A DNA stretch of 64,000 bases from Halalkaliarchaeum desulfuricum (GTDB lineage: Archaea; Halobacteriota; Halobacteria; Halobacteriales; Haloferacaceae). Below the pieces are notes generated by a model. The model saw nothing but the letters and a program-made list of their open reading frames with translations. It ran no database searches and had not been told where the DNA came from. Within the stretch, counting starts at the first letter, position 1; each line of letters starts with the position of its first letter. Below are positions 1 through 64,000 of the stretch, one piece after another. The stretch spans positions 806,001-870,000 of the forward strand of contig NZ_CP025066.1 of the NCBI RefSeq assembly GCF_002952775.1, written 5' to 3'. The translations under genes and the position numbers were made by a program.

Positions 1-253
1 AGTACTCGTCGGTGTCGAACTCCTGGTGGGCGATGTCGATGGTAACCCCGCGCTCGCGCTCCTCGGCGAGGTTGTCCATCACGTAGGCGAACTCGAATCC
101 GCCCTTGCCCTTCTCTTCGGCTTCCTCTCGGTGCTGCTCGATTACGTGCTCGGGAACGCTCCCCGTTTCGAAGAGGAGACGGCCCACGAGCGTACTCTTG
201 CCGTGGTCGACGTGGCCGATGATGGCCAGATTCTGATGCGGTTTGTCACTCAT
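1..253 (-). CDS. tef1a: Translation elongation factor EF-1 alpha (N-terminal part, cut by window edge)
   Basis: GTPase that brings aminoacyl-tRNA to the ribosomal A site in the cytoplasm. Only the first 84 residues are in the window, read leftwards from an ATG at 253. The G1 loop GHVDHGKS lies at residues 13-20, and switch-I type sequence ([15 protein letters not shown]) follows near residue 68. Both are close to invariant in EF-1 alpha/EF-Tu, and the acidic spacing is haloarchaeal. The rest of the gene lies to the left of the window. The gene to its right (homoserine dehydrogenase) is on the same strand but 249 bp away, so EF-1 alpha probably has its own promoter in that gap. Confidence 0.95.
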
Positions 254-413
254 GGGTAATCACGCGCTAAGGCGCTGTGTAGGGGTTCTTTCGGTTGAAT
301 CCACTAAAACGGTTTCGATACGCACCACAGCGCACCCTATCGCCCTCTTGCGTTTTTCTCCACACCGACGTGGTGGTGGATACCAAATATAAGAAACTCG
401 TCACGTCCGTGGC

Positions 414-428
414 GGGCGAAAATCGCCC
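414..428. terminator. Hairpin between homoserine dehydrogenase and EF-1 alpha genes
   Basis: Perfect inverted repeat GGGCGA-AAA-TCGCCC, with a further imperfect GTGG/CCAC extension outside it. It lies about 75 bp past the stop of the leftward homoserine dehydrogenase gene. It could help end that transcript, though archaeal termination depends mostly on T-runs, so the role is inferred. Confidence 0.35.
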
Positions 429-448
429 ACCCACCTTGCCCGTCCCCT

Positions 449-522
449 CTCACGGGAGTCGGCCGACGTCCCCGCTCACGGGGGTCGGCCGACATCCCCG
501 CTCACGGGAGTCGGCCGACGTC
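449..522. repeat. 26-bp tandem repeat, nearly three copies, overlapping the 3' end of hom
   Basis: Copies lie at 449-474, 475-500 and 501-522 (the last is cut short). The core is CTCACGGGAGTCGGCCGACG. The second copy has two substitutions. The third copy is the actual end of the homoserine dehydrogenase gene (codons for ADVGRLP and the TGA), so the end of the gene has been duplicated outward into non-coding DNA. Confidence 0.9.
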
Positions 523-1485
523 AGCCAGCACGGCGCTTGCGGTTTCGGGTCCGCCGGCGCCGCGGCCGCTCACGTTCAGGCGGCCGGCGTGGTCGGTGTC
601 CAGTTGGACGATGTTCTGGGTGCCGGTCACCGCGAGCGTCCCGTTTTCGGGGACGAGCCGCGGTCCCACCCGGACCGACTCCCGGCTTGCCTCGCCGACG
701 AGCCGGACGGTTCGACCGTCCTCGGCTGCGAGCTCCAGCGCGCTCCCGGGCACGTTTTCGATCCCCTCGACCGCCGCGTCCGCGAGCGTGAACTCCCGGG
801 CGTCAGCGGGATCGTCGGCCGTCCCGAACGAGAGCACGTTCGCCAGGATCACGCACTTCAGCGCCGCGTCCGTCCCGTTGACGTCGAAGGAGGGGTCGGC
901 CTCCGCGACGCCGAGGTCCTGCGCCTCCGCGAGCACGTGATCGTAATCGAGGCCTTCGGCAGCCATCCGGGTCAAGATGAAGTTCGCGGTTCCATTGAGC
1001 ACGCCGCGAACCGCCGACACGCGGGCGGGACCGACGTCCTCGACGGTCGAGATCGCCGGGATCGCGCCCCCTACAGTGGCCTCGAACCGCACGTCCCCGG
1101 CGCTCTCGCGGGCCAGCGCGGCGAGGTCGCCGTACCGTTCCGCGACGGGGCCCTTGTTCGCGAGCACGACGTGTCTGTCCCGCTCGAGCGCTGCTGCCGC
1201 GTGGGAGAACCCGGGCTCTGCGTCCCCCAGCGTCGTCGGCGTCGCCTCCACTAGGACGTCGTAGTCGGCCGCGAGCACGTCGTCGGGATCCGCGTCGCCG
1301 ACGGTGCCGGCGTCCTCCTTGCGGGTTGAGACGGCGTCGACATCGAGGGCGGCGTTCCCGGACGCCGAGTCGGCCAGAACCGCGCTCTTCGAGTCCGCGA
1401 TCGCCGTCACGGTGTGGCCGTACGCCCCGGCGAGTTCGGCGACCGATCGGCCGACCGCACCGAACCCGAGGATCGCGAGTTTCAC
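502..1485 (-). CDS. hom: Homoserine dehydrogenase
   Basis: NAD(P)H-dependent reduction of aspartate semialdehyde to homoserine, the branch point to threonine and methionine; cytoplasmic. The 327-residue protein starts at a GTG (VKLAILGFGAVG) with a Rossmann GxGxxG (G7, G9, G12). It then has VLANKGPVA, the substrate-domain stretch GVLNGTANFILTRM, and the conserved lysine region DAALKCVILAN. There is no C-terminal ACT domain. A separate ACT-domain gene sits directly upstream and its stop overlaps this start by 4 bp (GTGA), which fits translational coupling and a split regulatory partner. The last eight codons are tandemly duplicated downstream. The start is well fixed by the overlap and the Rossmann motif. 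Confidence 0.93.
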   Translation of the reverse strand: MKLAILGFGAVGRSVAELAGAYGHTVTAIADSKSAVLADSASGNAALDVDAVSTRKEDAGTVGDADPDDVLAADYDVLVEATPTTLGDAEPGFSHAAAALERDRHVVLANKGPVAERYGDLAALARESAGDVRFEATVGGAIPAISTVEDVGPARVSAVRGVLNGTANFILTRMAAEGLDYDHVLAEAQDLGVAEADPSFDVNGTDAALKCVILANVLSFGTADDPADAREFTLADAAVEGIENVPGSALELAAEDGRTVRLVGEASRESVRVGPRLVPENGTLAVTGTQNIVQLDTDHAGRLNVSGRGAGGPETASAVLADVGRLP

Positions 1486-2057
1486 GGCTCCACCCCCACG
1501 AGCGGCTCGACGACGTCGAACCCTTTCTCGTCGGCCACCGCCCGCACCGTCTCCAGCGCCCGTTCGGTCTCGCCCGCCCTGGTCACGAGGCGGACTCGCG
1601 CGCTGGAGGCGCGTTCGGTTCCTTCCGGCGCGGAAAGCGAGACGTCGGCCACCGACGACGCCTCGCAGTCCTCGATCCGGCGGAGCGTATCCGAGAGGCC
1701 GGTGTCGATCAGGTGACCGACGAGGACGACTGTGAGCTCCTCGCTGTACCGCTCCGTGCCGGCCTGAATGACGTTCACGCCGGCGTCCCGGAGCGCGTCG
1801 ACGATACCCTCGAACCGGTCGTCCGGCGCCTCGAGGTCGATCTCGACCGGGATCCGACCGCGCGGGGTGATGTTTCCGCGCTCGTGGTAGATCGAAAGCA
1901 GGTTGCCGCCGTTGTCGGCGATCGGCCGCAGCGCCCGGAGCAGTTCGCCCGGCTCGTCCGCGAGTTCGAGTCGAACGGTGTGAGTCGACGTCGACGCCAC
2001 TTGGCCGCCGTCGGTGTCGGCCTGCGGACCGGCCTCCGGGCCGTCGCGGGCGGTCAC
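1482..2057 (-). CDS. ACT-domain amino-acid-binding protein, probable regulator of homoserine dehydrogenase
   Basis: Predicted 191-residue soluble protein with two ACT-like regions, about residues 22-95 (THTVRLELADEPGELLRAL, a typical first ACT strand and helix) and 115-190. ACT domains bind amino acids and feed back on biosynthetic enzymes. No catalytic domain is visible. I chose the GTG at 2057 because a strong Shine-Dalgarno sequence, GGAGGTG, lies 5 bp before it. The stop overlaps the start of homoserine dehydrogenase, so the two are one operon, and this protein is likely the detached regulatory subunit sensing threonine or a related amino acid. The ligand is inference. Confidence 0.8.
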   Translation of the reverse strand: MTARDGPEAGPQADTDGGQVASTSTHTVRLELADEPGELLRALRPIADNGGNLLSIYHERGNITPRGRIPVEIDLEAPDDRFEGIVDALRDAGVNVIQAGTERYSEELTVVLVGHLIDTGLSDTLRRIEDCEASSVADVSLSAPEGTERASSARVRLVTRAGETERALETVRAVADEKGFDVVEPLVGVEP

Positions 2058-2062
2058 AGCGA

Positions 2063-2069
2063 CACCTCC
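2063..2069 (-). promoter_or_regulatory. Shine-Dalgarno sequence of the ACT-domain gene
   Basis: The minus strand reads GGAGGTG, complementary to the 16S rRNA 3' end, 5 bp before the GTG at 2057. It decides the start of this gene in a genome where many genes look leaderless. Confidence 0.75.
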
Positions 2070-2224
2070 GAGTCGATACGAGAGACGGCGGTCGTGTCCG
2101 TGTGCATACCCGGAGTGAAACGGGCGAGTGGGTATAAGGCTTCGTCGAAGGCAGGCGTTGCCTCTCTTTGGGTCCACCGCCATGGGTACACACGACCGCC
2201 GATGGCGGTCCACGCGGGTGCCGA

Positions 2225-4564
2225 TCAGCCGACCTGCACCGTCCGGGTTGCGCGGACCGGCATCAACGGCAGCTCCGGAAAGGTCGCCTCGACGACGTAC
2301 TCCAGTTCGTCGGCCTCCGGCGTCCCGAACACCGCGGCGGGCACGGTCGAGGCGTCCGAGAGGTACACCGATTTCTTGGTCATCCCGGTCCCGTTTACGG
2401 TGACGCGGATTCCGACCCTGGCACCACCACCGACGTTCCGGACAGTTAGTTCGTGCATCTCGTGGGCTCCGCGGTCGACGGCGTCGGGGAACTGCCCCCA
2501 CTCGACGACGATCCGCGGCAACTCCCGGGCAGCCTCGACGATCCGCGAGGCGACTCCCTCGGACAGCCCCGCCGTCGAGAGCTGTTCGGCCCCGGCGGCG
2601 ACGACCTCCTCGGGCGACTCGAAGCCGGCGTCCGCGAGCCGCTCGGCGCGCCCGGCGCCGACACCCTCGATCGCCGACAGCGGCACCGCCCGCCGCGACA
2701 CCCCGTGATCGACCCTGGCCTCGATCCGTCGTGCCAGGTTCGCCGCACGCGGCCCTGCAAACCGGTCGAGAAACTCCGACAGCGCCGCGAGCATCCGGAG
2801 CGCGTTCTGTCTGATCACCCAGGCGTCAGCGCTCAGATCGGCCGGGATCGAGTCGTCCATCCCCGCATACAGGATCGCGAGCACCTTTCGATTCCCGCCG
2901 TCGAGAGGGCTGTCGACGTCAGAAAGCACCGCGTCGATCGCGTCCCGCTCGGACTGTCTGGCGGACACGGAGTCGAACTCCGCCGCTCCGGCGACCGCCT
3001 CGAGGACGTCCTCGACCGAAAGCCGTTCCCGGTCGCCGAGTTCGTGAAACCGGGCGGCCGTCTCCAGGCGGAGGTAGTACTTCGAGGTGAGCCGACCGAG
3101 ATCGGTGGGGGCGACCGCGAGCTCGTCGGTTTCGACGAACCCCCGTTCGACGAGATCGTCGAGAGTCTTTCGTACTCGATCACGGAGCCCGTCGAACCCG
3201 TACTGCGCCGGCTCGGAAGCCGCCCGAACGTAATAAAACGTCGTCTCCAGCCAGGACATCACGTCCTCGAGGTCGGCGATCGTCCCCATCGCGATCTCGG
3301 CGTTGAGGTGGGACGGGAGGTCGTCGGCGAGTCGCGACTCGATCGGCTTGCCCCGCTGTAGCAGCGTCCGGTAGCGATCGGCGTCCGACCGATCACAGAC
3401 GACCCAGCCGTAGCCGACGTCGTCGTAGCCGGGCCGCCCCGCGCGACCGATCATCTGGAGGACGTCCAGCGGGCTGATGTCGGTCTCGCCCTCCAGGGGG
3501 TCGTGGTACTTCGTGTCGCGAATCACTACACAGCGCGCCGGCAGGTTCACGCCCCACGCGAGCGTCGACGTCGAGAACAGCAGTTCGACGTGGCCCTCCC
3601 GGAACCAGCGCTCGATCATGTCGCGGTCGTCCTTCGCCAGCCCGGCGTGGTGGAACGCGACGCCGTCGAGAACCGAGTTTCGGAGCTTGTCGTTCGAGAG
3701 CGCTTCCGCCTCCTGGTGGAACTCGTAGTCCCCGCGTGCGCCCACGGGGACGTCCCGTTCCGCCAGCGCGTCGCGCGCCTTCTCGGCAGCCCGGACGGTG
3801 TCCTGTCTGGAGGAGACAAACACCAGTGCCTGGCCGTCCTCCCGGAGGTGCGGCTCTGCCAGATCCAGCGCGCGGTAGAGCCGCCGATACTTGTCGGCGA
3901 AGGCGTTCTCGCCGTGAGTGTAGGTTTTGACGCCGGTGTGCAGGTCGACCGGACGGTAGTCGTCGCCGAACTGAAAGGTACACGCCGGCGGTGCGTCGAG
4001 CCAGTCGGCGATGTCCTCGACGTTCGACATCGTCGCCGACAGGGCGATGATCCGGGGATCACACAGCCGACGGAGCCGAGAGACGGTCACTTCGAGCACA
4101 CTCCCCCGGCGGTCCGAATCCAGCAGGTGGACCTCGTCGATCACACAGCAGTCGACGTCCCGGACGAACGAGTAGCGGGGCGACTCGTGTTTTCGGGTGG
4201 CCGAGTCGGCCTTCTCGGGCGTCATCACCAGAATGTCAGCCCGTTTTGCGCGTCGGGGGTTGAGGTCGCGCTCGCCGGTGACGACGTACACCGAATAGCC
4301 CAGCGCCTCGAACCGCTCCCAGTCGCGTTCCTTCTCGTTCGTGAGCGCGCGCAGGGGAGCGAGAAACAGCGCTGTGCCGCCGTCAGCCAGGGTGCGACAG
4401 ATCGCGAGTTCCGCAAGCGCCGTCTTGCCGGAAGCGGTGGGCGCGGCTGCGACGACGTTGTCCCCCCGTTCCAGAAGCGCCGGCAGCGCCTCGCGTTGCA
4501 TCCGGTTGAACTCGTCGAACTCGAAGGCGTCGGCGAATTCGGGGACGGCCTCCGCGACTCTCAC
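2225..4564 (-). CDS. Ski2/Hel308-family DNA helicase
   Basis: 779-residue superfamily 2 ATP-dependent helicase, probably acting on stalled replication forks or in recombination repair. Visible motifs are Walker A APTASGKT (K47), the DEVH box (143-146), SAT motif III (176-178), ATP-binding motif VI QMIGRAGRPG (370-379), and a winged-helix/ratchet region. A helix-hairpin-helix stretch near 620-680 (LSAIEGVGAGRAERLADAGF) and a C-terminal Sec63-like tail follow. The domain order matches Hel308. Haloarchaea often carry two related proteins, and the N terminus here is not the canonical Hel308 one, so I leave the symbol blank. The start is a GTG preceded by GGTGAT, a perfect Shine-Dalgarno match. 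Confidence 0.85.
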   Translation of the reverse strand: MRVAEAVPEFADAFEFDEFNRMQREALPALLERGDNVVAAAPTASGKTALAELAICRTLADGGTALFLAPLRALTNEKERDWERFEALGYSVYVVTGERDLNPRRAKRADILVMTPEKADSATRKHESPRYSFVRDVDCCVIDEVHLLDSDRRGSVLEVTVSRLRRLCDPRIIALSATMSNVEDIADWLDAPPACTFQFGDDYRPVDLHTGVKTYTHGENAFADKYRRLYRALDLAEPHLREDGQALVFVSSRQDTVRAAEKARDALAERDVPVGARGDYEFHQEAEALSNDKLRNSVLDGVAFHHAGLAKDDRDMIERWFREGHVELLFSTSTLAWGVNLPARCVVIRDTKYHDPLEGETDISPLDVLQMIGRAGRPGYDDVGYGWVVCDRSDADRYRTLLQRGKPIESRLADDLPSHLNAEIAMGTIADLEDVMSWLETTFYYVRAASEPAQYGFDGLRDRVRKTLDDLVERGFVETDELAVAPTDLGRLTSKYYLRLETAARFHELGDRERLSVEDVLEAVAGAAEFDSVSARQSERDAIDAVLSDVDSPLDGGNRKVLAILYAGMDDSIPADLSADAWVIRQNALRMLAALSEFLDRFAGPRAANLARRIEARVDHGVSRRAVPLSAIEGVGAGRAERLADAGFESPEEVVAAGAEQLSTAGLSEGVASRIVEAARELPRIVVEWGQFPDAVDRGAHEMHELTVRNVGGGARVGIRVTVNGTGMTKKSVYLSDASTVPAAVFGTPEADELEYVVEATFPELPLMPVRATRTVQVG

Positions 4565-4928
4565 GGCGAATCACCAGCGCGGGTTCCCATCAGTACCGAC
4601 GGGGGGCCTGCCACCCAAAGAGGTTACGGGACGTGTCCCTCGGCAATTCACAGCCGAGGGACGCGGGATACTCTCCCGCGGCGATTATAGCCGCGGAGTG
4701 GCAAGCACCGCAGCCGGCTGCGGAGGTTTGAAAAGTGCTGCTCGCATGGACGTGATAGTGACCCTGGCGGATTCGAAGGGCGAGGCCGGGAGGGCGGGGG
4801 GAGCCGTCCGATCGACGAACCCGGACCCCGCAAGTACCACAGTGAGTGCGCGACGCGAACTGCCACCTCGACGGAACACCCACAGGAGTCGTCCACACTT
4901 TTCACCCGTCCCGACGTAGTACAACCGA
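4565..4928. other. Divergent intergenic region with a run of hairpins
   Basis: 364 bp between the leftward helicase and rightward rio1 genes. I see no convincing protein gene. A 57-codon frame from 4746 lacks coding character. The left half carries four adjacent perfect stem-loops, described separately. The right half holds the rio1 promoter region. Confidence 0.6.
4635..4739. ncRNA. Candidate structured RNA or leader: four consecutive perfect stem-loops
   Basis: Four hairpins lie almost end to end. GTCCCTCGGC/GCCGAGGGAC has arms 4635-4644 and 4653-4662. GCGGGA/TCCCGC has arms around 4663-4668 and 4674-4679. CCGCGGC/GCCGCGG has arms 4676-4682 and 4690-4696. CCGCAG/CTGCGG has arms 4708-4713 and 4718-4723, enclosed by AGCAC/GTGCT (4704-4708, 4735-4739). 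Inverted repeats do not reveal the strand. They could form a small RNA or the 5' leader of the helicase gene. I recognise no RNase P, SRP or box C/D signature, so the RNA call is inferred from structure alone. Confidence 0.3.
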
Positions 4929-5837
4929 ATGACCGAGGATTTCGGGCTGCTCGACCCCGACGAGGCCGACGCGTTCGGCGACGAGTGGGAGTCGATCGAC
5001 GTCGACGACACCGAGGCCGACCAGATCGTCCGCCGGCAGGACCTCGCGTTCGACGAGTTTCGCAAACGAATAAAGGACACAGAGCAGTTCAAAGTCGAGG
5101 GGGACGTCTTCGACGACGCCACCCTCGCAGCCATCTACAAACTCGTCCAGGACGGCTACGTCGAGGCGTTCGGCGGCCCGATTTCGACCGGCAAGGAGGC
5201 GAACGTTTACGAGGCACTGGGCGACGACCGCGAGGTCGCAATCAAGGTTTACCGAATCACCACCTCCAACTTCAGGCAGATGCGCGACTACCTCGAGGGC
5301 GATCCCCGGTTCGAGGGGATCGGCAACGACAAAAAGGAGGTCGTGCTCGCGTGGACTCGCAAGGAGTTCGCCAACCTGAAGCGCGCGCGCCGGGCAGGCG
5401 TCAGAGTCCCCGAACCGATCGCCGTCGAGCGGAACGTCCTCGTGATGGAACTCGTGGGACTGGTCGAAGAGCGCGCGCGGCGGCTCGCGGAGGTCCACGT
5501 CGAGAACCCCCAGACCGCCTACGAGGTGGTTCGCGAGTACATGCGCCGGCTCTACTCGGCGGGGCTCGTCCACGGCGATCTCTCGGAGTACAACCTCATC
5601 ATCCACGACGGCGAACTCGTCGTCATCGACATGGGGCAGGCAGTGACGGTCCATCACCCCAACGCCGGGGAGTTCCTCGAACGCGACTGCCGGAACGTCG
5701 CGACGTTCTTCACCAGACAGGGGCTGGATGTGACCGGCGAGGAACTGCTCGCGTTCGTCACCGAACCCGAACCGGAACCATCAGAAGATCCCGAAGCCGG
5801 TCCGTCAGAGGAATCGGGATCAGGGGAGTCGACGTAG
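4929..5837 (+). CDS. rio1: RIO1-type serine/threonine protein kinase
   Basis: 302-residue atypical kinase/ATPase of late small-ribosomal-subunit maturation in the cytoplasm. The flexible P-loop STGKEANVY is at 86-94, the ATP-anchoring lysine in VAIKVYR is K106, the catalytic loop HGDLSEYN has D217 and N222, and the metal-binding IDMGQ has D234. These are diagnostic for RIO1. A Glu/Pro/Ser-rich tail (about 275-302) is haloarchaeal decoration. The KH protein at 8658, normally its close neighbour and functional partner in 18S/16S 3'-end maturation, is separated here by an opposite-strand sensor kinase. The ATG at 4929 gives the usual N terminus. Confidence 0.95.
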   Translation: MTEDFGLLDPDEADAFGDEWESIDVDDTEADQIVRRQDLAFDEFRKRIKDTEQFKVEGDVFDDATLAAIYKLVQDGYVEAFGGPISTGKEANVYEALGDDREVAIKVYRITTSNFRQMRDYLEGDPRFEGIGNDKKEVVLAWTRKEFANLKRARRAGVRVPEPIAVERNVLVMELVGLVEERARRLAEVHVENPQTAYEVVREYMRRLYSAGLVHGDLSEYNLIIHDGELVVIDMGQAVTVHHPNAGEFLERDCRNVATFFTRQGLDVTGEELLAFVTEPEPEPSEDPEAGPSEESGSGEST

Positions 5838-5860
5838 CCGCACTCACGAACCCGAACCGG

Positions 5861-8341
5861 CTACGAGATGTGGATATCCACGCGCGCGCCACCGTTTCTG
5901 CTTTCGGTCATCTCGACGTCCCAGCCGTGTGCCTCGGCGATCCGTTTCACGATCGCGAGCCCGAATCCGGTGCCCTCATTCGAGGTGGTGTACCCCTGCT
6001 CGAACACCTCGTCACGTTCTTCCGGAGTGACCCCCGGACCGTCGTCGGCGACGTAGATCAACTCGTCCGTCCGCCCCACCCGAATGGTGACGTCCTCGCC
6101 GCCGTGTTCGACGGCGTTTCGGAACAGGTTGGCAAACAGGTCCTCGAGCCGCTCCCGATCCGCGTCGACTTCGCCGAGCTTCCCCGGAACCGACAGCGTC
6201 GCGTCCGGTGCGTCGATCGTCTCCCAGCTCCGTTCGACCAGCGGTTCGAGCTGGAGCCGCTCGGTCTCGCCGACCACCTCCCCGTGTCGGGCGAGCGTGA
6301 GCAGATCGTCGATCAGCCGCTCCATCTTGTCGTGGGCGCGTTCGATCCGTTCGAAGTGTTCCGGATCGGGATCCTCCCGGACGAGATCGAGGTAGCCGTC
6401 CGCGACCGAAAGCGGGTTCCGGAGGTCGTGGGAGACGACGCTGGCGAACTCCTCGAGCCGATCGCGCTCCCGCTTGAGTTCCGTCGCCGTGTCGGCCCGG
6501 TCCAGCGCGATCTTCGTGTGGGAACCCAAAAGCGACAACACCTCGGCATCCTCCTGATCGAACGCCCCCCGCTCGGCGGCGAACACCTGTAGGACGCCCA
6601 TGTCGTCGACCGGGACGGTTATGACGGAGGCGAAAAGGTCCTCGATGAGCGGATCGTTCCGCCGCGGATCCGACGTGCCGTCGTCCACCCACTCGAAGAG
6701 GTCGTCGAGACCCCTCCCGCTTCCGGATCCCGTCCCACCGCCGTCGGTCGAAGACTGTGCTCGGGTCGAGGTTCCAGAGTCGGGCGTGCGGGCGGTGTCC
6801 GGTGTGATGTCCGCCTGTAGCGTCGACCGGTCGGTGTCGTCGTCTCCATCGGATTCGTCGCCGGACCCGACCGCCGACAGCCACGCGTCCGATCCCCCCT
6901 CGGCGGCCGCACCGCGGATCGTGAGATCGTCGACGACGTGCGCCTGTCCGGCGGAAAACACCCGCCTGGCGATGCCGGAACTCACGGCGTCGGTCAACGG
7001 ACCGTCCCACTGCCCCGTCTCCGTGGTGACCTCGAGTTCGCCGTCGGACGCGAGGAACAGCCGGGCGTGTTCGACATCGAGGATCGACACCGCGCCCTCG
7101 ACCGCCCGGTCACACACCGCCTCGCGCTCGGCGGCGGACGCCAAATCGTGTGTCACGCCCAGCAGGGCTTCCGCCATCCGTCGACGTCGGGCGAGTGCAG
7201 TTTCCGCGCGGGTCCGGTCGGTGATGTCGTGCAGGAGGATCAGGAACCCCCGGTGGCGGTCCGGAGAAGTCACCGTCACCTCGAACGTCCGGGAGCCCGA
7301 CGGCGTCTCGAGGGTGATCTCCCGCCGGTCGCTGGAGATCCACCCGTCTGATTCGATCACCGAAAGCGGGTCGGGCGGGTCCCCTGAACCCGTCGAAGCC
7401 GCGTCACTCGAGCGGTCGGCGGCGGCGGGATCGGAGAATTCGTCTTCGACGAGCGCTTCGACGGTGTCAGCCAGGGACGGGGACAGCGCAGAGAGCGACG
7501 AACCGACGAGTTGGCCGGGTGCAAACAGGTCGCCTGCGGCGTCGTTGTGGTCGACGACGTCGTATCGTTCGTTGACGACGATCATCGATTCGGCCATCGA
7601 ATTGACGATGTCGCCGCGCCCCACCGGCGTGAGATCGAACCAGCGGTACCGGAAGACGCTGGCCGCCGCCGCGAGGACGACCAGCACTGTCGATAGGGCG
7701 GCGACGTTCACGCCGGGCGTGGGAACCGGTCCGAGGAGGTAGATCCCGCCGACGACGACGGGCGAAAGGGAGAACACGAACAGCGTCGCCACCTGTTTCC
7801 GGAGGACGCCCCGGGAAGAGAGGACCGCAGAGACCAGGAAGGCGGTCGCGGTCGCGAGAAGCACCGTGACGAACGCGAGATACATCCAGAACAGTGGCCC
7901 CCACTCGACGCCTACGGTGTGGGGCGCCTCACTCGCGAAGGTAAACCCCGTCCAGAACAACCAGTGTGCCTCGTTCATCGAGATGAGGAGCAGAAACACC
8001 GTGGCGATCGCCCCCAGGGGAGCGAACACGGTCGGAGTCAACCAGTCGGTTCGGCCGGTGTACCAGCAGACGTACGCCAGCCACAGGATCGGCAGCGGTA
8101 CCGTCCCGACGTACTCCATCTTCAGCAGGAACACGGAGCCGGCCGGACCGGTATACACCACCTGTAGCGCGTGGGCGAGCACCCAGACTGCCCCGCTGCC
8201 GACCAGCGCAGCAGCTATCCACGCCCCGGTTTTCGGTCCAGAGCGTTCGCGAGCGAGCAGCAGGAAGTACACCGCGAACGCGGCCAATGACACCCCAGCC
8301 AGGGCCAGCGGCACGGCGTACAGGTGTGGGTCCCACCCCAT
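5861..8341 (-). CDS. Membrane sensor histidine kinase (7TM-PAS-GAF-HisKA-HATPase)
   Basis: 826-residue two-component sensor. The N-terminal ~230 residues form about seven transmembrane helices of the kind found at the head of many haloarchaeal kinases. A PAS domain follows (NSMAESMIVVNERYDVVDHNDAAGDLF), and then a GAF region that contains a long Asp/Ser/Gly-rich linker. The HisKA domain has the phospho-accepting H638 in SHDLRNPL. The HATPase domain has the N box near N742, DDGPG near 766 and GTGFGLAIVKR near 788-798. No receiver domain and no adjacent response regulator gene are present, so it is an orphan. It stands between rio1 and the KH gene, in opposite orientation. Confidence 0.92.
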   Translation of the reverse strand: MGWDPHLYAVPLALAGVSLAAFAVYFLLLARERSGPKTGAWIAAALVGSGAVWVLAHALQVVYTGPAGSVFLLKMEYVGTVPLPILWLAYVCWYTGRTDWLTPTVFAPLGAIATVFLLLISMNEAHWLFWTGFTFASEAPHTVGVEWGPLFWMYLAFVTVLLATATAFLVSAVLSSRGVLRKQVATLFVFSLSPVVVGGIYLLGPVPTPGVNVAALSTVLVVLAAAASVFRYRWFDLTPVGRGDIVNSMAESMIVVNERYDVVDHNDAAGDLFAPGQLVGSSLSALSPSLADTVEALVEDEFSDPAAADRSSDAASTGSGDPPDPLSVIESDGWISSDRREITLETPSGSRTFEVTVTSPDRHRGFLILLHDITDRTRAETALARRRRMAEALLGVTHDLASAAEREAVCDRAVEGAVSILDVEHARLFLASDGELEVTTETGQWDGPLTDAVSSGIARRVFSAGQAHVVDDLTIRGAAAEGGSDAWLSAVGSGDESDGDDDTDRSTLQADITPDTARTPDSGTSTRAQSSTDGGGTGSGSGRGLDDLFEWVDDGTSDPRRNDPLIEDLFASVITVPVDDMGVLQVFAAERGAFDQEDAEVLSLLGSHTKIALDRADTATELKRERDRLEEFASVVSHDLRNPLSVADGYLDLVREDPDPEHFERIERAHDKMERLIDDLLTLARHGEVVGETERLQLEPLVERSWETIDAPDATLSVPGKLGEVDADRERLEDLFANLFRNAVEHGGEDVTIRVGRTDELIYVADDGPGVTPEERDEVFEQGYTTSNEGTGFGLAIVKRIAEAHGWDVEMTESRNGGARVDIHIS

Positions 8342-8508
8342 CTAGCGAATATCACACACGGAGGGGTCAAATCAGTTTTCATCTATTTTCGTTCATGAAA
8401 ATAAAAATAACTGACACGTTCGAAGTCGGGGGTGTCTCCGAATTGGGTTCCGGAAAATCAGTCTCAAATAAAAAACAAACACCGTATCTGGCACCGAACT
8501 CCAGGTAG

Positions 8509-8550
8509 CCAGCCACCACACCCCGACAGCCAGCCACCACACCCCGACAG
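8509..8550. repeat. 21-bp perfect tandem duplication
   Basis: Two exact copies at 8509-8529 and 8530-8550, each with the core CAGCCACCACACCCCGACAG. They lie in the gap between the divergently read sensor kinase and the KH gene, upstream of the KH promoter. They look like replication slippage. No function is evident. Confidence 0.85.
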
Positions 8551-8657
8551 TCTCGCACGCGAGAACCACCAGTCGGTCAGCAAAGCGCCGGCAGTTCGGG
8601 ATCAACGCCGCGTTCGACCTTGAAACGCTTAACCGTCTCCACCGACAAACAGCAGTC

Positions 8658-9200
8658 ATGCAACACGTGAAGGTCCCGAAGGACCGCATCGGCACGCTCA
8701 TCGGCGAGGGGGGCGCCACGATGCGGGAGATCGAAGAGCGAGCGGAGGTCCGGCTCGACATAGACTCCGAGACCGGGGCCGTCCGGATCGAAGAGACGGG
8801 CGATCCCGTCACGGCGCTTTCGGCACCCGACATCGTCCGGGCGATCGGTCGCGGCTTCTCTCCCGAGTCGGCGCTTAGCCTCCTCGACAACGACCTGCGG
8901 ATGTTCGACCTGATCGATCTCACGGATCACACCCGAAACGAGAACGATCTCACGCGGCAGAAGGGCCGAATCATCGGCGAAAACGGCCGCACACGCGAAC
9001 TGATGGAGGAACTCAGCGGCGCCGACGTCGTCATCTACGGCACGACTGTCGGAATCATCGGACAGCCCGACGAGGTCGAGGTGGTCCGCCGTGCAGTGGG
9101 GATGCTACTCGAAGGCGCGCCGCACGGATCGGTGTACTCGTTCCTCGAACGCAAACACAACGAGCTGACGAACGACGTGTCGTTCGAACGAACGCACTGA
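8658..9200 (+). CDS. KH-domain RNA-binding protein, Dim2/Pno1 family
   Basis: 180-residue protein with two KH domains, about residues 1-75 and 90-165. GxxG loops are visible as LIGEGGATMREI and IIGENGRTRELM. The family (Dim2/Pno1/Krr1-like) binds the 3' end of pre-16S rRNA and works with RIO1 and Nob1 in small-subunit maturation. In most archaea this gene follows rio1 directly; here a 2.5-kb sensor kinase intervenes. A TATA-like TTAA near 8630 lies about 27 bp before the ATG, so a leaderless transcript is likely. The gene on the right is convergent. Confidence 0.9.
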   Translation: MQHVKVPKDRIGTLIGEGGATMREIEERAEVRLDIDSETGAVRIEETGDPVTALSAPDIVRAIGRGFSPESALSLLDNDLRMFDLIDLTDHTRNENDLTRQKGRIIGENGRTRELMEELSGADVVIYGTTVGIIGQPDEVEVVRRAVGMLLEGAPHGSVYSFLERKHNELTNDVSFERTH

Positions 9201-9246
9201 AAACCCCCTCCCCACACCGCTCCGTCCTGTTCTCGACTCTCGGCGT

Positions 9247-10155
9247 TCAGATTTCGATGATATCGTCCTCGTCGGCGTCAGGTACCGCGATCGAGCCCTC
9301 CAGACTCTCGACTGCAGTCCCGCCAACGTGGATCCCGTCGTCGAGCCGGACCCGGACGATCCCGCCCCGGTCCAGGAAGTGACCCTGCTCGAAGCGCAGT
9401 TCCTCGGGAGCGTCGCCGTCGAACGCGCCGACGTGGTCGAGATACGCCCCACACGCGCCCGACGCCGTCCCCGTCACCGGGTCCTCCGGGACCCCGACTG
9501 CGGGGGCGAACATTCGGGCGTGAAGCGTCGACTCCGCGGACAGGGTATCGAAGGTGAACGCGTAGACGCCGGCGACGTCGTGGGCTGCCGACAGCTCCTC
9601 GATCGCCTCGAAGTCCGGGGTCGCGCCGCCGAGGCCCTCGAGGAACGCCACCGGAACGACGAGGAACGCCAGTCCCGTCGAGGCGACGGCGGTCGGGAGG
9701 TCGGCGCCGACGTCGGAAAGCGCCGCCGGATCGATCCCGAGCGCGTCCGCGAGTCGGTCGTAGTCGGGATCGACCTGTCGGACGGACGGCTCCTCCCCCG
9801 CCATCCACACCGTGCCGTCCTCCTCGAGTTCTATCTCGAGGACGCCGTCGTTCGTCTCGAGCGTGTGGACGCCGGGCGCCAGCTCCCCGTTCGCAGACAG
9901 GAGTCCGTGGCTCGCGATCGTGGCGTGCCCGCAGAGATCGACCTCCGTTTCGGGTGTGAAGTAGCGGATCCGACGGTCGGCCGCCGTCGAAGGGAACAGG
10001 AACGCGGTTTCGCTGGCGCCGAGTTCGGCCGCGATCGCCCGGAGCTGTTCGTCTGCGAGTCCGTCGGCATCGGGGACGACGCCAGCGACGTTGCCGGACA
10101 GCGGTTCCTCGGCGAACGCGTCGACGAGGTGGACGCGACGGATTTCCATACCCAT
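9247..10155 (-). CDS. PhzF-family isomerase/epimerase
   Basis: 302-residue protein of the phenazine biosynthesis PhzF / diaminopimelate-epimerase fold. The catalytic glutamate lies in GASETAFLFPS (E49), the second-half anchors in DLCGHATIAS (D72, H76), and the conserved DPVTGTASGACGAYL near residue 208-222. The family is widespread and rarely makes phenazines outside a phz operon. None is present here, so the substrate is unknown. Two starts are possible, ATG at 10155 or ATG at 10149 (MEIRRVHLVDAF). It is convergent with the KH gene, 46 bp away. Confidence 0.88.
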   Translation of the reverse strand: MGMEIRRVHLVDAFAEEPLSGNVAGVVPDADGLADEQLRAIAAELGASETAFLFPSTAADRRIRYFTPETEVDLCGHATIASHGLLSANGELAPGVHTLETNDGVLEIELEEDGTVWMAGEEPSVRQVDPDYDRLADALGIDPAALSDVGADLPTAVASTGLAFLVVPVAFLEGLGGATPDFEAIEELSAAHDVAGVYAFTFDTLSAESTLHARMFAPAVGVPEDPVTGTASGACGAYLDHVGAFDGDAPEELRFEQGHFLDRGGIVRVRLDDGIHVGGTAVESLEGSIAVPDADEDDIIEI

Positions 10156-10250
10156 CCGTGGAGAGCCGGGCGGTTAAAACCGGTCGGTACCGGTGTGCGA
10201 TTCGCGCTGGAACCGGGAAGGTTGATATGGCGTTCGCCGCTATGGCCGGT

Positions 10251-11594
10251 ATGGGACTGTTCGATCGGCTTCGCGGAGCGGACAACCCGCGGGTCGCTTT
10301 TATCGGCATCGACGGCGTGCCGTTCCGGCTCATCGAGAAGCACAGCGACCGCTTCCCGAACCTCGCCGCGCTCGCGTCGGACGGCACCGCGGGGGCGATA
10401 GAGAGCATCGTCCCGCCGGAGTCGAGCGCGTGCTGGCCGGCACTCACCACTGGGAAAAATCCCGGCGAAACCGGCGTCTACGGCTTTCAAGACCGCGAGG
10501 TCGGATCATACGACACGTACGTTCCGATGGGCCGGGACGTCCAGGCGACGCGGGTGTGGGACCGGGTCACCAAGGCCGGGTACGACGCGACCGTGATGAA
10601 CGTCCCGGTGACGTTCCCGCCACAGCGCAACGTCCAGCGGATGGTCTCGGGGTTCCTCTCGCCGGAGATCGACAAGGCCGCCCGCCCGGACGAACTGCGG
10701 GATCGCCTGCAAAAGAACGACTACATCATCGACGTCAACGCCAAACTCGGCCACAAAGACGACAAGACTGCGTTCATGGAGCACGCCCACAAGACGCTCC
10801 GGAAACGCCAGAAAGCGTTTACCCACTACCTGAAGGCCGACGACTGGGACCTGTTTTTCGGCGTGTTCATGACAACCGACCGCGTGAACCACTTCCTGTT
10901 TCGTGATTACGAAAAGAACGGCCCCAACTACGAGGCGTTCATGGAGTTTTACGAGCAACTCGACGAGTACATCGGCGAGATCCGGTCGCTGCTCCCGAAG
11001 GACGTCACCCTTGTCGTCGCCTCCGATCACGGGTTCACCACGCTGAAACACGAGGTCAACTGCAACGAGTGGCTCCGTCGGGAGGGGTGGCTCGAGTACG
11101 AGGGCGACGATCACGACTCGCTTTCGGACATCGACGACGACGCGCAGGCGTACTCGCTCATTCCGGGACGCTTCTATCTCAACCTCGAGGGGCGGGAACC
11201 CCGTGGCAGCGTGCCCGAAGACGACTACGAATCGGTTCGCTCCGAGCTGAAAGCCGACCTCGAGGCGCTCGAGGGACCCGATGGCAAGTCGGTGTGCAAA
11301 CGCATCGTCGATCGCGAAACCGCGTTTCGGGGGGGCCACAGCGAGATCGCCCCCGATCTTGTCGTGATTCCGAACGACGGGTTCGACCTGAAGGCGGGGT
11401 TCAAACCGAAAGAAGAGGTGTTCGCCGCCGGGCCTCGAAACGGGATGCACACCTTCGACGACGCCAGCCTGCTGATCGACGATCCAAGCGCGAACATCGA
11501 GGACGCCGATCTGCTCGACATCGCGCCGACGATTTTGGAACTCATGGACATCGACTACAAGCGGACGACGTTCGACGGCGCCGGCCTCATGTGA
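10251..11594 (+). CDS. Alkaline phosphatase superfamily protein (phosphodiesterase/nucleotide pyrophosphatase type)
   Basis: 447-residue cytoplasmic protein with the metal-hydrolase core of type I phosphodiesterases. The first metal Asp is in GIDGVPFRLIE, the nucleophile region is PESSACWPALTTGKNPGETGVYGF, the second metal site is VASDHGF, and the late His is in NGMHTFDD. Haloarchaeal relatives are usually annotated only as alkaline phosphatase family protein, and some cluster with sulfotransferase or polysaccharide genes. There is no signal peptide. I prefer the ATG at 10251 (MGLFDRLRG). In-frame ATGs at 10242 and 10227 are alternatives. The substrate cannot be told from sequence. Confidence 0.85.
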   Translation: MGLFDRLRGADNPRVAFIGIDGVPFRLIEKHSDRFPNLAALASDGTAGAIESIVPPESSACWPALTTGKNPGETGVYGFQDREVGSYDTYVPMGRDVQATRVWDRVTKAGYDATVMNVPVTFPPQRNVQRMVSGFLSPEIDKAARPDELRDRLQKNDYIIDVNAKLGHKDDKTAFMEHAHKTLRKRQKAFTHYLKADDWDLFFGVFMTTDRVNHFLFRDYEKNGPNYEAFMEFYEQLDEYIGEIRSLLPKDVTLVVASDHGFTTLKHEVNCNEWLRREGWLEYEGDDHDSLSDIDDDAQAYSLIPGRFYLNLEGREPRGSVPEDDYESVRSELKADLEALEGPDGKSVCKRIVDRETAFRGGHSEIAPDLVVIPNDGFDLKAGFKPKEEVFAAGPRNGMHTFDDASLLIDDPSANIEDADLLDIAPTILELMDIDYKRTTFDGAGLM

Positions 11595-11692
11595 CCACGT
11601 TCGTGTATACCTCCCCGATATAATCGCTGGGAAACGCCACACAGCTGCCCACGCTCCGAGCTACTTTTGCCGATCGACGCCGAACGGGCGGT

Positions 11693-12244
11693 ATGACCCG
11701 GATTCTCGTCGTGGACAACCACGGCCAGTTCACCCACCTGGAGCGCCGGGCGCTTCGGGATCTGGGCGTGGAGACGGAACTCGTGGACAACGACACGCCT
11801 CCCGAAGCGATCGACGCCGACGGCCTCGTGCTCTCTGGCGGACCGGATATCGCACAAATCGGCAACTGTCCGGCGTATCTCGAACTCGATGTTCCGGTGT
11901 TGGGGATCTGTCTCGGAATGCAGCTGATGGCCGCCGAGCTCGGTGGCGCCGTGGGATCTGGAGAGTACGGCGGCTACGCAGACGTAGACGTGCGGATCCT
12001 CGACCCCGAAGATCCCCTCGTGGGGTCGCTCGCTCCCGAGACACGGGTGTGGGCGAGTCACGGCGACGAGGTCCGGGAGGTCCCGCCGGGGTTCACCCGG
12101 ACGGCAACCTCGTCGGTGTGCGACATCGAGGCGATCTCCGACGTCGACCGGGACCTGTACGGCGTCCAGTGGCATCCGGAGGTCGCCCACACCGAACGCG
12201 GCGAGGAAGTCTTCGAGAACTTCCGTGCAATCTGTGAAAAGTGA
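11693..12244 (+). CDS. guaAA: GMP synthase, glutaminase (subunit A)
   Basis: 183-residue class I glutamine amidotransferase that supplies ammonia to GMP synthase subunit B for XMP to GMP conversion. The catalytic triad is visible: C73 in GICLGMQ, and H161 and E163 in QWHPEV. ASHGDEV is also conserved. Archaea typically encode the two GMP synthase subunits separately. The subunit B (PPase) gene is not in the window. The gene begins with an ATG at 11693. The following UspA-like gene starts 70 bp on and is probably separately expressed. Confidence 0.95.
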   Translation: MTRILVVDNHGQFTHLERRALRDLGVETELVDNDTPPEAIDADGLVLSGGPDIAQIGNCPAYLELDVPVLGICLGMQLMAAELGGAVGSGEYGGYADVDVRILDPEDPLVGSLAPETRVWASHGDEVREVPPGFTRTATSSVCDIEAISDVDRDLYGVQWHPEVAHTERGEEVFENFRAICEK

Positions 12245-12314
12245 GGACCACAAAAGCGGCAGGACCACCCGTCCGGCCGGGAACGTTTTTATCGTCCCCT
12301 CCGACGGGCCACCC

Positions 12315-12686
12315 ATGAGGATACTTCTCGGCCTGGGAACGGGGGACGACTCCATACACACGCTGGAGCGAATTGCGAGACGGGCAACCGCCGCGGGCGA
12401 CGAGGTGTCGATCGTCGTCGGCGGTCCCGGACCGGTGACGTCGATCGAGGAACTCGAAGAGCGAGTGCGAGCGGAGCTTTCGGGCCTGGACGTCGACGCC
12501 GAGATACGGACGCTCGGCGCCGACGAGGACCTGGGTGGATATCTCGTCGAAACCGCAGAACGGGAGGGGTTCGACCGGATCGTCCTCGAGGGCGGGGCAC
12601 GGAGTCCGATGGGGAAGATACAGCTCAGCAGCACCGCCGAGTTCGTGCTGCTCAACGCCACAACGTCGGTGACTCTCGTGCGATGA
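12315..12686 (+). CDS. UspA-like (universal stress) nucleotide-binding-fold protein
   Basis: 123-residue protein with the alpha/beta fold of universal stress proteins. It has an N-terminal MRILLGLGTGDDS strand-loop, a middle acidic helix and a C-terminal GGARSPMGKIQLSSTAEFVLLNATTSVTLVR, which resembles the GxxGxxxxGSxxxxVL ATP-loop region and final strand. The usual leading Asp-Gly-Ser motif is altered (GTGDDS), so ATP binding is uncertain. Its stop overlaps the start of the GNAT gene by ATGA, and the two are surely co-translated. It is the first of three Usp-like genes within 2 kb. Confidence 0.75.
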   Translation: MRILLGLGTGDDSIHTLERIARRATAAGDEVSIVVGGPGPVTSIEELEERVRAELSGLDVDAEIRTLGADEDLGGYLVETAEREGFDRIVLEGGARSPMGKIQLSSTAEFVLLNATTSVTLVR

Positions 12687-13225
12687 CGGGACCACGACGC
12701 TACCCGGACGAACCGGCCGGACCGTTCCAGGAGCCGCCGCGTGCGTTCACCGATCGGGAGGGACGAGAGATCGAGATCCGGGCCTGTCGGGGGGAGCCAG
12801 AGGAGTACGACGCGCTCGTCGAGATGTACACGGGGTTCGATCCCTCCGACCGCGCCCAGGGAATCCCCCCGGCCCAGGAGTCCCGGATCCGGTCGTGGCT
12901 CGACACCATTCTCGACGAGGACTGTCACAACGTGGTCGCCTGGCACGGCGAGTCGGCGGTGGGTCACGCGACGCTGGTTCCGGACGACGAAGCCCACGAA
13001 CTCGCGATCTTCGTGCTCCAGGAGTACCAGAACGCCGGGATCGGCACCGAACTCATCGAGGGGCTTTTGGGCCACGGCGCGAGCGAGGGCGTCCGGAAGG
13101 TGTGGCTCACGGTCGAACGGTGGAACCACGCCGCAGTGGAACTGTACCGCAAAACCGGGTTCGAGACGAGCAACGCAGAGAGCTTCGAACTGGAGATGGC
13201 GATCCGCTTGGCCGAACCGGAGTGA
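12683..13225 (+). CDS. GNAT-family N-acetyltransferase
   Basis: 180-residue acetyl-CoA-dependent acyltransferase. The conserved GNAT motif A is clear in EYQNAGIGTELIEGLLGHGASEGVRKVWLTV (about residues 112-145), preceded by HATLVPDDEAHELAIFVL. Motif B is NHAAVELYRKTGFE. The acceptor is unknown. It is translationally coupled to the upstream UspA-like protein by a 4-bp overlap, which suggests a shared stress or metabolic role. It converges with the next UspA-like gene, 30 bp away. Confidence 0.85.
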   Translation: MTGPRRYPDEPAGPFQEPPRAFTDREGREIEIRACRGEPEEYDALVEMYTGFDPSDRAQGIPPAQESRIRSWLDTILDEDCHNVVAWHGESAVGHATLVPDDEAHELAIFVLQEYQNAGIGTELIEGLLGHGASEGVRKVWLTVERWNHAAVELYRKTGFETSNAESFELEMAIRLAEPE

Positions 13226-13255
13226 GAACCGAGCGTTCGAACAACGTTCGAACCG

Positions 13256-13702
13256 TCACACCGACAGAACGGGCTGGCTGGCGTACAGCAGAACGTATTC
13301 GGCGGCCTTCTCGAGCACCTCGCCCGGATCGCCAGACGTGGGCTCCCGTGGGACGACGATGAAATCGGCGTCGATCGATTCGGCGGTGTCGAGGACGACA
13401 CTGCCGGGGTGGCGGGTTTTGATCCGGGTCGAGAAGCCGTAGGCGATCGAGGTGGAGACGTCGACGCCGCGCTCGTCACCCTGCTGTCGGATCCCCTCGG
13501 TGTACAGTTCGGTCTCGTCGGCGACCTCGTCGGCGTCGACCGCGCCGGTTTCGATCGCCCGGACGACCTCCTCCCCGAGGACGTACATCGCGTGGATGGC
13601 AGCGCCGTACGTCTCGGCAACAGTGAGGGCGTACTCGACGGCGTCGGAAGACTCGTCGCTGCCGTCCACCGGCACCAGCACGAGGTCAACTTCCAGGGTC
13701 AT
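13256..13702 (-). CDS. Universal stress protein UspA family
   Basis: 148-residue USP-fold protein. It opens with a hydrophobic strand and VPVDGSDESSDAVEYAL, the typical nucleotide-binding start, continues with an internal YVLGEEVV strand and DFIVVPREPTSGDPGEVLEKAAEYVLLYASQPVLSV, a diverged version of the C-terminal USP loop. The glycine-rich ATP loop is poorly kept, so it may not bind ATP. I chose the ATG at 13702 (MTLEVDLVLVPVDG). It is divergent from a second USP gene at 13824, and the two share a 121-bp promoter gap. Confidence 0.85.
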   Translation of the reverse strand: MTLEVDLVLVPVDGSDESSDAVEYALTVAETYGAAIHAMYVLGEEVVRAIETGAVDADEVADETELYTEGIRQQGDERGVDVSTSIAYGFSTRIKTRHPGSVVLDTAESIDADFIVVPREPTSGDPGEVLEKAAEYVLLYASQPVLSV

Positions 13703-13823
13703 ACCGAAGACTGGGTTCGCAGCCCTCAAAAGAGTGACTTCCTCCAGCGGGTCGAATCGAACGCACGTCGATTCGCCATCGCGAATGGGGCATTTAAAGT
13801 CGGTGCCCCCGGTATCTCACGCC

Positions 13824-14258
13824 ATGTTCGAGACGGTCGTCATCGCAACCGACGGCTCCCAGAGCGTCCAGCGCGCGGTGGACGTCGCCCTGGATCTCGC
13901 CGCACGGTTCGATGCGGAGGTCCACGCACTGTACGTCGTCGACGCCGGGGACGTCGAGTCCTCGCCGGAGGAGATCCGGTCGGAGCTCCGGGACGCGCTC
14001 TCCGAGCGCGGACGAGAAGCGCTTTCGGCGGTCGAGTCCCGCGCGGGCCGAAACGTCGTCACGGCGGTCCGGGAGGGACGCCCCGCCAGTGAAATTACTG
14101 CGTACGCACGCGAAGTGGACGCCGACCTGGTCGCGACGGGCACCCGCGGCCGACACGGCGAGAACCGCTTTCTCATCGGGAGCGTCGCCGAACGCGTCGT
14201 CCGGACCTGCCCCGTGCCGGTGTTGACCGTCCGACAACTGGCCGAAGAGGGCGAATAG
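13824..14258 (+). CDS. Universal stress protein UspA family
   Basis: 144-residue canonical haloarchaeal UspA domain protein. It starts with MFETVVIATDGSQSVQRAVDVAL, has the DADLVATGTRGRHGENRFLIGSVAERVVRTCPVPVLTVR block with the ATP-binding G-x2-G-x9-G-(S/T) pattern, and ends shortly after. It is predicted to bind ATP and act in stress tolerance; the exact function of such single-domain USPs is unknown. It is divergent from the USP at 13256-13702. The zinc alcohol dehydrogenase follows 75 bp later on the same strand. Confidence 0.9.
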   Translation: MFETVVIATDGSQSVQRAVDVALDLAARFDAEVHALYVVDAGDVESSPEEIRSELRDALSERGREALSAVESRAGRNVVTAVREGRPASEITAYAREVDADLVATGTRGRHGENRFLIGSVAERVVRTCPVPVLTVRQLAEEGE

Positions 14259-14333
14259 CGGATTCTCTCGGCCGGCCCGTCCACTCTCACCCGCAGTAAT
14301 CTTATTTGACACGTGAGCGTAGTTTACGGTGCC

Positions 14334-15395
14334 ATGAAGGCGGCTATACTCGAGGAGCACGGGGAACCGCTCGCGATCGAGGAGGTCGACGCGCCGTCGG
14401 CGGATCCGGAGGGAGCAGTCGTCGAGATCGAGGCGTGTGGGATCTGTCGCAGCGACTGGCACGGCTGGCAGGGCGACTGGGCGTGGCTCGGGATCCAGCC
14501 CCAGCCGGGACAGATCCTCGGCCACGAGCCCGCCGGCCGGGTCGTGGAGGTCGGCGAGGAGGTCGAACACGTCCGGGAGGGCGACCACGTCGCGATTCCC
14601 TTCAACATCGGCGACGGAACGTGTCCGGAGTGTCAGCGGGGATACTCGAACACGTGTGAGAACCTGATGCCGCTGGGGTTCGTCGAGCCCGTCCAGGGGG
14701 CGTTCGCGGAGCTGACGCACGTCCCGGCGGCGGACCACAACGTCGTCCAGCTGCCGGACGGCGTCTCGTCAGTGGACATGGCCGGGTTGGGCTGTCGGTT
14801 CATGACCTCCTTTCACGCGCTGGCCCACCGGGCCGACGTCGGCGCCGGCGACTGGGTGGCCGTCCACGGCTGCGGCGGGATCGGGCTGTCGGCGGTCCAC
14901 ATCGCCGACGCGCTGGGGGCGAACGTGATCGCCGTCGATCTGATGGACGAGAAACTCGATCTCGCCACCAACCTGGGAGCCGTAGCGACCGTCAACGCCT
15001 CGGAGGCCGACAACGTTTCAGGCGAGGTGGCCGCGATCGCCGGCGGCGGCGCGGACGTGTCGGTCGACGCGCTGGGGATCGCCGAGACCTGCCGGAACTC
15101 GGTGCAGAGCCTGGGCAACCGCGGGCAGCACCTCCAGATCGGGCTGACGACCGAAGCGGAGGAGGGCGAGGTGTCGCTGCCGACCGACATGATGGTGATG
15201 AAAGAGATCGAGTTCATCGGATCGCTGGGGATGCCGCCGACGCGGTACGACGAAATCTTCCGGATGGTCCAGACCGGGAAGCTGCAGCCCGCAGAGATCG
15301 TCTCCGAGACCGTCGCGCTGGAGGACGTGTCGGCGAAGCTCGAGGCGATGACCGACTTCGGGACGACCGGGATTCCGGTGATCGAAGAGTTCTAG
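14334..15395 (+). CDS. Zinc-dependent alcohol dehydrogenase (medium-chain family)
   Basis: 353-residue NAD(P)-dependent MDR dehydrogenase. The catalytic zinc ligands C38 (GICRSD), H64 and E65 (GHEPAG) are present, and the Rossmann motif is HGCGGIGLSAVHIADALGA. The structural zinc lobe reads NIGDGTCPECQRGYSNTC: C97, C100 and C108 are kept, but the first cysteine is replaced by D94, a variation known in some archaeal dehydrogenases. A TATA-like element (TCTTATTTG, near 14300) precedes the ATG by about 30 bp. The substrate is unknown. Confidence 0.9.
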   Translation: MKAAILEEHGEPLAIEEVDAPSADPEGAVVEIEACGICRSDWHGWQGDWAWLGIQPQPGQILGHEPAGRVVEVGEEVEHVREGDHVAIPFNIGDGTCPECQRGYSNTCENLMPLGFVEPVQGAFAELTHVPAADHNVVQLPDGVSSVDMAGLGCRFMTSFHALAHRADVGAGDWVAVHGCGGIGLSAVHIADALGANVIAVDLMDEKLDLATNLGAVATVNASEADNVSGEVAAIAGGGADVSVDALGIAETCRNSVQSLGNRGQHLQIGLTTEAEEGEVSLPTDMMVMKEIEFIGSLGMPPTRYDEIFRMVQTGKLQPAEIVSETVALEDVSAKLEAMTDFGTTGIPVIEEF

Positions 15396-15408
15396 GCTCC
15401 GGAGGAGA

Positions 15409-15561
15409 TCACGCGATCTCGTAGCGAACGACCGACTCCGTCTCGCACTCCGGACACTCCGAGACCCCTTCCTCCAGCGTCCGTCCGCAGCGTCGACACT
15501 CGAAGATCACCTCCGTTTTCTCCCCACGGCCGAACCAGTCACCGCTGGTGAGCCCTCCCAT
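15409..15561 (-). CDS. Small zinc-ribbon (rubrerythrin-like domain) protein
   Basis: 50-residue protein with two CxxC knuckles, C22/C25 in ECRRCGR and C36/C39 in ECPECE, spaced as a zinc ribbon or rubredoxin-like fold. Haloarchaea carry many such mini-proteins, often called rubrerythrin-like domain proteins; their roles are mostly undefined. The start at 15561 (MGGLTSGDWF) is supported by an AATACTTATCA promoter element on the minus strand near 15588, about 27 bp upstream, which implies a leaderless mRNA. It converges with the alcohol dehydrogenase gene. Confidence 0.75.
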   Translation of the reverse strand: MGGLTSGDWFGRGEKTEVIFECRRCGRTLEEGVSECPECETESVVRYEIA

Positions 15562-15852
15562 GGGAGCAGCCACACGTCCGACACTGATAAGTATTGGTGA
15601 CTGTTTATCCCCGCGCTGTACTGCGGTTAGAAGCACTTATAAGCGAAAATCCGGCGGAATTTCCACCCTGTAATAAGGGTCGTTTCCGATCCGAACGCGG
15701 ACAAAACTCCGAGCTAGTCACCGAAGAAATCGCCGGCTTTCTGAATGACTTTCTTGTCCCCACACCCAGTCGTCCGTTCAGGAGACCAAACGCGATTCCA
15801 CTGGACGCAGTAGTTCGAAAACCGTATCCGACGCGCGGCCCCCCTGACGGGC
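15562..15852. other. Intergenic region with two promoter-like elements
   Basis: 291 bp with no protein gene I can support. The minus-strand TATA near 15588 serves the zinc-ribbon gene. A second TATA-like CACTTATAAG at 15638-15647 points right, with no open frame beginning about 25 bp later. GGAATTTCCACC...AGGGTCGTTTCC (15656-15694) follows. It could be the start of an untranslated RNA. Confidence 0.4.
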
Positions 15853-16176
15853 ATGGGACTCGACGACCTCACGGACGACATCACCGCAGAATACGGCGAA
15901 CTCGACGACGAGTACCCCCTCGAACTCGACCGGGAGACGAAAAACGAACTCGCGATGCTCGCGGCGGTGTTCGACAGCACGGACACCGACGAACTGATCC
16001 GGCGCGGGATCCACGCCCTCTTCCGATCGACGGTCGACACCGGCGACCTCGATTTCCACCTCCGGCAGTCGTACGACGTCACATACGACGAGTATCTCGC
16101 CGGCATGACCTACGACGAGATGACCGGCGCCGACCAGTTCCCCCAGCGGGACGACGAACGCCGATACCAGATGTAG
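15853..16176 (+). CDS. Conserved haloarchaeal protein of unknown function
   Basis: 107-residue acidic protein with no recognised domain. The N-terminal half (ETKNELAMLAAVFDSTDTDELIRRGIHALFRSTV) reads as two amphipathic helices reminiscent of a ribbon-helix-helix or other small helical regulator. The C-terminal half is Tyr/Asp-rich (YDVTYDEYLAGMTYDEMTGADQF). There are no transmembrane segments. It converges with the AIR-synthase-like gene, with a 74-bp gap. Codon use and acidity are normal for the genome, so I believe it is a gene but cannot assign a role. Confidence 0.7.
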   Translation: MGLDDLTDDITAEYGELDDEYPLELDRETKNELAMLAAVFDSTDTDELIRRGIHALFRSTVDTGDLDFHLRQSYDVTYDEYLAGMTYDEMTGADQFPQRDDERRYQM

Positions 16177-16250
16177 TCTCCGAGTTCAGGAGAACGTTTT
16201 CGAGCGGGAGCAGGAGCGGTTCCTGTGACCTCGATGCAGGACACCCGCGT

Positions 16251-17231
16251 TCACGACCACAGCGCGTACATATCGTCCCGGGGCACCTCGGTCAAAAGCG
16301 CACCGTCGATCTCGACGCCGGCGGCCTCTCTGCCCTCCACGCCCTCGATTCGACCGATCTCGGCGGCCTCGATCCCCGCCTCGTCGGCGGCCCCCAGGGC
16401 GTCGCCGACCGTCTCTTCCGGAACGGTCGCGAGCAATGCCCCGGAGCCGAACGTCCGGAGGGGATCGATCCCGAGTGTGTTCGCCAGTGCTGCTGTCTCC
16501 TCCCGGACGAGGATGTCGTCCCGCGACACCACACACCGGACCTCCCCCGCCAGCGCGAGTTCGACGAGCCCCGCCAGCACCCCGCCCTCGGTCGGGTCGT
16601 GCATCGCGGTCGCAAACGGACCGATCGCCTCCGCGTCGGGGACGACGCTGAGCCACTCGAAGAAGTCGGCGGCACGGTCGATCGTCGCCTCGTCGACGTC
16701 CCCCTCGAGCTCCGCCCGGAAGTCGGTCGCCATGATACCCGTGGCTTCGACGCCGGCGCCCTTCGTGAGCAGGAGCCGGTCGCCCGGCTCGGCGCTGCCG
16801 GTGGCGACGTAGCGGTCGGTCAGTCCCATTGCGGTCATCGCGAGCAGGGGACGCTCCAACTGCGCGGAGCGCTCCGTGTGCCCGCCGACGATGGTGGTGC
16901 CGACCTCCCGGGCCGCCGCGTCGAGCTGGGCGGTCACCCGGTCGAGCGTCTCGACGGCGTCCGCTTCGGGGAGGAGGATCGTGCTCGTGAGCCACCGCGG
17001 GTGGGCACCGGAGGCGGCGACGTCGTTGCAGGCGACGTGGACCGCGATCGTGCCGACGTGCTCGGCGGCGAGCGAACAGGGGTCGGCGTTGATTACGAGC
17101 GTCTCATCGCCAATCGGAACCGCGGCGGTGTCCTCGCCGAACGCCGCACCCTGAATCAGATCGGGCTCGGGCGCACCCGTGCGTCCGTACACCAGCCGCG
17201 AGATGGTCTCGGGATCGAGTTTTCCGGTCAC
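16251..17231 (-). CDS. AIR synthase-related (HypE/PurM-fold) protein
   Basis: 326-residue protein of the PurM/HypE/ThiL/SelD superfamily, which binds ATP in an N-terminal AIRS domain (GAAFGEDTAAVPIGDETLVINADPC, then HVACNDVAASGAHPRWL). The AIRS C-terminal domain includes LLLTKGAGVEATGIMATDF and ATAMHDPTEGGVLAGLVEL, both strongly HypE-like. No other hyp genes are near, and haloarchaea lacking NiFe hydrogenases keep this stand-alone homologue, so its substrate is unknown. The start is a GTG at 17231. Confidence 0.82.
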   Translation of the reverse strand: MTGKLDPETISRLVYGRTGAPEPDLIQGAAFGEDTAAVPIGDETLVINADPCSLAAEHVGTIAVHVACNDVAASGAHPRWLTSTILLPEADAVETLDRVTAQLDAAAREVGTTIVGGHTERSAQLERPLLAMTAMGLTDRYVATGSAEPGDRLLLTKGAGVEATGIMATDFRAELEGDVDEATIDRAADFFEWLSVVPDAEAIGPFATAMHDPTEGGVLAGLVELALAGEVRCVVSRDDILVREETAALANTLGIDPLRTFGSGALLATVPEETVGDALGAADEAGIEAAEIGRIEGVEGREAAGVEIDGALLTEVPRDDMYALWS

Positions 17232-17373
17232 AGTCCGGTCACTGCCGTTCGGTTCGACGCGGACTGAAAAGGAGTCTTCGACTTCCTGATTCCCGATCGT
17301 CGTCGCGTCGCCCCTCCGGTTTCGTCTGGAGACCCGTGACTGTCACGGATCTGTATAAGTCGGCGATCCGCCT

Positions 17374-18714
17374 CTAGGCGACGTCCCCGATCGCCTTTCG
17401 AAGCAGGTCACATCCGATCTCGATCTCGCGTTCAGTCACGTCCAGCGGCGGCAGGATCCGGAGCACCTTGTGCCCACAGGAGAGCGTCAACAGCCCCCGC
17501 GCGAACGCGGCCTCGTGGACGTCGTCGCGCAGCTGTTTGGACTCGAACTCGACGGCGAGCATCAGCCCCTTCCCGCGGACGTCCTCGACCCCCTCGAGGT
17601 CGGCGTCCCGCATCGTCTCGAGGAACTGCCGCCCCCGCGTCCGGGCGTTCGAGAGCAGATCGTACTCCTCGATCGCGTCGAACGTGAGTGCCCCCTGTGC
17701 CGACGAGAGGATATCGCCGGCGCCCCACGTCGAGGAGAGTCGACTCCGCTCGTCGGGGAACACGTCCGCTCGGGAGATCGTCGCCCCGACCCGCAGCGCC
17801 TTCGCGCTCGCGATGACGTCCGGCTCGATCGCGTAGTGATCTGCACCCCACATCTTCCCGGTGCGGCCGAGCCCCGACTGGATCTCGTCGGCGACCAGCG
17901 TGATGTCGTACTCGTCCGTGAGGGCAGCGATCTCGTCGGTGAACGCGTCGCTGGGGAAACGATAGCCGCCTTCGCCCTGGATCGGCTCCACGATGAGATA
18001 CGCGACCTCCTCGGGGGTTATATACCCCCGTTCGGGGTGGAGTTGCTCGCGTAGCCGGGACGCGCCGTCGACGAAAAAGCCACACGAACACGTCTCGGCC
18101 GTACAGTCGCTATCCTGACAGAACGGGACGTCGTGAATCGATGCGATTTCGGGGAACCGGCGTCGGTACACCTCCTTCGACCGGTTGAGCGACAGCGCGC
18201 CCAGCGTCCGGCCGTGGAAGGCGCCCTGGAAGGTGATCCCGTACTTCGCGCCGTCGGCGTGGTCGTAGGAGATCTTGAGGGCGTTTTCGACCGCCTCCGC
18301 GCCGGAGTTCGAGAGGAACACCGTGTCCATGTCGTAGTGGTCGGTGGCGTCGGTGAGCCGATCCATCAGCTCCGAGGGACCGGGGATCCCCTCACCCGGT
18401 GCGTCGCCGCCGGCGACGTAGAAATCTTGACCCGCGATCTTCAGCGGATCCACCAGATCGAACTCCCGGAGGGGCTCCATGATCTTCGGGTTGTTGTACC
18501 CGAGCGGGGCGGCGGCGACGTGGCTCGTGAAATCTAAGAGAACGTTGCCGTCGACGTCGGTACAGAACGGCCCTTCCGCCGGCTTCGTGGAGTCCCACAC
18601 GAACTCGTACACGTACGTGCTTGGTGCGGCGAACTCGTGGTGGTACTGCACCCACTTCTCGGCTCGCTCTCCCGGCAACTCGTCGACCCGTGGCTCGGCA
18701 GTGTCCCGATCCAT
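17374..18714 (-). CDS. Class III PLP-dependent aminotransferase
   Basis: 446-residue fold-type I aminotransferase (the GABA, ornithine and acetyldiaminopimelate group). Visible are SNSGAEAVENALK, FQGAFHGRTLGALSLN, the PLP-binding Asp in LVADEIQSGLGRTGKMWGAD, and the Schiff-base lysine in IASAKALRVGA (residue 305). A Cys-rich insert (CQDSDCTAETCSCGFF, about 199-214) looks like a small metal or disulfide loop. I prefer the ATG at 18714, because ATTTAACA on the minus strand near 18740 would give a leaderless mRNA. A GTG at 18726 is the alternative. The substrate is not certain. Confidence 0.88.
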   Translation of the reverse strand: MDRDTAEPRVDELPGERAEKWVQYHHEFAAPSTYVYEFVWDSTKPAEGPFCTDVDGNVLLDFTSHVAAAPLGYNNPKIMEPLREFDLVDPLKIAGQDFYVAGGDAPGEGIPGPSELMDRLTDATDHYDMDTVFLSNSGAEAVENALKISYDHADGAKYGITFQGAFHGRTLGALSLNRSKEVYRRRFPEIASIHDVPFCQDSDCTAETCSCGFFVDGASRLREQLHPERGYITPEEVAYLIVEPIQGEGGYRFPSDAFTDEIAALTDEYDITLVADEIQSGLGRTGKMWGADHYAIEPDVIASAKALRVGATISRADVFPDERSRLSSTWGAGDILSSAQGALTFDAIEEYDLLSNARTRGRQFLETMRDADLEGVEDVRGKGLMLAVEFESKQLRDDVHEAAFARGLLTLSCGHKVLRILPPLDVTEREIEIGCDLLRKAIGDVA

Positions 18715-18821
18715 ACGTGTACCCACCAGCAGCGGGATGTTAAATCTGCCCGGTTCGTTTCGGATCGGGAAAATATTGCGAGGCCGGCGTGATGGCGTCC
18801 GTTCGAAACGCTGTGTCGGTT

Positions 18822-20123
18822 TCAGAACGCGTAAATTACGACCGTTCCGACCCCGGCGACCAGGATGGTGACGCCGCTCCAGAGCGCGACCCGCCGGGCG
18901 AACGCCCAGGGACCACCGGTCGCGAGCGCCGCCTTGACGACGATGCTCGCAGCCGTCGCAAGCAGGATCGCGACGACCGTCTCGGTCGTGGTGATCGTTC
19001 CTCCACGGAACAAAAGCACCGCCGACGTGGTCACGCCCGCCGAGGAGACAAGCCCCGAAATCAGCGCGCTCGCATACAGCCCGCTGGTGCCGAACTGCGC
19101 TTCCGCGACCGACGAACCGGCGAGGATAAACAGGAACACCGAGCCGAACGCCAGCGCGTTCTTCAGGGAGAACGGGCTCTCGAGTTCCATCTCGACCTCG
19201 GCCGACCAGTCGGCGACGACGTACGCGACGAGGACGCTCCCGACGACGATGATCCCCAGCGGAACGACCGCGTCAATCAAAAGCGGGCCGGCAGCCCCGA
19301 AGGTAAACACCAGCGCGAGCGCCAGGTTGCGCAGCGCCATCGCCGCGTTGGCCAGTAACACGCCCGCGACTCCGTACTGGATCCCCTCCGGCTGCTGGCG
19401 GACGTGATCCAGCATCGCGCCGACGACCGCCGCCGACGAGGCGAGTCCGCCGAAGAAACCGGTGACGGCGATCCCCCGGCCGCCGTACGACCGTACGAGC
19501 GCGTAGTTTACGATCCCGATCCCCGCCACCGAAACGACGAGCAGCCAGGCGATCCGCGGCTCCAGGGGAACGCCCAGGAACTCCATCTGTCCCGGCGGCA
19601 ACAGTGGATAGATCACGAACGCGAGGATTGCAAACTCGGTCGTCGAGCGGAGCTCTCGACGGGAGAGGTTCCCGGCCAGCCCGTGGAGTTCACGCTTGAG
19701 CACAAGCAACGCCGAGGACACTACGGCGACGGTGATCCCCTCGATAATGAATCCGAGCGTGACGAGGATGCCGACCCCGTACGCGACCATAAGGGATACG
19801 GCCGTCGTAAGCGCCAGCGGGTCCTCGCCGGTCGACTCGACGTTTGTGAGCCCCTCTATGGACAAAAGCGCCCCGACGACGATCACGAGGAGCCCGCCGA
19901 CGACCGGAAGCAACACTCCGAGACCGCCGTCGACGGCGACGACGGTGAACACCGCTCCCAGAATCGCCGTCAAGGAGAACGTTCGGATGCCGGCTGCCTT
20001 GTCGGACCACTCCCGTTCGAGCCCGAGAAACAGTCCCAGCGCCGCCGCCAGCGCGATGCGAACCACGGGCTCCTCGAAGGGCACCCCGAAGAACACCTGG
20101 GCCGGCGTGGCGAGGACGCTCAT
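18822..20123 (-). CDS. MgtC/SapB-DUF4010 family membrane protein
   Basis: 433-residue polytopic membrane protein, about 12 transmembrane helices. The N-terminal MgtC/SapB-like domain (about residues 15-150) begins with ALAAALGLFLGLEREWSDKAAGIRTFSLTAILGAVF, the conserved arginine/glutamate helix pair. The C-terminal DUF4010 domain covers about 190-400. The role is unknown; MgtC domains are linked to magnesium or pH homeostasis. The AT-rich stretch upstream (20150-20190, ATATAGGAATATATAC) is its likely promoter, shared with the divergent transporter gene. Confidence 0.88.
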   Translation of the reverse strand: MSVLATPAQVFFGVPFEEPVVRIALAAALGLFLGLEREWSDKAAGIRTFSLTAILGAVFTVVAVDGGLGVLLPVVGGLLVIVVGALLSIEGLTNVESTGEDPLALTTAVSLMVAYGVGILVTLGFIIEGITVAVVSSALLVLKRELHGLAGNLSRRELRSTTEFAILAFVIYPLLPPGQMEFLGVPLEPRIAWLLVVSVAGIGIVNYALVRSYGGRGIAVTGFFGGLASSAAVVGAMLDHVRQQPEGIQYGVAGVLLANAAMALRNLALALVFTFGAAGPLLIDAVVPLGIIVVGSVLVAYVVADWSAEVEMELESPFSLKNALAFGSVFLFILAGSSVAEAQFGTSGLYASALISGLVSSAGVTTSAVLLFRGGTITTTETVVAILLATAASIVVKAALATGGPWAFARRVALWSGVTILVAGVGTVVIYAF

Positions 20124-20256
20124 CTCGGTTGGTTAGATGGACCCCGGGCACATATGTTGCACTATATAGGAATATATACTTCATCCGTCCTGGTCCGGGG
20201 CGAGGCAAGCGATGGCTGTCGGCAGTCTTTTGGGTTCCATGGGCGCCACATAGTGT

Positions 20257-21558
20257 ATGTCACGGCTGGAGGAAGCGTCGACGTCGTCGGAATACGGCTG
20301 GCTCGCGTTCGGCCTCCTGCTTTTCGCCCTCGTCGGCTACGTTGTCGTCTCCTTCATCGGTGTCGTCGTTTTCGCTCTCTTCCTGTATTACGCGACGCGC
20401 CCGGTGTACCGCCGGATCGTCGCACGAACCGGTCACCCGAATCTCGCGGCCGCGCTGGCGCTCGTCGTGCTCGCGTTGCCCGCGATTCTCGTCGTCGGCT
20501 ACGCGATCGCGATTGCGATCCGGGAGATACAGGAACTCACAGCGATTCCAGGCGTGGATCTCGATGCGTATCCCGAACTCGGTCGCTTCCTTGAAGAACT
20601 GGACGATCCCGGAGCGGTGGTGGATCGACTGGGACGGGAACTACTCGAGGGCGATCTGGCGGCGAGTCTACTGGAGTGGCTCACCTCGATCGCCGACACG
20701 GCCCTGGTGCTCGCGGTGGCGCTGATCCAGTTGTTCGTGATGGTGGTGCTGGCGTTTTACCTCCTCCGGGACGACCGAAAGCTGACCGCCTGGGTACTCG
20801 AGACGTTCGACGACGAAGAGCGGACGCTGCGAGCGTACCTCCTTGCGGTCGACTACGATCTCCGATCGATCTTCTTCGGGAACATCCTCAACGCCTTCAT
20901 CACCGGTGCGATCGGGGCAATCGTCTTCTCGGTACTGAACGCGTTCGCGCCGGCCGGAGTGGCGATTCCCGCGGCGGCGCTTCTGGGACTGATCGCCGGC
21001 GTCGCCAGCCTAATCCCCGTCGTCGGGATGAAACTGGTGTACGTTCCAGTGGCTCTCTATCTCGGACTCCGATCGGTATTTATGGTCGGTACGGAGACAC
21101 TGTGGTTCGTCGCTCTGTTTCTCGTCATCTCGTTCGTGTTCGTCGACAGTATTCCGGACCTGATCTTGCGACCGTACGTCTCCGGACGGAGTCTCCACGT
21201 CGGAGCGGTGATGCTGGCGTACACGCTCGGTCCACTGCTTTTCGGCTGGTACGGGCTGTTTCTGCTGCCGATACTGCTGGTGCTCGTCGTCCAGTTCGCG
21301 CGGATCGTCCTGCCGACGAAACTCGGCGAGGAGACCCCCGAACCGCCGCCCGTGGATCCGTACGTCGTCTCCGTCGCCGACGTCAGCCGAGAGATTTCCG
21401 GAGACACAATCGGAGACGCGGACGGAGACACGGACGGAGACGCGGCCGGAGACGCCGCCACGGAGACGCCTACTGACGACGACACCGCAAACCGAGAGAC
21501 GGACGACGATCAGCCCGACGGCGAGACGAACGACGGAAAGAAGCGACCGGAAAAGTAG
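20257..21558 (+). CDS. AI-2E family transporter (PerM-like permease)
   Basis: 433-residue membrane protein of the AI-2E/PerM family. It has paired N-terminal helices, a soluble middle region (residues 95-160, LTAIPGVDLDAYPELGRFLEELDDPG) and a C-terminal bundle containing the family hallmark LLGLIAGVASLIPVVGMKLVYVPVAL. In Bacteria relatives export or take up small molecules or act in Na+/H+ exchange; the archaeal substrate is unknown. An acidic cytoplasmic tail (about 365-433) is built from GDADGDTDGD-type repeats in the DNA. Confidence 0.88.
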   Translation: MSRLEEASTSSEYGWLAFGLLLFALVGYVVVSFIGVVVFALFLYYATRPVYRRIVARTGHPNLAAALALVVLALPAILVVGYAIAIAIREIQELTAIPGVDLDAYPELGRFLEELDDPGAVVDRLGRELLEGDLAASLLEWLTSIADTALVLAVALIQLFVMVVLAFYLLRDDRKLTAWVLETFDDEERTLRAYLLAVDYDLRSIFFGNILNAFITGAIGAIVFSVLNAFAPAGVAIPAAALLGLIAGVASLIPVVGMKLVYVPVALYLGLRSVFMVGTETLWFVALFLVISFVFVDSIPDLILRPYVSGRSLHVGAVMLAYTLGPLLFGWYGLFLLPILLVLVVQFARIVLPTKLGEETPEPPPVDPYVVSVADVSREISGDTIGDADGDTDGDAAGDAATETPTDDDTANRETDDDQPDGETNDGKKRPEK

Positions 21559-21592
21559 CCGAGCGCTCGACAGTCGAACTGACGATCGGATC

Positions 21593-21628
21593 GTTCGAAG
21601 CGTTTGAAGCGTTCGGGTCGTTTGGATC
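21593..21628. repeat. Four 9-bp tandem units between convergent gene ends
   Basis: GTTCGAAGC, GTTTGAAGC, GTTCGGGTC and GTTTGGATC lie in register between the AI-2E transporter stop and the PadR stop at 21631. The copies are diverged from each other. They probably arose by slippage. Confidence 0.6.
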
Positions 21629-21630
21629 GG

Positions 21631-21903
21631 TCAGTCGATGTACTGCTCTTCCCACTCCTGACGCGCCTCGATCTCCCGGCGACCGCGGCGAGTCAGCGTG
21701 TAGTAGTTGGTCCGGCGATCGCGCTGGCCCTTCTCGACGAGACCTTTGTCGACGAGCGTGTCGAGGTTGGGATACAGCCGCCCGTGGTGGATCTCCTTTT
21801 CGTAGTAGTTTTCCAGTTCCTCTTTGATAGCGAGCCCGTGCGGTTCGTCGAGTCCCGCGATGACGTACAGCAGGTCTCGCTGAAAGCCTGTCAGATCGTA
21901 CAT
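21631..21903 (-). CDS. PadR-family winged-helix transcriptional regulator
   Basis: 90-residue DNA-binding protein. It begins MYDLTGFQRDLLYVIAGLDEPHGLAI, has the recognition segment HHGRLYPNLDTLVDKGLVEKGQRDRRTNYYTLTRRG, and ends with a short helix. This is the compact single-domain PadR common in haloarchaea, without the C-terminal dimerisation extension of larger PadR proteins. Its targets are unknown. It is convergent with the AI-2E gene. Upstream on its strand are A/T-rich bases (21915-21950) that serve as promoter. Confidence 0.9.
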   Translation of the reverse strand: MYDLTGFQRDLLYVIAGLDEPHGLAIKEELENYYEKEIHHGRLYPNLDTLVDKGLVEKGQRDRRTNYYTLTRRGRREIEARQEWEEQYID

Positions 21904-22122
21904 CGGTTATATCCATCTGTAGATACAATATCGCATCTCAATAAAGTTGTCGGCTCGAATTTCAGTATGGCCAAGCAACTACGGGTAGAGGTGCGCTACT
22001 GGTGTGTTATCGAAATACGATTTCCTGTAAAACAGATGTACTATCGGTGGAAAGGTTGGTCACCCCAGAGTGAATCTCTCCGGGAGTATGAATTTATCTC
22101 CCCGCAGCTCCTCAATGCAGAT

Positions 22123-22398
22123 ATGCCCGAAGAAGTGATCTTCTCGACGGAACGACGCACCGAACGGTCCGAGATCGCAACGATGCTCCGGTCTGTTGCC
22201 GACAAACTCGACGCCGGCGAGCCGGTGACGCTTACGGCCGGCGATCAGTCGGTGACACTCGAGGTGCCACCGCGCCCCACATTCGAGGTCAAGGCGGAAC
22301 GAGAAACCGGAAGCGGTCCGGCCGAGTTGAGCGTCGAGTTCGAACTCGAGTGGCCGGAAGGCGCTCCCGAGACGGACGAATCGCTCTCCATCGAGTGA
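22123..22398 (+). CDS. Amphi-Trp domain protein
   Basis: 91-residue acidic protein with the amphi-Trp domain layout. It has EEVIFSTERRTERSEIATMLRSVADKLDAGEPVTLTAGDQSVTLEVP, a beta-rich tail FEVKAERETGSGPAELSVEFELEW, and a conserved Trp near the end. The family is frequent in haloarchaea and some bacteria, with no established function. I place the start at 22123 (MPEEVIF) because a GAATTTATC promoter element lies about 30 bp upstream. The same frame is open much further left but shows no protein-like sequence there. Confidence 0.85.
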   Translation: MPEEVIFSTERRTERSEIATMLRSVADKLDAGEPVTLTAGDQSVTLEVPPRPTFEVKAERETGSGPAELSVEFELEWPEGAPETDESLSIE

Positions 22399-22464
22399 TC
22401 GGTTCGTCGAAAAGGTAGCAAGCCGCGAAAGATCGCGGCTGTGCCGCCCTAAATTGGTCCCCGC

Positions 22465-22494
22465 TGACGCTTCGGCCCTCCAAGCGAAGCGTCA
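22465..22494. terminator. 10-bp perfect hairpin downstream of the amphi-Trp gene
   Basis: TGACGCTTCG (22465-22474) pairs with CGAAGCGTCA (22485-22494) around a 10-nt loop. A smaller hairpin, AGCCGCG/CGCGGCT, lies just before it near 22424-22443. They follow the amphi-Trp stop by 30-100 bp and could be a terminator or 3'-UTR structure. Confidence 0.4.
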
Positions 22495-22639
22495 CCCGAT
22501 TCTACCGATGGGATAGACTTAAAGATGTCGCCGGTGTTCGTCCGCCGGGAACCGGAATGACTTTTTTTTACCCGAGTGGCCCTCGATCGGAGGACGACTT
22601 CCGGTGTCGCCACGGGTGAGGTGACGTCGGACGTCGCGA

Positions 22640-22786
22640 CTAGATGTACTCCTCCTCGAGAACCCAGCCCAGCGCTCTCTTGTAGTAGGTGAACATCTGT
22701 CTGACTCCTTCGTGGCGCATCTCCTCGCTTTCGAGTTGCTCTTCGAGGAACTCGTACTGCTCTCGGATTTCCTCTTCCTCGCGCAT
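22640..22786 (-). CDS. Small acidic helical protein of unknown function
   Basis: 48-residue gene, ATG at 22786 to TAG at 22640. The product is almost entirely charged and helical (MREEEEIREQYEFLEEQLES...MFTYYKRALGWVLEEEYI), with heptad-like Leu/Glu spacing near residues 5-20 that suggests a short coiled coil. It is probably a haloarchaeal mini-protein; I cannot name a family. It is read towards the amphi-Trp gene and away from the HTH regulator at 22916, with which it shares a promoter region. Confidence 0.6.
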   Translation of the reverse strand: MREEEEIREQYEFLEEQLESEEMRHEGVRQMFTYYKRALGWVLEEEYI

Positions 22787-22902
22787 ACGTCGAGTCAGGA
22801 CGGGAGCCGGATCAAACTTCCCCGGCGTCTCCGTCCCACTCTCGGGTTCTCGTTATGTTCTCACGCGACAGGAAAAGGAAAACGTGTCTTAAGACGCGAT
22901 AC

Positions 22903-22918
22903 CATACCGAAGGGTATG
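22903..22918. promoter_or_regulatory. Inverted repeat over the start codon of the Cys-rich HTH gene
   Basis: CATACC (22903-22908) and GGTATG (22913-22918) form an inverted repeat whose right arm contains the ATG. A 10-bp palindrome, GTCTTAAGAC (22886-22895), sits just upstream and probably overlaps the TATA box. Both look like operator or autoregulation sites. Confidence 0.4.
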
Positions 22919-23590
22919 AGTGGCGTTCCCTCGCTGACCCGCGAGGAAAGCTCTCCGGAGGTGGGAGAGGAACTGACGAAGATGGAAGACAGGCGCCTCC
23001 GGGTAGAGCTCGAGATAGAACGTGGCGGACCGTGCACCATGGACACCGTCGACGGCAACATCGTCGACGTCGACGTCAGATTCGACGAAGGAGACTGCCA
23101 GTGTGACATCGGCGTTCAGAAACGAACCGAAGACGGCGAACAGACGACGACCAAGTACTTCTCGAAAGACATCTGCGATCACTGTCCCGGAATCGTCTTC
23201 ACCGACCACGGCTGCATCCCGCGGTACCTTCGGATCGGCGACGGGTCGTTCGTGATGGAGACGTACGTCCCGGACACCGAGACCGTCTCCTCGATCGTGA
23301 GCGACGTGCGCGAACGCTGCAAGCGGGTAACCGTCCGGTCGATCACCTCCACTGAACGCCTCGAATACCCTCAAACCTGCACGATCGACGTCTCGTCGCT
23401 GACTCGCAAGCAGCGCGAGGCGATCCACAGGGCCAAACAGGCCGGCTACTACGATCCGGACACGAAAGTGCCCCTCGAAGAACTGGCCACGGAAATCGGC
23501 ATCTCCAAATCCGCGCTCTCCCAGCGACTGCAGCGCGCGGAGGCGAACGTCATCCGACAGTTGTCCTGCGAGTGCGACTGCTGGGAATGA
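22916..23590 (+). CDS. Cys-rich Bat/HTH-10 family transcriptional regulator
   Basis: 224-residue regulator of the haloarchaeal bacterio-opsin-activator type. The N-terminal sensor region has cysteines C40, C61, C63, C87, C90, C100 and C135 (QCDI, ICDHC). The C-terminal HTH-10 domain occupies about 160-215 (TRKQREAIHRAKQAGYYD ... EIGISKSALSQRLQRAE). A terminal CECDCW cluster (218-223) adds three more cysteines. The pattern suggests metal or redox sensing, and DmsR-like regulators of this family control anaerobic respiration. The ligand is inference. A truncated relative of its HTH domain lies 52 bp downstream. Confidence 0.85.
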   Translation: MSGVPSLTREESSPEVGEELTKMEDRRLRVELEIERGGPCTMDTVDGNIVDVDVRFDEGDCQCDIGVQKRTEDGEQTTTKYFSKDICDHCPGIVFTDHGCIPRYLRIGDGSFVMETYVPDTETVSSIVSDVRERCKRVTVRSITSTERLEYPQTCTIDVSSLTRKQREAIHRAKQAGYYDPDTKVPLEELATEIGISKSALSQRLQRAEANVIRQLSCECDCWE

Positions 23591-23642
23591 AAGCGATGGG
23601 GTATTCGAACGGAAGGATCCGCCGGATAGGTTAAAACTTTCA

Positions 23643-23861
23643 TTGGTCCAGAGTATCATCTATCGTCGCCCGAGCCGTTCGGACGACTATCGGAACCCGA
23701 AGGGGGCCGATCTTGGTGATGTCGCCGACGAAATCGGTGTGAGCAAGTCTGCCGTTTCCCAGCGGCTCAAAGCCCTCGAACGCAAGATGATGGTCGAGCT
23801 AATCGACTCGTGTGTCGAAGAATGCCGCAGTCGGCCAGCGTCGCCGCAAGGCGACGGTTGA
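23643..23861 (+). pseudogene. Truncated HTH-10 regulator (C-terminal remnant)
   Basis: A 72-codon frame that resembles only the DNA-binding end of a Bat-type regulator: DYRNPKGADLGDVADEIGVSKSAVSQRLKALERKMM lines up with the HTH of the intact gene just upstream (GVSKSAVSQRLK versus GISKSALSQRLQ). The sensor domain is missing. A TATA-like GGTTAAAACTTT lies near 23628, so it might still be expressed as a free HTH. I favour a decayed duplicate or a remnant of a different paralogue, because the identity to the neighbour is moderate. Confidence 0.55.
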
Positions 23862-23869
23862 AACCGTAG

Positions 23870-24064
23870 TTAAACGCGAGTGACGTTCGTCGCTCGCGGG
23901 CCCTTGGGGGCCTGTTCGATATCGAATTCGATCTCCTGTCCCTCCGTCAGATCTTCGCCGCCGACATCCTCCATGTGGAAGAATACGTCGTCGTCGGAGT
24001 CCTCAGTCGCGATGAAACCGTAACCGCCCGTGTCGTTGAAGAAATCAACCTTACCGTTTGCCAT
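23870..24064 (-). CDS. cspA: Cold-shock domain protein
   Basis: 64-residue CSD protein, a single OB-fold that binds single-stranded RNA or DNA. RNP1 is GGYGFIAT (about 13-20) and RNP2 is VFFHMED (27-33), followed by EGQEIEFDIEQAPKGPRATNVTRV. Length and motifs are those of bacterial CspA, a family haloarchaea acquired and retain in several copies. The stop lies 8 bp from the end of the HTH remnant (convergent). An AT-rich leader and GTTTTAAAAAC (about 24108) form the likely promoter. Confidence 0.95.
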   Translation of the reverse strand: MANGKVDFFNDTGGYGFIATEDSDDDVFFHMEDVGGEDLTEGQEIEFDIEQAPKGPRATNVTRV

Positions 24065-24267
24065 TGCAAATAGATGGAGGCCGGTGAGACGGATAAGGAT
24101 TCCGTATTCGTTTTTAAAACAATATTTCTTTCAAACAGACATTCACTAAACTACGTATTTCGAGTTATATCTATCCACACGTCGGGTTCTCGGTTACAAA
24201 CCCGCCTGTTTGGCCACTGAATGGGGGACGTCCCGTCGCTCCGCAACTTCCTCGTTTCGCTATCCAG

Positions 24268-26166
24268 TCAGCCGGACGGCGACTCAGCCAGTCGATTCGG
24301 ATCGACCTCGTCGTACCGGACGACCGCGTCGAAATACTCCATCGGTAGTGCTTCGCCGGTCGTGACGCCGCGAGCGTCCCGGTCGGAGAACGTCTCCTCG
24401 ATGAACAGCCGGGCGACGACGGCCTCCCGTGCGTCCGAATCCTCCGCGAGCGATCGCTGGGCACGCGACAACAACAGGACCGCAGTAAGCACGTCGTAGA
24501 TGTACTCTGTCACTTCCTTCGCCTCGTGTTGTGCGTAGTCGCCGTCCCCTGACCCGAGTGCCACGAGCGCCTCCTGGAGCGCCCGAAACTCCTCGCGCAC
24601 CGTCGTGGCCTGTTCCTCCAGGAGTGGATGCTCGACGTCGTCGAGATACCCCTCGACGAGCGGGATCAACGCCTCGTGGGCGCGTTCCGTCTCCATTGCC
24701 CGGAGGACGTCCAGCGAGAGGATGTTGGCCGTCCCCTCCCAGATTGGAAGCGCCTGGACGTCGCGATAGAGCCGGTGGGTCACGAACTCCCGGACGTAGC
24801 CGTTGCCACCCTGGATCTCCATCGCATAGGAGGCGGTGTCGACGGCCGCGCGGGTGGTCACGTGTTTCGACACCGGCACGAGGAGCCGCATGAGCCGGAA
24901 CGCGCGATCGTCACCGTGGTCTCGTTCGTACCGATCGAACCACCGGGCGGCCTCCATCGCGAACGAAAGCGTCGCCTCGTGGGTGACTGCCATCTCGACG
25001 AGATCACGTTGTAACAGCGGGAACTCCCCGATCGGCTGTCCGAACGCTTCCCTGTTTGCGGCGTGGATCTTGCTCTCCAGTAAGAGCCGGCCGATGATCC
25101 CGACCGCGCCCACGGAGTTCGTGACGCGCTCCCAGTTCAGCATCGTCGTCATGTACTTGAACCCCCGCTCGGGCTCCCCGACGAGATAGCCGGTCGTCCC
25201 GTCGAACTCCACCTCGCCCGTGGGGACGCTCTCGGTTCCCAGCTTGTCCTTGAGCCGGCGATATATCTGGGGGTTCAACTCGCCGCTCGGGAGTTCGTGA
25301 GGAACCAGAAACAGCGACAGCCCCTTCGTTCCCTCCGGGGCGCCCGGGCGCCGACCGAGCGCCAGCGTTCCCTGGGCGTCGATGTTCGAACAGAACCACT
25401 TCTCTCCGGTGAGTTCGTACGTCCGTGTCTCGATCGGGTCCTCGGGGGCGATCACTCCGCCGTCGCCGTGGACTCCCCTCCCTTCCTCGTCGGTCGCGGC
25501 CGTCCCCTCGTCGTCCCGTCCGGTGGCTTCCTCCGTTGCGGAACTCGTTGCTTCGCGGGGGACGCCCACGGGTTCTGCGGTCGTCTCGGCGGCCCCGACG
25601 TCGCTTCCACCTTGCTCTTCAGTCAGGAACATTCCCCCCTCGATGACGTCGTCGTACTCCCGGGCGGTGAGCCCCTCGAAGTACTCCTCGTAGTGGTTCC
25701 CGTGATCGTGGTTCCGGAGCACAAGCGCCGCCCCGACGGTCATGGACTGCGAACACACAAGTCCGGTGTCGGCATACGACAACAGCAACTGCATCGTCAG
25801 CGTGTGGACCAGTCCCAGTGGTTCCTCCCGCCCCGGCGGCGGTTCGAACGCGTCGGCGAGGATCCCGCGTTCGTAGATCAACTCCTCGTTCTCGAACTGC
25901 TTCGGGTAATACCGAACCTCGTTCAGCAGGTCGCCGTGTCTGTCGTAGGTCCGGAGTTCGGGTCCGTGTTCGTCGATCAGATCTGCGTTGTCCGCGATCG
26001 TGTGCCCGACCACGCCGCCGAACTCCTCGAGGCGTTCGGCTGCCCACTCGAACTCCTCGTCGGGATACACCCGCCCTGCCGCCGCCTGCAACGCCGGGTT
26101 CAGTCGCCAGTAGTTGACGTCCTTTCCCTCCTCGTACTCGCCGTACTCGAACGGTGGACCATCCAT
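24268..26166 (-). CDS. AidB-like acyl-CoA dehydrogenase
   Basis: 632-residue flavoprotein of the acyl-CoA dehydrogenase family, closest in layout to AidB-type members. It has a long N-terminal lead, MFLTEEQGGSDVGAAE (FAD/substrate loop), YELTGEKWFCSNIDA, NWERVTNSVGAVGIIGRLL, AMEIQGGNGYVREFVTHRLYRDVQALPIWEGTANI with the active-site region, and a C-terminal helical extension. A hydrophilic Thr/Glu/Asp/Gly insert of about 45 residues interrupts the loop after GSDVGAAE (about 200-245). The substrate is unknown. The divergent side is an AT-rich promoter and then the decayed island. Confidence 0.88.
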   Translation of the reverse strand: MDGPPFEYGEYEEGKDVNYWRLNPALQAAAGRVYPDEEFEWAAERLEEFGGVVGHTIADNADLIDEHGPELRTYDRHGDLLNEVRYYPKQFENEELIYERGILADAFEPPPGREEPLGLVHTLTMQLLLSYADTGLVCSQSMTVGAALVLRNHDHGNHYEEYFEGLTAREYDDVIEGGMFLTEEQGGSDVGAAETTAEPVGVPREATSSATEEATGRDDEGTAATDEEGRGVHGDGGVIAPEDPIETRTYELTGEKWFCSNIDAQGTLALGRRPGAPEGTKGLSLFLVPHELPSGELNPQIYRRLKDKLGTESVPTGEVEFDGTTGYLVGEPERGFKYMTTMLNWERVTNSVGAVGIIGRLLLESKIHAANREAFGQPIGEFPLLQRDLVEMAVTHEATLSFAMEAARWFDRYERDHGDDRAFRLMRLLVPVSKHVTTRAAVDTASYAMEIQGGNGYVREFVTHRLYRDVQALPIWEGTANILSLDVLRAMETERAHEALIPLVEGYLDDVEHPLLEEQATTVREEFRALQEALVALGSGDGDYAQHEAKEVTEYIYDVLTAVLLLSRAQRSLAEDSDAREAVVARLFIEETFSDRDARGVTTGEALPMEYFDAVVRYDEVDPNRLAESPSG

Positions 26167-26302
26167 GTGTTACAATAACAACACACACGATCGTGATGAA
26201 TATTGGTGAATTCGTGTAGGGTTCTTCCGTGTTTATTCGTGATTCAACCTGCGTTTCTCGAACACGCGGCGCCCTGCATGGATTCCACCAGCTACGACAG
26301 TC

Positions 26303-26523
26303 TCAGTAGCTATCAGTATAGGCGAACTCAAGGAGGTCGGCCGTAGAGAAGTCGTCCTGTCCAGTGGTCGGCCCGGGAAGCGTCGGCGTCCATCCGGGCT
26401 GGACGCTCAGGAACGACCCCGGATCTTCCTCGATTAGGCCGACGAATGTTTCGGCGACGATGCGGCTCCCAACCGGTCCGAGGTGATCCCCACCGCTTGC
26501 GATTTTGGCCTCGGCGAGCACTT
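26303..26523 (-). pseudogene. 3' remnant of a heme peroxidase-family gene
   Basis: About 72 residues (AEAKIASGGDHLGPVGSRIVAETFVGLIEEDPGSFL ... GWTPTLPGP ... STADLLEFA) match the C-terminal end of haloarchaeal animal-type heme peroxidase family proteins. The reading frame is closed by a TAA immediately upstream at about 26525, and the catalytic N-terminal bulk is absent from the window. It is therefore a truncated leftover, probably cut when the VapBC or transposon DNA next to it arrived. Confidence 0.65.
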
Positions 26524-26584
26524 AGACTATAATGGTTCCTCAGGTAGCGCAAGCGTTTTGTATGTCAACATAGTAGTGGGTATC

Positions 26585-26590
26585 AGGTGA
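26585..26590 (+). promoter_or_regulatory. Shine-Dalgarno sequence of the AbrB antitoxin gene
   Basis: AGGTGA lies 6 bp before the ATG at 26597. A TATA-like GTTTTGTATG is near 26551-26560. The operon is therefore leadered, unlike many of its neighbours. Confidence 0.6.
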
Positions 26591-26596
26591 TTCGAA

Positions 26597-26872
26597 ATGG
26601 GTAAGGATTCGGTCGAGGTGGCTTCCGGGGAAGAAATCACGCTGAAAGTCGATGATAGAGGAAGAGTCACGCTTCCAAAAGAGATTCGGGACCAACTCGG
26701 AATCGAGTCGAACGACGAGATTCCTGCACGGCTGATTGGCTCGGTTCTGGAGGTCAATCCCAAGCCGAGTTCGAAGCTCCAGACGGCAACAGCGGACCGC
26801 GATTCGTGGGAGAACACGACCCCGGCTGACGCTGGTGAAGGCCTCTTCGGACCGATGGAAAACAACGAATGA
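26597..26872 (+). CDS. vapB: AbrB/SpoVT-fold antitoxin (VapB-like)
   Basis: 91-residue protein with an N-terminal swapped-hairpin AbrB domain (TLKVDDRGRVTLPKEIRDQLGIESNDEIPARLIGSVLEVNP, residues 14-55) that binds its own promoter, and a C-terminal tail (about 56-91) likely to wrap around the toxin. It pairs with the PIN-domain gene: the two overlap by ATGA. The DNA is visibly less GC-rich than the surrounding core genes, consistent with recent transfer. Confidence 0.88.
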   Translation: MGKDSVEVASGEEITLKVDDRGRVTLPKEIRDQLGIESNDEIPARLIGSVLEVNPKPSSKLQTATADRDSWENTTPADAGEGLFGPMENNE

Positions 26873-27357
26873 CCAGGCAAGGAGACTCGCTTCCAACCGA
26901 GGTGACGGTCCTCACGGATGTCAACATCCTCGCCATTGCACTCACTGACGATCATCCAGCGTACGATGAGGTCTACCCGTGGATTGAAGATGCACTCGAT
27001 GGGCCGAATGCGTTGCTCGTGTTTGACTACTACCCCCTTCGAGCACAGTATATTATGACGCAACAATTCGGTGTCGAACCGGTGGACGCCCGAAACGCCG
27101 TCCAGTCACTGGTTCAGAGCCCGGTTCGGATAATCAGTGCCACCGACACCACAGTGCTCGATGCATACGAGATCAGTGCCGAGAAAAACCACGACGTGTA
27201 CGACGCATTTCTTCTCGCGCTTGCCCGGTCGTATGATGCTGACTATCTGCTCACCACTGATGCTGACTTCGAAGAACTCTGTGAAACGGAAGAGGTGACG
27301 TATCATAACCCGATTCCGGCAGAGAAACGCGACGTTCTGACCGTCACTGAGGGGTGA
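26869..27357 (+). CDS. vapC: PIN-domain ribonuclease toxin (VapC-like)
   Basis: 162-residue PIN nuclease. Metal-binding acidic residues are visible at D17 (LTDVNIL), D112 (VYDAFLLALA) and D131/D133 (TTDADFEEL), the standard layout for VapC toxins that cut RNA. It is translationally coupled to the AbrB-type antitoxin by a 4-bp overlap. The C terminus ends NPIPAEKRDVLTVTEG. The neighbours on both sides are remnants (peroxidase stub, transposase tail), so the module sits in an unstable patch. The toxin role is by family; the target RNA is unknown. Confidence 0.88.
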   Translation: MTRQGDSLPTEVTVLTDVNILAIALTDDHPAYDEVYPWIEDALDGPNALLVFDYYPLRAQYIMTQQFGVEPVDARNAVQSLVQSPVRIISATDTTVLDAYEISAEKNHDVYDAFLLALARSYDADYLLTTDADFEELCETEEVTYHNPIPAEKRDVLTVTEG

Positions 27358-27370
27358 CGAGTTTTCTGAC

Positions 27371-27580
27371 ATGAAGAAGGTTCATCTGGTGAGTCGGATC
27401 ATTCGGAAATACGATCATAGGTGGTCGATTAAGAACGGGTTCAAGAAGATCAAACGTTTCCGTGTTCGGACAATCTCGATGAAGTACGAGTACCGGTTTT
27501 TCAATTTTTACATGCCTGTACGATGTACAACGCGTGGCGGTTGGTTGACCTTCTGGTAAAGGTAGAGATGCCTGAAAAGT
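27371..27580 (+). pseudogene. C-terminal remnant of an IS4/ISH3-type transposase, frameshifted
   Basis: YDHRWSIKNGFKKIKRFRVRT ... MKYEYRFFNF is the conserved end of haloarchaeal DDE transposases (YRxRWxIEN-FKxIK, with the glutamate replaced by K here). The frame breaks at a TTTTT run near 27508 and continues in another phase as ACTMYNAWRLVDLLVKVEMPE. The rest of the transposase, and any terminal inverted repeat, is absent. It marks an old insertion that has been deleted down to its tail. Confidence 0.7.
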
Positions 27581-27631
27581 GCTGTACGAGACGGAGGAGC
27601 GTATGCGCAGGCCGGGAGTCCCGCGAGGGAT

Positions 27632-27811
27632 GCGAGGTCGAACGAAGTGAGACCTCGAAACGTGAACGGCGACCGGAGGGAGCCGTGAACGAAGTGAACG
27701 AGTGGGACTACGGGCGGCGCACGAACGGAGCGAGCGGGAAGCCGCGAGCAGGGCGAGGTCGAGCGCAGCGAGACCTCGAAAGGCGAACGGCGACCGAAGG
27801 GAGCCGTGAGC
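27632..27811. repeat. Pair of 59-bp imperfect direct repeats next to tRNA-Gly
   Basis: Copies lie at 27632-27690 and 27753-27811, differing at roughly eight positions. Each contains an internal inverted repeat, GCGAGGTC...GACCTCG, and a purine-rich GAACG(A/G)AG(T/C)GAG stretch. The 62-bp spacer has the same low-complexity style. This GAGCGnAGCGAG composition is common around haloarchaeal tRNA genes. Confidence 0.7.
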
Positions 27812-27819
27812 CGAGTGAG

Positions 27820-27890
27820 TGCGCCGGCCGGGATTTGAACCCGGGCCATGAGCTTGGAAGGCTCAGGTCCTACCACTAGACCACCGGCGC
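27820..27890 (-). tRNA. tRNA-Gly (anticodon TCC)
   Basis: 71-nt tRNA read leftwards. The acceptor stem GCGCCGG pairs with CCGGCGC, the D-arm contains AGTGGTAGGA, the anticodon loop is CTTCCAA (TCC), and the T-arm is GGGTTCAAATCCC, with discriminator A and no encoded CCA. There is no intron. Its 3' side borders the direct repeats and the transposase remnant, a typical integration-prone location. Confidence 0.95.
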
Positions 27891-27958
27891 TCACGTACAA
27901 CCAGCCGGTCGCGGTTTAAGGGTGTTACTCTTTCCGGCGCCCGCCACGACGCCGTCCG

Positions 27959-28537
27959 TCATCCCCGGGGGTCGTACTTATACGTCGCCTCGTCGGGATC
28001 GATGCCGAAGTCCTCCGGCGTCTCTTCGGGACCCGCATCTTCGGCGTCGCGCTCTGCTGCCGACTTGAACCGCTCGCGGAGCCGGTCGGGCATCTCGAAC
28101 CCGTCGACGTCGATCCGCAGCGGCTGAATCTCGTCGCTCACCGTCTCGCGCTTTTCAGTGATTCGCTCGGCGATCGGCGCCGGCAGCTCCTCGGGATCCG
28201 CGAACTCGAAGCCGAACTGGACGAGGTACTCCGGCTGATCAGTGAGCGAGTACACCTCCCCGAACCCCTCGTCGCCCGCTTTCTGGAGGAGTCGCTCGAT
28301 CACGTGGGCGCCGACACCCTGGTCGCGCCAGCCGTCGAGCACGCCGATCCCCGTGATCTCGCAGGCGTCGGGATCCTTGTGGATCCGTATCCGGCCGAAC
28401 CCCGCCCGGGTGTTCGACTCCTCGTCGACCGCGATGACGTAATCGCGCGACCGAAACGCGGCGTCGTCCAGGCCCATCGCCTCGATGTGGTCCAGAAGCC
28501 AGACCTCCTCCCGGTTTCGCGCATCGCGGACGTACAT
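27959..28537 (-). CDS. GNAT-family N-acetyltransferase
   Basis: 192-residue acetyltransferase. Motif A is TGIGVLDGWRDQGVGAHVIERLLQKAGDEGF (about 68-98), followed by EVYSLTDQPEYLVQFGFEFADPEELP, which resembles ArgA- and amino-acid-type GNATs. The C-terminal half is an acidic extension (ERFKSAAERDAEDAGPEETPEDFG) ending in YKYDPRG. I take the ATG at 28537 (MYVRDARN) as start. It lies between tRNA-Gly and the acyl-CoA dehydrogenase gene on the same strand. The acceptor substrate is unknown. Confidence 0.8.
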   Translation of the reverse strand: MYVRDARNREEVWLLDHIEAMGLDDAAFRSRDYVIAVDEESNTRAGFGRIRIHKDPDACEITGIGVLDGWRDQGVGAHVIERLLQKAGDEGFGEVYSLTDQPEYLVQFGFEFADPEELPAPIAERITEKRETVSDEIQPLRIDVDGFEMPDRLRERFKSAAERDAEDAGPEETPEDFGIDPDEATYKYDPRG

Positions 28538-28608
28538 GGTACATCTAACTCCCCCACGGGAGAAATCGTTTGTGGGGAATCGGGCCGTCGGTTGCACTCG
28601 ACTGCGGG

Positions 28609-29757
28609 TTACTCAAGTACGCCCCTGGCGATGATCTCCTTTTGAATCTCCGTGGTTCCCTCGTATATTTCGGTGATCTTGGCGTCCCGATACAGGCGCT
28701 CGACGTCGAACTCCGTGGTGTAGCCGTAGCCGCCGTGGATCTGGACCGCCTCGTTCGTGACCGCCATCGCGGTCTCGCTTGCGTGGTACTTCGCCATCGA
28801 GGCGGCGACGCGGTTGTCCTCGCCGGCGTTCGCCTGCCGGGCCGCCTCCCGGACCAGCAGCCGCGAGGCAGCGATCCGGGTCGCCATCTCGGCGAACTTG
28901 TGCTGGATCGCCTGGATGTCCGCGATCGGCCCGCCGAACTGCTCGCGCTCGCCGGCGTACTCGCGGGCCTCGTCGAACGCCGCCTGCGCCAGCCCAACCG
29001 ACTGGGCGGCGATGCCGATCCGACCGCCAGTGAGGATCCGGAACGCCGCCGAGAGCCCCTTCCCCTCTTCAGTGAGCCGGTTCTCGGCCGGGATCCGCGC
29101 CCCGTCGAACCCCAGCGACGTCGTGTCCGAGGCGCGCAAGCCGAGTTTCTCCTCCTTCTTCCCGACGGTCACCCCCGGCGTGTCGCCAGGAACCAGGAAC
29201 TGCGTGACGCTTCCGGGATCGTCGGGGTCGGTCTTCGCGAAGACGACGTACACACCCGCGCGCTGGCCGTTGGTGATCCACATCTTCTCGCCGTCGAGGA
29301 CGTACTCGTCTCCGTCCCAGCGCGCGACCGTCGACATCTCGGCGGGGTTGGAGCCGGCGTGGGGCTCCGAGAGCGCGAACGCCCCGACCGGCCGGCCGTC
29401 GACCATCTCCGGGAGCCACCGCTCGCGCTGCGCCTCCGAGCCGAACGTCGCGATACAGGAAGTCGCCAGACAGTGGACCGAAAGCGCAGTCGCGACCGCC
29501 AGCTGCCCGTAGGCCACACCCTCGTTGACGACGCTGTAGGTGACGCGACCGGCGTCGAACCCGCCGTACTCCTCGGGAACCGTCAACCCGGTGAGATCCA
29601 GCTCGGCGAGCCCGTCCCAGACGTCCTCGGGGAACGTCTCCGTCGCGTCCGCCTCCCGGGCGCCCGGCCGGATCTCCTCGGTCGCGAACTCGTAGACGAG
29701 ATCCCGGATCGCCCGCTGTTCGTCGGTGAGCGCCGAGTCGCTGGGTGGCAGTGACAT
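28609..29757 (-). CDS. Acyl-CoA dehydrogenase
   Basis: 382-residue standard-length flavoprotein for the first step of beta-oxidation or branched-chain acyl-CoA breakdown. Signature 1 is FALSEPHAGSNPAEMSTVA, then VLDGEKMWITNGQRAGVYVVFAKTD, then signature 2 IQAIQHKFAEMATRIAASRLLVREAA and VQIHGGYGYTTEFDVERLYRDAKITEIYEGTTEI with the catalytic glutamate in YEGT. The start at 29757 (MSLPPSDSALTDEQRAIRD) is the normal family N terminus. It lies 62 bp downstream of the AlaX-type gene on the same strand. Chain-length specificity is not readable. Confidence 0.92.
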   Translation of the reverse strand: MSLPPSDSALTDEQRAIRDLVYEFATEEIRPGAREADATETFPEDVWDGLAELDLTGLTVPEEYGGFDAGRVTYSVVNEGVAYGQLAVATALSVHCLATSCIATFGSEAQRERWLPEMVDGRPVGAFALSEPHAGSNPAEMSTVARWDGDEYVLDGEKMWITNGQRAGVYVVFAKTDPDDPGSVTQFLVPGDTPGVTVGKKEEKLGLRASDTTSLGFDGARIPAENRLTEEGKGLSAAFRILTGGRIGIAAQSVGLAQAAFDEAREYAGEREQFGGPIADIQAIQHKFAEMATRIAASRLLVREAARQANAGEDNRVAASMAKYHASETAMAVTNEAVQIHGGYGYTTEFDVERLYRDAKITEIYEGTTEIQKEIIARGVLE

Positions 29758-29819
29758 GGGCACCGTTTCGCTCCGGCGAAGAAAAAGCCCACTCCCCGAA
29801 AGTGCGGTCCGGTCCCGGG

Positions 29820-31109
29820 TCACTTACCGCGCAGCCAGGCGAGCACCTCCTCGGGATCGGCGCCGAGCCCGCCCCCCTGGGCGAACGTCGGGCCGCCACC
29901 CCCGCCTCCGCCGAACTGGTCGGTGATCTCCTCGACGACTTCGCCCGCCGCGGGCTCGCCGCCGGTGGCGACCACGACGAACGGCGCGTCGCCGTCGCCG
30001 ACGACCGCCGCGACGTCCGGACCGTCGTCCTCGCTGGCGATCTGCGACTGGAGCCGATCGCCGACCTCGTTCGGGCCGAACCCCTCGACTGCACCGACCT
30101 GCCACCGGGCGCCGTCCCTGTCGACCGTCTCGAGCGACGAGAGCCGGGCTTCGAGCACCTCCCCTTTCAGCGACTCGAGTTCCTCCGAGAGCGCGTCGTT
30201 CTCCTCGGCGAGACGGGCGACCGCCTCGGGGAGCTCCTCGATCCCGACGTCGACCTCCCGGGCGGCCGACAGCGCCGCGCGGTGGACCGTCGCGTCGCGC
30301 CGGATCCCGACCGGCCCGACCGCGAACTCGATCCGGGTGAGCCCCTCGCCGGGGTTCGACCGCGAGAGCACCTCCACCGGACCGATCTCTTCGGTGTTCG
30401 AAACGTGGGTTCCCCCGCAGGCGGCCGCGTCCCACGCCGAGCCGTCCAGTGCGAGCGCCTCTTTTGCCTCCTCGGTGTCGAGCTCGCCGAGGTTCCCCCG
30501 CGTGTCGCCGCCGACGGTGACGATCCGGACGGTGTCGGCGCCGGCCATGACACCCTCCTCGGTTTTGGTGTTGAACGCCACCGCCTCGTGATCGCGGGCG
30601 GTCTCGACGTCGACCTCACCCCACGAAACCGGATACGAGTCCCACACCGCACGGTTTGTCAACCGCTCGAGTTCGACGAGTGCGTCGTCGTCGACGTCGG
30701 AGGGCGTCGCGAAGTCGACCCGGACCTTCCGATCGTCGATGTCGAAGCCGCCGTACCCCAGGTCGTCGAACAGCCGCCGCCCGGCTCCGTACAGCACGTG
30801 ACTCGCCGTGTGAGCCCGCATGCAGTACGTCCGGAACGTGTCGTCGACGATGCACTCGACTTCCTGGCCAGGCTCGAACTCGGACTCGAGACCGCCTTCC
30901 GGGGACGCGAGCCCGTGGTGGACCTCGCCATCGACGTCCCACACGTCCGCCACCGCGGTTCCGTCGATGAACCCTCGATCGGCGGGCTGGCCGCCGGAGG
31001 CGGCATAAAAGTACGTCTCGTCCAGCACGACCGCGTCGTCGGTGACGCGATCGACGGTTGCGGAGAACGTTCGAACCGACGGGTCGTCGGGTGCGCGTGA
31101 GCCGGTCAT
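29820..31109 (-). CDS. AlaX-L-type alanyl-tRNA editing protein with DHHA1 domain
   Basis: 429-residue trans-editing factor homologous to the editing half of AlaRS. It hydrolyses mischarged Ser-tRNA(Ala) or Gly-tRNA(Ala). The zinc-binding HTASH (residues 98-102) and CGGTH (near 204-208) motifs are intact. A coiled-coil stretch (AEENDALSEELESLKGEVLEARLSSLE) links to a C-terminal DHHA1 domain ending in FGGGGGGGPTFAQGGGLGADPEEVLAWL, which contacts the tRNA elbow. There is no aminoacylation domain, so it is not AlaRS itself. It is followed by the acyl-CoA dehydrogenase gene. Confidence 0.92.
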   Translation of the reverse strand: MTGSRAPDDPSVRTFSATVDRVTDDAVVLDETYFYAASGGQPADRGFIDGTAVADVWDVDGEVHHGLASPEGGLESEFEPGQEVECIVDDTFRTYCMRAHTASHVLYGAGRRLFDDLGYGGFDIDDRKVRVDFATPSDVDDDALVELERLTNRAVWDSYPVSWGEVDVETARDHEAVAFNTKTEEGVMAGADTVRIVTVGGDTRGNLGELDTEEAKEALALDGSAWDAAACGGTHVSNTEEIGPVEVLSRSNPGEGLTRIEFAVGPVGIRRDATVHRAALSAAREVDVGIEELPEAVARLAEENDALSEELESLKGEVLEARLSSLETVDRDGARWQVGAVEGFGPNEVGDRLQSQIASEDDGPDVAAVVGDGDAPFVVVATGGEPAAGEVVEEITDQFGGGGGGGPTFAQGGGLGADPEEVLAWLRGK

Positions 31110-31206
31110 GTCCGCCGGAACGTGAGCCGGTTCGATAAAACTGTCCCACTGGCGGTACCTGCCGGAGCCTCGCGTCGGTCACGACGGAATCGCCGGGACG
31201 AAACGG

Positions 31207-31728
31207 CTACTCGTCGACCAGTTCCACGTCGAGGCGCTCTTCGACCGCGCGCACGACGGATCCGCCGACGTTCGCGCGGGCGGCCCGGCCCTGTTCGATC
31301 GCCAGCAGGTCGTCCTCGTCGACGTCCAACTCGGCGGCGAGTTCTTCGATGCGGAGCCCGGCGTCCTGTCTGGCACGTTCTGCGCGTTCCCCGTACTCGG
31401 AGACGAGATACGGCAGCCGGTCGCTCTCGTAATCGGTGCCTTCCTTTTCCCAGTGGCTCGAATCGCCCTTGCCAGCGTCGTACATTTTGGCCGCCTGCTG
31501 GGCCGCCCGCTTTTTCCGGCTGGGCTCGTCGTCGTCGCGGGTACTCTCCCGGTCCCGCTTCTTTTCGGACTGCGTTTGGTTGCTTCCGTGGGGCTCACAG
31601 TCGCGACAGACCAGAAGCTCCGCGCCGGCGACGTTGGCGGGCCGGAGATTCCCCGTCTCCCGCCCGCACAGCTCGCAGGCGTCGCCGTCGCCGCCGCCGC
31701 CACCCCCGCCCGTGGAATACTTGGCCAT
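31207..31728 (-). CDS. Archaeal multiprotein bridging factor aMBF1 (zinc ribbon-HTH)
   Basis: 173-residue transcription co-factor homologue. An N-terminal zinc ribbon (C18, C21, C41, C44) follows a poly-glycine run and precedes a charged linker. The C-terminal XRE/Cro-type HTH covers about 108-165 (ARQDAGLRIEELAAELDVDEDDLLAIEQG). The layout matches archaeal MBF1. CTTTAAAAGG on the minus strand (about 31750) lies 25 bp before the ATG, a leaderless promoter. It is divergent from the HTH-CBS gene with an 80-bp shared control region. Confidence 0.9.
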   Translation of the reverse strand: MAKYSTGGGGGGGDGDACELCGRETGNLRPANVAGAELLVCRDCEPHGSNQTQSEKKRDRESTRDDDEPSRKKRAAQQAAKMYDAGKGDSSHWEKEGTDYESDRLPYLVSEYGERAERARQDAGLRIEELAAELDVDEDDLLAIEQGRAARANVGGSVVRAVEERLDVELVDE

Positions 31729-31808
31729 GTGTCCGGGTACGCGCCCGGCCTTTTAAAGCATGGGTCGCGGCCCAAAACCTTATCAATAACTCCTGGTTAT
31801 TTACAGGT

Positions 31809-32348
31809 ATGGAACTGCCGACGCCGCAGGACCTTCGCGAGCGGCGGACCGAACTCGAACTCACCCAGAGCGAACTCGCAGACGCCGCCGAGGTTTCACA
31901 GCCGCTCATCGCCCGGATCGAGGGCGGGGACGTCGACCCGCGGCTGTCGACGCTTCGACGGATCGTGGCCGCCCTCGACGAGGCGGAAGGCGACGTGGTT
32001 CGTGCAAACGACCTGATGCACGAGTCCGTGGTGAGCGTCGAACCCGACGACTCCGTAAGCGAAGCGGTCGACCTGATGGAGCGGGAAGCGTACTCCCAGT
32101 TGCCGGTGTTGCAAAACGGCGTGCCGGTCGGCTCGATCAGCCAGAGCGACGTGATCCACGCCGGCGAGAACGTCGGAAACGAACCCGTAAGCGAGATCAT
32201 GAGCGAGTCGTTCCCGACGGTGTCACAGGACGTGACCGTCGACGAGATCCGGAACCTCCTGGATCACTACAAGGCGGTCGTCGTCACAGAGGGGGGCGAA
32301 GCCGTCGGGATCATCACCGAGGCCGACATCGCCGCCTACCTCTCGTGA
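31809..32348 (+). CDS. HTH-CBS domain transcriptional regulator
   Basis: 179-residue protein. An XRE-type HTH (residues 5-62: LRERRTELELTQSELADAAEVSQPLIARIEGG) is fused to two CBS domains, about 67-122 and 124-179 (MHESVVSVEPDDSVSEAVDLM, MSESFPTVSQDVTVDEIRNLL). CBS pairs bind adenosyl ligands such as AMP or SAM, so this is a likely energy- or SAM-responsive regulator. CCTTATCAATAA (about 31778-31789) is a promoter element 25-30 bp before the ATG. Its TGA overlaps a GTG start of the next gene (GTGA), which makes a tight operon. Confidence 0.9.
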   Translation: MELPTPQDLRERRTELELTQSELADAAEVSQPLIARIEGGDVDPRLSTLRRIVAALDEAEGDVVRANDLMHESVVSVEPDDSVSEAVDLMEREAYSQLPVLQNGVPVGSISQSDVIHAGENVGNEPVSEIMSESFPTVSQDVTVDEIRNLLDHYKAVVVTEGGEAVGIITEADIAAYLS

Positions 32349-32830
32349 GCGAACCCTCGAGATCCATGACACACGACAGTGCGGCTGCGACGGTGACGGT
32401 CCGGGGCGACCGGACGATACTGCTCGCGGACACGCCCGCGGTACGCGAGGAGTACGGCTGGGAGTCCCGGCGGTTTACGATCCACTGCCACACCGGCCGG
32501 ATCGTCACCGGCCGCTGGGCGGGCGTGCCGCTCGGACCCGCGATCGAGGCGGCCGACTTCCCGGACGACACCACCCACGTGCTGGCGACGGGCGGGGACG
32601 GCCACCGGGCGTGCATCGAAATCGGACCGACGCTGGACGGCCTGGTCGGCTTCGTCTGCGAGGAGATCGACCGCGGCCACGACGACGAGTTCGACGACGA
32701 CTGGCGGGACACCCCCCGGCTGCTCTCGCCCGACATCGACTCCGCCCGGACCGTGCGGGACGTGGTGGCGATTACTGCGCTGTCGCTGACCTCCGAGGAG
32801 GACCCAGAGACGTACGAGGCGATTGTCTGA
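32345..32830 (+). CDS. Small protein resembling part of a sulfite-oxidase-type molybdopterin domain
   Basis: 161-residue acidic protein. RRFTIHCHTGRIVTGRWAGVPL followed by an acidic helix and THVLATGGDGHRACIEI recalls the Oxidored_molyb (SUOX) core segment TGxWxGVPLxDLL...DGY. It is far shorter than a full enzyme and the cofactor-binding cysteine is not evident, so it may bind a ligand without catalysis. The GTG at 32345 overlaps the upstream stop (GTGA); an ATG at 32366 is the alternative start. Coupling to the HTH-CBS regulator suggests a joint function. Confidence 0.55.
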   Translation: MSEPSRSMTHDSAAATVTVRGDRTILLADTPAVREEYGWESRRFTIHCHTGRIVTGRWAGVPLGPAIEAADFPDDTTHVLATGGDGHRACIEIGPTLDGLVGFVCEEIDRGHDDEFDDDWRDTPRLLSPDIDSARTVRDVVAITALSLTSEEDPETYEAIV

Positions 32831-32894
32831 CCGACAGAGCGGACAGGATTCGACCGCCTGAGCGACTTATCCGTTCGGCGCCCGTAGTTGTCCT

Positions 32895-33350
32895 ATGGAC
32901 GAACCGAGAACGGGTGATGCATCCGAGATACGGACAGTCCTCATTTACGACGGCGAGTGTCCGTACTGTTCGATCGCGGCGACTGCGGTCCGTCGGCTCG
33001 AGGACGTCGCAGTCGTCTCGTGGTACGACGACGCCGCCCAGGAGTTCTTGACGGCGCAGTTCGGGGAGGCGCCGTTCGCGATGGTGCTCGTCGACGCCGA
33101 CGAGAGGCGCGTTTACGCGGGCCGCAAAGCAGCGCGTGAGCTCGCCGACCGAGCGGGCACACCCAAACTGGTCGGATCGCTCGTTCGGGACAACTACGAG
33201 CGGATCGCCTCGGCGATCGGTCGCGCCAGCGGTCGCGACCGCGAGGCGGCTCCGTACCACGAGGAGTACCCGCTCGAGGAGGCGGCCGCCCAGCGGTTCG
33301 ACGCGCTCGCGGCCGCCGCACGCGAGGCGATCCCGGAGGGACTACGGTAA
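32895..33350 (+). CDS. DCC/DUF393-family thiol-disulfide protein
   Basis: 151-residue protein beginning, after a short lead, with VLIYDGECPYCSIAATAVRRL. The YDGxCxxC motif (C22, C25) defines the DCC thioredoxin-like family. It has a thioredoxin-like strand order and a helical C-terminal region (DREAAPYHEEYPLEEAAAQRFDAL). It is predicted to act in disulfide exchange; the partner is unknown. It stands 64 bp after the preceding gene and 20 bp before the DUF123 gene, so it may be co-transcribed with the latter. Confidence 0.85.
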   Translation: MDEPRTGDASEIRTVLIYDGECPYCSIAATAVRRLEDVAVVSWYDDAAQEFLTAQFGEAPFAMVLVDADERRVYAGRKAARELADRAGTPKLVGSLVRDNYERIASAIGRASGRDREAAPYHEEYPLEEAAAQRFDALAAAAREAIPEGLR

Positions 33351-33370
33351 CGCGGGTTCGATCGGCGACG

Positions 33371-33847
33371 ATGACCGAACCGAGTTCGACCCAAGAGGGC
33401 CCTCCGTCGAACGGCACATACACGCTCCTGGTCGCCGTCACCGAGCGGTTCGAGGCCGAGGTCGGAGCGCTGGGCAGGAAACGGTTCGACGCGCCGGTTT
33501 ACTGTTATACGGGGAGCGCATTTGGGACCGGCGGGTTCGGCCGGATCGACAGACACCGACGGCTCGCCGCCGGCGAGAGCGACGCCCGACACTGGCACGT
33601 CGATTACCTCCTCGGCCATCAGGCGACGACGCTTGCGGGAGTCGTCAAAACCCACGGCGAGGACGTCGAATGCGTCGTCGCGCGACGGCTCGGCGACGGA
33701 CCGATTTCGGGGTTCGGTGCGTCCGACTGCGACTGCCCGAGCCACCTCGTCTCCCGGGAGGGTTTCGACGCCGCGATCGCGGAAGTACAGACAGTCCACG
33801 CCGACATCGTCGATGCTGCAGCCGTCACTGTCGAACAGTTCGAGTGA
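33371..33847 (+). CDS. DUF123 (GIY-YIG-like) domain protein
   Basis: 158-residue protein. GTYTLLVAV (about residues 15-23), YCYTGSAFGTGGFGRIDRHRRL and HWHVDYLL are the hallmark elements of DUF123, a GIY-YIG-nuclease-like domain sometimes fused to endonuclease III. The usual GIY tyrosine is present in GTYTLL, and the metal-side residues are uncertain. DCDCPSHL supplies a small Cys/His cluster. It may act in DNA repair or be structural. A strong hairpin follows at 33860. Confidence 0.82.
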   Translation: MTEPSSTQEGPPSNGTYTLLVAVTERFEAEVGALGRKRFDAPVYCYTGSAFGTGGFGRIDRHRRLAAGESDARHWHVDYLLGHQATTLAGVVKTHGEDVECVVARRLGDGPISGFGASDCDCPSHLVSREGFDAAIAEVQTVHADIVDAAAVTVEQFE

Positions 33848-34144
33848 TACCCGAAAACTGCCGACGTGGCCGGACGCCGGGCACACAGTCCGGCCGGTCG
33901 GCGTTTCGTGACGCGATCGTCCGGGCAAACGATCGCACGCCGGGAACGACAGGGCGGTCGGGCAGAACGTCCCGTCGTCGGCTGCCGGATGTCAGAGGCA
34001 CCCCGGCACCGATGAACATGGCGTTTTTCGTATTTACGTTATCTGTTGCAGATCTGATCAAGATATGAATATACTATTAAAAAACTTCCTTTTATTTATA
34101 ACTAATACCGGTGTTTGAAGGCGAGTATATAACTCCGACCGGGC
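33848..34144. other. Convergent intergenic region, AT-rich on the right
   Basis: 297 bp between convergent genes with no gene I can support. The left part has a strong hairpin and further GC-rich inverted repeats. From about 34020 the sequence turns strongly AT-rich (several TTTATTTATA and ATATGAATATAC runs), unlike the chromosome average. Confidence 0.6.
33860..33902. terminator. Strong hairpin after the DUF123 gene
   Basis: GCCGAC-GT-GGCCGGAC (33860-33875), a 12-nt loop, and GTCCGGCC-G-GTCGGC (33888-33902) form a 14-bp stem with a small bulge. It starts 13 bp after the DUF123 stop and is followed by GTTTCG. It is a likely transcript 3'-end structure. Confidence 0.45.
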
Positions 34145-34711
34145 CTACTCGTACAGCGAACAGACGAACGGCCCGAGCGCACCGGCGACAGCCTGCGAGA
34201 GCGCCTCGGCGCGGTCTATCCGGCCGCCGGTGAACACCCCCGCTGCACCCTGCTTTTTGGCGATTTCGCTGGTTCCCAGGACGTCGTCCATCACCGGACC
34301 CAGCTCCTCGCCGGCGTCGATTCGATCGACGATCCTCGCCGGGAGGGCGATACTCGGCCCGGCCGCGACCCCGACACGATCGCCGTCGGTCACAGCCGCC
34401 CACATGACGAGAAACCGCCCGTCACGGCCGACGATACGCTCCCGACTGACGTGATCGCGCCCCGAAAACGTCGCCACGCCGCCCTCGATCCCGACGCCGA
34501 GATCGTACTTGCCTGTCGCGTACGCTCGTTCGGCGCGGACCTCCGCGCCGGTGCACGTCTCCGCGTGGCCGGTCGGCTGTTCGTCGACTCCGGAGTCGAC
34601 CTCGACCGGTTCGACGTCGGCCCCATCGCCGAAGTCGTCCGCGTCGCTTTCGATCGCCAGCTGTACCGCCCGGCGCTTCACGGGATTCGTGCTCCCGACG
34701 GCGACTCGCAT
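34145..34711 (-). CDS. DUF84 inosine/xanthosine triphosphatase
   Basis: 188-residue house-cleaning NTP pyrophosphatase/phosphatase that removes ITP and XTP. VAVGSTNPVKRRAV (residues 3-16) is the YjjX/DUF84 nucleotide-binding start. VDSGVDEQPTGHAETCTGAEVRAERAY and GVGIEGGV, then GTSEIAKKQGAAGVFTGGRIDRAEAL, complete the family pattern. I chose the ATG at 34711. The corrinoid-binding protein gene lies 26 bp upstream on the same strand, so they form a short operon. Confident at family level. Confidence 0.9.
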   Translation of the reverse strand: MRVAVGSTNPVKRRAVQLAIESDADDFGDGADVEPVEVDSGVDEQPTGHAETCTGAEVRAERAYATGKYDLGVGIEGGVATFSGRDHVSRERIVGRDGRFLVMWAAVTDGDRVGVAAGPSIALPARIVDRIDAGEELGPVMDDVLGTSEIAKKQGAAGVFTGGRIDRAEALSQAVAGALGPFVCSLYE

Positions 34712-34737
34712 GTCGAGAGGACCGTCCGGAACCGCGT

Positions 34738-35484
34738 TCAGTCTTCCGGATGCAGTCGATCGGAAAGCAGCTCGATCCCGTCGAGCAGCCGCGGGCTCGG
34801 CTGGTTCAACAGGGAGTCGTCGACGACGTGGATTTCGGGGTCGACGCCCCATCCCCTGCCCGCGATCCGGTCGGGCGAGACGCGGTCGCCGTGTCCACAG
34901 ACGTGCAACACCGCGTGGTCGGGATCTGCGTTTTCGACGGTTTCCCGTCGGATCTCCCGCGAGCGCTCCCCCGGAGACACGAAGGGATACCGGCCGCCCG
35001 CGGCCCGGACCGCGTCGGGGACCCAGTTGCCCGCCGCCATCGGCGGATCCGACCATTCCTCACAGTAGACGACGGGGCGGTCCCGGTCGGCGACCCGCGT
35101 TTCCACGGCGTCGAGACGCTCTCGCGACGCGCGGGCGAGTCTCGTTCCGGCGTCGGTCTCGCCGAGTACCTCCCCGAGCGCTTCGAACCCCTCGATAACG
35201 TCGTCGAGCCGGGCGGGTTCCCGATGGACGACGTCGTACCCCCGGTCGTGGAGTTCCTCGCGGATCTCACGCTGGAGTTCGTCGCTCGTACAGACGACCG
35301 CGGGGTCGATCTCGCGGATCCGGTCGTACGACGGGTTCAACCAGCCGCCGACTCTCGTGACGTCGGCCCTCTCCGCGTCCACCGAACAGTGTGTGGTCAC
35401 GCCCGCGAGCCGATCCGTCAGGCCCATCGCCGCGATCGTCGCGGTCGCGCTCGGTGCCAGCGAGACGATCGGTGACGCGTTCAT
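34738..35484 (-). CDS. BtuF-like cobalamin-binding (class III periplasmic-binding fold) protein
   Basis: 248-residue protein of the Fe3+-hydroxamate/cobalamin-binding fold: IVSLAPSATATIAAMGLTDRLAGVTTHC, a SYDRIREIDPAVVCTSDELQREI segment and VYCEEWSDPPMAAGNWVPDAVRAAGG. No signal peptide or lipobox is visible, so unlike a true ABC substrate-binding lipoprotein it should be cytoplasmic. Haloarchaea have such soluble BtuF-like proteins, possibly linked to corrinoid salvage. No ABC transporter genes are adjacent. It starts with an ATG at 35484 close to a CTTATAAACC element. Confidence 0.85.
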   Translation of the reverse strand: MNASPIVSLAPSATATIAAMGLTDRLAGVTTHCSVDAERADVTRVGGWLNPSYDRIREIDPAVVCTSDELQREIREELHDRGYDVVHREPARLDDVIEGFEALGEVLGETDAGTRLARASRERLDAVETRVADRDRPVVYCEEWSDPPMAAGNWVPDAVRAAGGRYPFVSPGERSREIRRETVENADPDHAVLHVCGHGDRVSPDRIAGRGWGVDPEIHVVDDSLLNQPSPRLLDGIELLSDRLHPED

Positions 35485-35928
35485 TATCGGGTGATAGCGG
35501 CGTGAGCTTATAAACCGGTGTGGACGCCCCGGGTCGGCAGGGTGGCTGCGATCTCGGAGGTCGTCTAGATCTCGACCGATCGCCAGGAACACCTCGGCGA
35601 TGTCGAAGCAGTCCCGGAGGAGACGATCGGGCGCGCCGAGTACAGGGATGTCCCCGAACCACAGGGCATTATGGAAACGAGTTCGGGACGATCTGCGAGC
35701 GCGAACAGCAGGCCCACCACCGGGTCGTGGAAGGACAGATGAGCCGCGGTCACCGACAGTTGCTGGAGTTTGTCGATCCGGCCGAACACCGGTCGGAGTC
35801 CGGAGAGTATCCCCGAGTGTGCGAACGACGACAATACAGTGGAGGACAACGCCGGTAACTCGATCCGGCAAACGCCGAAACACATCGAAACTGGGAACTA
35901 TTCGAGTACGAAATACGTACTCGTTCAA
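35485..35928. other. 444-bp gap with possible decayed minus-strand membrane-protein remnant
   Basis: No intact gene. On the minus strand, ALWFGDIPVLGAPDRLL...DIAEVFLAIGRDL (about 35680-35560) and, in another phase to the right, a hydrophobic stretch containing VTAAHLSFHDPVVGLLFALA (about 35780-35690) read like pieces of one small membrane protein, vaguely DUF5317-like, joined by a frameshift. This is weak. The right end carries the promoter and inverted repeat of the F420 ligase-like gene. Confidence 0.3.
35903..35923. promoter_or_regulatory. Inverted repeat just before the F420 ligase-like gene
   Basis: CGAGTACG (35903-35910), spacer AAATA, CGTACTCG (35916-35923): perfect 8-bp arms ending 5 bp before the ATG at 35929. 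The position suits an operator or a translational hairpin. Confidence 0.5.
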
Positions 35929-37119
35929 ATGACAGGCATTCCTGACTACGTGGGCCCGTGTGCCTTCGGCATCGAAATGGGCGTTCTCCTCCCGGGATGT
36001 GACCTCCAGTCACAGGTCATCGAAGCGCTGGAAGAGGTCGTCGAAGACGGATTCCTCACGGACGGGGACACGATCTGTCTGACCGAATCGGTGGTCGCTC
36101 GTTCACAGAACAACTACGTAACGAAGGCGGAGATCGCCCAGGAGATCCGCGAGGGTTGCACGCTCACTCCGGAACAGACGATCGGCGTCGTCTTCCCGAT
36201 CACAAGCCGCAACCGCTTTGTTCCGATCCTCGCAGGCATAAGCCGGGCCGTCCCGGACGGCAAGGTCATCGTGCAACTGCAATATCCGACAGATGAGGTC
36301 GGAAACCGAACGCTCCCACCCGAGGTTGCAGCGGAACTCGAAGCGGAGACGGACGACCATATCACGACAGACGACCTCGACCGGCGCTACCCGCATCCGA
36401 TAACGGAGATCGATTACATCCAGCTGTACCGGGAGACGATTGCCGAAGAGGGTGCGGAACCGACGATCTTCTTGAGCAACGATCCGGAGAGGATTCTCGA
36501 ATATCAGCCGGACGCTGTCATCGTCTCGAACGTCCACGAGCGAGAGAAGACTCGAGAAGCTGTGGCCGCATATCACGATAACGTATTGACACTACAGGAG
36601 TTGGCTAACGACGAGACAAACGACGCGTGGTCGGAGTGGGGGTTACTCGGCAGCAATATGTCCTCGGGCGAGAAGATAAAACTCGCCCCACGTCGGGCGG
36701 ACCAGTTTGCCGTCGAATTACAGGAGCGTATCGACGACGAGTTCGACAAACAGGTCCACGTCATCATCAATGGAGATGGCGCGTACAAAGATCCGAGCAG
36801 CGGCATCTACGAGCTCGCCGACCCCTGTGCCGTCTTCGGAGCGACGCCGGATCTCGAAGATACACTCCGGGGAGGTGTCAAATACAAGTTCCTCGTCGAC
36901 AAGTATCACGAGGAAGAAAAATCCAGAGAAGAGATCTCGGAGATACTGGCGGCGGAAGCCGAGGAGCATCACGTGGAGAGTAGCATCGAATCAGAGGGAA
37001 CGACTCCCCGCCAACTTCAGAATATTATCGCCAGCCTGGCCGACCTGCTGACCGGATCTGCCGACGCCGGAACCCCGCTCGTTCTGGTCAAAGGCATAAC
37101 GGGGAGTTCGAACGACTGA
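35929..37119 (+). CDS. Coenzyme F420-0:L-glutamate ligase-like protein (bacterial-type long form)
   Basis: 396-residue protein, far longer than the ~250-residue CofE that makes F420 in archaea. MGVLLPGCDLQSQVIEALEEVVEDGFLTDGDTICLTESVVARSQNNYVT and IGVVFPITSRNRF...VIVQLQYPTDEVGN match the F420_ligase-fold proteins found mostly in Firmicutes and other bacteria, whose reaction is not settled. Base composition is lower in GC than its neighbours. It sits alone between a degenerate gap and an adenosylhomocysteinase remnant, next to a tRNA-end duplication, so I infer transfer. The frame is open further left, but the ATG at 35929 fits the family start and the adjacent inverted repeat. Confidence 0.72.
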   Translation: MTGIPDYVGPCAFGIEMGVLLPGCDLQSQVIEALEEVVEDGFLTDGDTICLTESVVARSQNNYVTKAEIAQEIREGCTLTPEQTIGVVFPITSRNRFVPILAGISRAVPDGKVIVQLQYPTDEVGNRTLPPEVAAELEAETDDHITTDDLDRRYPHPITEIDYIQLYRETIAEEGAEPTIFLSNDPERILEYQPDAVIVSNVHEREKTREAVAAYHDNVLTLQELANDETNDAWSEWGLLGSNMSSGEKIKLAPRRADQFAVELQERIDDEFDKQVHVIINGDGAYKDPSSGIYELADPCAVFGATPDLEDTLRGGVKYKFLVDKYHEEEKSREEISEILAAEAEEHHVESSIESEGTTPRQLQNIIASLADLLTGSADAGTPLVLVKGITGSSND

Positions 37120-37318
37120 TACTGTCTGTTGGGGGAAGTTACCGTTTCGACCGCCAGACGGACCGCTTCCGCAGAAAACCGTGGAGTCCGCCCTTTCCAC
37201 CTGATTATCATTTCGTAGTGGATCAACCCGTTTCTCGGCTGTTGAGCCGTTAATTAAATAGTGGCCTGGGAAACCCAGGATCAGTAACGATCCTCAACAG
37301 TTTTGCACCCACGTACCG
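37120..37318. other. Non-coding gap with small inverted repeats
   Basis: Nothing gene-like. CTGGGAAACCCAG (37265-37277) is a small hairpin, and GTGGA...TCCAC (37182-37201) another. It lies between the F420 ligase-like gene and the ahcY remnant. Confidence 0.5.
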
Positions 37319-37667
37319 GCTGATACGTGTGATCGATCTCGACGACGAGGGGGCGATCGCGGACGTGTGCGATCGGGATCTCTGCGCCGCTTACGCTGCT
37401 CGTCGGCGGCCGGGTCGTCAACCTGACTGCCCCGGGCAGTGCGGGCAATCCGAGCGAGGTGATTGACACGACGTCGCGTTGATGACCCGGGGGCTGGCGA
37501 AACTCGCTGGCGATCCCGGCCTCGAACCGGAGCTCCATCCGTTTCCCGCTCGGTTCGACAGAGAGGTCGCCGCTGAGAAACTGGCGGCGATGGACGTTTC
37601 GATCGACGAGATCACCGCCGCTCAACGACGATACCACGAACAGTGGGAGGAACACGACGACGAATGA
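37319..37667 (+). pseudogene. Degraded C-terminal end of adenosylhomocysteinase
   Basis: GGRVVNLTAPGSAGNPSEVIDTT (about 37405-37475) stops at a TGA, and the match resumes in another phase as MMTRGLAKLAGDPGLEP...PFPARFDREVAAEKLAAM..SIDEITAAQRRYHEQW (37479-37667). Together they follow the S-adenosylhomocysteine hydrolase tail (GRLVNL-GHP-EVMD ... VP-LD-EVA-KL ... LT-EQ-YL--W). The NAD-binding and catalytic parts are absent. The open part could make a 62-residue peptide, but I read it as a remnant. It abuts the first copy of the 77-bp repeat. Confidence 0.6.
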
Positions 37668-37668
37668 T

Positions 37669-37745
37669 ATTCGAATCCTTCTCGCAGAACATTCCGCACT
37701 GCTCGCTTCGCTCGCAGGCGGAATGGGCTCGGGCGGATTCGAACC
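37669..37745. repeat. 77-bp direct repeat, distal copy (carries tRNA-Val 3' end duplicate)
   Basis: Identical to 37794-37870. Bases 37724-37745 duplicate the last 22 nt of the tRNA-Val gene (T-arm half and acceptor 3' strand); 37669-37723 duplicate its downstream flank. It looks like an attachment-site remnant or a small segmental duplication. Confidence 0.85.
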
Positions 37746-37793
37746 ACGGTCGCTCCCGTTCGCTCGCGTTGCTCGCTCACCTCCCGCTCTCTA

Positions 37794-37870
37794 ATTCGAA
37801 TCCTTCTCGCAGAACATTCCGCACTGCTCGCTTCGCTCGCAGGCGGAATGGGCTCGGGCGGATTCGAACC
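37794..37870. repeat. 77-bp direct repeat, proximal copy (overlaps tRNA-Val)
   Basis: Perfect copy of 37669-37745, overlapping the 3' 22 nt of tRNA-Val. The 48-bp spacer between the copies is built of CGCTC/GCTCGC motifs. The flank includes GCTCGCTTCGCTCGC, the reverse complement style of the purine repeats beside tRNA-Gly. Confidence 0.85.
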
Positions 37871-37921
37871 GCCGATCTCGTCCTTGTAAGGGACGCGTCA
37901 TAACCACTAGACCACGAGCCC
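37849..37921 (-). tRNA. tRNA-Val (anticodon TAC)
   Basis: 73-nt tRNA read leftwards. GGGCTCG pairs with CGAGCCC, the D-arm contains AGTGGTTATGA, the anticodon loop is CTTACAA (TAC), and the T-arm is GGCGGTTCGAATCCGCC, with discriminator A and no encoded CCA. There is no intron. Its 3' end is duplicated 125 bp downstream. Confidence 0.95.
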
Positions 37922-38014
37922 GCATTCGAACCCACCCGTCCCGAGCGAATAACGCTTTCCTTCTCGAACGAACCGGACGACACGCTCATACGTCGGTCGC
38001 TCCACGATCCCCCC

Positions 38015-38527
38015 GTGAACGATCGGGTTCTCGTTGCCGCCGCAATCGCTGTCCTCCTCCTCGCGGGGATAGCGGTCGGGCTGAGTCTCGGCCTCCACGA
38101 ACGCGGGGAGTACGAGTGGACCACGGTCACGATCGAGGACGGCGACACCGGAGACCGACTCGCGACCGTCGACGCCCGGATCGCCGACACGCCGGAAAAA
38201 CGGTACACCGGGCTCTCGAACACCGGGGAGCTGGCACCCGAGGAGGGAATGTGGTTCGTTCACGACGAACCCGGCACCTACGGCTACGTCATGCGAGACA
38301 TGTCGTTCCCGATAGACATCGTCTTCGTCGATGCGGACGGGACGATCACGACGATCCACGAGGCGCCCGTCGAGGAGGACCAGTCGTCGCTCACCACCTA
38401 CACTGGCTACGGACAGTTCGTGCTCGAAGTGAACCTCGGATTCACCGACGATTACGGCATCGAGGAAGGAGACCGGGTGAGAGAGCCGATCTACTCCCCT
38501 GCGGACGAACGGGACGAGACCCCCTGA
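38015..38527 (+). CDS. DUF192 family secreted or membrane-anchored protein
   Basis: 170-residue protein. An N-terminal hydrophobic segment (VLVAAAIAVLLLAGIAVGLSLGL, residues 5-27) is a signal anchor. The DUF192 domain (about 40-155) contains TPEKRYTGLSNTGELAPEEGMWFVHDEPGTYGYVMRDMSFPIDIVFVDADG, the family signature. The function of DUF192 is not established. The start is the GTG at 38015, directly before the hydrophobic helix. It is followed 43 bp later by the rhomboid gene on the same strand, and probably co-transcribed. Confidence 0.88.
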   Translation: MNDRVLVAAAIAVLLLAGIAVGLSLGLHERGEYEWTTVTIEDGDTGDRLATVDARIADTPEKRYTGLSNTGELAPEEGMWFVHDEPGTYGYVMRDMSFPIDIVFVDADGTITTIHEAPVEEDQSSLTTYTGYGQFVLEVNLGFTDDYGIEEGDRVREPIYSPADERDETP

Positions 38528-38570
38528 CAGTACCGACTACTTCAAGGGAACAGGGAAACACGTTCGTGGT

Positions 38571-40298
38571 ATGGTAACGGAGTGGTTCCCGCTCCAGCGG
38601 CTCGCGGTCGTCGCCGCGGCCCTCCTCGCGTTCGCCATCGTCTATGCAGTCGACCGGCCTCGTGGAGCATGGGGGCGGACCCTCCGCTCCCGATTGTTGT
38701 TGGGCCTCCCGTGGGGGACGCTCGTTTCCCTCGGATTCGTCCTGCTGGTGTACCTGTTCGTCCAGGGCGGGGCCGAAAACTGGCACAATCCGGTGGTGTT
38801 GCCGTTCCGGGCGTGGTCGTACTTCTACCCGCTGGGAATGGTGACGGCGGGCTTTTCGCATGCGAGTGCGGGACACCTGATCGGCAACCTGCTGGGTGCG
38901 CTGGTGCTCGGTACCCTCGCTGAATACGCCTGGGGACATTTCCCACAATCGAGGGGGACCTCGTCGTTCAGTTCGTGGAAAACGAATCCGTACGTCCGGG
39001 CGTTCCTGATCGTCCCCGGTGCGGTGATCGGCGCCGGGCTCCTCACGTCGCTGTTCTCGATCGGTCCAGTGATCGGCTTTTCGGGTGTCGTCTTCGCGTT
39101 CGGTGGGTTCGCACTCGCCTTCTATCCGCTGGGGACGATCGTCGCTCTGTCGGCGAGCACGCTCGTCCGGTTGGTGTACAACGCGATGCGCCACCCGGAA
39201 CTCGTCGCCAGTGCAGACTGGGTGTACCAGACGCCCTCGTGGGCGACGATCGCGATCCAGGGTCACGCACTCGGGCTGTTCGTGGGGCTGCTCGTCGGGC
39301 TGTATCTTCGTCGCCGTCGGGGTGACCTCCCCTCTGCGCTCCGGCTCGGGACCGGCGTGTTGCTGTACGGCGCGGCGCGATCCCTGTGGGCGGTGTACTG
39401 GTACCGCGGCGGCGAGACGTACGTGCTCTATCGGGCAATCGGGCTGGCGCTCGTGATCCTGCTTGCGACGCTCGTCGTGCTCGCGGGCGCAACCCGCGAT
39501 GAACCGCTGTCGATGCCGACCCTGCCGGCAATGCCGTCCACCCCGTCGATACCGGCTCTGCCGTCGGTTTCATCACGGCTCTCGCTTCCCTCGGTTTCGA
39601 CATCGAACGCGCGTTCCGGAACCACACCGGCGGCGATCGGGTTCGTGCTCCTCCTTATGGGCGCGGCAATGATCGCTGGGCCGGCAATCCCGGTGAACCT
39701 CGTCACCGCCGACGAGGAACCCTTGCCCGGTGATCCGATCGAAGTCCGGGACTATCAGGTGACGTACGCAGAGGACATCACCGACGGGATGGTCGACGTG
39801 ATCGACGTCGAACTGTTCGGCGAAACAACCACCGTCGAAACCTCCGGCGTCATCGTGAAAAGCCAGGAGCGACACCTCTGGACCACCGCGGTCTCGAAGA
39901 ACCGCCTGCGTGGCTCCGGACAGGAGCGGATCGGACTCGGGGGTCTCGGCTGGCGCGACTCGGTGTCCGTCCATCGCACTGGCTGGCAGGTCGTCGGGGG
40001 GGATCGGGTTTACCGGGTAGAACTCGAACACGACGAGGACCGCCAGGTCGCGTTCACCTCGACCGGATCCCACGCTCAGCCCCGCGTCGACGGCCGGAAC
40101 GTCACGGTCGTCTCCTGGGCGGACGGGTTCCACCTGCTGGTCGCCCACGACGGCGGGATCGAGACGGTGCAGATACCGGAGACGAACGAGTCGGTCGAGG
40201 CGATGGGCGTGCAGTTCGCCCGCGAGGAGGACGACCTGTTCGCGGAACGGGGCGAGACTCGGGTTCGGATCGCCGCGAAGGAGACGTATCGGAGATGA
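38571..40298 (+). CDS. Rhomboid-family intramembrane serine protease
   Basis: 575-residue polytopic membrane protease. The rhomboid core spans about 45-250: HLIGN (H102, N106), the catalytic GFSG (S171) and the partner H232 in IQGHALG. An extra helix follows, then a Ser/Pro-rich linker (MPTLPAMPSTPSIPALPS, about 306-323), one more helix (365-385) and a C-terminal beta-rich domain of about 190 residues facing outside. The large extra domain is a haloarchaeal addition of unknown role. It converges with secD. Confidence 0.92.
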   Translation: MVTEWFPLQRLAVVAAALLAFAIVYAVDRPRGAWGRTLRSRLLLGLPWGTLVSLGFVLLVYLFVQGGAENWHNPVVLPFRAWSYFYPLGMVTAGFSHASAGHLIGNLLGALVLGTLAEYAWGHFPQSRGTSSFSSWKTNPYVRAFLIVPGAVIGAGLLTSLFSIGPVIGFSGVVFAFGGFALAFYPLGTIVALSASTLVRLVYNAMRHPELVASADWVYQTPSWATIAIQGHALGLFVGLLVGLYLRRRRGDLPSALRLGTGVLLYGAARSLWAVYWYRGGETYVLYRAIGLALVILLATLVVLAGATRDEPLSMPTLPAMPSTPSIPALPSVSSRLSLPSVSTSNARSGTTPAAIGFVLLLMGAAMIAGPAIPVNLVTADEEPLPGDPIEVRDYQVTYAEDITDGMVDVIDVELFGETTTVETSGVIVKSQERHLWTTAVSKNRLRGSGQERIGLGGLGWRDSVSVHRTGWQVVGGDRVYRVELEHDEDRQVAFTSTGSHAQPRVDGRNVTVVSWADGFHLLVAHDGGIETVQIPETNESVEAMGVQFAREEDDLFAERGETRVRIAAKETYRR

Positions 40299-40333
40299 GT
40301 TGTCCCGTCGGTCGGTGACCACGAAGAAACCGG

Positions 40334-41932
40334 CTAGCGGTGAGTGAGACCGCGCCGGAGGATGTCCCCGTACGCGGGCCGGGTGATCAAGACGCCGACG
40401 AGCACGCCCAGGATGGTGAAGATTGCGAACCCGGAGAGGTCACCCAGCGAGAGGATCATCAGTGGCGACATCGCGATGATGGTGGTCGCGGCGGCGGCGC
40501 CGATCACCCAGAACGCCCGCCTGAACCGCGAGTCGAACACCTTCCTGGATTTCACCTCGCCTTCGCTCATCACCTCGTCGGCGATGATCACGAGGTCGTC
40601 CACCCCCGTACCGACCACGGCGATGAAGCCGGCGACGACGGCCAGGTCGACCGGGTACTGAACCAGTGCGGCGAACCCGAGCAGGATGTACACCTCCGAG
40701 AACGCGGTCACAGTCATCGGAAGCGCGACCTTGGGCTGGCGGTAACGGAGGAACACCATGCCCGCCACCGCGAGCACCGCGAGGGCGCCGATGATCACGC
40801 CGAACAGCCGGAAGTTCTCGCCCTGGGTGGGGGAAATGAACGAGGAAGTCCCCTGTTCGATGCCCAACTGTGCCGGGATCGCTCCGGCCCGGAGGTTCAG
40901 CGAGATGCGCTGGGCGTCATCGAAGTCGGTCGCCATCAGCCGGAAGCCGGGATCGTTCGCCCAGGAGCCGTCACGCATGCTGTCCGCCAGTCCCGGCTGC
41001 ATCCCGAACGCGTTGACGACCTCGTCGTCGACAACGAGCAGGAGACACGGATCGACCGTCTCGCCGACGCCGTCTTCCTCGCTGAAGTAGGTACACTGGG
41101 AACCGCCCGGTTGGGCGACGCCGAACTCGGCGGCAGCGTCCTGGAACCGCTCGGCCGCCGGGTTACCCTCCTCGTTGACGACCGACACCGGCACGTACGG
41201 CCGGTCAGCTTCGTCGCGCTGGGCGGTGCCGATGTTCTCGAAGTCGTCCTGTACCAGAACCGACCGTTCGGTCGAGTAGCCGTCCTCGACCTCGTCGTCC
41301 GGGTAGTAGATGTCGATCCGGACCGTCCCGCGTTCTTCGATGAGTTCGATGACGTCGCTTCTGTCCTCACCCGGCACTTCGACCAACAGGAAGTGTTCAC
41401 CCGCACCGGGATCGAACACTTGCCGGACGCTCCCACCCGAGAGTCCGGCCTCGTTGATCTTCCCGTCGATCACCCTGATCGCCGCCGAGCGCGTCTCGTC
41501 GGTGACACCCGGCGAGATCGAGTCGTACGGGTAGCCTGCCGCCTCGAGCGCGCCCGCAAACTCCTCGCGGCCGACCCCCGCGTCGGTCACTTCGACCTCA
41601 CCGCCGTCCTCGGTGCGCTGTTCGACGTTGACGTCGGTCGAGTCGGTGTCAGGCAGTTCGTTCGCGACGTTTTGGGCGACCTGTGAGGGGGTGTCTCCAC
41701 CGAATTCGACGCCGTCGGCGACGAACCCGAGGAGGGGTGCACGGATCCGCGTACCGCCCGCCAGATCCAGCCCGTACTGGAGGTTTGTAAGCCCTTCAGA
41801 CGCCTGTTGCTCGACGTCGTCTCCTTCGACGACGTCGGGCGACTCAGGCGCCATCGTCGGCGAGAACAACGCGAACGTCGCCGCGAGAATGAAGACGGCG
41901 AGCAACAGCAGCCGCCAGTTCTCCTTGATCAT
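40334..41932 (-). CDS. secD: Protein-export membrane protein SecD
   Basis: 532-residue component of the SecDF accessory complex, which uses the ion gradient to pull proteins through the Sec channel. The first helix is at 9-30, then LDLAGGTRIRAPLLG (the conserved D1 motif near 55), and a large outer P1 domain. The C-terminal bundle of about five helices contains the D5-like VGTGVDDLVIIADEV. The start overlaps the secF stop (ATGA), so secF-secD are translated together, secF first, as is usual in haloarchaea. Confidence 0.95.
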   Translation of the reverse strand: MIKENWRLLLLAVFILAATFALFSPTMAPESPDVVEGDDVEQQASEGLTNLQYGLDLAGGTRIRAPLLGFVADGVEFGGDTPSQVAQNVANELPDTDSTDVNVEQRTEDGGEVEVTDAGVGREEFAGALEAAGYPYDSISPGVTDETRSAAIRVIDGKINEAGLSGGSVRQVFDPGAGEHFLLVEVPGEDRSDVIELIEERGTVRIDIYYPDDEVEDGYSTERSVLVQDDFENIGTAQRDEADRPYVPVSVVNEEGNPAAERFQDAAAEFGVAQPGGSQCTYFSEEDGVGETVDPCLLLVVDDEVVNAFGMQPGLADSMRDGSWANDPGFRLMATDFDDAQRISLNLRAGAIPAQLGIEQGTSSFISPTQGENFRLFGVIIGALAVLAVAGMVFLRYRQPKVALPMTVTAFSEVYILLGFAALVQYPVDLAVVAGFIAVVGTGVDDLVIIADEVMSEGEVKSRKVFDSRFRRAFWVIGAAAATTIIAMSPLMILSLGDLSGFAIFTILGVLVGVLITRPAYGDILRRGLTHR

Positions 41933-42801
41933 CGTTTCACCCCCTCGAACTTGTACCAGCGAAGCAGTGTCACGTTCATCAGATACGTGTTCATCAGGTC
42001 GGCGAACAGCCCGACGACAAGGATGATGCCGATGTCACGAAGGAGATCAACCCCGAGGATGGTGGCGGCGATCGCCATCACCGTCATCGCGGCGATCGAG
42101 GTGATCGTCATCGTCACACCGGTCCGCATCGCCCGGTGAACCGACTCGTAGAAGTCGCCGGTTCGGCGGAGCACGCTGTTGTTCAACAGGATGTCGGAGT
42201 CGACGCTGTATCCGATCAACATCAACAGCGCCGCAACCGTCCCCAGTGTCAGATCGATCCCGAGCAGGTTCATCATCGCGATCGGGATCATGATGTCGGA
42301 AAACGCAGACGCGACCACCGCCACGGAGGGGATGAACGTCCGGAACAGCGCGAACACCAGCACCGCCATCCCGAGGAACGCGATACCGACGCCGGTCACA
42401 GCGAGCTGTCGCGTGTCGGCCCCGAAGCTCTCGCTGACCTCGTCTAACCCACGTAAGTCGAATCCGGCGGCTTCGACCTCGTCTTCGAGTGTCGACGCAT
42501 CTGTGACGCCGGCACGGAACGTCACCACGTACACGTCGTCGCCGGGGATCGACCGGATCGTGTCGGGTTCCGCCGAGAACGCCTCCTCGATCGCCGCGTC
42601 GGGGTCCTCGACGTCGTCCATGGCGATCCGTACCTCCGTCCCGCCGGTGAACTCCAGCCCGTAGTTCGCGGGGGCGCCGGTCAGGAGGAACCAGCCACCG
42701 ATGATCAACAGCGCGAGTGCGAGAACCGCGAGCGGAACCACCAGGAGCTGGCGGTTCGAATACTCGGTGTAGTCCACCTCCGGTACCCGCAGTTCGACCA
42801 T
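41929..42801 (-). CDS. secF: Protein-export membrane protein SecF
   Basis: 290-residue partner of SecD. One helix (20-42) precedes YGLEFTGGTEVRIAM (the SecF signature) and a compact outer domain. Five further helices follow, with MLIGYSVDSDILLNNSVLRRT and SDIMIPIAMMNLLGIDLTLGTVAALLMLIGY, matching the RND-type core residues. The ATG at 42801 gives MVELRVPEVDYTEYSNRQLL, the standard N terminus. It overlaps secD by 4 bp. The next gene upstream (agmatinase) ends 72 bp away on the same strand. Confidence 0.95.
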   Translation of the reverse strand: MVELRVPEVDYTEYSNRQLLVVPLAVLALALLIIGGWFLLTGAPANYGLEFTGGTEVRIAMDDVEDPDAAIEEAFSAEPDTIRSIPGDDVYVVTFRAGVTDASTLEDEVEAAGFDLRGLDEVSESFGADTRQLAVTGVGIAFLGMAVLVFALFRTFIPSVAVVASAFSDIMIPIAMMNLLGIDLTLGTVAALLMLIGYSVDSDILLNNSVLRRTGDFYESVHRAMRTGVTMTITSIAAMTVMAIAATILGVDLLRDIGIILVVGLFADLMNTYLMNVTLLRWYKFEGVKR

Positions 42802-42873
42802 AAACGCGTCTGCGAGTTCGCCCCGAATAAGCCTTCCCGTTTTCCAGTCGCGCTTTCCGGGGACGAGAGCGCC

Positions 42874-43710
42874 TTATGGGCTGTCGGCGGCGTGTGCGTA
42901 GACGAACTCCCGCAGCAGCTTCCCGGCCAGGGCCGCCGCCTGGCCGTCGTCGCGATCGTTCACCTCGACGACGTCGAATCCATCGGATCGGGGCGCCACC
43001 GCGCGGACTGCGTCCCGCATTTCCCGGGGCGACAGCCCGAACGGCTCCATCGTTCCCGTCCCCGGCGCGTATCCGGGATCTGCGCCGTCGATGTCGACCG
43101 AGAGATACACTGAGTCGACGTCCGCGAGCCCGGTGTCTCCCGCGTTCGTCGCGGTGACCCACTCTCGGGTCGCCTCCGGCGGCACAACTGTGACGTCGTC
43201 CGCGTCGGCGCGCTCCCACTCCGCTTTTGAGCCGGTTCTGGCCCCGACGACGACGAGTCGGTCTGCGTGGCCCTCCTCCAGCACCCGGCGACAGACGCAC
43301 GCGTGACTCCACGGGTTGCCGGCGTATTCGTCACGCAGGTCCAGATGGGCGTCGAGAACGACGAGAACCTCCGGCTCGACGGCGGCGACGCCGGCATAAG
43401 TGATCGTGTGCTCCCCGCCTAACGTAAGCGGGACCGCGTCGTCCCAGACGACGTCCCGCAGCGTCCCCTCGAGGAACTCGAGATACTCGGGGACATCGGG
43501 CCACGCGTGCACGTCGCCCGCGTCGTGCACCGAAAGGTCGGTGAAAAACTGGTCCGTGCGGCGGTCGTAGTCGTCGTACGTCTCCGCGAACCGGCGGATC
43601 CGGTCCGGGCCGAACCGGGTTCCCGGCTGGAACGTCGTCGTCGCGTCCAGGGGCGCGCCGACGATCGCGTACGCCGCCGCCTCGCGGTCGGCCGACGCGC
43701 CGGGGAACAT
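42874..43710 (-). CDS. speB: Agmatinase (ureohydrolase family)
   Basis: 278-residue Mn-dependent ureohydrolase. The metal ligands are in GGEHTITYAG (H), LDAHLDLRDEYAGNPWSHACVCRRV (DAHLDLRD, H) and YLSVDIDGADPGYAPGTG (DIDGADP). The start ATG at 43710 shares its first base with the aIF5A stop (TAATG), so the two are translationally coupled. In Haloferax, an agmatinase-family enzyme next to aIF5A is needed for its deoxyhypusine modification through agmatine, so I infer that role here rather than simple agmatine catabolism. Confidence 0.92.
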   Translation of the reverse strand: MFPGASADREAAAYAIVGAPLDATTTFQPGTRFGPDRIRRFAETYDDYDRRTDQFFTDLSVHDAGDVHAWPDVPEYLEFLEGTLRDVVWDDAVPLTLGGEHTITYAGVAAVEPEVLVVLDAHLDLRDEYAGNPWSHACVCRRVLEEGHADRLVVVGARTGSKAEWERADADDVTVVPPEATREWVTATNAGDTGLADVDSVYLSVDIDGADPGYAPGTGTMEPFGLSPREMRDAVRAVAPRSDGFDVVEVNDRDDGQAAALAGKLLREFVYAHAADSP

Positions 43711-44087
43711 TATCCGACGATCTTCCGCTGGTCCTCGTACTCGAGGTACTCGATGGTGTCGTCCGAGGAGAACGACTCGTCTTCGGGCACCCGCATGGTG
43801 AACGTCTCGTAGGTGTCCAGGTCCATCACCTGGGCGTCGTTGCCGGACACCGAGACGACCTGCCCCTGTTTCCGCTCGATGATCGGTACCCACACCTTCG
43901 CGTCGACGGGCTGAGAGAGCGATCGCTTCTTGCCGTCGAAGACGCCGCGACCCTCGACTCGGGCCTTCGCGCTGCCGTGTTTGCCGGGCTTTGCGGTGCT
44001 GTAGGCGTTGATCTTGCAGGGTGTGTCGTCCATCATCACGTAGCTGCCTTCCTGGAGGTCGCGAACCTGCTTTTGCTCTTTCGGCAT
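43710..44087 (-). CDS. eif5a: Translation initiation factor aIF5A
   Basis: 125-residue elongation/initiation factor that relieves ribosome stalling at proline-rich sequences. The N-terminal SH3-like domain carries the modification loop [14 protein letters not shown], with the (deoxy)hypusine lysine at K36. The OB-fold domain runs from about 70 ([36 protein letters not shown]). It starts with an ATG at 44087, about 25 bp below a GTTTATACTGCC element on the minus strand. The downstream overlap with agmatinase ties the factor to its modification enzyme. Confidence 0.96.
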
Positions 44088-44152
44088 ACACCGTCGTTTT
44101 GCCGGCGGCAGTATAAACGGTTTGATCGCCGACGTGCGGCCCCTTCGTCCTC

Positions 44153-44182
44153 TTTCGGCGGGTTTCGGCGGGTTTCGGTGGG
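44153..44182. repeat. Three 10-bp tandem repeats at the 3' end of a membrane-protein gene
   Basis: TTTCGGCGGG at 44153-44162, TTTCGGCGGG at 44163-44172 and TTTCGGTGGG at 44173-44182. The last unit abuts the TAG of the gene at 44183. It is another case of slippage at a gene end. Confidence 0.85.
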
Positions 44183-44419
44183 CTAGAGTTCGGGCTCGTA
44201 CTCCTCGTCGTCGCCTTCGGGAAGCAAGTTGCCGGTACGGAGGTAGCTCGTCGCCATCAGCGCCAAAAAGCCAGCCGCGATCGCGACGATCGTTCGTTCG
44301 GGAAACTCCAGTCCGACGGCGTTGCCCGCGAGGTTCACGACGATCAGGGTGAGCGCGCCCGCCCCGAGCGCGATGGACTCCTCCGAGAGGTCGTCTAACC
44401 GGTCCGGGAGAACGCTCAT
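44183..44419 (-). CDS. Small two-helix membrane protein of unknown function
   Basis: 78-residue protein with two predicted transmembrane helices (about 18-38, [20 protein letters not shown]; and 44-61, [17 protein letters not shown]) and an acidic tail, [16 protein letters not shown] recognise no family beyond haloarchaeal small membrane proteins. Its ATG overlaps the TGA of the aminotransferase gene (ATGA), so it is co-translated with it. The aIF5A gene follows 95 bp later on the same strand. Confidence 0.7.
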
Positions 44420-45501
44420 CGGGACTCTCCCCGGTTCACGATCGCTTTCGAGACGTAAGAGAGGCCACGCTCCAGTTCGGACGTGGGGAGTCCGAACCCG
44501 ATTCGGAAGTAGTCGTCGTGGCCGAACAGGTCCCCGGGAGCGAGTACGACGCCCTCCTGCTCGACGACGGTTCGACAGAAATCGGTGCTCGACTCGAAGC
44601 CGTCGGGAACGGTGACGAAGCCGTTGACCCCGACCGGATCGTACCAGGACAGATCGTGACGGTCGATCCAGTCGGCGACGATCTCCCTGTTTTCGGCGGC
44701 GAGTTCGCGGTTCTCCTCCAGGATTTCCGTCTCGCGCCGTCCCGTCGCCTGTTTTGCGACGTGCTGGCCGAACAGCGACGGCGAGATGGTGGTGTAGTCC
44801 TTCCAGTTCCAGGCCGCCTCGATCACCGACCGGTCGCCGACGAGCCAGCCGAACCGCAGCCCGGCGAGTCCGTACGCCTTCGTGAGGCTCGTCGTCGACA
44901 GGCCATATTCGCCCATGCTCGCGACCGGCGGAAGCGGGTCCTCGGCGAGCAGCCGGTACACCTCGTCACACAGCAGATACGCGTCGTGGGCGGCGGCGGC
45001 GTCGTACAGTTGCTGGATGACCTCCTCGCCGTGATACCGCCCCGTTGGGTTGTTGGGGTTGTTCACGACGACGACCGCGGTGTCGTCGGTGATTGCCTCC
45101 CGGACTGCGTCGACGTCGAGGGTCCACTGCGGCGGCTCCAGGTCGACAGTCGTCACCGAACCGAACGCCTCCGGGACGGAGTACAGCGCCTGGTAGGTCG
45201 GTGTCACCACGACCGCGTGATCGCCGCCGTCGCCGCCCAGAAGCGAGAGGAACGAAAGGAAGTTCGCCTCCTGTGTCCCGCAGGTGAAAAGGACTTCCTC
45301 GGCCGAACGGTCGTAGCGTTCCCCCACCCGGGCACGGAATTCCGGATCGCCGTTCGTGGGGATCACGTACCCCAGTTCCCCCGGATCGAGATCGAACCTG
45401 GAGGCGTCCAGCGACCGGATCCCGCTTTCGGCGAGCATGATCTCGGCGTCGTGTTCGTACTCCGCGAACCAGCGTTCGAGGCCGAACGGGGCGATGTCCA
45501 T
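44416..45501 (-). CDS. Class I/II PLP-dependent aminotransferase
   Basis: 361-residue aminotransferase of fold type I (aspartate/tyrosine aminotransferase-like). NNPNNPTG (about 147-154) precedes [10 protein letters not shown], which holds the PLP-ring Asp and Tyr. [18 protein letters not shown] (near 207-224) contains the Schiff-base lysine. The C-terminal arginine of the family lies in FRIGFGLP. The substrate is not resolved by sequence. It is coupled to a two-helix membrane protein gene downstream. The upstream neighbour, 24 bp away, is the sensor kinase on the same strand. Confidence 0.9.
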
Positions 45502-45525
45502 ACGGACGAGTGGATCGAGACGGTG

Positions 45526-47226
45526 TTAATTCGTTCGACAGTCGCTCCCGGAGGACCCCTGCCCGTCGGCGATCGGGAGCGCGAGGGTGACGACAGTGCC
45601 TCGTGGCTCGTTGTCCGCAAACGAGAGTTCGCCGGCCGAGAGCGACGCAGTCCACTTCACAAGCCACAGCCCGAGGCCGCTGCCGTGAACCAGATCCGTC
45701 TCCGTCCGGGTGTTCAGGATCTCCCGTTCCGGCTCCGGGATACCGGGACCGTCGTCGGCAACCCGGACGGAGACCAGTTCGCCGTCGGTCTCGATTCGGA
45801 CGGTCACCTGGGGGGACGGCCGATCGTGGTGTACGATCGTGTTCTCGATCAGTTCGGCGACAGCCAGCTCGAACAGCTCCTCGTCGACGACGTTCACGTG
45901 GACGCCGTGGTCGGTGCGATCCGGGAGTTCGGTCACGAACTCGGCGTTTTGATACGTCTCCCGGGCGTCGGAAACGGCGCGGTCGACAACTGCCGTCGCC
46001 GACGCATCCACCGCGCTGTCGCGTGCTTGAAGTGTTTGCTCGACGTGGCGCGCCTGCTCGGAGAATTCGACGACCCGTCTGGAGCTCTCGATTGCGGTTT
46101 CGACGTGTTCGGCGTCGCCATCGGACGTTTGTCGCTCCAGTTGCTCCAGGTGACCGAGGACGACGTTCAGTTCGTTGCGGACGTTGTGTCGGAGGATCCG
46201 GTTGAGAACGCTAATCCGCTGTTCGTGTTCGACGACATCGGTGATGTCCTGGAGATACACGATCCGCCCGATTTCGCGATCCCGCCCGTCGGTCAGTGGT
46301 GTCGACCGCGGCCGAAACCGGCGCTCGTTTCCTCCGCTTTCGACGACGAGTTCGCCGCCGTCGGAGACGACGTTCGACGACAGGAGGTCGTCGGCGGGCT
46401 GTCCGACCGCAATCCCATCGAAGATGCGTGCCGCGATCGGGTTGAAGTCCTTGATCTTGTCGTCGGGTCCGACGACGACCACGCCGTCCTCTAACTCTTC
46501 GACGAGCCGGTCCCGGGCGATCGGCCGGAGCGAAAACAGGTCGAAGTGAAACAGTGCCAGCGCGAACACCAGCCCGGAGACGGCCAGCGCGGTGGTGGTG
46601 AAATCGACCATCGGCTCAGGACCCATCCCGAAATTCATGGCGACGTTCGTCGCCAGCGGGACGAACGCTGCGACGAACAGCAACACCGCCTGCTTGCGAT
46701 AGACGGCGCCCGACCGGACGATCGAGATCCCGTACAGGAGGAGACCCAGAGCCGTTATCGCGTACAGGTAGCCGAGGCTAATCCAGTACAGGGGGCCAAA
46801 CTCCGGTACCAGAACCGACGCGCCGCCGACGGTTGCAATCGACAGCGATTGCCAGAAGAGGCCGTGATACGGGTTCGTCCACACCGCCGCGACTGTGATT
46901 GAGGGAACGACCGCGAGAAGCGTGTACGTCCGGCGTGATAGCCATCTCTCGTAGCCGGCGTACTGAGCCGCCACGAGGAGATACGCCACTGGCGCGAGGA
47001 CGGTTCCGGGATACCGAAGCCGATGCCAGAAGGCGACCTGCTCGACGGTAGAATAACCGAGCCCGACGCCGTGCGGGATGGCCCACGCTGCGGCCGCGAA
47101 CATCAATACCGAAAACGGCACGGCCATCGGGTCCGGTCGTTGCCGGAGCGCGGCGACACCGACCGCGAGCGCCACGACCGAGCCCCCGAACACGATGACC
47201 GCGAACGCCGAAACGGTCCATCCCAT
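45526..47226 (-). CDS. Membrane sensor histidine kinase (7TM-PAS-HisKA-HATPase)
   Basis: 566-residue kinase. About seven transmembrane helices cover the first 220 residues. A PAS domain (LEDGVVVVGPDDKIKDFNPIAARIFDG) follows. The dimerisation domain has the haloarchaeal HNVRNELN-type H box with H347. The ATPase domain has ENTIVHHD, ADDGPGIP and GSGLGLWLVKW. No receiver or response regulator is adjacent. A GTG two codons upstream (47232) is an alternative start. TTATAACAT on the minus strand near 47260 is the likely promoter. The signal sensed is unknown. Confidence 0.9.
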   Translation of the reverse strand: MGWTVSAFAVIVFGGSVVALAVGVAALRQRPDPMAVPFSVLMFAAAAWAIPHGVGLGYSTVEQVAFWHRLRYPGTVLAPVAYLLVAAQYAGYERWLSRRTYTLLAVVPSITVAAVWTNPYHGLFWQSLSIATVGGASVLVPEFGPLYWISLGYLYAITALGLLLYGISIVRSGAVYRKQAVLLFVAAFVPLATNVAMNFGMGPEPMVDFTTTALAVSGLVFALALFHFDLFSLRPIARDRLVEELEDGVVVVGPDDKIKDFNPIAARIFDGIAVGQPADDLLSSNVVSDGGELVVESGGNERRFRPRSTPLTDGRDREIGRIVYLQDITDVVEHEQRISVLNRILRHNVRNELNVVLGHLEQLERQTSDGDAEHVETAIESSRRVVEFSEQARHVEQTLQARDSAVDASATAVVDRAVSDARETYQNAEFVTELPDRTDHGVHVNVVDEELFELAVAELIENTIVHHDRPSPQVTVRIETDGELVSVRVADDGPGIPEPEREILNTRTETDLVHGSGLGLWLVKWTASLSAGELSFADNEPRGTVVTLALPIADGQGSSGSDCRTN

Positions 47227-47313
47227 CTGCACTGGGGTTTATTTCAGAAAGATATGTTATAATCGTTTTTGGCTTTCGTTTGACAGATACGTGTAGGCAC
47301 GCAGTTCCGGCGA

Positions 47314-47949
47314 CTACCGAGACCGCCGTGAAACCGCGGCGTCGACTTCGGGGAGGTACCGGTCGGGGACGTACTGGCGAACCGCCGCCGGGAGCAGATT
47401 CGCGACGACCGGCGCCAGTTCGGCGAGCGTCCGTCGCAGCAGCGTGTACGCGACCGCGACGGCGAGGGCAGCGATCACGACTCCCTGGAAAGGTGCCCCC
47501 ACGGCGTATATAAGTGGGAGCGCCAGCCCGACAGACAACAGGAGATCCTCCGGCGACCCGTCGTACCGGATCAACCGCCGGGGAGCGATCCATCGGCCCC
47601 GGAAGTGGTCGTAGACGGCCCGCGTCGAGTTCCCCTCCCAGGGTCGCAGTTCGAGCCCGCTTCCGAAGACGTCACTGACACAGTGCAAGGCAGCCCCCAG
47701 CAGGAACAGCGTCGCCGCGACAGTCGCCGCCGACGGGAAAACGAGCGCCGACAACGTCGCAGGAACGGCAGCGACACTGTAGTACACCGGGTAATGCAGC
47801 GTTTTCCGGTGACCGGCGTACATGTCTAGATCGGGGACGATCCCCCCGAGCAGCCCGGCCACGAGCCCGACGGGCGCAAGCTCCGGCGCGACCGCGAAAA
47901 GCGGCAGCGCCAGCGCCATCCCGGCGAGCGCGTGGGTCGGAAGCATCAT
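47314..47949 (-). CDS. YdjM-like membrane-bound metal-dependent hydrolase (DUF457 type)
   Basis: 211-residue polytopic protein. MLPTHALAGMALALPL at the N terminus and GGIVPDLDMYAGHRKTLHYP carry the conserved His/Asp residues of the YdjM/LexA-regulated membrane hydrolase family. LLGAALHCVSDVFGSGLELRPWEG is the second conserved block. Four to five helices are visible, then a soluble arginine-rich tail. It is predicted as an inner-membrane hydrolase by homology; the substrate is unknown. It is divergent from the membrane protein at 48081. Confidence 0.82.
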   Translation of the reverse strand: MMLPTHALAGMALALPLFAVAPELAPVGLVAGLLGGIVPDLDMYAGHRKTLHYPVYYSVAAVPATLSALVFPSAATVAATLFLLGAALHCVSDVFGSGLELRPWEGNSTRAVYDHFRGRWIAPRRLIRYDGSPEDLLLSVGLALPLIYAVGAPFQGVVIAALAVAVAYTLLRRTLAELAPVVANLLPAAVRQYVPDRYLPEVDAAVSRRSR

Positions 47950-48080
47950 ACTGTCGTATCTAAGGCGACACGTATTTATCAGTCTGTCGGGAACGGTTAT
48001 TGATCTCGCAGTATTTCGAGGCAGAAAAGACGGCCGCACACCCCTAACGATTAGGAAATCCCCCACGTCGTACTAGACGT

Positions 48081-49385
48081 ATGGCGACGACAGACAGGCT
48101 CGGGGGAACGCTACTGGAGAGCCGGCGCAATGCGGCTCTCTTTTGGGTACTCGTCGGCGTTCTGTCCGTCTTCGTCATCGAGCGGGTCGCGATCGCGGGG
48201 GACGTCCGAACGGCGGTGTTGGCGGCGGTTCTGCTCGTGATCGCTCTCGTTCCGCCGGTCGCGTTCCGAGATCCGACGGTGACGCTGCCGTGGGAGCTGG
48301 TCGGAATCGCCTGTCTGCCGCTCGTGTGGGAGTTCCTCGTCGGCGTGCCGTTCCGGACCGACGTCGTGCCCTACGTGGCCGTCGCCGTCGTCGCGCTGTT
48401 TCTCGCTGTCGAACTGCACGCGTTCACGCCGGTCCGGATGACCCACCGGTTCGCGATCGCGTTCGTGACGCTCTCGACGATGGCTGCCGCCGCGGTGTAC
48501 AACGTCGGCCAGTGGCTCTCCGACGTGCTGTTCGGGACCGCGTTCCTTCTGGACGGCCGCGATCCCGACGTCGTGAACGCGGTCGTGATGATCGAATTCA
48601 CCTACGCGACGGTCGCGGGGATACTCGCCGGGGTCGCGTTCGCGTTTTTCTTCGAGCGTCGGATCTCCCCCGCGAGCGAACGGACGTACGTTCCCCCGTA
48701 CGCGCCGGGAGAGGAACGCGAGCGACGGGCGGCCGTCGAGGGTAAAACGCTCGCCCGGCGGCTCCACCTGTCGGAACGAACACAGCGGCACCTGACCCGG
48801 GGAATGCAGATCGTCCTGGGGATCGTGCTCGCGTACGGGGTCTGGACGCTGCATTTGCCGACGATCGCTAACGCGACCGTCGCGCTGGTGATCACGTTCG
48901 TCCCGGCACTGCTCGAACGCGACCTCGAGCTGCCGATGGATCCCGGACTGGTGTTGTGGATCACGGTCGCAGTGTTCCTCCACGCGCTGGGATCGGCCGG
49001 ACTGTACGACGCAGTCGGGCCGTGGGATCACCTGACTCACGCCCTCTCTGCGTCGGTGGTCGCCGCCGCCGGCTACGCGGGGTTCCGGGCGATTCATCTC
49101 CACACCGACGCAGTGTACCTGCCGCCGAAGTTCATGGGACTGTTGATCGGGGTGTTCGTCCTCGCAGCGGGCGTCGTCTGGGAACTGCTCGAGTTCGCCA
49201 TCGACCAGTTCGCGATCCGGGCGGGCATTCCCGCCGTGCTCGCCCAACACGGGATCGGCGACACCATGATGGACCTGCTTTTCAACCTCGTCGGCGCGTT
49301 CGTCACGGCGGTCTGGGGGACGGTGTATCTCGCCGACGTGGCCGACTCGATGTCCGAGCGGTTCGAGGAGTGGGGGGAGAGGTAA
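48081..49385 (+). CDS. Polytopic membrane protein (DUF2238/YjdF-like C-terminal part)
   Basis: 434-residue membrane protein with about eleven helices. The C-terminal third includes YDAVGPWDHLTHALSASVVAAAGYAGFRA and LEFAIDQF..GIGDTMMDLLFNLVGAFV. Its WDxxxH and DTxxDLxxNxxGA patterns are seen in DUF2238/YjdF-type proteins. A cytoplasmic loop (about 200-240) is charged and Arg-rich. There is no assigned function. It starts with an ATG at 48081 and ends 54 bp before the receiver-kinase gene, which has its own TATA box. Confidence 0.8.
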   Translation: MATTDRLGGTLLESRRNAALFWVLVGVLSVFVIERVAIAGDVRTAVLAAVLLVIALVPPVAFRDPTVTLPWELVGIACLPLVWEFLVGVPFRTDVVPYVAVAVVALFLAVELHAFTPVRMTHRFAIAFVTLSTMAAAAVYNVGQWLSDVLFGTAFLLDGRDPDVVNAVVMIEFTYATVAGILAGVAFAFFFERRISPASERTYVPPYAPGEERERRAAVEGKTLARRLHLSERTQRHLTRGMQIVLGIVLAYGVWTLHLPTIANATVALVITFVPALLERDLELPMDPGLVLWITVAVFLHALGSAGLYDAVGPWDHLTHALSASVVAAAGYAGFRAIHLHTDAVYLPPKFMGLLIGVFVLAAGVVWELLEFAIDQFAIRAGIPAVLAQHGIGDTMMDLLFNLVGAFVTAVWGTVYLADVADSMSERFEEWGER

Positions 49386-49408
49386 CGAGGGTTGCACCGA
49401 GGGAATCC

Positions 49409-49416
49409 TTTTTAAG
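49409..49416 (+). promoter_or_regulatory. TATA box of the receiver-kinase gene
   Basis: CTTTTTAA-type run about 27 bp before the ATG at 49440, the spacing expected for a leaderless haloarchaeal mRNA. Confidence 0.55.
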
Positions 49417-49439
49417 CTGGCCGGGTGGAGTAGGGTGCA

Positions 49440-51881
49440 ATGGATGGGCCGATCCGGGTTCTCCACGTCGACGACGAACCCGACTTCGCCGAGGTGGCCG
49501 CCGAGTTTCTGCGACGGCGGGACGGACGGTTCGAGGTGACAGTCGAGACCGATCCCGTCGAGGCCCTCGAGCGACTCCCCGAAGAGAACGTCGACTGCGT
49601 CCTCTCGGATTACGAGATGCCGAACCTCGACGGGATCGAGTTCCTCGAGCGCATCCGCGAGCAGTATCCCGACTTGCCGTTCGTGCTGTACACCAGCGAG
49701 GGGAGCGAACAGATCGCGAGCGAAGCGATCTCGGCGGGCGTGACCGACTACCTCCAGAAGGAATCAGGGACCGGCCAGTACGCGATCCTCGCGAATCGGA
49801 TCGAAAATGCCGTCGAGCAGTACCGGGCACGTCGGATCCTCTCGGAACGCACCCGCCAGCTCGAGCGGCTCTACGGCAACCTCCCCGGGATGGTGTACCG
49901 GTGTGAAAACGAGCCGGGATGGCCGATGGAACACGTCGGCGGGGCCGTCGAGGAGCTCACGGGCTACGACGCGGCTGCGATCGAATCGGGCGAGGTGAAC
50001 TGGGGAGAGAACGTTCTTCACCCCGACGACCACGAGGAAACGTGGGAGGACATCCAGCAGGAACTCGAGGAGGGAGCGTCTTTCGAGACGACCTACCGGA
50101 TCGTGACGAAGGCGGGAGAAACGAAGTGGGTGTGGGAGCAGGGAACAGCCGTGTACGCCGACGACAGTGGCAGGGCAATCGACGGAGTGCACGTCAACGC
50201 CAATGACGTCGGCGACGGTAACGGCGACGGTAACGGCGACGGTAACGGCGACGGAACCGAGGACGGAACCAACGCCGAACTCCTCGTTCTCGAGGGGTTC
50301 ATCACCGACGTCACCGACCAGCGCGAACACGAACGCGAACTCCAACGTGCGTTCGACGAGTTAGAGGGGATCCTCGAGGGATTGAACGACGCGGTCTTCC
50401 TCCACGATCTGGACGGGGCGATGCTGTACGTGAACGAGGCTGCAGTGGATCGGCTGGGCTATTCCCGGGAGGAACTCCTGGAACTGTCACCCAGGGACTT
50501 CGCCGTCTCGGTAGACGACGACGAGTATCAGCGGCGGCTCGAGGAGCTCGAAACGGAGGGATCGCTGGTGTTCGAGACCGTCCATCTGACTGAAGACGGC
50601 GACCGGATCCCTGCCGAGATCAACGCCACGATCACGATGTATCGGGGCGAGCGGGCGGTGCTCAGCGTGGCACGGGACGTCACCGAACAGAAGCGGCAGG
50701 AGGCACAGCGACGGCGACGGAGCGCACGGATCACCGCACTTCACGACGTGGCGACCGAGATCGGCAGCAGCGAGACTCGGGAGGAAGTCTACGAACAGGT
50801 CGTGAACGCAGCCGAGGATATCCTCTCGTTCGACATCGCCATCGCCGACGCGGCCGAGGGTGACACGCTGGTTCCGATGGCCGTCTCCTCGGAGATTTCG
50901 ACGGATCAGTACTACGACGAGACCGACGTCGACGCCGACGACAACCTCGCGGCGAGAGCCTACCGAACGGGCGAGTCGTCGGTGGTCGAGGACCTCATGA
51001 AACGCGACGCCGCGCCCGCTGACACGGCGTTCCGTTCGGCGATCACGGTCCCGGTCGGTGATCACGGCGTCTTTCAGGCGGTCTCGACGGCCCCCGGCGC
51101 CTTCGACGACGACGACCTCGAGTTGGTCGAACTGCTGGTGGCACACGCCGCCTCCCGGCTCGAGCAACTCGACCGGACACAGCGTCTCCGGCGGCGAACC
51201 CAGCAGCTCAAGCGTCAAAACGAGCGGCTCGACGAGTTCGCCTCGATCGTCTCCCACGACCTCCGGAACCCCCTGAGCGTGGCCAGCGGCCGGCTCGAAC
51301 TCGCCCGCGAGGAGTGTGACAGCTCGCACCTCGAGGACGTCGTGCGGTCGCTCGATCGCAGCGAGGCGCTGATCGAAGATCTCCTCACCCTCGCCCGCAA
51401 GGGAACCGGAGTCGCCGAGGTCGAACCCGTCGATCTCCGGAAGATCGTCGAGGGGTGCTGGAACAACGTCGAGACCGACGATGTGACAGTGCAAATCGAG
51501 ACCGAACTCGTGGTTCGAGCCGACGAGAGTCGCCTCCGACAGCTGCTCGAGAACCTCTTTCGGAACAGCGTGGAGCACGGCTCCACGAGCAGTCGGACAG
51601 AGTCCGACGACGCCGGGAAAGCCGACCGGAACGTCACGGTTACCGTCGGCGACCTCGACGGCAGCGACGGCTTCTACGTCGAAGACGACGGGCCGGGGAT
51701 CCCCGAGGGAGAACACGAACAGGTGTTCGAAACCGGCTACACGACCGCCAGCGACGGGACCGGCCTCGGGCTGTCGATCGTCAAGCGCATCGCCGAGGCG
51801 CACGGCTGGGAGATCGCTGCGATCGCCGACGAAACCGGCGGAGCTCGCTTCGAGATCTCCGGCGTCGAGATCGCAGACTGA
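49440..51881 (+). CDS. Receiver-PAS-PAS-GAF hybrid histidine kinase
   Basis: 813-residue soluble kinase. The N-terminal receiver has the acidic pair D11/D12, phospho-acceptor D57 in LSDYEMPNLDG, T85 and K107. PAS 1 (about 140-280) has a PAC-like TKAGETKWVWEQG and is interrupted by a GNGDGNGDG stretch. PAS 2 is about 300-415 and GAF about 425-570. HisKA follows with H606 in SHDLRNPL, then an ATPase domain (RNSVEHG, DDGPGIP, GTGLGLSIVKR). Having the receiver at the front suggests it takes phosphate from another kinase and relays it. There are no membrane helices. Confidence 0.93.
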   Translation: MDGPIRVLHVDDEPDFAEVAAEFLRRRDGRFEVTVETDPVEALERLPEENVDCVLSDYEMPNLDGIEFLERIREQYPDLPFVLYTSEGSEQIASEAISAGVTDYLQKESGTGQYAILANRIENAVEQYRARRILSERTRQLERLYGNLPGMVYRCENEPGWPMEHVGGAVEELTGYDAAAIESGEVNWGENVLHPDDHEETWEDIQQELEEGASFETTYRIVTKAGETKWVWEQGTAVYADDSGRAIDGVHVNANDVGDGNGDGNGDGNGDGTEDGTNAELLVLEGFITDVTDQREHERELQRAFDELEGILEGLNDAVFLHDLDGAMLYVNEAAVDRLGYSREELLELSPRDFAVSVDDDEYQRRLEELETEGSLVFETVHLTEDGDRIPAEINATITMYRGERAVLSVARDVTEQKRQEAQRRRRSARITALHDVATEIGSSETREEVYEQVVNAAEDILSFDIAIADAAEGDTLVPMAVSSEISTDQYYDETDVDADDNLAARAYRTGESSVVEDLMKRDAAPADTAFRSAITVPVGDHGVFQAVSTAPGAFDDDDLELVELLVAHAASRLEQLDRTQRLRRRTQQLKRQNERLDEFASIVSHDLRNPLSVASGRLELAREECDSSHLEDVVRSLDRSEALIEDLLTLARKGTGVAEVEPVDLRKIVEGCWNNVETDDVTVQIETELVVRADESRLRQLLENLFRNSVEHGSTSSRTESDDAGKADRNVTVTVGDLDGSDGFYVEDDGPGIPEGEHEQVFETGYTTASDGTGLGLSIVKRIAEAHGWEIAAIADETGGARFEISGVEIAD
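50217..50252. repeat. In-frame 12-bp tandem repeat inside the kinase gene
   Basis: GGTAACGGCGAC three times exactly (50217-50228, 50229-50240, 50241-50252), flanked by degenerate units. It encodes GNGD repeats in a loop of the first PAS domain, so copy number could vary without breaking the frame. Confidence 0.85.
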
Positions 51882-51905
51882 GCCCCGGAAACGTTAGGCG
51901 CCTTC

Positions 51906-51921
51906 GCCCCCAAACGGGGGC
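51906..51921. terminator. Hairpin after the receiver-kinase gene
   Basis: GCCCCC-AAAC-GGGGGC, a perfect six-pair stem 25 bp past the kinase stop. It has no T-run behind it, so its role in ending transcription is tentative. It sits in a 129-bp gap before the MoxR gene. Confidence 0.4.
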
Positions 51922-52010
51922 ATGGAATGGTGTGACGTGACACGCGACCGCCCTCGTGACCTCTCGCAAGACATATCCGACGACAGCCGCGATGAAAGAT
52001 AGCCAATAGC

Positions 52011-52982
<972 letters not shown>

Positions 52983-53015
52983 TCCGATCCCCCGCCGACA
53001 GCGCAAACGACTGGA

Positions 53016-54119
53016 ATGCTCCCAGACCGCTTCACCCCCGACGTCCGACTCACCCGCCGCGGGAAAAGCGTCGTCGCCGTCTGCCTGTTCGCAGCGGCGA
53101 TGGCGTGGATCGCGGGGCCGCGCGCGCTCAACGCCGTCGTCGCCCCCGGAATCGTCGGCCTCGCGGCCGCCTACCTCCAGCTTCGCGGCCTCGAAGCGCC
53201 GCGGGTGATTCGCGACCTGCCGCCGGACGCCCACGCCGGCACGAGCCACGAGCTTCGGCTCCGGTTTGCCGACGCCGGCGAGCCGACCGCCGGGCTCTCC
53301 GATCCGTTCCTCGCCCGAGTCACCGAACGTGTCGACGACGGGCTCGAGCTGGAACAGTCCGCCGTCGAGGCGGCGATCGGCGAGAGTGACGTGCAGTTCG
53401 AGGTGTCGTACCGCCGCCGCGGCGAGCGATCGATCGGGCCGACGGAACTGGTCGCGACCGACGTGTTCGGGCTGCTGTCTCGGGAGTTCGACTGCGATCC
53501 CGTCGATAGCGTGCTCGTGTATCCGGAGCGGCGGCCGATACCGAAGTGGTTCCGTCTCGGGCTGTACGACGTCGAGGAAGTCGGCAAGAGCCGCCAGCGG
53601 GACGAGTTCGACCAGCTCCGCGAGTACGTGGAGGGAGATTCCCTCCGGGACATCCACTGGCCCGCGACCGCACGGAAAGACGAGCTGATCGTAAAGGAGT
53701 TCGCCGCCGACACACAGGGACCCAGCGTCTCGATCAGCGTCGGCGGCCGGGGAGCCGACCGAACTGCGATGGCGGCGACCAGCGTCGCGCTCGCGCTGCT
53801 GGAGGAGGGGGTTCCGGTCGACCTCTCGGCGCCGAACGGGCGCGTCGAGACGTTCCCCGGCGGCGACCCACGCCAGCTCCTCGAGCTTTTGACGCGACTG
53901 CCCCGCGGGGGGGTTCCCGACCCGGACGCTGACGTCGTGATCGAGGGGACACACCGGCAAACAGAGATCAAAACCGACGGGGAGACTCATCGGTTCGATC
54001 AGCTCCGTGAAGGGACCGCACCCGGACAGGACGACGATCGAAGCCAGGGAACGGCCGAAGGACAGACCGGGGAACCGGCCCCCGGAACCGTCCCGGCGGC
54101 CGACGGGGGTGAACGATGA
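53016..54119 (+). CDS. DUF58 domain protein, partner of MoxR
   Basis: 367-residue protein. Two hydrophobic helices lie near the N terminus (KSVVAVCLFAAAMAWIAGPRALNAVVAPGIVGLAAAYLQL, about 15-55). A beta-sandwich region follows (REFDCDPVDSVLVYPERRPIP), then the DUF58 signature LREYVEGDSLRDIHWPATARKDELIVKEF (about 205-233), and an incomplete vWA-like fold. It is predicted to work with MoxR on membrane-anchored protein complexes. The C-terminal tail is Gly/Pro/Thr-rich. Its stop overlaps the start of the transglutaminase gene (ATGA). Confidence 0.92.
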   Translation: MLPDRFTPDVRLTRRGKSVVAVCLFAAAMAWIAGPRALNAVVAPGIVGLAAAYLQLRGLEAPRVIRDLPPDAHAGTSHELRLRFADAGEPTAGLSDPFLARVTERVDDGLELEQSAVEAAIGESDVQFEVSYRRRGERSIGPTELVATDVFGLLSREFDCDPVDSVLVYPERRPIPKWFRLGLYDVEEVGKSRQRDEFDQLREYVEGDSLRDIHWPATARKDELIVKEFAADTQGPSVSISVGGRGADRTAMAATSVALALLEEGVPVDLSAPNGRVETFPGGDPRQLLELLTRLPRGGVPDPDADVVIEGTHRQTEIKTDGETHRFDQLREGTAPGQDDDRSQGTAEGQTGEPAPGTVPAADGGER

Positions 54120-56413
54120 AGAGTCCGATCGCCGATCTGGTGCGCCGGGTGCGGCGGCGTCTCGCGCGGGCGGTCGATGTGGTCTTCGATCCGCAGCCGT
54201 TCTCGGTCGAGCCACCGCTCGTCGGGGTACTGGTGGTGCTTTCGGCCGCGTTGTGGGAGTTTTACGGCGTCGTCGACGTCGTCGGCGGCGTGGGGCAGTT
54301 CGCGCTGACGGTCGCCGTCACGATCGTCCTTGCGGTCGGCGCCGCGAGGACGATCTCGCCCCGCGCCGGGATGTGGATCGGCTCCGGGCTGCTCGCCGTC
54401 GGAAGCGCCGTGTACCTGCTCGCCGTGCCGGCGAGTCAGCGGGCGCTGTTCACACTCCCACAGCTCGTGTTCGACACCGTCTCCTTGCTTTCCGGGCTGT
54501 CGGTCCTCCGGCTCGCGGAGCCGACAGCGTGGGTGCTCTCGATGGCGCCGGTTCCGACGTTCCTCGCGGTGTACGCCGGCCTCAGGGGTCGGTACACCCT
54601 CGCGCTGGTCGCACCGGGCGGTGCGCTCGGGTTTTTCGTCCTCACGGGCGATGCGGGCACGGCGGTGACGCTCGTCGGCGCGCTCGGCGTCGCGCTCGCG
54701 CTCGGGTTGGACACCCTCTCGGTTCCCGGCGGGGTCGACACTCACCGGCGGACGCTCGGCGCCGTGCTGCTCGCAATGCTTCTGGTGACGAGTACCCTGA
54801 CGGTCGTGCCCGGCGGTGCGGCGGGGCCGTTCGTGATGGATCGGGGAACCAGCGGGCTGGAGTCGACGCTGTCGGCCGACGAGGAGGAGCTGGCGATCGT
54901 CGGCTCCGTCCGGCTCTCACAGGAGGTCCGCTTTACCGTCGAAAGCGACGAGCCGGCGCAGTGGCGCACGGGCATCTACGACGAATACACCGGTGACGGT
55001 TGGGCGCGAACCGGGGAAACGACGCTGTACGACGGCGAGATCGACGGGCCGCCCGGCTCCAGCGAACGCATCACCCAGCTCGTGACCGCCAGAACCGAAA
55101 TGGGCGTGTTCCCGGCGGCCGCACAGCCGGTCGCGATCGAAGGACCCGCCGCACAGAACGCCCAGGTGACCGAACTCGGCAGCGTCCACCCGTCGGTGAC
55201 GATCATGGACGGGGAGACCGTCCGGATCGAGAGCGAACGGCTGCGATCCGAGCCCGACGAACTCCGAAACGCCAGCACGGAGTACCCCGAGGAGATCGAA
55301 GCGCGGTACACCGACCTCCCCGAGAGCACCCCCGACAGAGTCGGCGATCTGACTGCCGACGTAATCGACGAGGCCGACGCCGACAACCCGTACGACGCCG
55401 CGGTCGCGATCGAGCGATATCTCGAGGAGAACAAGCAGTATTCGCTGACAGTCGAACGTCCATCCGGCGACGTCGCCGACGCGTTCCTCTTCGAGATGGA
55501 CGCCGGCTACTGCACCTACTACGCGACGACCATGACCGCGATGCTGCGGTCCCAGGACGTCCCCGCGCGGTTCGTCACCGGCTACACGACCGGCGAGCGG
55601 ATCGGCGAGAACGAGTGGGCAGTGCGGGGACAGAACGCCCACGCCTGGGTCGAGGTGTACGTCCCGGAGCACGGCTGGGTCGAGTTCGATCCGACGCCGA
55701 GCGATCCCCGCGACAGCGTCAGGGACGCCAGGCTAGTCGAGGCCCGCCAGGGGGGCGTCGAGGGCGTCGACGTCGAGGGATCCGGTCCCGGGGAGTGGAC
55801 GCCCGACGACGACATCGACGACGAAACCGACGATCCGGTGGACACCGATCCCGAAGACGATCCCGAGGTCGACGACGTTCTCGATCCGGACGCCGCCGAC
55901 GATCCCGCCGACGCCGGCGACGTCCAGCCCGTCTCGGGCGTCGATCAACGCGAGTTCGAGGACGTCGGTGCGGCACCCGGACTCGACGATCCCGGCGAGG
56001 AGGAACGGACGCTCCCCTCGCGCGACAGCGTCGGGTACGGTGCCTTGCTGCTGTTCGGATTCGCCGTCGCGATCCGGCAACGGGGGTGGGATCGGCGGGC
56101 ATACCGTGCGGTGTGGCTTCGATATCCTGGACGGCGGCGTGACCCCGGATCCGACGTCCAGCGGGCGTTCGCTCGGCTGGAGTATCTGCTCGGCCGTCGG
56201 TACCGTCCCCGGCGCCCAACCGAAACGCCACGGACGTATCTAACCGCGATGCAGCTCCGAGGCGCCGACGAACGGATCGAAGACGTGTACGACGCCTACG
56301 AGCGGGCACAGTACAGCGGCGAGGTGTCCCGGGCGGACGCCGACGCCGCGATCGAGACGGTCGACGACCTCGTGTGGGAGGCGACGCCGGTGGTTCGGCG
56401 GTTCCGGGAATGA
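54116..56413 (+). CDS. Membrane transglutaminase-like protein (DUF3488-TGase core)
   Basis: 765-residue protein. About six transmembrane helices lie in residues 35-245, then a large domain. The transglutaminase core has the catalytic Cys in MDAGYCTYYATTMTAMLRS (about 462-480), the His in NAHAWVEVYVPEHGWVEFDPTP (about 505-526) and the Asp just after. A long acidic linker (DDDIDDETDDPVDTDPEDD) precedes one more helix (about 640-655) and a cytoplasmic DUF4129-like tail. The triad faces outside, so it may act on surface peptides. Third gene of the MoxR operon. Confidence 0.93.
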   Translation: MKSPIADLVRRVRRRLARAVDVVFDPQPFSVEPPLVGVLVVLSAALWEFYGVVDVVGGVGQFALTVAVTIVLAVGAARTISPRAGMWIGSGLLAVGSAVYLLAVPASQRALFTLPQLVFDTVSLLSGLSVLRLAEPTAWVLSMAPVPTFLAVYAGLRGRYTLALVAPGGALGFFVLTGDAGTAVTLVGALGVALALGLDTLSVPGGVDTHRRTLGAVLLAMLLVTSTLTVVPGGAAGPFVMDRGTSGLESTLSADEEELAIVGSVRLSQEVRFTVESDEPAQWRTGIYDEYTGDGWARTGETTLYDGEIDGPPGSSERITQLVTARTEMGVFPAAAQPVAIEGPAAQNAQVTELGSVHPSVTIMDGETVRIESERLRSEPDELRNASTEYPEEIEARYTDLPESTPDRVGDLTADVIDEADADNPYDAAVAIERYLEENKQYSLTVERPSGDVADAFLFEMDAGYCTYYATTMTAMLRSQDVPARFVTGYTTGERIGENEWAVRGQNAHAWVEVYVPEHGWVEFDPTPSDPRDSVRDARLVEARQGGVEGVDVEGSGPGEWTPDDDIDDETDDPVDTDPEDDPEVDDVLDPDAADDPADAGDVQPVSGVDQREFEDVGAAPGLDDPGEEERTLPSRDSVGYGALLLFGFAVAIRQRGWDRRAYRAVWLRYPGRRRDPGSDVQRAFARLEYLLGRRYRPRRPTETPRTYLTAMQLRGADERIEDVYDAYERAQYSGEVSRADADAAIETVDDLVWEATPVVRRFRE

Positions 56414-56755
<342 letters not shown>

Positions 56756-56884
56756 TCCCACTGTAGCACATCCCACACTCGAGCCGTTTTTCTCGTCGAC
56801 CATGTCGGAGAGTCGACGGCGCGTCGATCGCACCGAACGACCCGGACCGACGGGTACAGGTGGCTCCCGTCCCTCCAGATCCAC

Positions 56885-58111
56885 ATGAGCGAAATCGACG
56901 TCGAACCGGTCGATCGCGTCGAGGAGAGCGAGGAGACCGACCGGGACGACGCCGTGGACCCGGTCGACGAGGCGGAACCAAACGGAGAGCGGGTCGACGA
57001 CGAACTCGACGTGGAGCCGACGACCGATCTGCCGGCCGGCGTCGACGCACCGGAGTACGTCCTGTACGGCGGCAAGGGCGGCGTCGGGAAGACGACGATG
57101 GCGGCCGCGACGGCGCTGTCGTCGGCCGCCGGCGGGACCGCGACGCTCGTGGTGTCGACGGATCCGGCCCACTCGCTTTCCGACACGTTCGGCGTCGATA
57201 TCCCGGCCGAGCCGGCCCGCATCCGCGAGGATCTGCCGCTGTACGCCGCCGAAATCGACCCAGACGCCGCGATGGAGGCCGGCCTGTTCGGCGGCGGCGG
57301 GGAATTCGGCGGCGGCGCGTTCGGCGAGGGCGAAGGATTCGGCGAGGAGACAGGCGGCGAGGGCGACGGGTTCGCGGGCGCCGGCGGCGCCGGAAACCCG
57401 CTGGGGGAGCTACTGGGCGGGGACGGGATCGACCCGCTGTTGGGCGGGACGATGCCGGGCGCCGACGAGGCGGCGGCGATGCAGCAACTGCTGGAGCATC
57501 TCGACGACCCACGCTTCGACCGCGTCGTCATCGACACCGCGCCGACGGGGCACACGCTGCGGCTGTTGCAGCTGCCGGAGATCATGGACTCGATGGTCGG
57601 GGAGATGCTGAAGCTCCGACAGCGGCTCTCGGGGATGATGGAGGGGTTCAAGGGGATGTTCGGGGGCGGCGAGGGACCGGTCGGCGACGCCGCCGACCTC
57701 GAACAGCTCCGCGAGCGAATCGAACGCCTGCGTGCCGTGTTGCGGGACCCCGACCGCACCGATTTCAGGGTCGTGTTGATCCCCGAGGAGATGAGCGTCG
57801 TCGAGTCCGAACGCCTCGTCGGCCGGCTCGAAGAGTTCGGGATTCCGGTCGGCACGATCGTGGTAAACAGGGTGATGGAAGAGCCCGACCGTGTCGCCGG
57901 CGGGGATCGGAACCTCGATGACGACTGGCTGCTCGCACCCAACCACGAGAACTGTGCGTTCTGCCGGCGGCGGTGGGAGGTCCAGCAGACCGCCCTGCGC
58001 CGGGCGACGGAGCTGTTCCGGGGACGGGACGTGAAACGCGTCCCGCTTTTGGCCGGTGAAGTGAAAGGAGACGCCGCGTTGCGCGTGGTTGCGGCCTGTC
58101 TCGACGCCTGA
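56885..58111 (+). CDS. ArsA/Get3-family ATPase with glycine-rich insert
   Basis: 408-residue soluble ATPase. An acidic N-terminal extension of about 50 residues precedes the deviant Walker A GKGGVGKTT (about 63-71). VSTDPAHSLSDTFG (switch I/A-loop) and DTAPTGHTLRLL (switch II) follow. A long Gly/Glu/Phe-rich insert (about 133-178, FGGGGEFGGGAFGEGEGFGEE) separates them. A C-terminal CAFC matches the dimer zinc site of Get3. There is no second nucleotide domain and no ars operon nearby, so a Get3-like tail-anchored-protein role fits better than arsenite export. Confidence 0.9.
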   Translation: MSEIDVEPVDRVEESEETDRDDAVDPVDEAEPNGERVDDELDVEPTTDLPAGVDAPEYVLYGGKGGVGKTTMAAATALSSAAGGTATLVVSTDPAHSLSDTFGVDIPAEPARIREDLPLYAAEIDPDAAMEAGLFGGGGEFGGGAFGEGEGFGEETGGEGDGFAGAGGAGNPLGELLGGDGIDPLLGGTMPGADEAAAMQQLLEHLDDPRFDRVVIDTAPTGHTLRLLQLPEIMDSMVGEMLKLRQRLSGMMEGFKGMFGGGEGPVGDAADLEQLRERIERLRAVLRDPDRTDFRVVLIPEEMSVVESERLVGRLEEFGIPVGTIVVNRVMEEPDRVAGGDRNLDDDWLLAPNHENCAFCRRRWEVQQTALRRATELFRGRDVKRVPLLAGEVKGDAALRVVAACLDA

Positions 58112-58133
58112 AGCACCCGGAGCTGGCTTACTC

Positions 58134-58958
58134 TTATCCCACAAGTCGGACGACCAGCTCGGTGAGACGATCGCGGACGGTGTCCGGGAGGAACCGCGCG
58201 AGCAGCGTCCCCTGCGCGACCGGGCCGACCGGATACCGCGCACGGGGTTTCGTCGCGCTGGCGGCGTTTACGACGTCCTCGGCGATCCGCGCCGGCGAGA
58301 CGGCACCCGGACTCTCGCCGCCGAGCAGCCCGGTGTCCTCCCAGATCGCATAGAAGGGTTCGTACGCCTCGGTCCGGTCGAGCCGGGCGATCTCATCGTC
58401 GGCGCGGCGACCGAACTGGGTTTCGACCGGACCGGGCTGGATCACGACGACGTCGATCCCGTGAGCCCGGACCTCGTTTCTGAGCGCGTCGCTCATCGCC
58501 TCGAGGGCGAACTTCGATCCGGCGTAGATCCCCCCGATCGGGTACGACAGTCGCCCCGACACGCTCGAGACGTTGATTATCGTGCCGTCGCCCTCCCGGC
58601 GCATGTGGGGCAAAACCGCACGACACAGCCGGTGGACACCGTGAACGTTGACCTCGTACTGACGCCTGGCATCCTCGACAGTGACGTCCTCGATGGGGCC
58701 GAACTGGGCGTAGCCGGCGTTGTTTACCAGACAGTCGATTCGACCCTCCTCGTCGAGTATCCGGTTTACGACGCGGTCGACGTCCTCGTCGTCGGTGACG
58801 TCGAGCGTCGCGAGCTCGCATCCCCGTTCCCCGAGCGTCTCGATGTCGGCCGGATTGCGTGCCGTCGCGTACACAGTCCACCCCTCCTCGAGGAACGCGA
58901 TCGCCGTCGCTCGCCCGATCCCCGACGAACAGCCGGTGATGAGAACCGTCTCCTGCAC
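58134..58958 (-). CDS. Short-chain dehydrogenase/reductase
   Basis: 274-residue NAD(P)-dependent SDR. TGCSSGIGRATA (near residue 8-19) is the cofactor loop, NNAGYA and SSVSG the core, and YAGSKFALE the catalytic Tyr-x3-Lys. The C-terminal region has PGPVETQFG. It resembles the classical SDRs acting on steroid-like or acyl substrates; the real one is unknown. I set the start at the GTG at 58958 because a TATAATA box on the minus strand (58983-58989) lies 25 bp upstream. An upstream in-frame ATG would place the promoter inside the gene. Confidence 0.88.
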   Translation of the reverse strand: MQETVLITGCSSGIGRATAIAFLEEGWTVYATARNPADIETLGERGCELATLDVTDDEDVDRVVNRILDEEGRIDCLVNNAGYAQFGPIEDVTVEDARRQYEVNVHGVHRLCRAVLPHMRREGDGTIINVSSVSGRLSYPIGGIYAGSKFALEAMSDALRNEVRAHGIDVVVIQPGPVETQFGRRADDEIARLDRTEAYEPFYAIWEDTGLLGGESPGAVSPARIAEDVVNAASATKPRARYPVGPVAQGTLLARFLPDTVRDRLTELVVRLVG

Positions 58959-58982
58959 ACAGGGGGAGTCGACCGGAAGGGG

Positions 58983-58989
58983 TATAATA
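58983..58989 (-). promoter_or_regulatory. TATA box of the SDR gene
   Basis: GGTATAATACC, 25-31 bp before the GTG start at 58958 on the minus strand. It decides the start of the SDR gene. Confidence 0.6.
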
Positions 58990-59093
58990 CCTGCCGCTCG
59001 CCAGCGGTCAGTCGCGGACCCGACCGAGGCCGCCGATCGCCGGCGCACGGTCTCGGGAAATCTTATGTGTCCGCCTGTCGTCGGTAGTAACTA

Positions 59094-59444
59094 ATGAGCG
59101 ATCAGTCGACCGAGGACCCCTCCCCGGAGGGGAACGGGCGGTTCAGTGCGGGCATGGGCACCATCAAGTCGGGAATGGTTGGGATCGGAACGCTCCTGTT
59201 CGTGGTGGTGTTTTTCCCGGTACTCGTGCTGGGAAGCGGTGCAGTACTGGTGTTTCTGACCTGGCCCCTGTTTCTGGGCGCGTTCCTGGAGTACGGATAC
59301 TTGCCCGGATCCGGACTGAGCGGGAACGAGCCCGTAAGTACGATGTGGTACCTGGTGACGTTCGTCTGGCTACTCGTATTGACGGTGGGACCGTACCTGT
59401 CGAAACAGTACGGCGGATTCAGATTCCTCTCGACAGCGGCGTAG
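59094..59444 (+). CDS. Membrane protein related to the one at 60136
   Basis: 116-residue protein with two hydrophobic regions. The first is a long double span (about 28-64, VGIGTLLFVVVFFPVLVLGSGAVLVFLTWPLFLGA). The second is about 83-101 (MWYLVTFVWLLVLTVGPYL). Its core, LLFVVVFFPVLVLGS.AVL.FL.WPLF.GA.L.YGY.PG, is shared with the gene at 60136, clearly a paralogue. No family name comes to mind. TCTTATGTG (about 59062) is its promoter element. The predicted role is membrane-associated but unknown. Confidence 0.75.
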   Translation: MSDQSTEDPSPEGNGRFSAGMGTIKSGMVGIGTLLFVVVFFPVLVLGSGAVLVFLTWPLFLGAFLEYGYLPGSGLSGNEPVSTMWYLVTFVWLLVLTVGPYLSKQYGGFRFLSTAA

Positions 59445-59558
59445 CTTCGTCGGTCTCGACCGAGCCGATCGTTCGATTTTCGAGTGAGTTGATCGGGCTG
59501 AAGACACGTCGGGAACAGTGTCGGCGATTCCCTCACCCGCGAAGGATAAAATGGCCCT

Positions 59559-59942
59559 TCAACTGTTGTCGTACGTCCCGATCTCGACGAGGTTCCCGGC
59601 TGGATCTCTACAGTATACTGACGTGATCTGTCCGACGGCCCCCGTTCGTTCGACCGGACCAGCGAGGATCTCGATGTCGAGTTCACGCAATTGCGTTTCG
59701 ATGTCCGATATCGACATCTCGGTTATGAGACAGAGATCGCCGCCGCCGACGGTCGGGGTGTCGGCGACGAGATCGATATCGGTGTCGACCGGGTGGATAT
59801 TGATCTTCTGTTCGCCGATCCGGACCGCTTTGCGATCCTCGTCGAAGGTCACGACGTCGGCACCCAGATCCTCGTAGAACGCACACGTCGACTCGACGTC
59901 TTCGACGGTGAGTACGAAATGGTCGATTCCGGTAAGGTTCAT
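59559..59942 (-). CDS. Glyoxalase-fold (VOC family) protein
   Basis: 127-residue single vicinal-oxygen-chelate domain. GIDHFVLTVEDVESTCAFYEDLGADVV (H8) begins module 1, DLCLITE carries a metal-type Glu, and SVYCRDPAGNLVEI ends module 2 with another. The layout resembles lactoylglutathione-lyase-like or fosfomycin-resistance-like enzymes. I start at the ATG at 59942. The frame upstream is open but not protein-like. It stands between two related membrane protein genes on the other strand. The reaction is unknown. Confidence 0.85.
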   Translation of the reverse strand: MNLTGIDHFVLTVEDVESTCAFYEDLGADVVTFDEDRKAVRIGEQKINIHPVDTDIDLVADTPTVGGGDLCLITEMSISDIETQLRELDIEILAGPVERTGAVGQITSVYCRDPAGNLVEIGTYDNS

Positions 59943-60107
59943 GCCTCTCTGTTCGACGGGCGACGACAAAACATCCCGGAACGGCCACGGTATCTCATCA
60001 GGCCCCCATCCGTCGCGGCCTTCCGTCCCGATGTGACCGCGTTCTGAGCACAGTGGGGGCGTTCCGCCACGATGTGGCCGCGGTCGTCGCACACATCGGA
60101 GAAAGCT

Positions 60108-60115
60108 TCATATAC
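60108..60115 (+). promoter_or_regulatory. TATA box of the 60136 membrane-protein gene
   Basis: TTCATATA in an AT-rich stretch (60107-60134), 28 bp before the ATG at 60136. The leader is unusually AT-rich for this chromosome. Confidence 0.6.
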
Positions 60116-60135
60116 ATTAAAGTATAATATGTATT

Positions 60136-60522
60136 ATGTATTCTGATGTCGACAACACGGGGGCAAATCACCGAGCGAGGCAAACGGGTGGCGTTCGCGA
60201 GCTTCTCGAATCCGGAGCCGTCGGTATCGGGTCACTGATATTCGTCGTGGTGTTTTTCCCGGTGCTCGTCCTTGGAAGTGCAGCCGTTCTCCTGTTCCTG
60301 CTCTGGCCGCTGTTCGTCGGAGCACACCTGCAGTACGGCTACGTGCCGGGAACGAACGTGCGAGGACGGGAGACAGTGACCGGGTTGTGGTATCTCGCCA
60401 CGTTTGCATGGTTGCTCCTCCTAGCATTCGTTCCGCTGCTGTACCGACGCTACCGCGAGTCTCGCAGGGTTCGCCGCATCGAGTCGGTTGCCACGCGCCC
60501 GTTCGAACCGCGCCCCCGGTAG
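60136..60522 (+). CDS. Membrane protein, paralogue of the one at 59094
   Basis: 128-residue protein with the same core as the gene at 59094: VGIGSLIFVVVFFPVLVLGSAAVLLFLLWPLFVGAHLQYGYVPG (about 30-73) and a third hydrophobic segment, LWYLATFAWLLLLAFVPLLY. The cytoplasmic tail is Arg-rich (RRYRESRRVRRIESVATRPFEPRPR). The two copies flank the glyoxalase-fold gene and point the same way, which implies a duplication of the gene, perhaps with its neighbour. There is no known function. Confidence 0.75.
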   Translation: MYSDVDNTGANHRARQTGGVRELLESGAVGIGSLIFVVVFFPVLVLGSAAVLLFLLWPLFVGAHLQYGYVPGTNVRGRETVTGLWYLATFAWLLLLAFVPLLYRRYRESRRVRRIESVATRPFEPRPR

Positions 60523-60593
60523 GCCGAATTAAACTCCGTGACGTCCCACCGGACGGTAGGCCGAATTAAAACTCCGTGAGGTCCCACCGGACG
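60518..60593. repeat. Imperfect tandem duplication at the 3' end of nurA
   Basis: Two units of about 38 bp at 60518-60555 and 60555-60593, both containing GGTAGGCCGAATTAAA, a run of CTCCGTGA and CCCACCGGACG. The right unit holds the real end and TAA of nurA (60566). The left unit is an extra copy with one base missing and one substitution. Confidence 0.85.
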
Positions 60594-61807
60594 TCATCGT
60601 ACGTGTGGAGCTGCTCGCTGTCGAACTGTTCTTCGAACTTCCGCCGGAGTGCGACCTTCTCGCTGGCGCTGACCCGAGCGAGTTCGTCCGCCTTCGCCAC
60701 TGCCTGCGGCGGTCCCCCGGCGGCAGCGACGTCCCCGACGATCTGATCGGTGAGCGCCGCCCGAATATCGGGGTCTCGCGTGAACGCCGCCGGCGCCTCG
60801 ACCTTGTACAGGACGTCGTAACGGGGGTCATACAGCACGAAAAACGTAACCTCGTACGCGTCCGCCGGGAGCCGGCGGTCGATGCCGAGCGCGTCGCCGT
60901 CGGTTGCGAACGCCTCGTCGGCCCCGTCCCGCGACCGGAACCAGCTGGTAAACGTGAGCGCGTCCCGGTCCCGTTGGCCGTCCGTCCGTCGCTCCAGCAG
61001 CCGGGTGAAGAAGCCGGCGTCGTCGGCCCACGGCGCCTCGACCCCCTTTCCCGAGAGCGTTCGAACGATCCTGCGGCTGCTCGGGTTCTTCACGAAGCCG
61101 ACGAGCGGGACGTCCCGCTCGAGGAACCCCTCGACCAGCCGGACGTAGTTCTCCACCACGGCCCGGGGTTTGGCCTCCCGGGCGAGTTCGCCGAGTTCGG
61201 GATCGCGGTCCTCCCAGGTGAGCAGCTCCTTCGGGTAGATCGGACCGTCGAGTATCAGGAGGTCGGTGACCGTGTTCGCGTGGGTTAACGCGTGATCACT
61301 TTCGGCCAGATACAGCGCCAGCGCGTGGACCACCCCTTCGGCGTACCGGTTCACCTTCGGGACGTGCAACACCCGTCGCCGGCTGTACCCCCCGTCGTAG
61401 GTCACCCAGTCAAGGTCGTGATCGACGGTCGTGTCCGCAGTGTGGACCGTCGCGACGAGGCTCCGCGAGCGGTGCAGATCGAGGTCGCTTGGCGTCGAGG
61501 CCATCGCCGCCTGCGCCACGTCGAGCACCAGCCCGTTCTTGAAGGTAGTTGGATTGATCGTCCCCGAGTCCAGCCCGTGGACCGGCTCGAAAGGACGGTC
61601 TGCAAGCGCCGCGTCGTCGATCGGCACCGCGCGGAGTTCCTGCTCGTCGACGGGTTCACAGACGACCCGTCCGCCCCGGCGCAGCGGGGAGAGCCACTCG
61701 GCCCACACCGTGGCTGCGAGGTCGTCGTGGTCGGTGTCGTCGACGTCCTCGGCGATCGCGCTCGCCAGCCGGGCGATGTTGTCGACGTGGATGGGATCGA
61801 GCGTCAC
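60566..61807 (-). CDS. nurA: DNA double-strand-break repair nuclease NurA
   Basis: 413-residue 5'-3' exonuclease/endonuclease that resects DNA ends together with HerA. Metal-binding Asp residues are in VHGLDSGTINPTTFKNGLVLD (about 78) and DLLILDGPIYPKEL (about 185). The NurA-type long middle section and GFVKNPSSRRIVRTLSGKGV (about 237) follow. The gene starts with a GTG at 61807, 6 bp after the pyrC stop, so it belongs to a pyrC-nurA operon. No herA gene lies in the window. The end of the gene has been duplicated. Confidence 0.9.
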   Translation of the reverse strand: MTLDPIHVDNIARLASAIAEDVDDTDHDDLAATVWAEWLSPLRRGGRVVCEPVDEQELRAVPIDDAALADRPFEPVHGLDSGTINPTTFKNGLVLDVAQAAMASTPSDLDLHRSRSLVATVHTADTTVDHDLDWVTYDGGYSRRRVLHVPKVNRYAEGVVHALALYLAESDHALTHANTVTDLLILDGPIYPKELLTWEDRDPELGELAREAKPRAVVENYVRLVEGFLERDVPLVGFVKNPSSRRIVRTLSGKGVEAPWADDAGFFTRLLERRTDGQRDRDALTFTSWFRSRDGADEAFATDGDALGIDRRLPADAYEVTFFVLYDPRYDVLYKVEAPAAFTRDPDIRAALTDQIVGDVAAAGGPPQAVAKADELARVSASEKVALRRKFEEQFDSEQLHTYDDVRWDLTEF

Positions 61808-61813
61808 GGTCGA

Positions 61814-63160
61814 TCACTCCTCGGGTCTGACGTTCTCGCCGACGGCCGGGCCGAACGTCTCCGCACCGGTTTCGGGATCCCGGGTGTACACGACAGTCCC
61901 CCGAACCATGGTGAGTTCCGGGAACACCCCCCACAACCCTTCGAACGGGGTCCAGCCGGCCTTCGAGTGGAGCCCGCCGGCCTGGGTCTCACGCGGGCGG
62001 TCGGGATCGACGAGCACCAGATCCGCGTCCCGACCCGGCTCGACTTTCCCCTTCTGCGGGAGATCGAACAGCTTCGCGGGAGTGGCCGCCACGAGGTCCC
62101 GGACGCGTTCGGGTTCGAGCCGTCCCTGACGAACGGTTTCCAGAAGCAACGGCAGCATCGTTTCCACGCCCGGAACCCCGCTCGGTGCCTCGAGGAGGGG
62201 TTGTTCTTTCTCCTCGACGGTGTGTGGGGCGTGGTCGGTCGCGATCACGTCGACCGTCCCGTCGGCGACACGCTCGAACAGTGCCGCCCGCCGGTCCTCC
62301 GACCGCAACGGAGGGTTCATCCGGCCGAACGTCCCCAGCCGAGGGAGATCCTCGCGGGAGAGAAACAGGTGGTGAGGGGTGACCTCGCAGGTCGCACCGG
62401 CGTCGACGGCGGCGTCGACCCCTTCGGGCGTGGAAGTGTGGGCGACGTGAACTGGAGCATCGGCGTCGTTTGCGACCGCGACCGCGCGCTCGATCGCGTC
62501 GATCTCCGCCTCCGCGGTCCTGTAGGCGCTCCAGGCGTCGGCGGGGGCCGACCGGCCGGTTGGGCTCGAGGGAGGACTGTCGGCGTCGCTGTCGTCTTCG
62601 AGCGACTCGATCGCTGCTTCGTCGAACAGGTCCGCGTTCTCGGCGTGGACGGTGACGGTCGCGCCGGCGTCGCGGGCGCGATCGACCGCCTCCGCGAAGA
62701 GTTCGGCGTCGATCCCCATCTCGCCCGTCGAGTCGGCCAGGAACACCTCCCCGAGTGCGAATATCGGGCGGTCGAACAGCACATCGGGTTCCCAGTCGGG
62801 CGTGACGCCGCCGTTGATGCCGTAATCGACCAGCGACGCCTCCGCAAGGGTTGCCTTCGCGTCGAACCCCGCGCCGGTCGTCGTCGCCGGGTCGGTGTTG
62901 GGCTGGTCGACCACGGTGGTGACGCCCCCGGCGGCGGCCGACCGCGAGCCCGTCTCCCAGGTTTCCTTGTGCGGGAAACCCGGCTCCCGGAAGTGGACGT
63001 GGACGTCGATCGCTCCCGGAAACAGCAGGCGGCCGTCCGCCGGGATCACCCGCTCGTCGCTGTCGGGCGTCAACCCCCGTTCGACCGCCGAGATCCGTTC
63101 GCCCTCGACCCGGACGTCCCGGACCCGGCCGTCGACGAGCGCCGCGTCGGTGATGAGCAT
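61814..63160 (-). CDS. pyrC: Dihydroorotase
   Basis: 448-residue amidohydrolase of pyrimidine biosynthesis (carbamoyl-aspartate to dihydroorotate). The zinc ligands H54 and H56 are in DVHVHFREPGFPHKE. EVTPHHLFLSRED and VHVAHTSTPEG supply further His, and DVIATDHAPHTVEEK the catalytic Asp region. The type I length and DVHVHFREPG form mark it as true PyrC rather than hydantoinase. It starts with an ATG at 63160, and nurA follows 6 bp after its stop. The divergent gene is a Cys-rich HTH regulator 148 bp away. Confidence 0.94.
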   Translation of the reverse strand: MLITDAALVDGRVRDVRVEGERISAVERGLTPDSDERVIPADGRLLFPGAIDVHVHFREPGFPHKETWETGSRSAAAGGVTTVVDQPNTDPATTTGAGFDAKATLAEASLVDYGINGGVTPDWEPDVLFDRPIFALGEVFLADSTGEMGIDAELFAEAVDRARDAGATVTVHAENADLFDEAAIESLEDDSDADSPPSSPTGRSAPADAWSAYRTAEAEIDAIERAVAVANDADAPVHVAHTSTPEGVDAAVDAGATCEVTPHHLFLSREDLPRLGTFGRMNPPLRSEDRRAALFERVADGTVDVIATDHAPHTVEEKEQPLLEAPSGVPGVETMLPLLLETVRQGRLEPERVRDLVAATPAKLFDLPQKGKVEPGRDADLVLVDPDRPRETQAGGLHSKAGWTPFEGLWGVFPELTMVRGTVVYTRDPETGAETFGPAVGENVRPEE

Positions 63161-63278
63161 ACACCCCGATACCGCCGGCCCGAAGGTAAAGCGTCCGGAT
63201 CGTGCCGGATCGTCTCCGAGAGCCTCCCCCGGGAACCGAGCCCCGCAGGATTTTCACACAGTGAGGACAGTCGCAGCC

Positions 63279-63286
63279 TTATACTC
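63279..63286 (+). promoter_or_regulatory. TATA box of the second Cys-rich HTH gene
   Basis: TTATACTC, 27 bp before the ATG at 63309, spaced for a leaderless mRNA. Confidence 0.6.
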
Positions 63287-63301
63287 AAATGATAGATAAC
63301 T

Positions 63302-63313
63302 CTCATATATGAG
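63302..63313. promoter_or_regulatory. 12-bp palindrome across the start codon of the second Cys-rich HTH gene
   Basis: CTCATATATGAG is a perfect palindrome that contains the ATG (63309-63311). Like the inverted repeat at 22903-22918, it is placed where bound protein would block transcription start or early translation, which suggests autoregulation. Confidence 0.5.
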
Positions 63314-63932
63314 TGCCTCGATCAGCAAACTGCTGAGTAGATCCCGGGATCTGCGTGCCCGTCTTTCGCTTTCACTCCCGGAAGGACACCCGTGTCCGTT
63401 CACCGAGGCCTGTTCGTGCGTCGCCGATGTCGAACAGACGACTGTAGACGGGGTTTGCCACGTGATTTGCAAGGCGACACCGAAAGGCACCGACGAAAGC
63501 GCGGTGTTGCACACGAGGACCGAAGTCGACGAAGAACAGTGTTTCTGCACCTCGTTCGCCGACTACGATGCAGTTCCGTCGATCCTCGACAAAACGGGAG
63601 ACGCGGTGATTCTCGAAACGTTTCCCCCGGACCGATTGACATTCATGGATCTCGTCGGGGAGCTCTCGGAGATCGGTAGCGTCGAGGTCCAGCACCTCTC
63701 CCTTCTCGAACAGCAGGACGACGACATCTGTGACCTCGAGACGGTCAACGTCTCGGTACTCACCGATCTCGAGCGGGAAACCCTCGAATGGGGGATCGAA
63801 CAGGGCTACTACGAACAGCCTCGTGACGTCGGACTCGATGAGATCTCCGAGGAGTTTGACGTGTCCAAGTCAACCATCTCGCAGCGATTGAAGTCGGCCG
63901 AACGAAAGCTCGTTTCCCAAACAGTGGGGTGA
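63309..63932 (+). CDS. Cys-rich Bat/HTH-10 family transcriptional regulator
   Basis: 207-residue regulator related in design to the one at 22916. Cysteines C29, C35, C37, C50, C54, C78 and C80 lie in the N-terminal half (HPCPFTEACSC, QCFC). An unrecognised linker domain follows. The HTH-10 domain covers about 155-203 (LTDLERETLEWGIEQGYYE ... EEFDVSKSTISQRLKSAERKL). The cysteine pattern invites a metal or redox signal; the signal is not known. It begins behind a TATA box and a palindrome on the start codon. The gene pointing away on the left is pyrC. Confidence 0.85.
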   Translation: MSASISKLLSRSRDLRARLSLSLPEGHPCPFTEACSCVADVEQTTVDGVCHVICKATPKGTDESAVLHTRTEVDEEQCFCTSFADYDAVPSILDKTGDAVILETFPPDRLTFMDLVGELSEIGSVEVQHLSLLEQQDDDICDLETVNVSVLTDLERETLEWGIEQGYYEQPRDVGLDEISEEFDVSKSTISQRLKSAERKLVSQTVG

Positions 63933-63983
63933 CCGACGCGTTCGCCTCGGTGGTTTTATTCGGTCCGATTCCCGTGTACGTTC

Positions 63984-64000
63984 ATGGCAGACGAGAAGGG
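63984..64000 (+). CDS. Start of an unidentified gene (cut by window edge)
   Basis: Five codons, MADEK, and two further bases begin at an ATG at 63984. A TTTTATT element about 30 bp upstream (near 63953) supports a real promoter. Too little is present to identify the product. Confidence 0.5.

Follow-up and report, generated by a model that had tools for sequence, protein, structure and literature searches.

The insert beside the tRNA-Val gene

The window, which is the whole stretch of DNA analyzed here, comprises 64,000 nucleotides of the Halalkaliarchaeum desulfuricum genome (NZ_CP025066.1, positions 806,001 to 870,000). It contains a gene that starts with an ATG at position 35929, ends with a TGA at 37117-37119 and encodes a protein matching the Pfam family PF01996 (F420_ligase; E-value 4.8e-35, 121.5 bits, gathering cut-off 25 bits). 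Coordinates of the features are collected in Table 1. Since residues 14-389 are spanned by a model of 218 positions, the protein is a true long form with its extra length located internally. The gene has a GC content of 0.579 and a GC3 of 0.71, compared to 0.641-0.691 and 0.82-0.89 for the six surrounding genes, confirming the lower GC content noted in the initial annotation.

Table 1. Features at and around the long-form gene, given in window positions.
Feature	Position	Strand	Remarks
Insert absent from congener G001, about 2.1-2.2 kb	35527-37668		collinear flanks; right edge uncertain, 37668-37725
Perfect 8-bp inverted repeat, 5-nt spacer	35903-35923		putative regulatory role; frequency at chance level
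Long-form F420_ligase-family gene	35929-37119	+	396 aa, ATG start; Pfam match, AlphaFold2 model, invariant columns
Codons of inserted alpha/beta domain, residues 80-236	36166-36636	+	absent from CofE; perhaps HUP/USP-like
Adenosylhomocysteinase C-terminal remnant	37390-37668	+	broken, frame-shifted; directly downstream of the long-form gene
77-bp exact direct repeat, inner copy	37669-37745		contains tRNA-Val 3' end
77-bp exact direct repeat, outer copy	37794-37870		runs into tRNA-Val
tRNA-Val(tac)	37849-37921	-	possible landing site; adjoins insert

Comparison with the congener G001 showed that the window is collinear with this genome from 28000 to 35526 (89% identity) and from 37795 to 41660 (87%), where the outer limits reflect the choice of stretches for comparison, and that between these flanks only repeats of the tRNA flank match. 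The segment in between is an insert with a GC content of 0.588. The H. desulfuricum genome consists of one contig; thus the insert is not a stray contaminant contig. It is bracketed by a Peripla_BP_2 gene (34738-35484, minus strand) and a DUF192 gene (38015-38524, plus strand), the latter being matched in all 12 genomes searched, its own included.

The stretch of the insert left of the gene (35527-35928) was analyzed in two pieces, neither of which has a Pfam match. The adenosylhomocysteinase remnant matches positions 371-414 of TIGR00936 (E 1.8e-5), whereas its match to the Pfam family AdoHcyase (E 0.056) is below the cut-off. Aligned to the intact adenosylhomocysteinase resident in the genome, it gives two linked tblastn pieces (sum E 2e-10) with 41% (over 44 residues) and 50% identity; the later part is 37% identical to a Methanocalculus adenosylhomocysteinase over 43 residues.

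The 77-bp repeat carrying the tRNA-Val 3' end, together with a related extra copy in the congener, suggests a past integration at this tRNA gene. Both copies are located to the right of the insert, and no copy of the tRNA 3' end was found to its left within 35300-38100; likewise, none of the five translated pieces of the insert has a Pfam match to an integrase. In G001, the tRNA-Val 3' end is likewise duplicated beside the gene (L120, 7856-8282), there as a 16-bp-spaced repeat, and the tRNA-Val region is possibly an integration hotspot.

The initial annotation had described a perfect inverted repeat located 5 bp upstream of the start codon and had proposed dedicated control. The repeat is indeed present (CGAGTACG-aaata-CGTACTCG, arms 35903-35910 and 35916-35923) and is the sole exact copy genome-wide. 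The window contains 24 perfect 8-bp inverted repeats with spacers of 3-10 nt; in 20 windows simulated by a first-order Markov model, their number averaged 20.1 (range 13-32). The repeat is therefore at chance level and carries no weight as an operator, and we rejected it as an argument for dedicated control. The DNA hairpin energy at the repeat has a z-score of -3.57, calculated for a stretch picked because it contains the repeat. A scan with a sigma-70-type promoter model, which is not apt for archaea, gave no site at the gene start.

Family membership, distribution and transfer

A Pfam search of the genome detected three F420_ligase genes. One of them, at C1:2556708, encodes CofE proper: this protein of 251 amino acids reaches 269.9 and 340.2 bits and passes both curated CofE cut-offs (TIGR01916, 180.65; NF009809, 274). 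The window protein is 145 residues longer, consistent with the length difference claimed initially, and reaches only 37.2 bits (TIGR01916) and 39.9 bits (NF009809). Because a separate cofE is encoded elsewhere, the long-form gene does not encode the normal enzyme of this genome, and its identification as the normal CofE was rejected. As cofD is also present, H. desulfuricum itself probably makes F420. The third gene (C1:2488264-2488983) encodes a short paralogue of 284 amino acids, which scores 170.1 bits against the CofE cut-off of 180.65 and lacks the DTxGRPxR stretch found in the CofE of this genome; this paralogue was not found in G001, which has a single PF01996 match.

Full-length homology, the inserted domain, the motifs SRNRF, DEVGN and GTTPR and the position in the tree place the window protein in the GPCAFG clade (clade A) of the long-form PF01996 family. 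Its homologues are unnamed proteins of about 390-400 amino acids from Bacillota, Methanocalculus and others, to which it is 34-61% identical over the full length and with which it shares the invariant residues. Of 53 columns without variation among 62 relatives it retains 52, and it deviates at 5 of the 110 columns with at least 90% conservation within its own clade. In contrast to these proteins the window protein is haloarchaeal and strongly acidic, with a net charge of -47 compared to -10 to -20 in eight non-haloarchaeal relatives. We take this composition to be an adaptation to the salt-rich cytoplasm, suggestive of a long residence as an expressed protein. The gene has been kept intact in this haloarchaeon.

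To the extent sampled here, no other haloarchaeon carries the gene. A protein search of 40 relatives found it only in its own genome, and the same was true for 391 Halobacteria genomes (up to four candidates scored per genome), where the 390 others, including G001, gave no match. In a search of 294 genomes of the phylum (up to six candidates per genome), full-length matches outside its own genome were confined to four Methanocalculus genomes (53-54% identity); two additional hits were weak (E about 5e-4), aligned over no more than 60-70 residues and fell in CofE-like frames. For the wider search of named genomes, an alignment of the window protein with five methanogen sequences was used as query; 140 loci were confirmed and the best 80 kept, mainly from Bacillota, in agreement with the initial statement that similar proteins occur mainly in Firmicutes. 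These loci were found by two peptide patterns only, and distant members of clade B are under-sampled. Among these best 80 of 140, the closest relatives are two proteins from Bacillota MAGs (61%), followed by a Syntrophomonadaceae protein (56%), the sample name of which, CSSed, presumably denotes soda-lake sediment; the methanogen long forms are 52-55% identical.

The phylogeny was calculated from 46 rows, including 8 of the 46 clade B rows as outgroup and leaving out the partial sequences L047 and L048; a first quick tree, with its careful search incomplete, had left out the duplicates L009 and L010 and the window's own loci L003 and L004. The window protein is sister to the two Bacillota proteins (support 93/90), and the enclosing group (100/99) consists of these three, the Syntrophomonadaceae protein and the Methanocalculus-type methanogen proteins. 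It does not nest within haloarchaeal CofE. The complete long-form profile finds a match in 22 of 199 Methanomicrobiales genomes, from 4 of 38 genera. A distribution restricted to saline habitats was not upheld by these counts and by the many relatives whose record titles name animal guts. Single-sequence scans of genome contigs and viral contigs gave no match, and the phage and plasmid collections contributed one record each.

Lateral transfer into the haloarchaeon, as proposed initially, is well supported by the distribution, the insert relative to the congener, the tree and the lower GC and GC3 of the gene. The source pool would comprise Bacillota and Methanocalculus-type organisms. No functional study of the long-form family was found in the literature searched, which covered few subscription journals. 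The window protein adds a member, the first from a haloarchaeon in this sample, to a family that is known and widespread but apparently uncharacterized.

Predicted structure and active site

An AlphaFold2 model of the window protein, computed with 63 sequences, has a pLDDT of 92.7. Structural comparison of this model identified Af-CofE (2phn, 7uld and 2g9i) with Z-scores of 15.8-16.4 over 181-190 residues, the next row following at 7.6. The superposition of the cores is loose (rmsd 3.3-4.2 Å, 19-21% identity); the predicted core fold and the order of its elements are those of CofE (TIGR01916), and the proteins align over their full length with insertions. The long-form and CofE profiles match with an hhalign probability of 98.9 (E 3.5e-17).

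The major difference from CofE is the alpha/beta domain, which in the model is inserted between the two halves of the CofE core. Predicted alone, it reaches a pLDDT of 96.4. Its best Foldseek matches are universal stress proteins (E 5.7e-5, prob 1.00), to which it aligns with a Z-score of 8.7 over 112-117 residues (VIA), a value close to the background of 7-8 and tied with other Rossmann-like folds. These matches suggest a possible HUP-type nucleotide-binding fold. Residues 84-235 contain 16 of 52 family-invariant residues, including those of SRNRF and DEVGN, which is about the share expected from length and no excess.

Two residues of CofE motifs are replaced in the long form. The aspartate of the CofE motif NAGxDxSN (Asp109 in Af-CofE), which we take to be a metal ligand, aligns with a conserved leucine (L240), and the glutamate of SKAEG aligns with a glutamine. 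These replacements leave room for a different metal site and for altered chemistry. In CofE, glutamate attacks a phosphorylated carboxylate with the help of two Mn ions and GTP, and F92, G153-C155 and R234 of Af-CofE contact F420 (PMC10861534); around these residues the match of the long-form and CofE profiles is loose.

Carrier genomes, gene neighborhoods and candidate substrates

To assess possible substrates, 53 genomes were searched for cofD, folC, moaC and PF01996: 48 from the best 80 loci, four from other carriers and that of the non-carrier G001, with bacteria and archaea assigned from the record titles. Most of the carriers searched are MAGs by title, and a missing cofD or folC may partly reflect incompleteness. 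CofD was found above the cut-off in 12 of the 53 genomes, which title or kinship identifies as archaeal throughout; not one of the 38 bacterial carriers reaches it. Weak matches below the cut-off (best E 1.2e-6) were obtained for 13 of these 38, as they were for some control genomes such as E. coli. No other PF01996 match is present in 33 of the 38; extra F420_ligase matches were seen in the bacterial carriers G644, G658, G670 and G676, of which that in G644 is strong (E 2.0e-57), whereas those in the other three are weak and partial. Given the lack of cofD above the cut-off and of a further F420_ligase match in most bacterial carriers, F420-0 is probably not the substrate there, which lends indirect support to the non-F420 substrate proposed in the initial annotation. 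Since cofD and cofE are both present in H. desulfuricum, a substrate related to F420 is possible in this host.

The operon-like neighborhood of the long form was evaluated in 48 of 84 loci, with 103 of 125 directon genes included (117 remained after length filters, and 14 more were left out). Among the matches listed for the first 25 families, MobA-like NTP transferases are the commonest Pfam family (10), followed by TatC (6) and YqeC (4), with two each for 5-formyltetrahydrofolate cyclo-ligase, GMP synthase, ABC_tran and Amidohydro_1. The ten MobA-like neighbors comprise six MobA-type genes in one Bacillota clade and four YqeC/MocA fusions. Two themes, one-carbon metabolism and the molybdenum cofactor, emerge from these neighborhoods, and each of them rests on few lineages.

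The long form might be a one-carbon cofactor ligase, lengthening the glutamate tail of folate or of a methanopterin-type carrier and thereby supporting the SAM cycle; we regard this as unlikely. In three of ten methanogen loci (L007, L008 and L018) a methionine adenosyltransferase gene is followed by the long form, OpuAC and a methyltransferase, which is closest to sarcosine/dimethylglycine N-methyltransferase and scores below the cut-off of that model; in the one locus that extends far enough, adenosylhomocysteinase is next. This locus, L018 (5701-11618) of Methanocalculus chunghsingensis, encodes methionine adenosyltransferase, long form, betaine-type binding protein, methyltransferase and adenosylhomocysteinase; a possible function of this cluster is to make glycine betaine while recycling SAM. 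The adenosylhomocysteinase remnant adjoining the long-form gene in the window may echo this cluster or may be coincidence. A 5-formyltetrahydrofolate cyclo-ligase gene lies directly upstream of the long form in L056 and L064, and in the two closest relatives folC precedes the long form on the same strand, by 0.7 kb (L014) and 3.0 kb (L015). Against a role of this kind, the remnant is no closer to the Methanocalculus enzyme than to the resident one, seven of the ten methanogen loci have no methionine adenosyltransferase gene in the stretch covered, and in L015 a ribonucleotide reductase gene separates folC from the long form. Moreover, folC is already present above the cut-off in 34 of the 38 bacterial carriers (38 of all 53 genomes), and a long form substituting for FolC was not upheld.

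A precedent for a substrate other than F420 exists in the same superfamily. The chlamydial COG1478 protein CT611 (FolC2) is assumed here to belong to TIGR04132, the model for putative folate gamma-glutamate ligases (cut-off 350 bits), to which the window protein gave no match at E up to 1. By complementation, CT611 rescues an E. coli folC mutant (PMC1971073).

A role in the molybdenum or tungsten cofactor (pterin) or in selenium-dependent maturation, for example amidation or glutamylation of an intermediate, appears rather unlikely, although the MobA-like families top the neighbor counts. In L068 (Mageeibacillus sp. UBA5439, 4695-10435) the long form is embedded in the order yedF, small gene, TIGR01977-type desulfurase (361.9 bits, just below the cut-off of 377), long form, yqeB and yqeC/mocA. 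According to PMC2276186, genes of these types are among the accessory genes of selenium-dependent molybdenum hydroxylases; the words F420 and ligase are absent from the main text of that paper. In L049, a gene of the aldehyde ferredoxin oxidoreductase family and a MoeB-like gene lie downstream of the long form. These associations come from about three lineages, however, and the one MobA-type protein scanned singly remained below the MobA cut-offs; no such neighbor was identified beside the window gene. MoaC was found above the cut-off in only 34 of the 53 genomes, and unless the MAGs are badly incomplete molybdopterin is not upheld as a family-wide substrate. A broader proposal would see the long forms, mostly of anaerobes, as an unrecognized cofactor-tailoring ligase whose CofE core and HUP-like domain together attach an amino acid to a cofactor of the pterin type, be it molybdopterin, the selenium-dependent form of molybdopterin or a one-carbon carrier. 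The haloarchaeon would have acquired this step beside a tRNA gene; we consider this proposal a speculative idea with a low probability.

That the transferred gene is dying and without function in this host is quite unlikely. The rest of the insert looks decayed, with its adenosylhomocysteinase remnant and a left part lacking Pfam matches, and only one Halobacteria genome carries the gene, but the open reading frame is full-length, and the near-complete set of invariant columns and the acidic composition speak for a maintained protein. That the protein works as a second CofE and attaches glutamates to F420 is very improbable: superfamily and core fold are those of CofE, and the host as well as Methanocalculus-type genomes have cofD and short cofE-type genes, but the scores lie far below the CofE cut-offs, the bacterial carriers lack cofD above the cut-off and the host already has a CofE.

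The reading that we favor, and hold to be fairly probable, is that of a laterally acquired long-form PF01996 protein acting as a nucleotide-dependent amide ligase on a non-F420 carboxylate. Judged by fold and profile homology, amino acid ligase chemistry of the window protein is probable. With a divalent metal and a nucleoside triphosphate, the CofE-type core, interrupted by the inserted domain, would phosphorylate the carboxylate of a small molecule other than F420-0 and subsequently join it to an amino acid, perhaps glutamate. The inserted alpha/beta domain would probably recognize the substrate or the nucleotide. The gene would have entered from a pool of Bacillota and Methanocalculus-type organisms and settled beside the tRNA-Val gene together with part of an adenosylhomocysteinase gene, which would have decayed afterwards while the long-form gene was retained intact.

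Taken together, the locus offers a clear example of gene acquisition by a haloarchaeon, for which a matching insert-free site is available in a congener. Long-form proteins can be mislabeled as F420 ligases, yet cofD above the cut-off is missing from all 38 bacterial carriers searched. Concrete candidate substrates are suggested by the conserved residues, by the inserted domain and by the neighbors that recur in this family.
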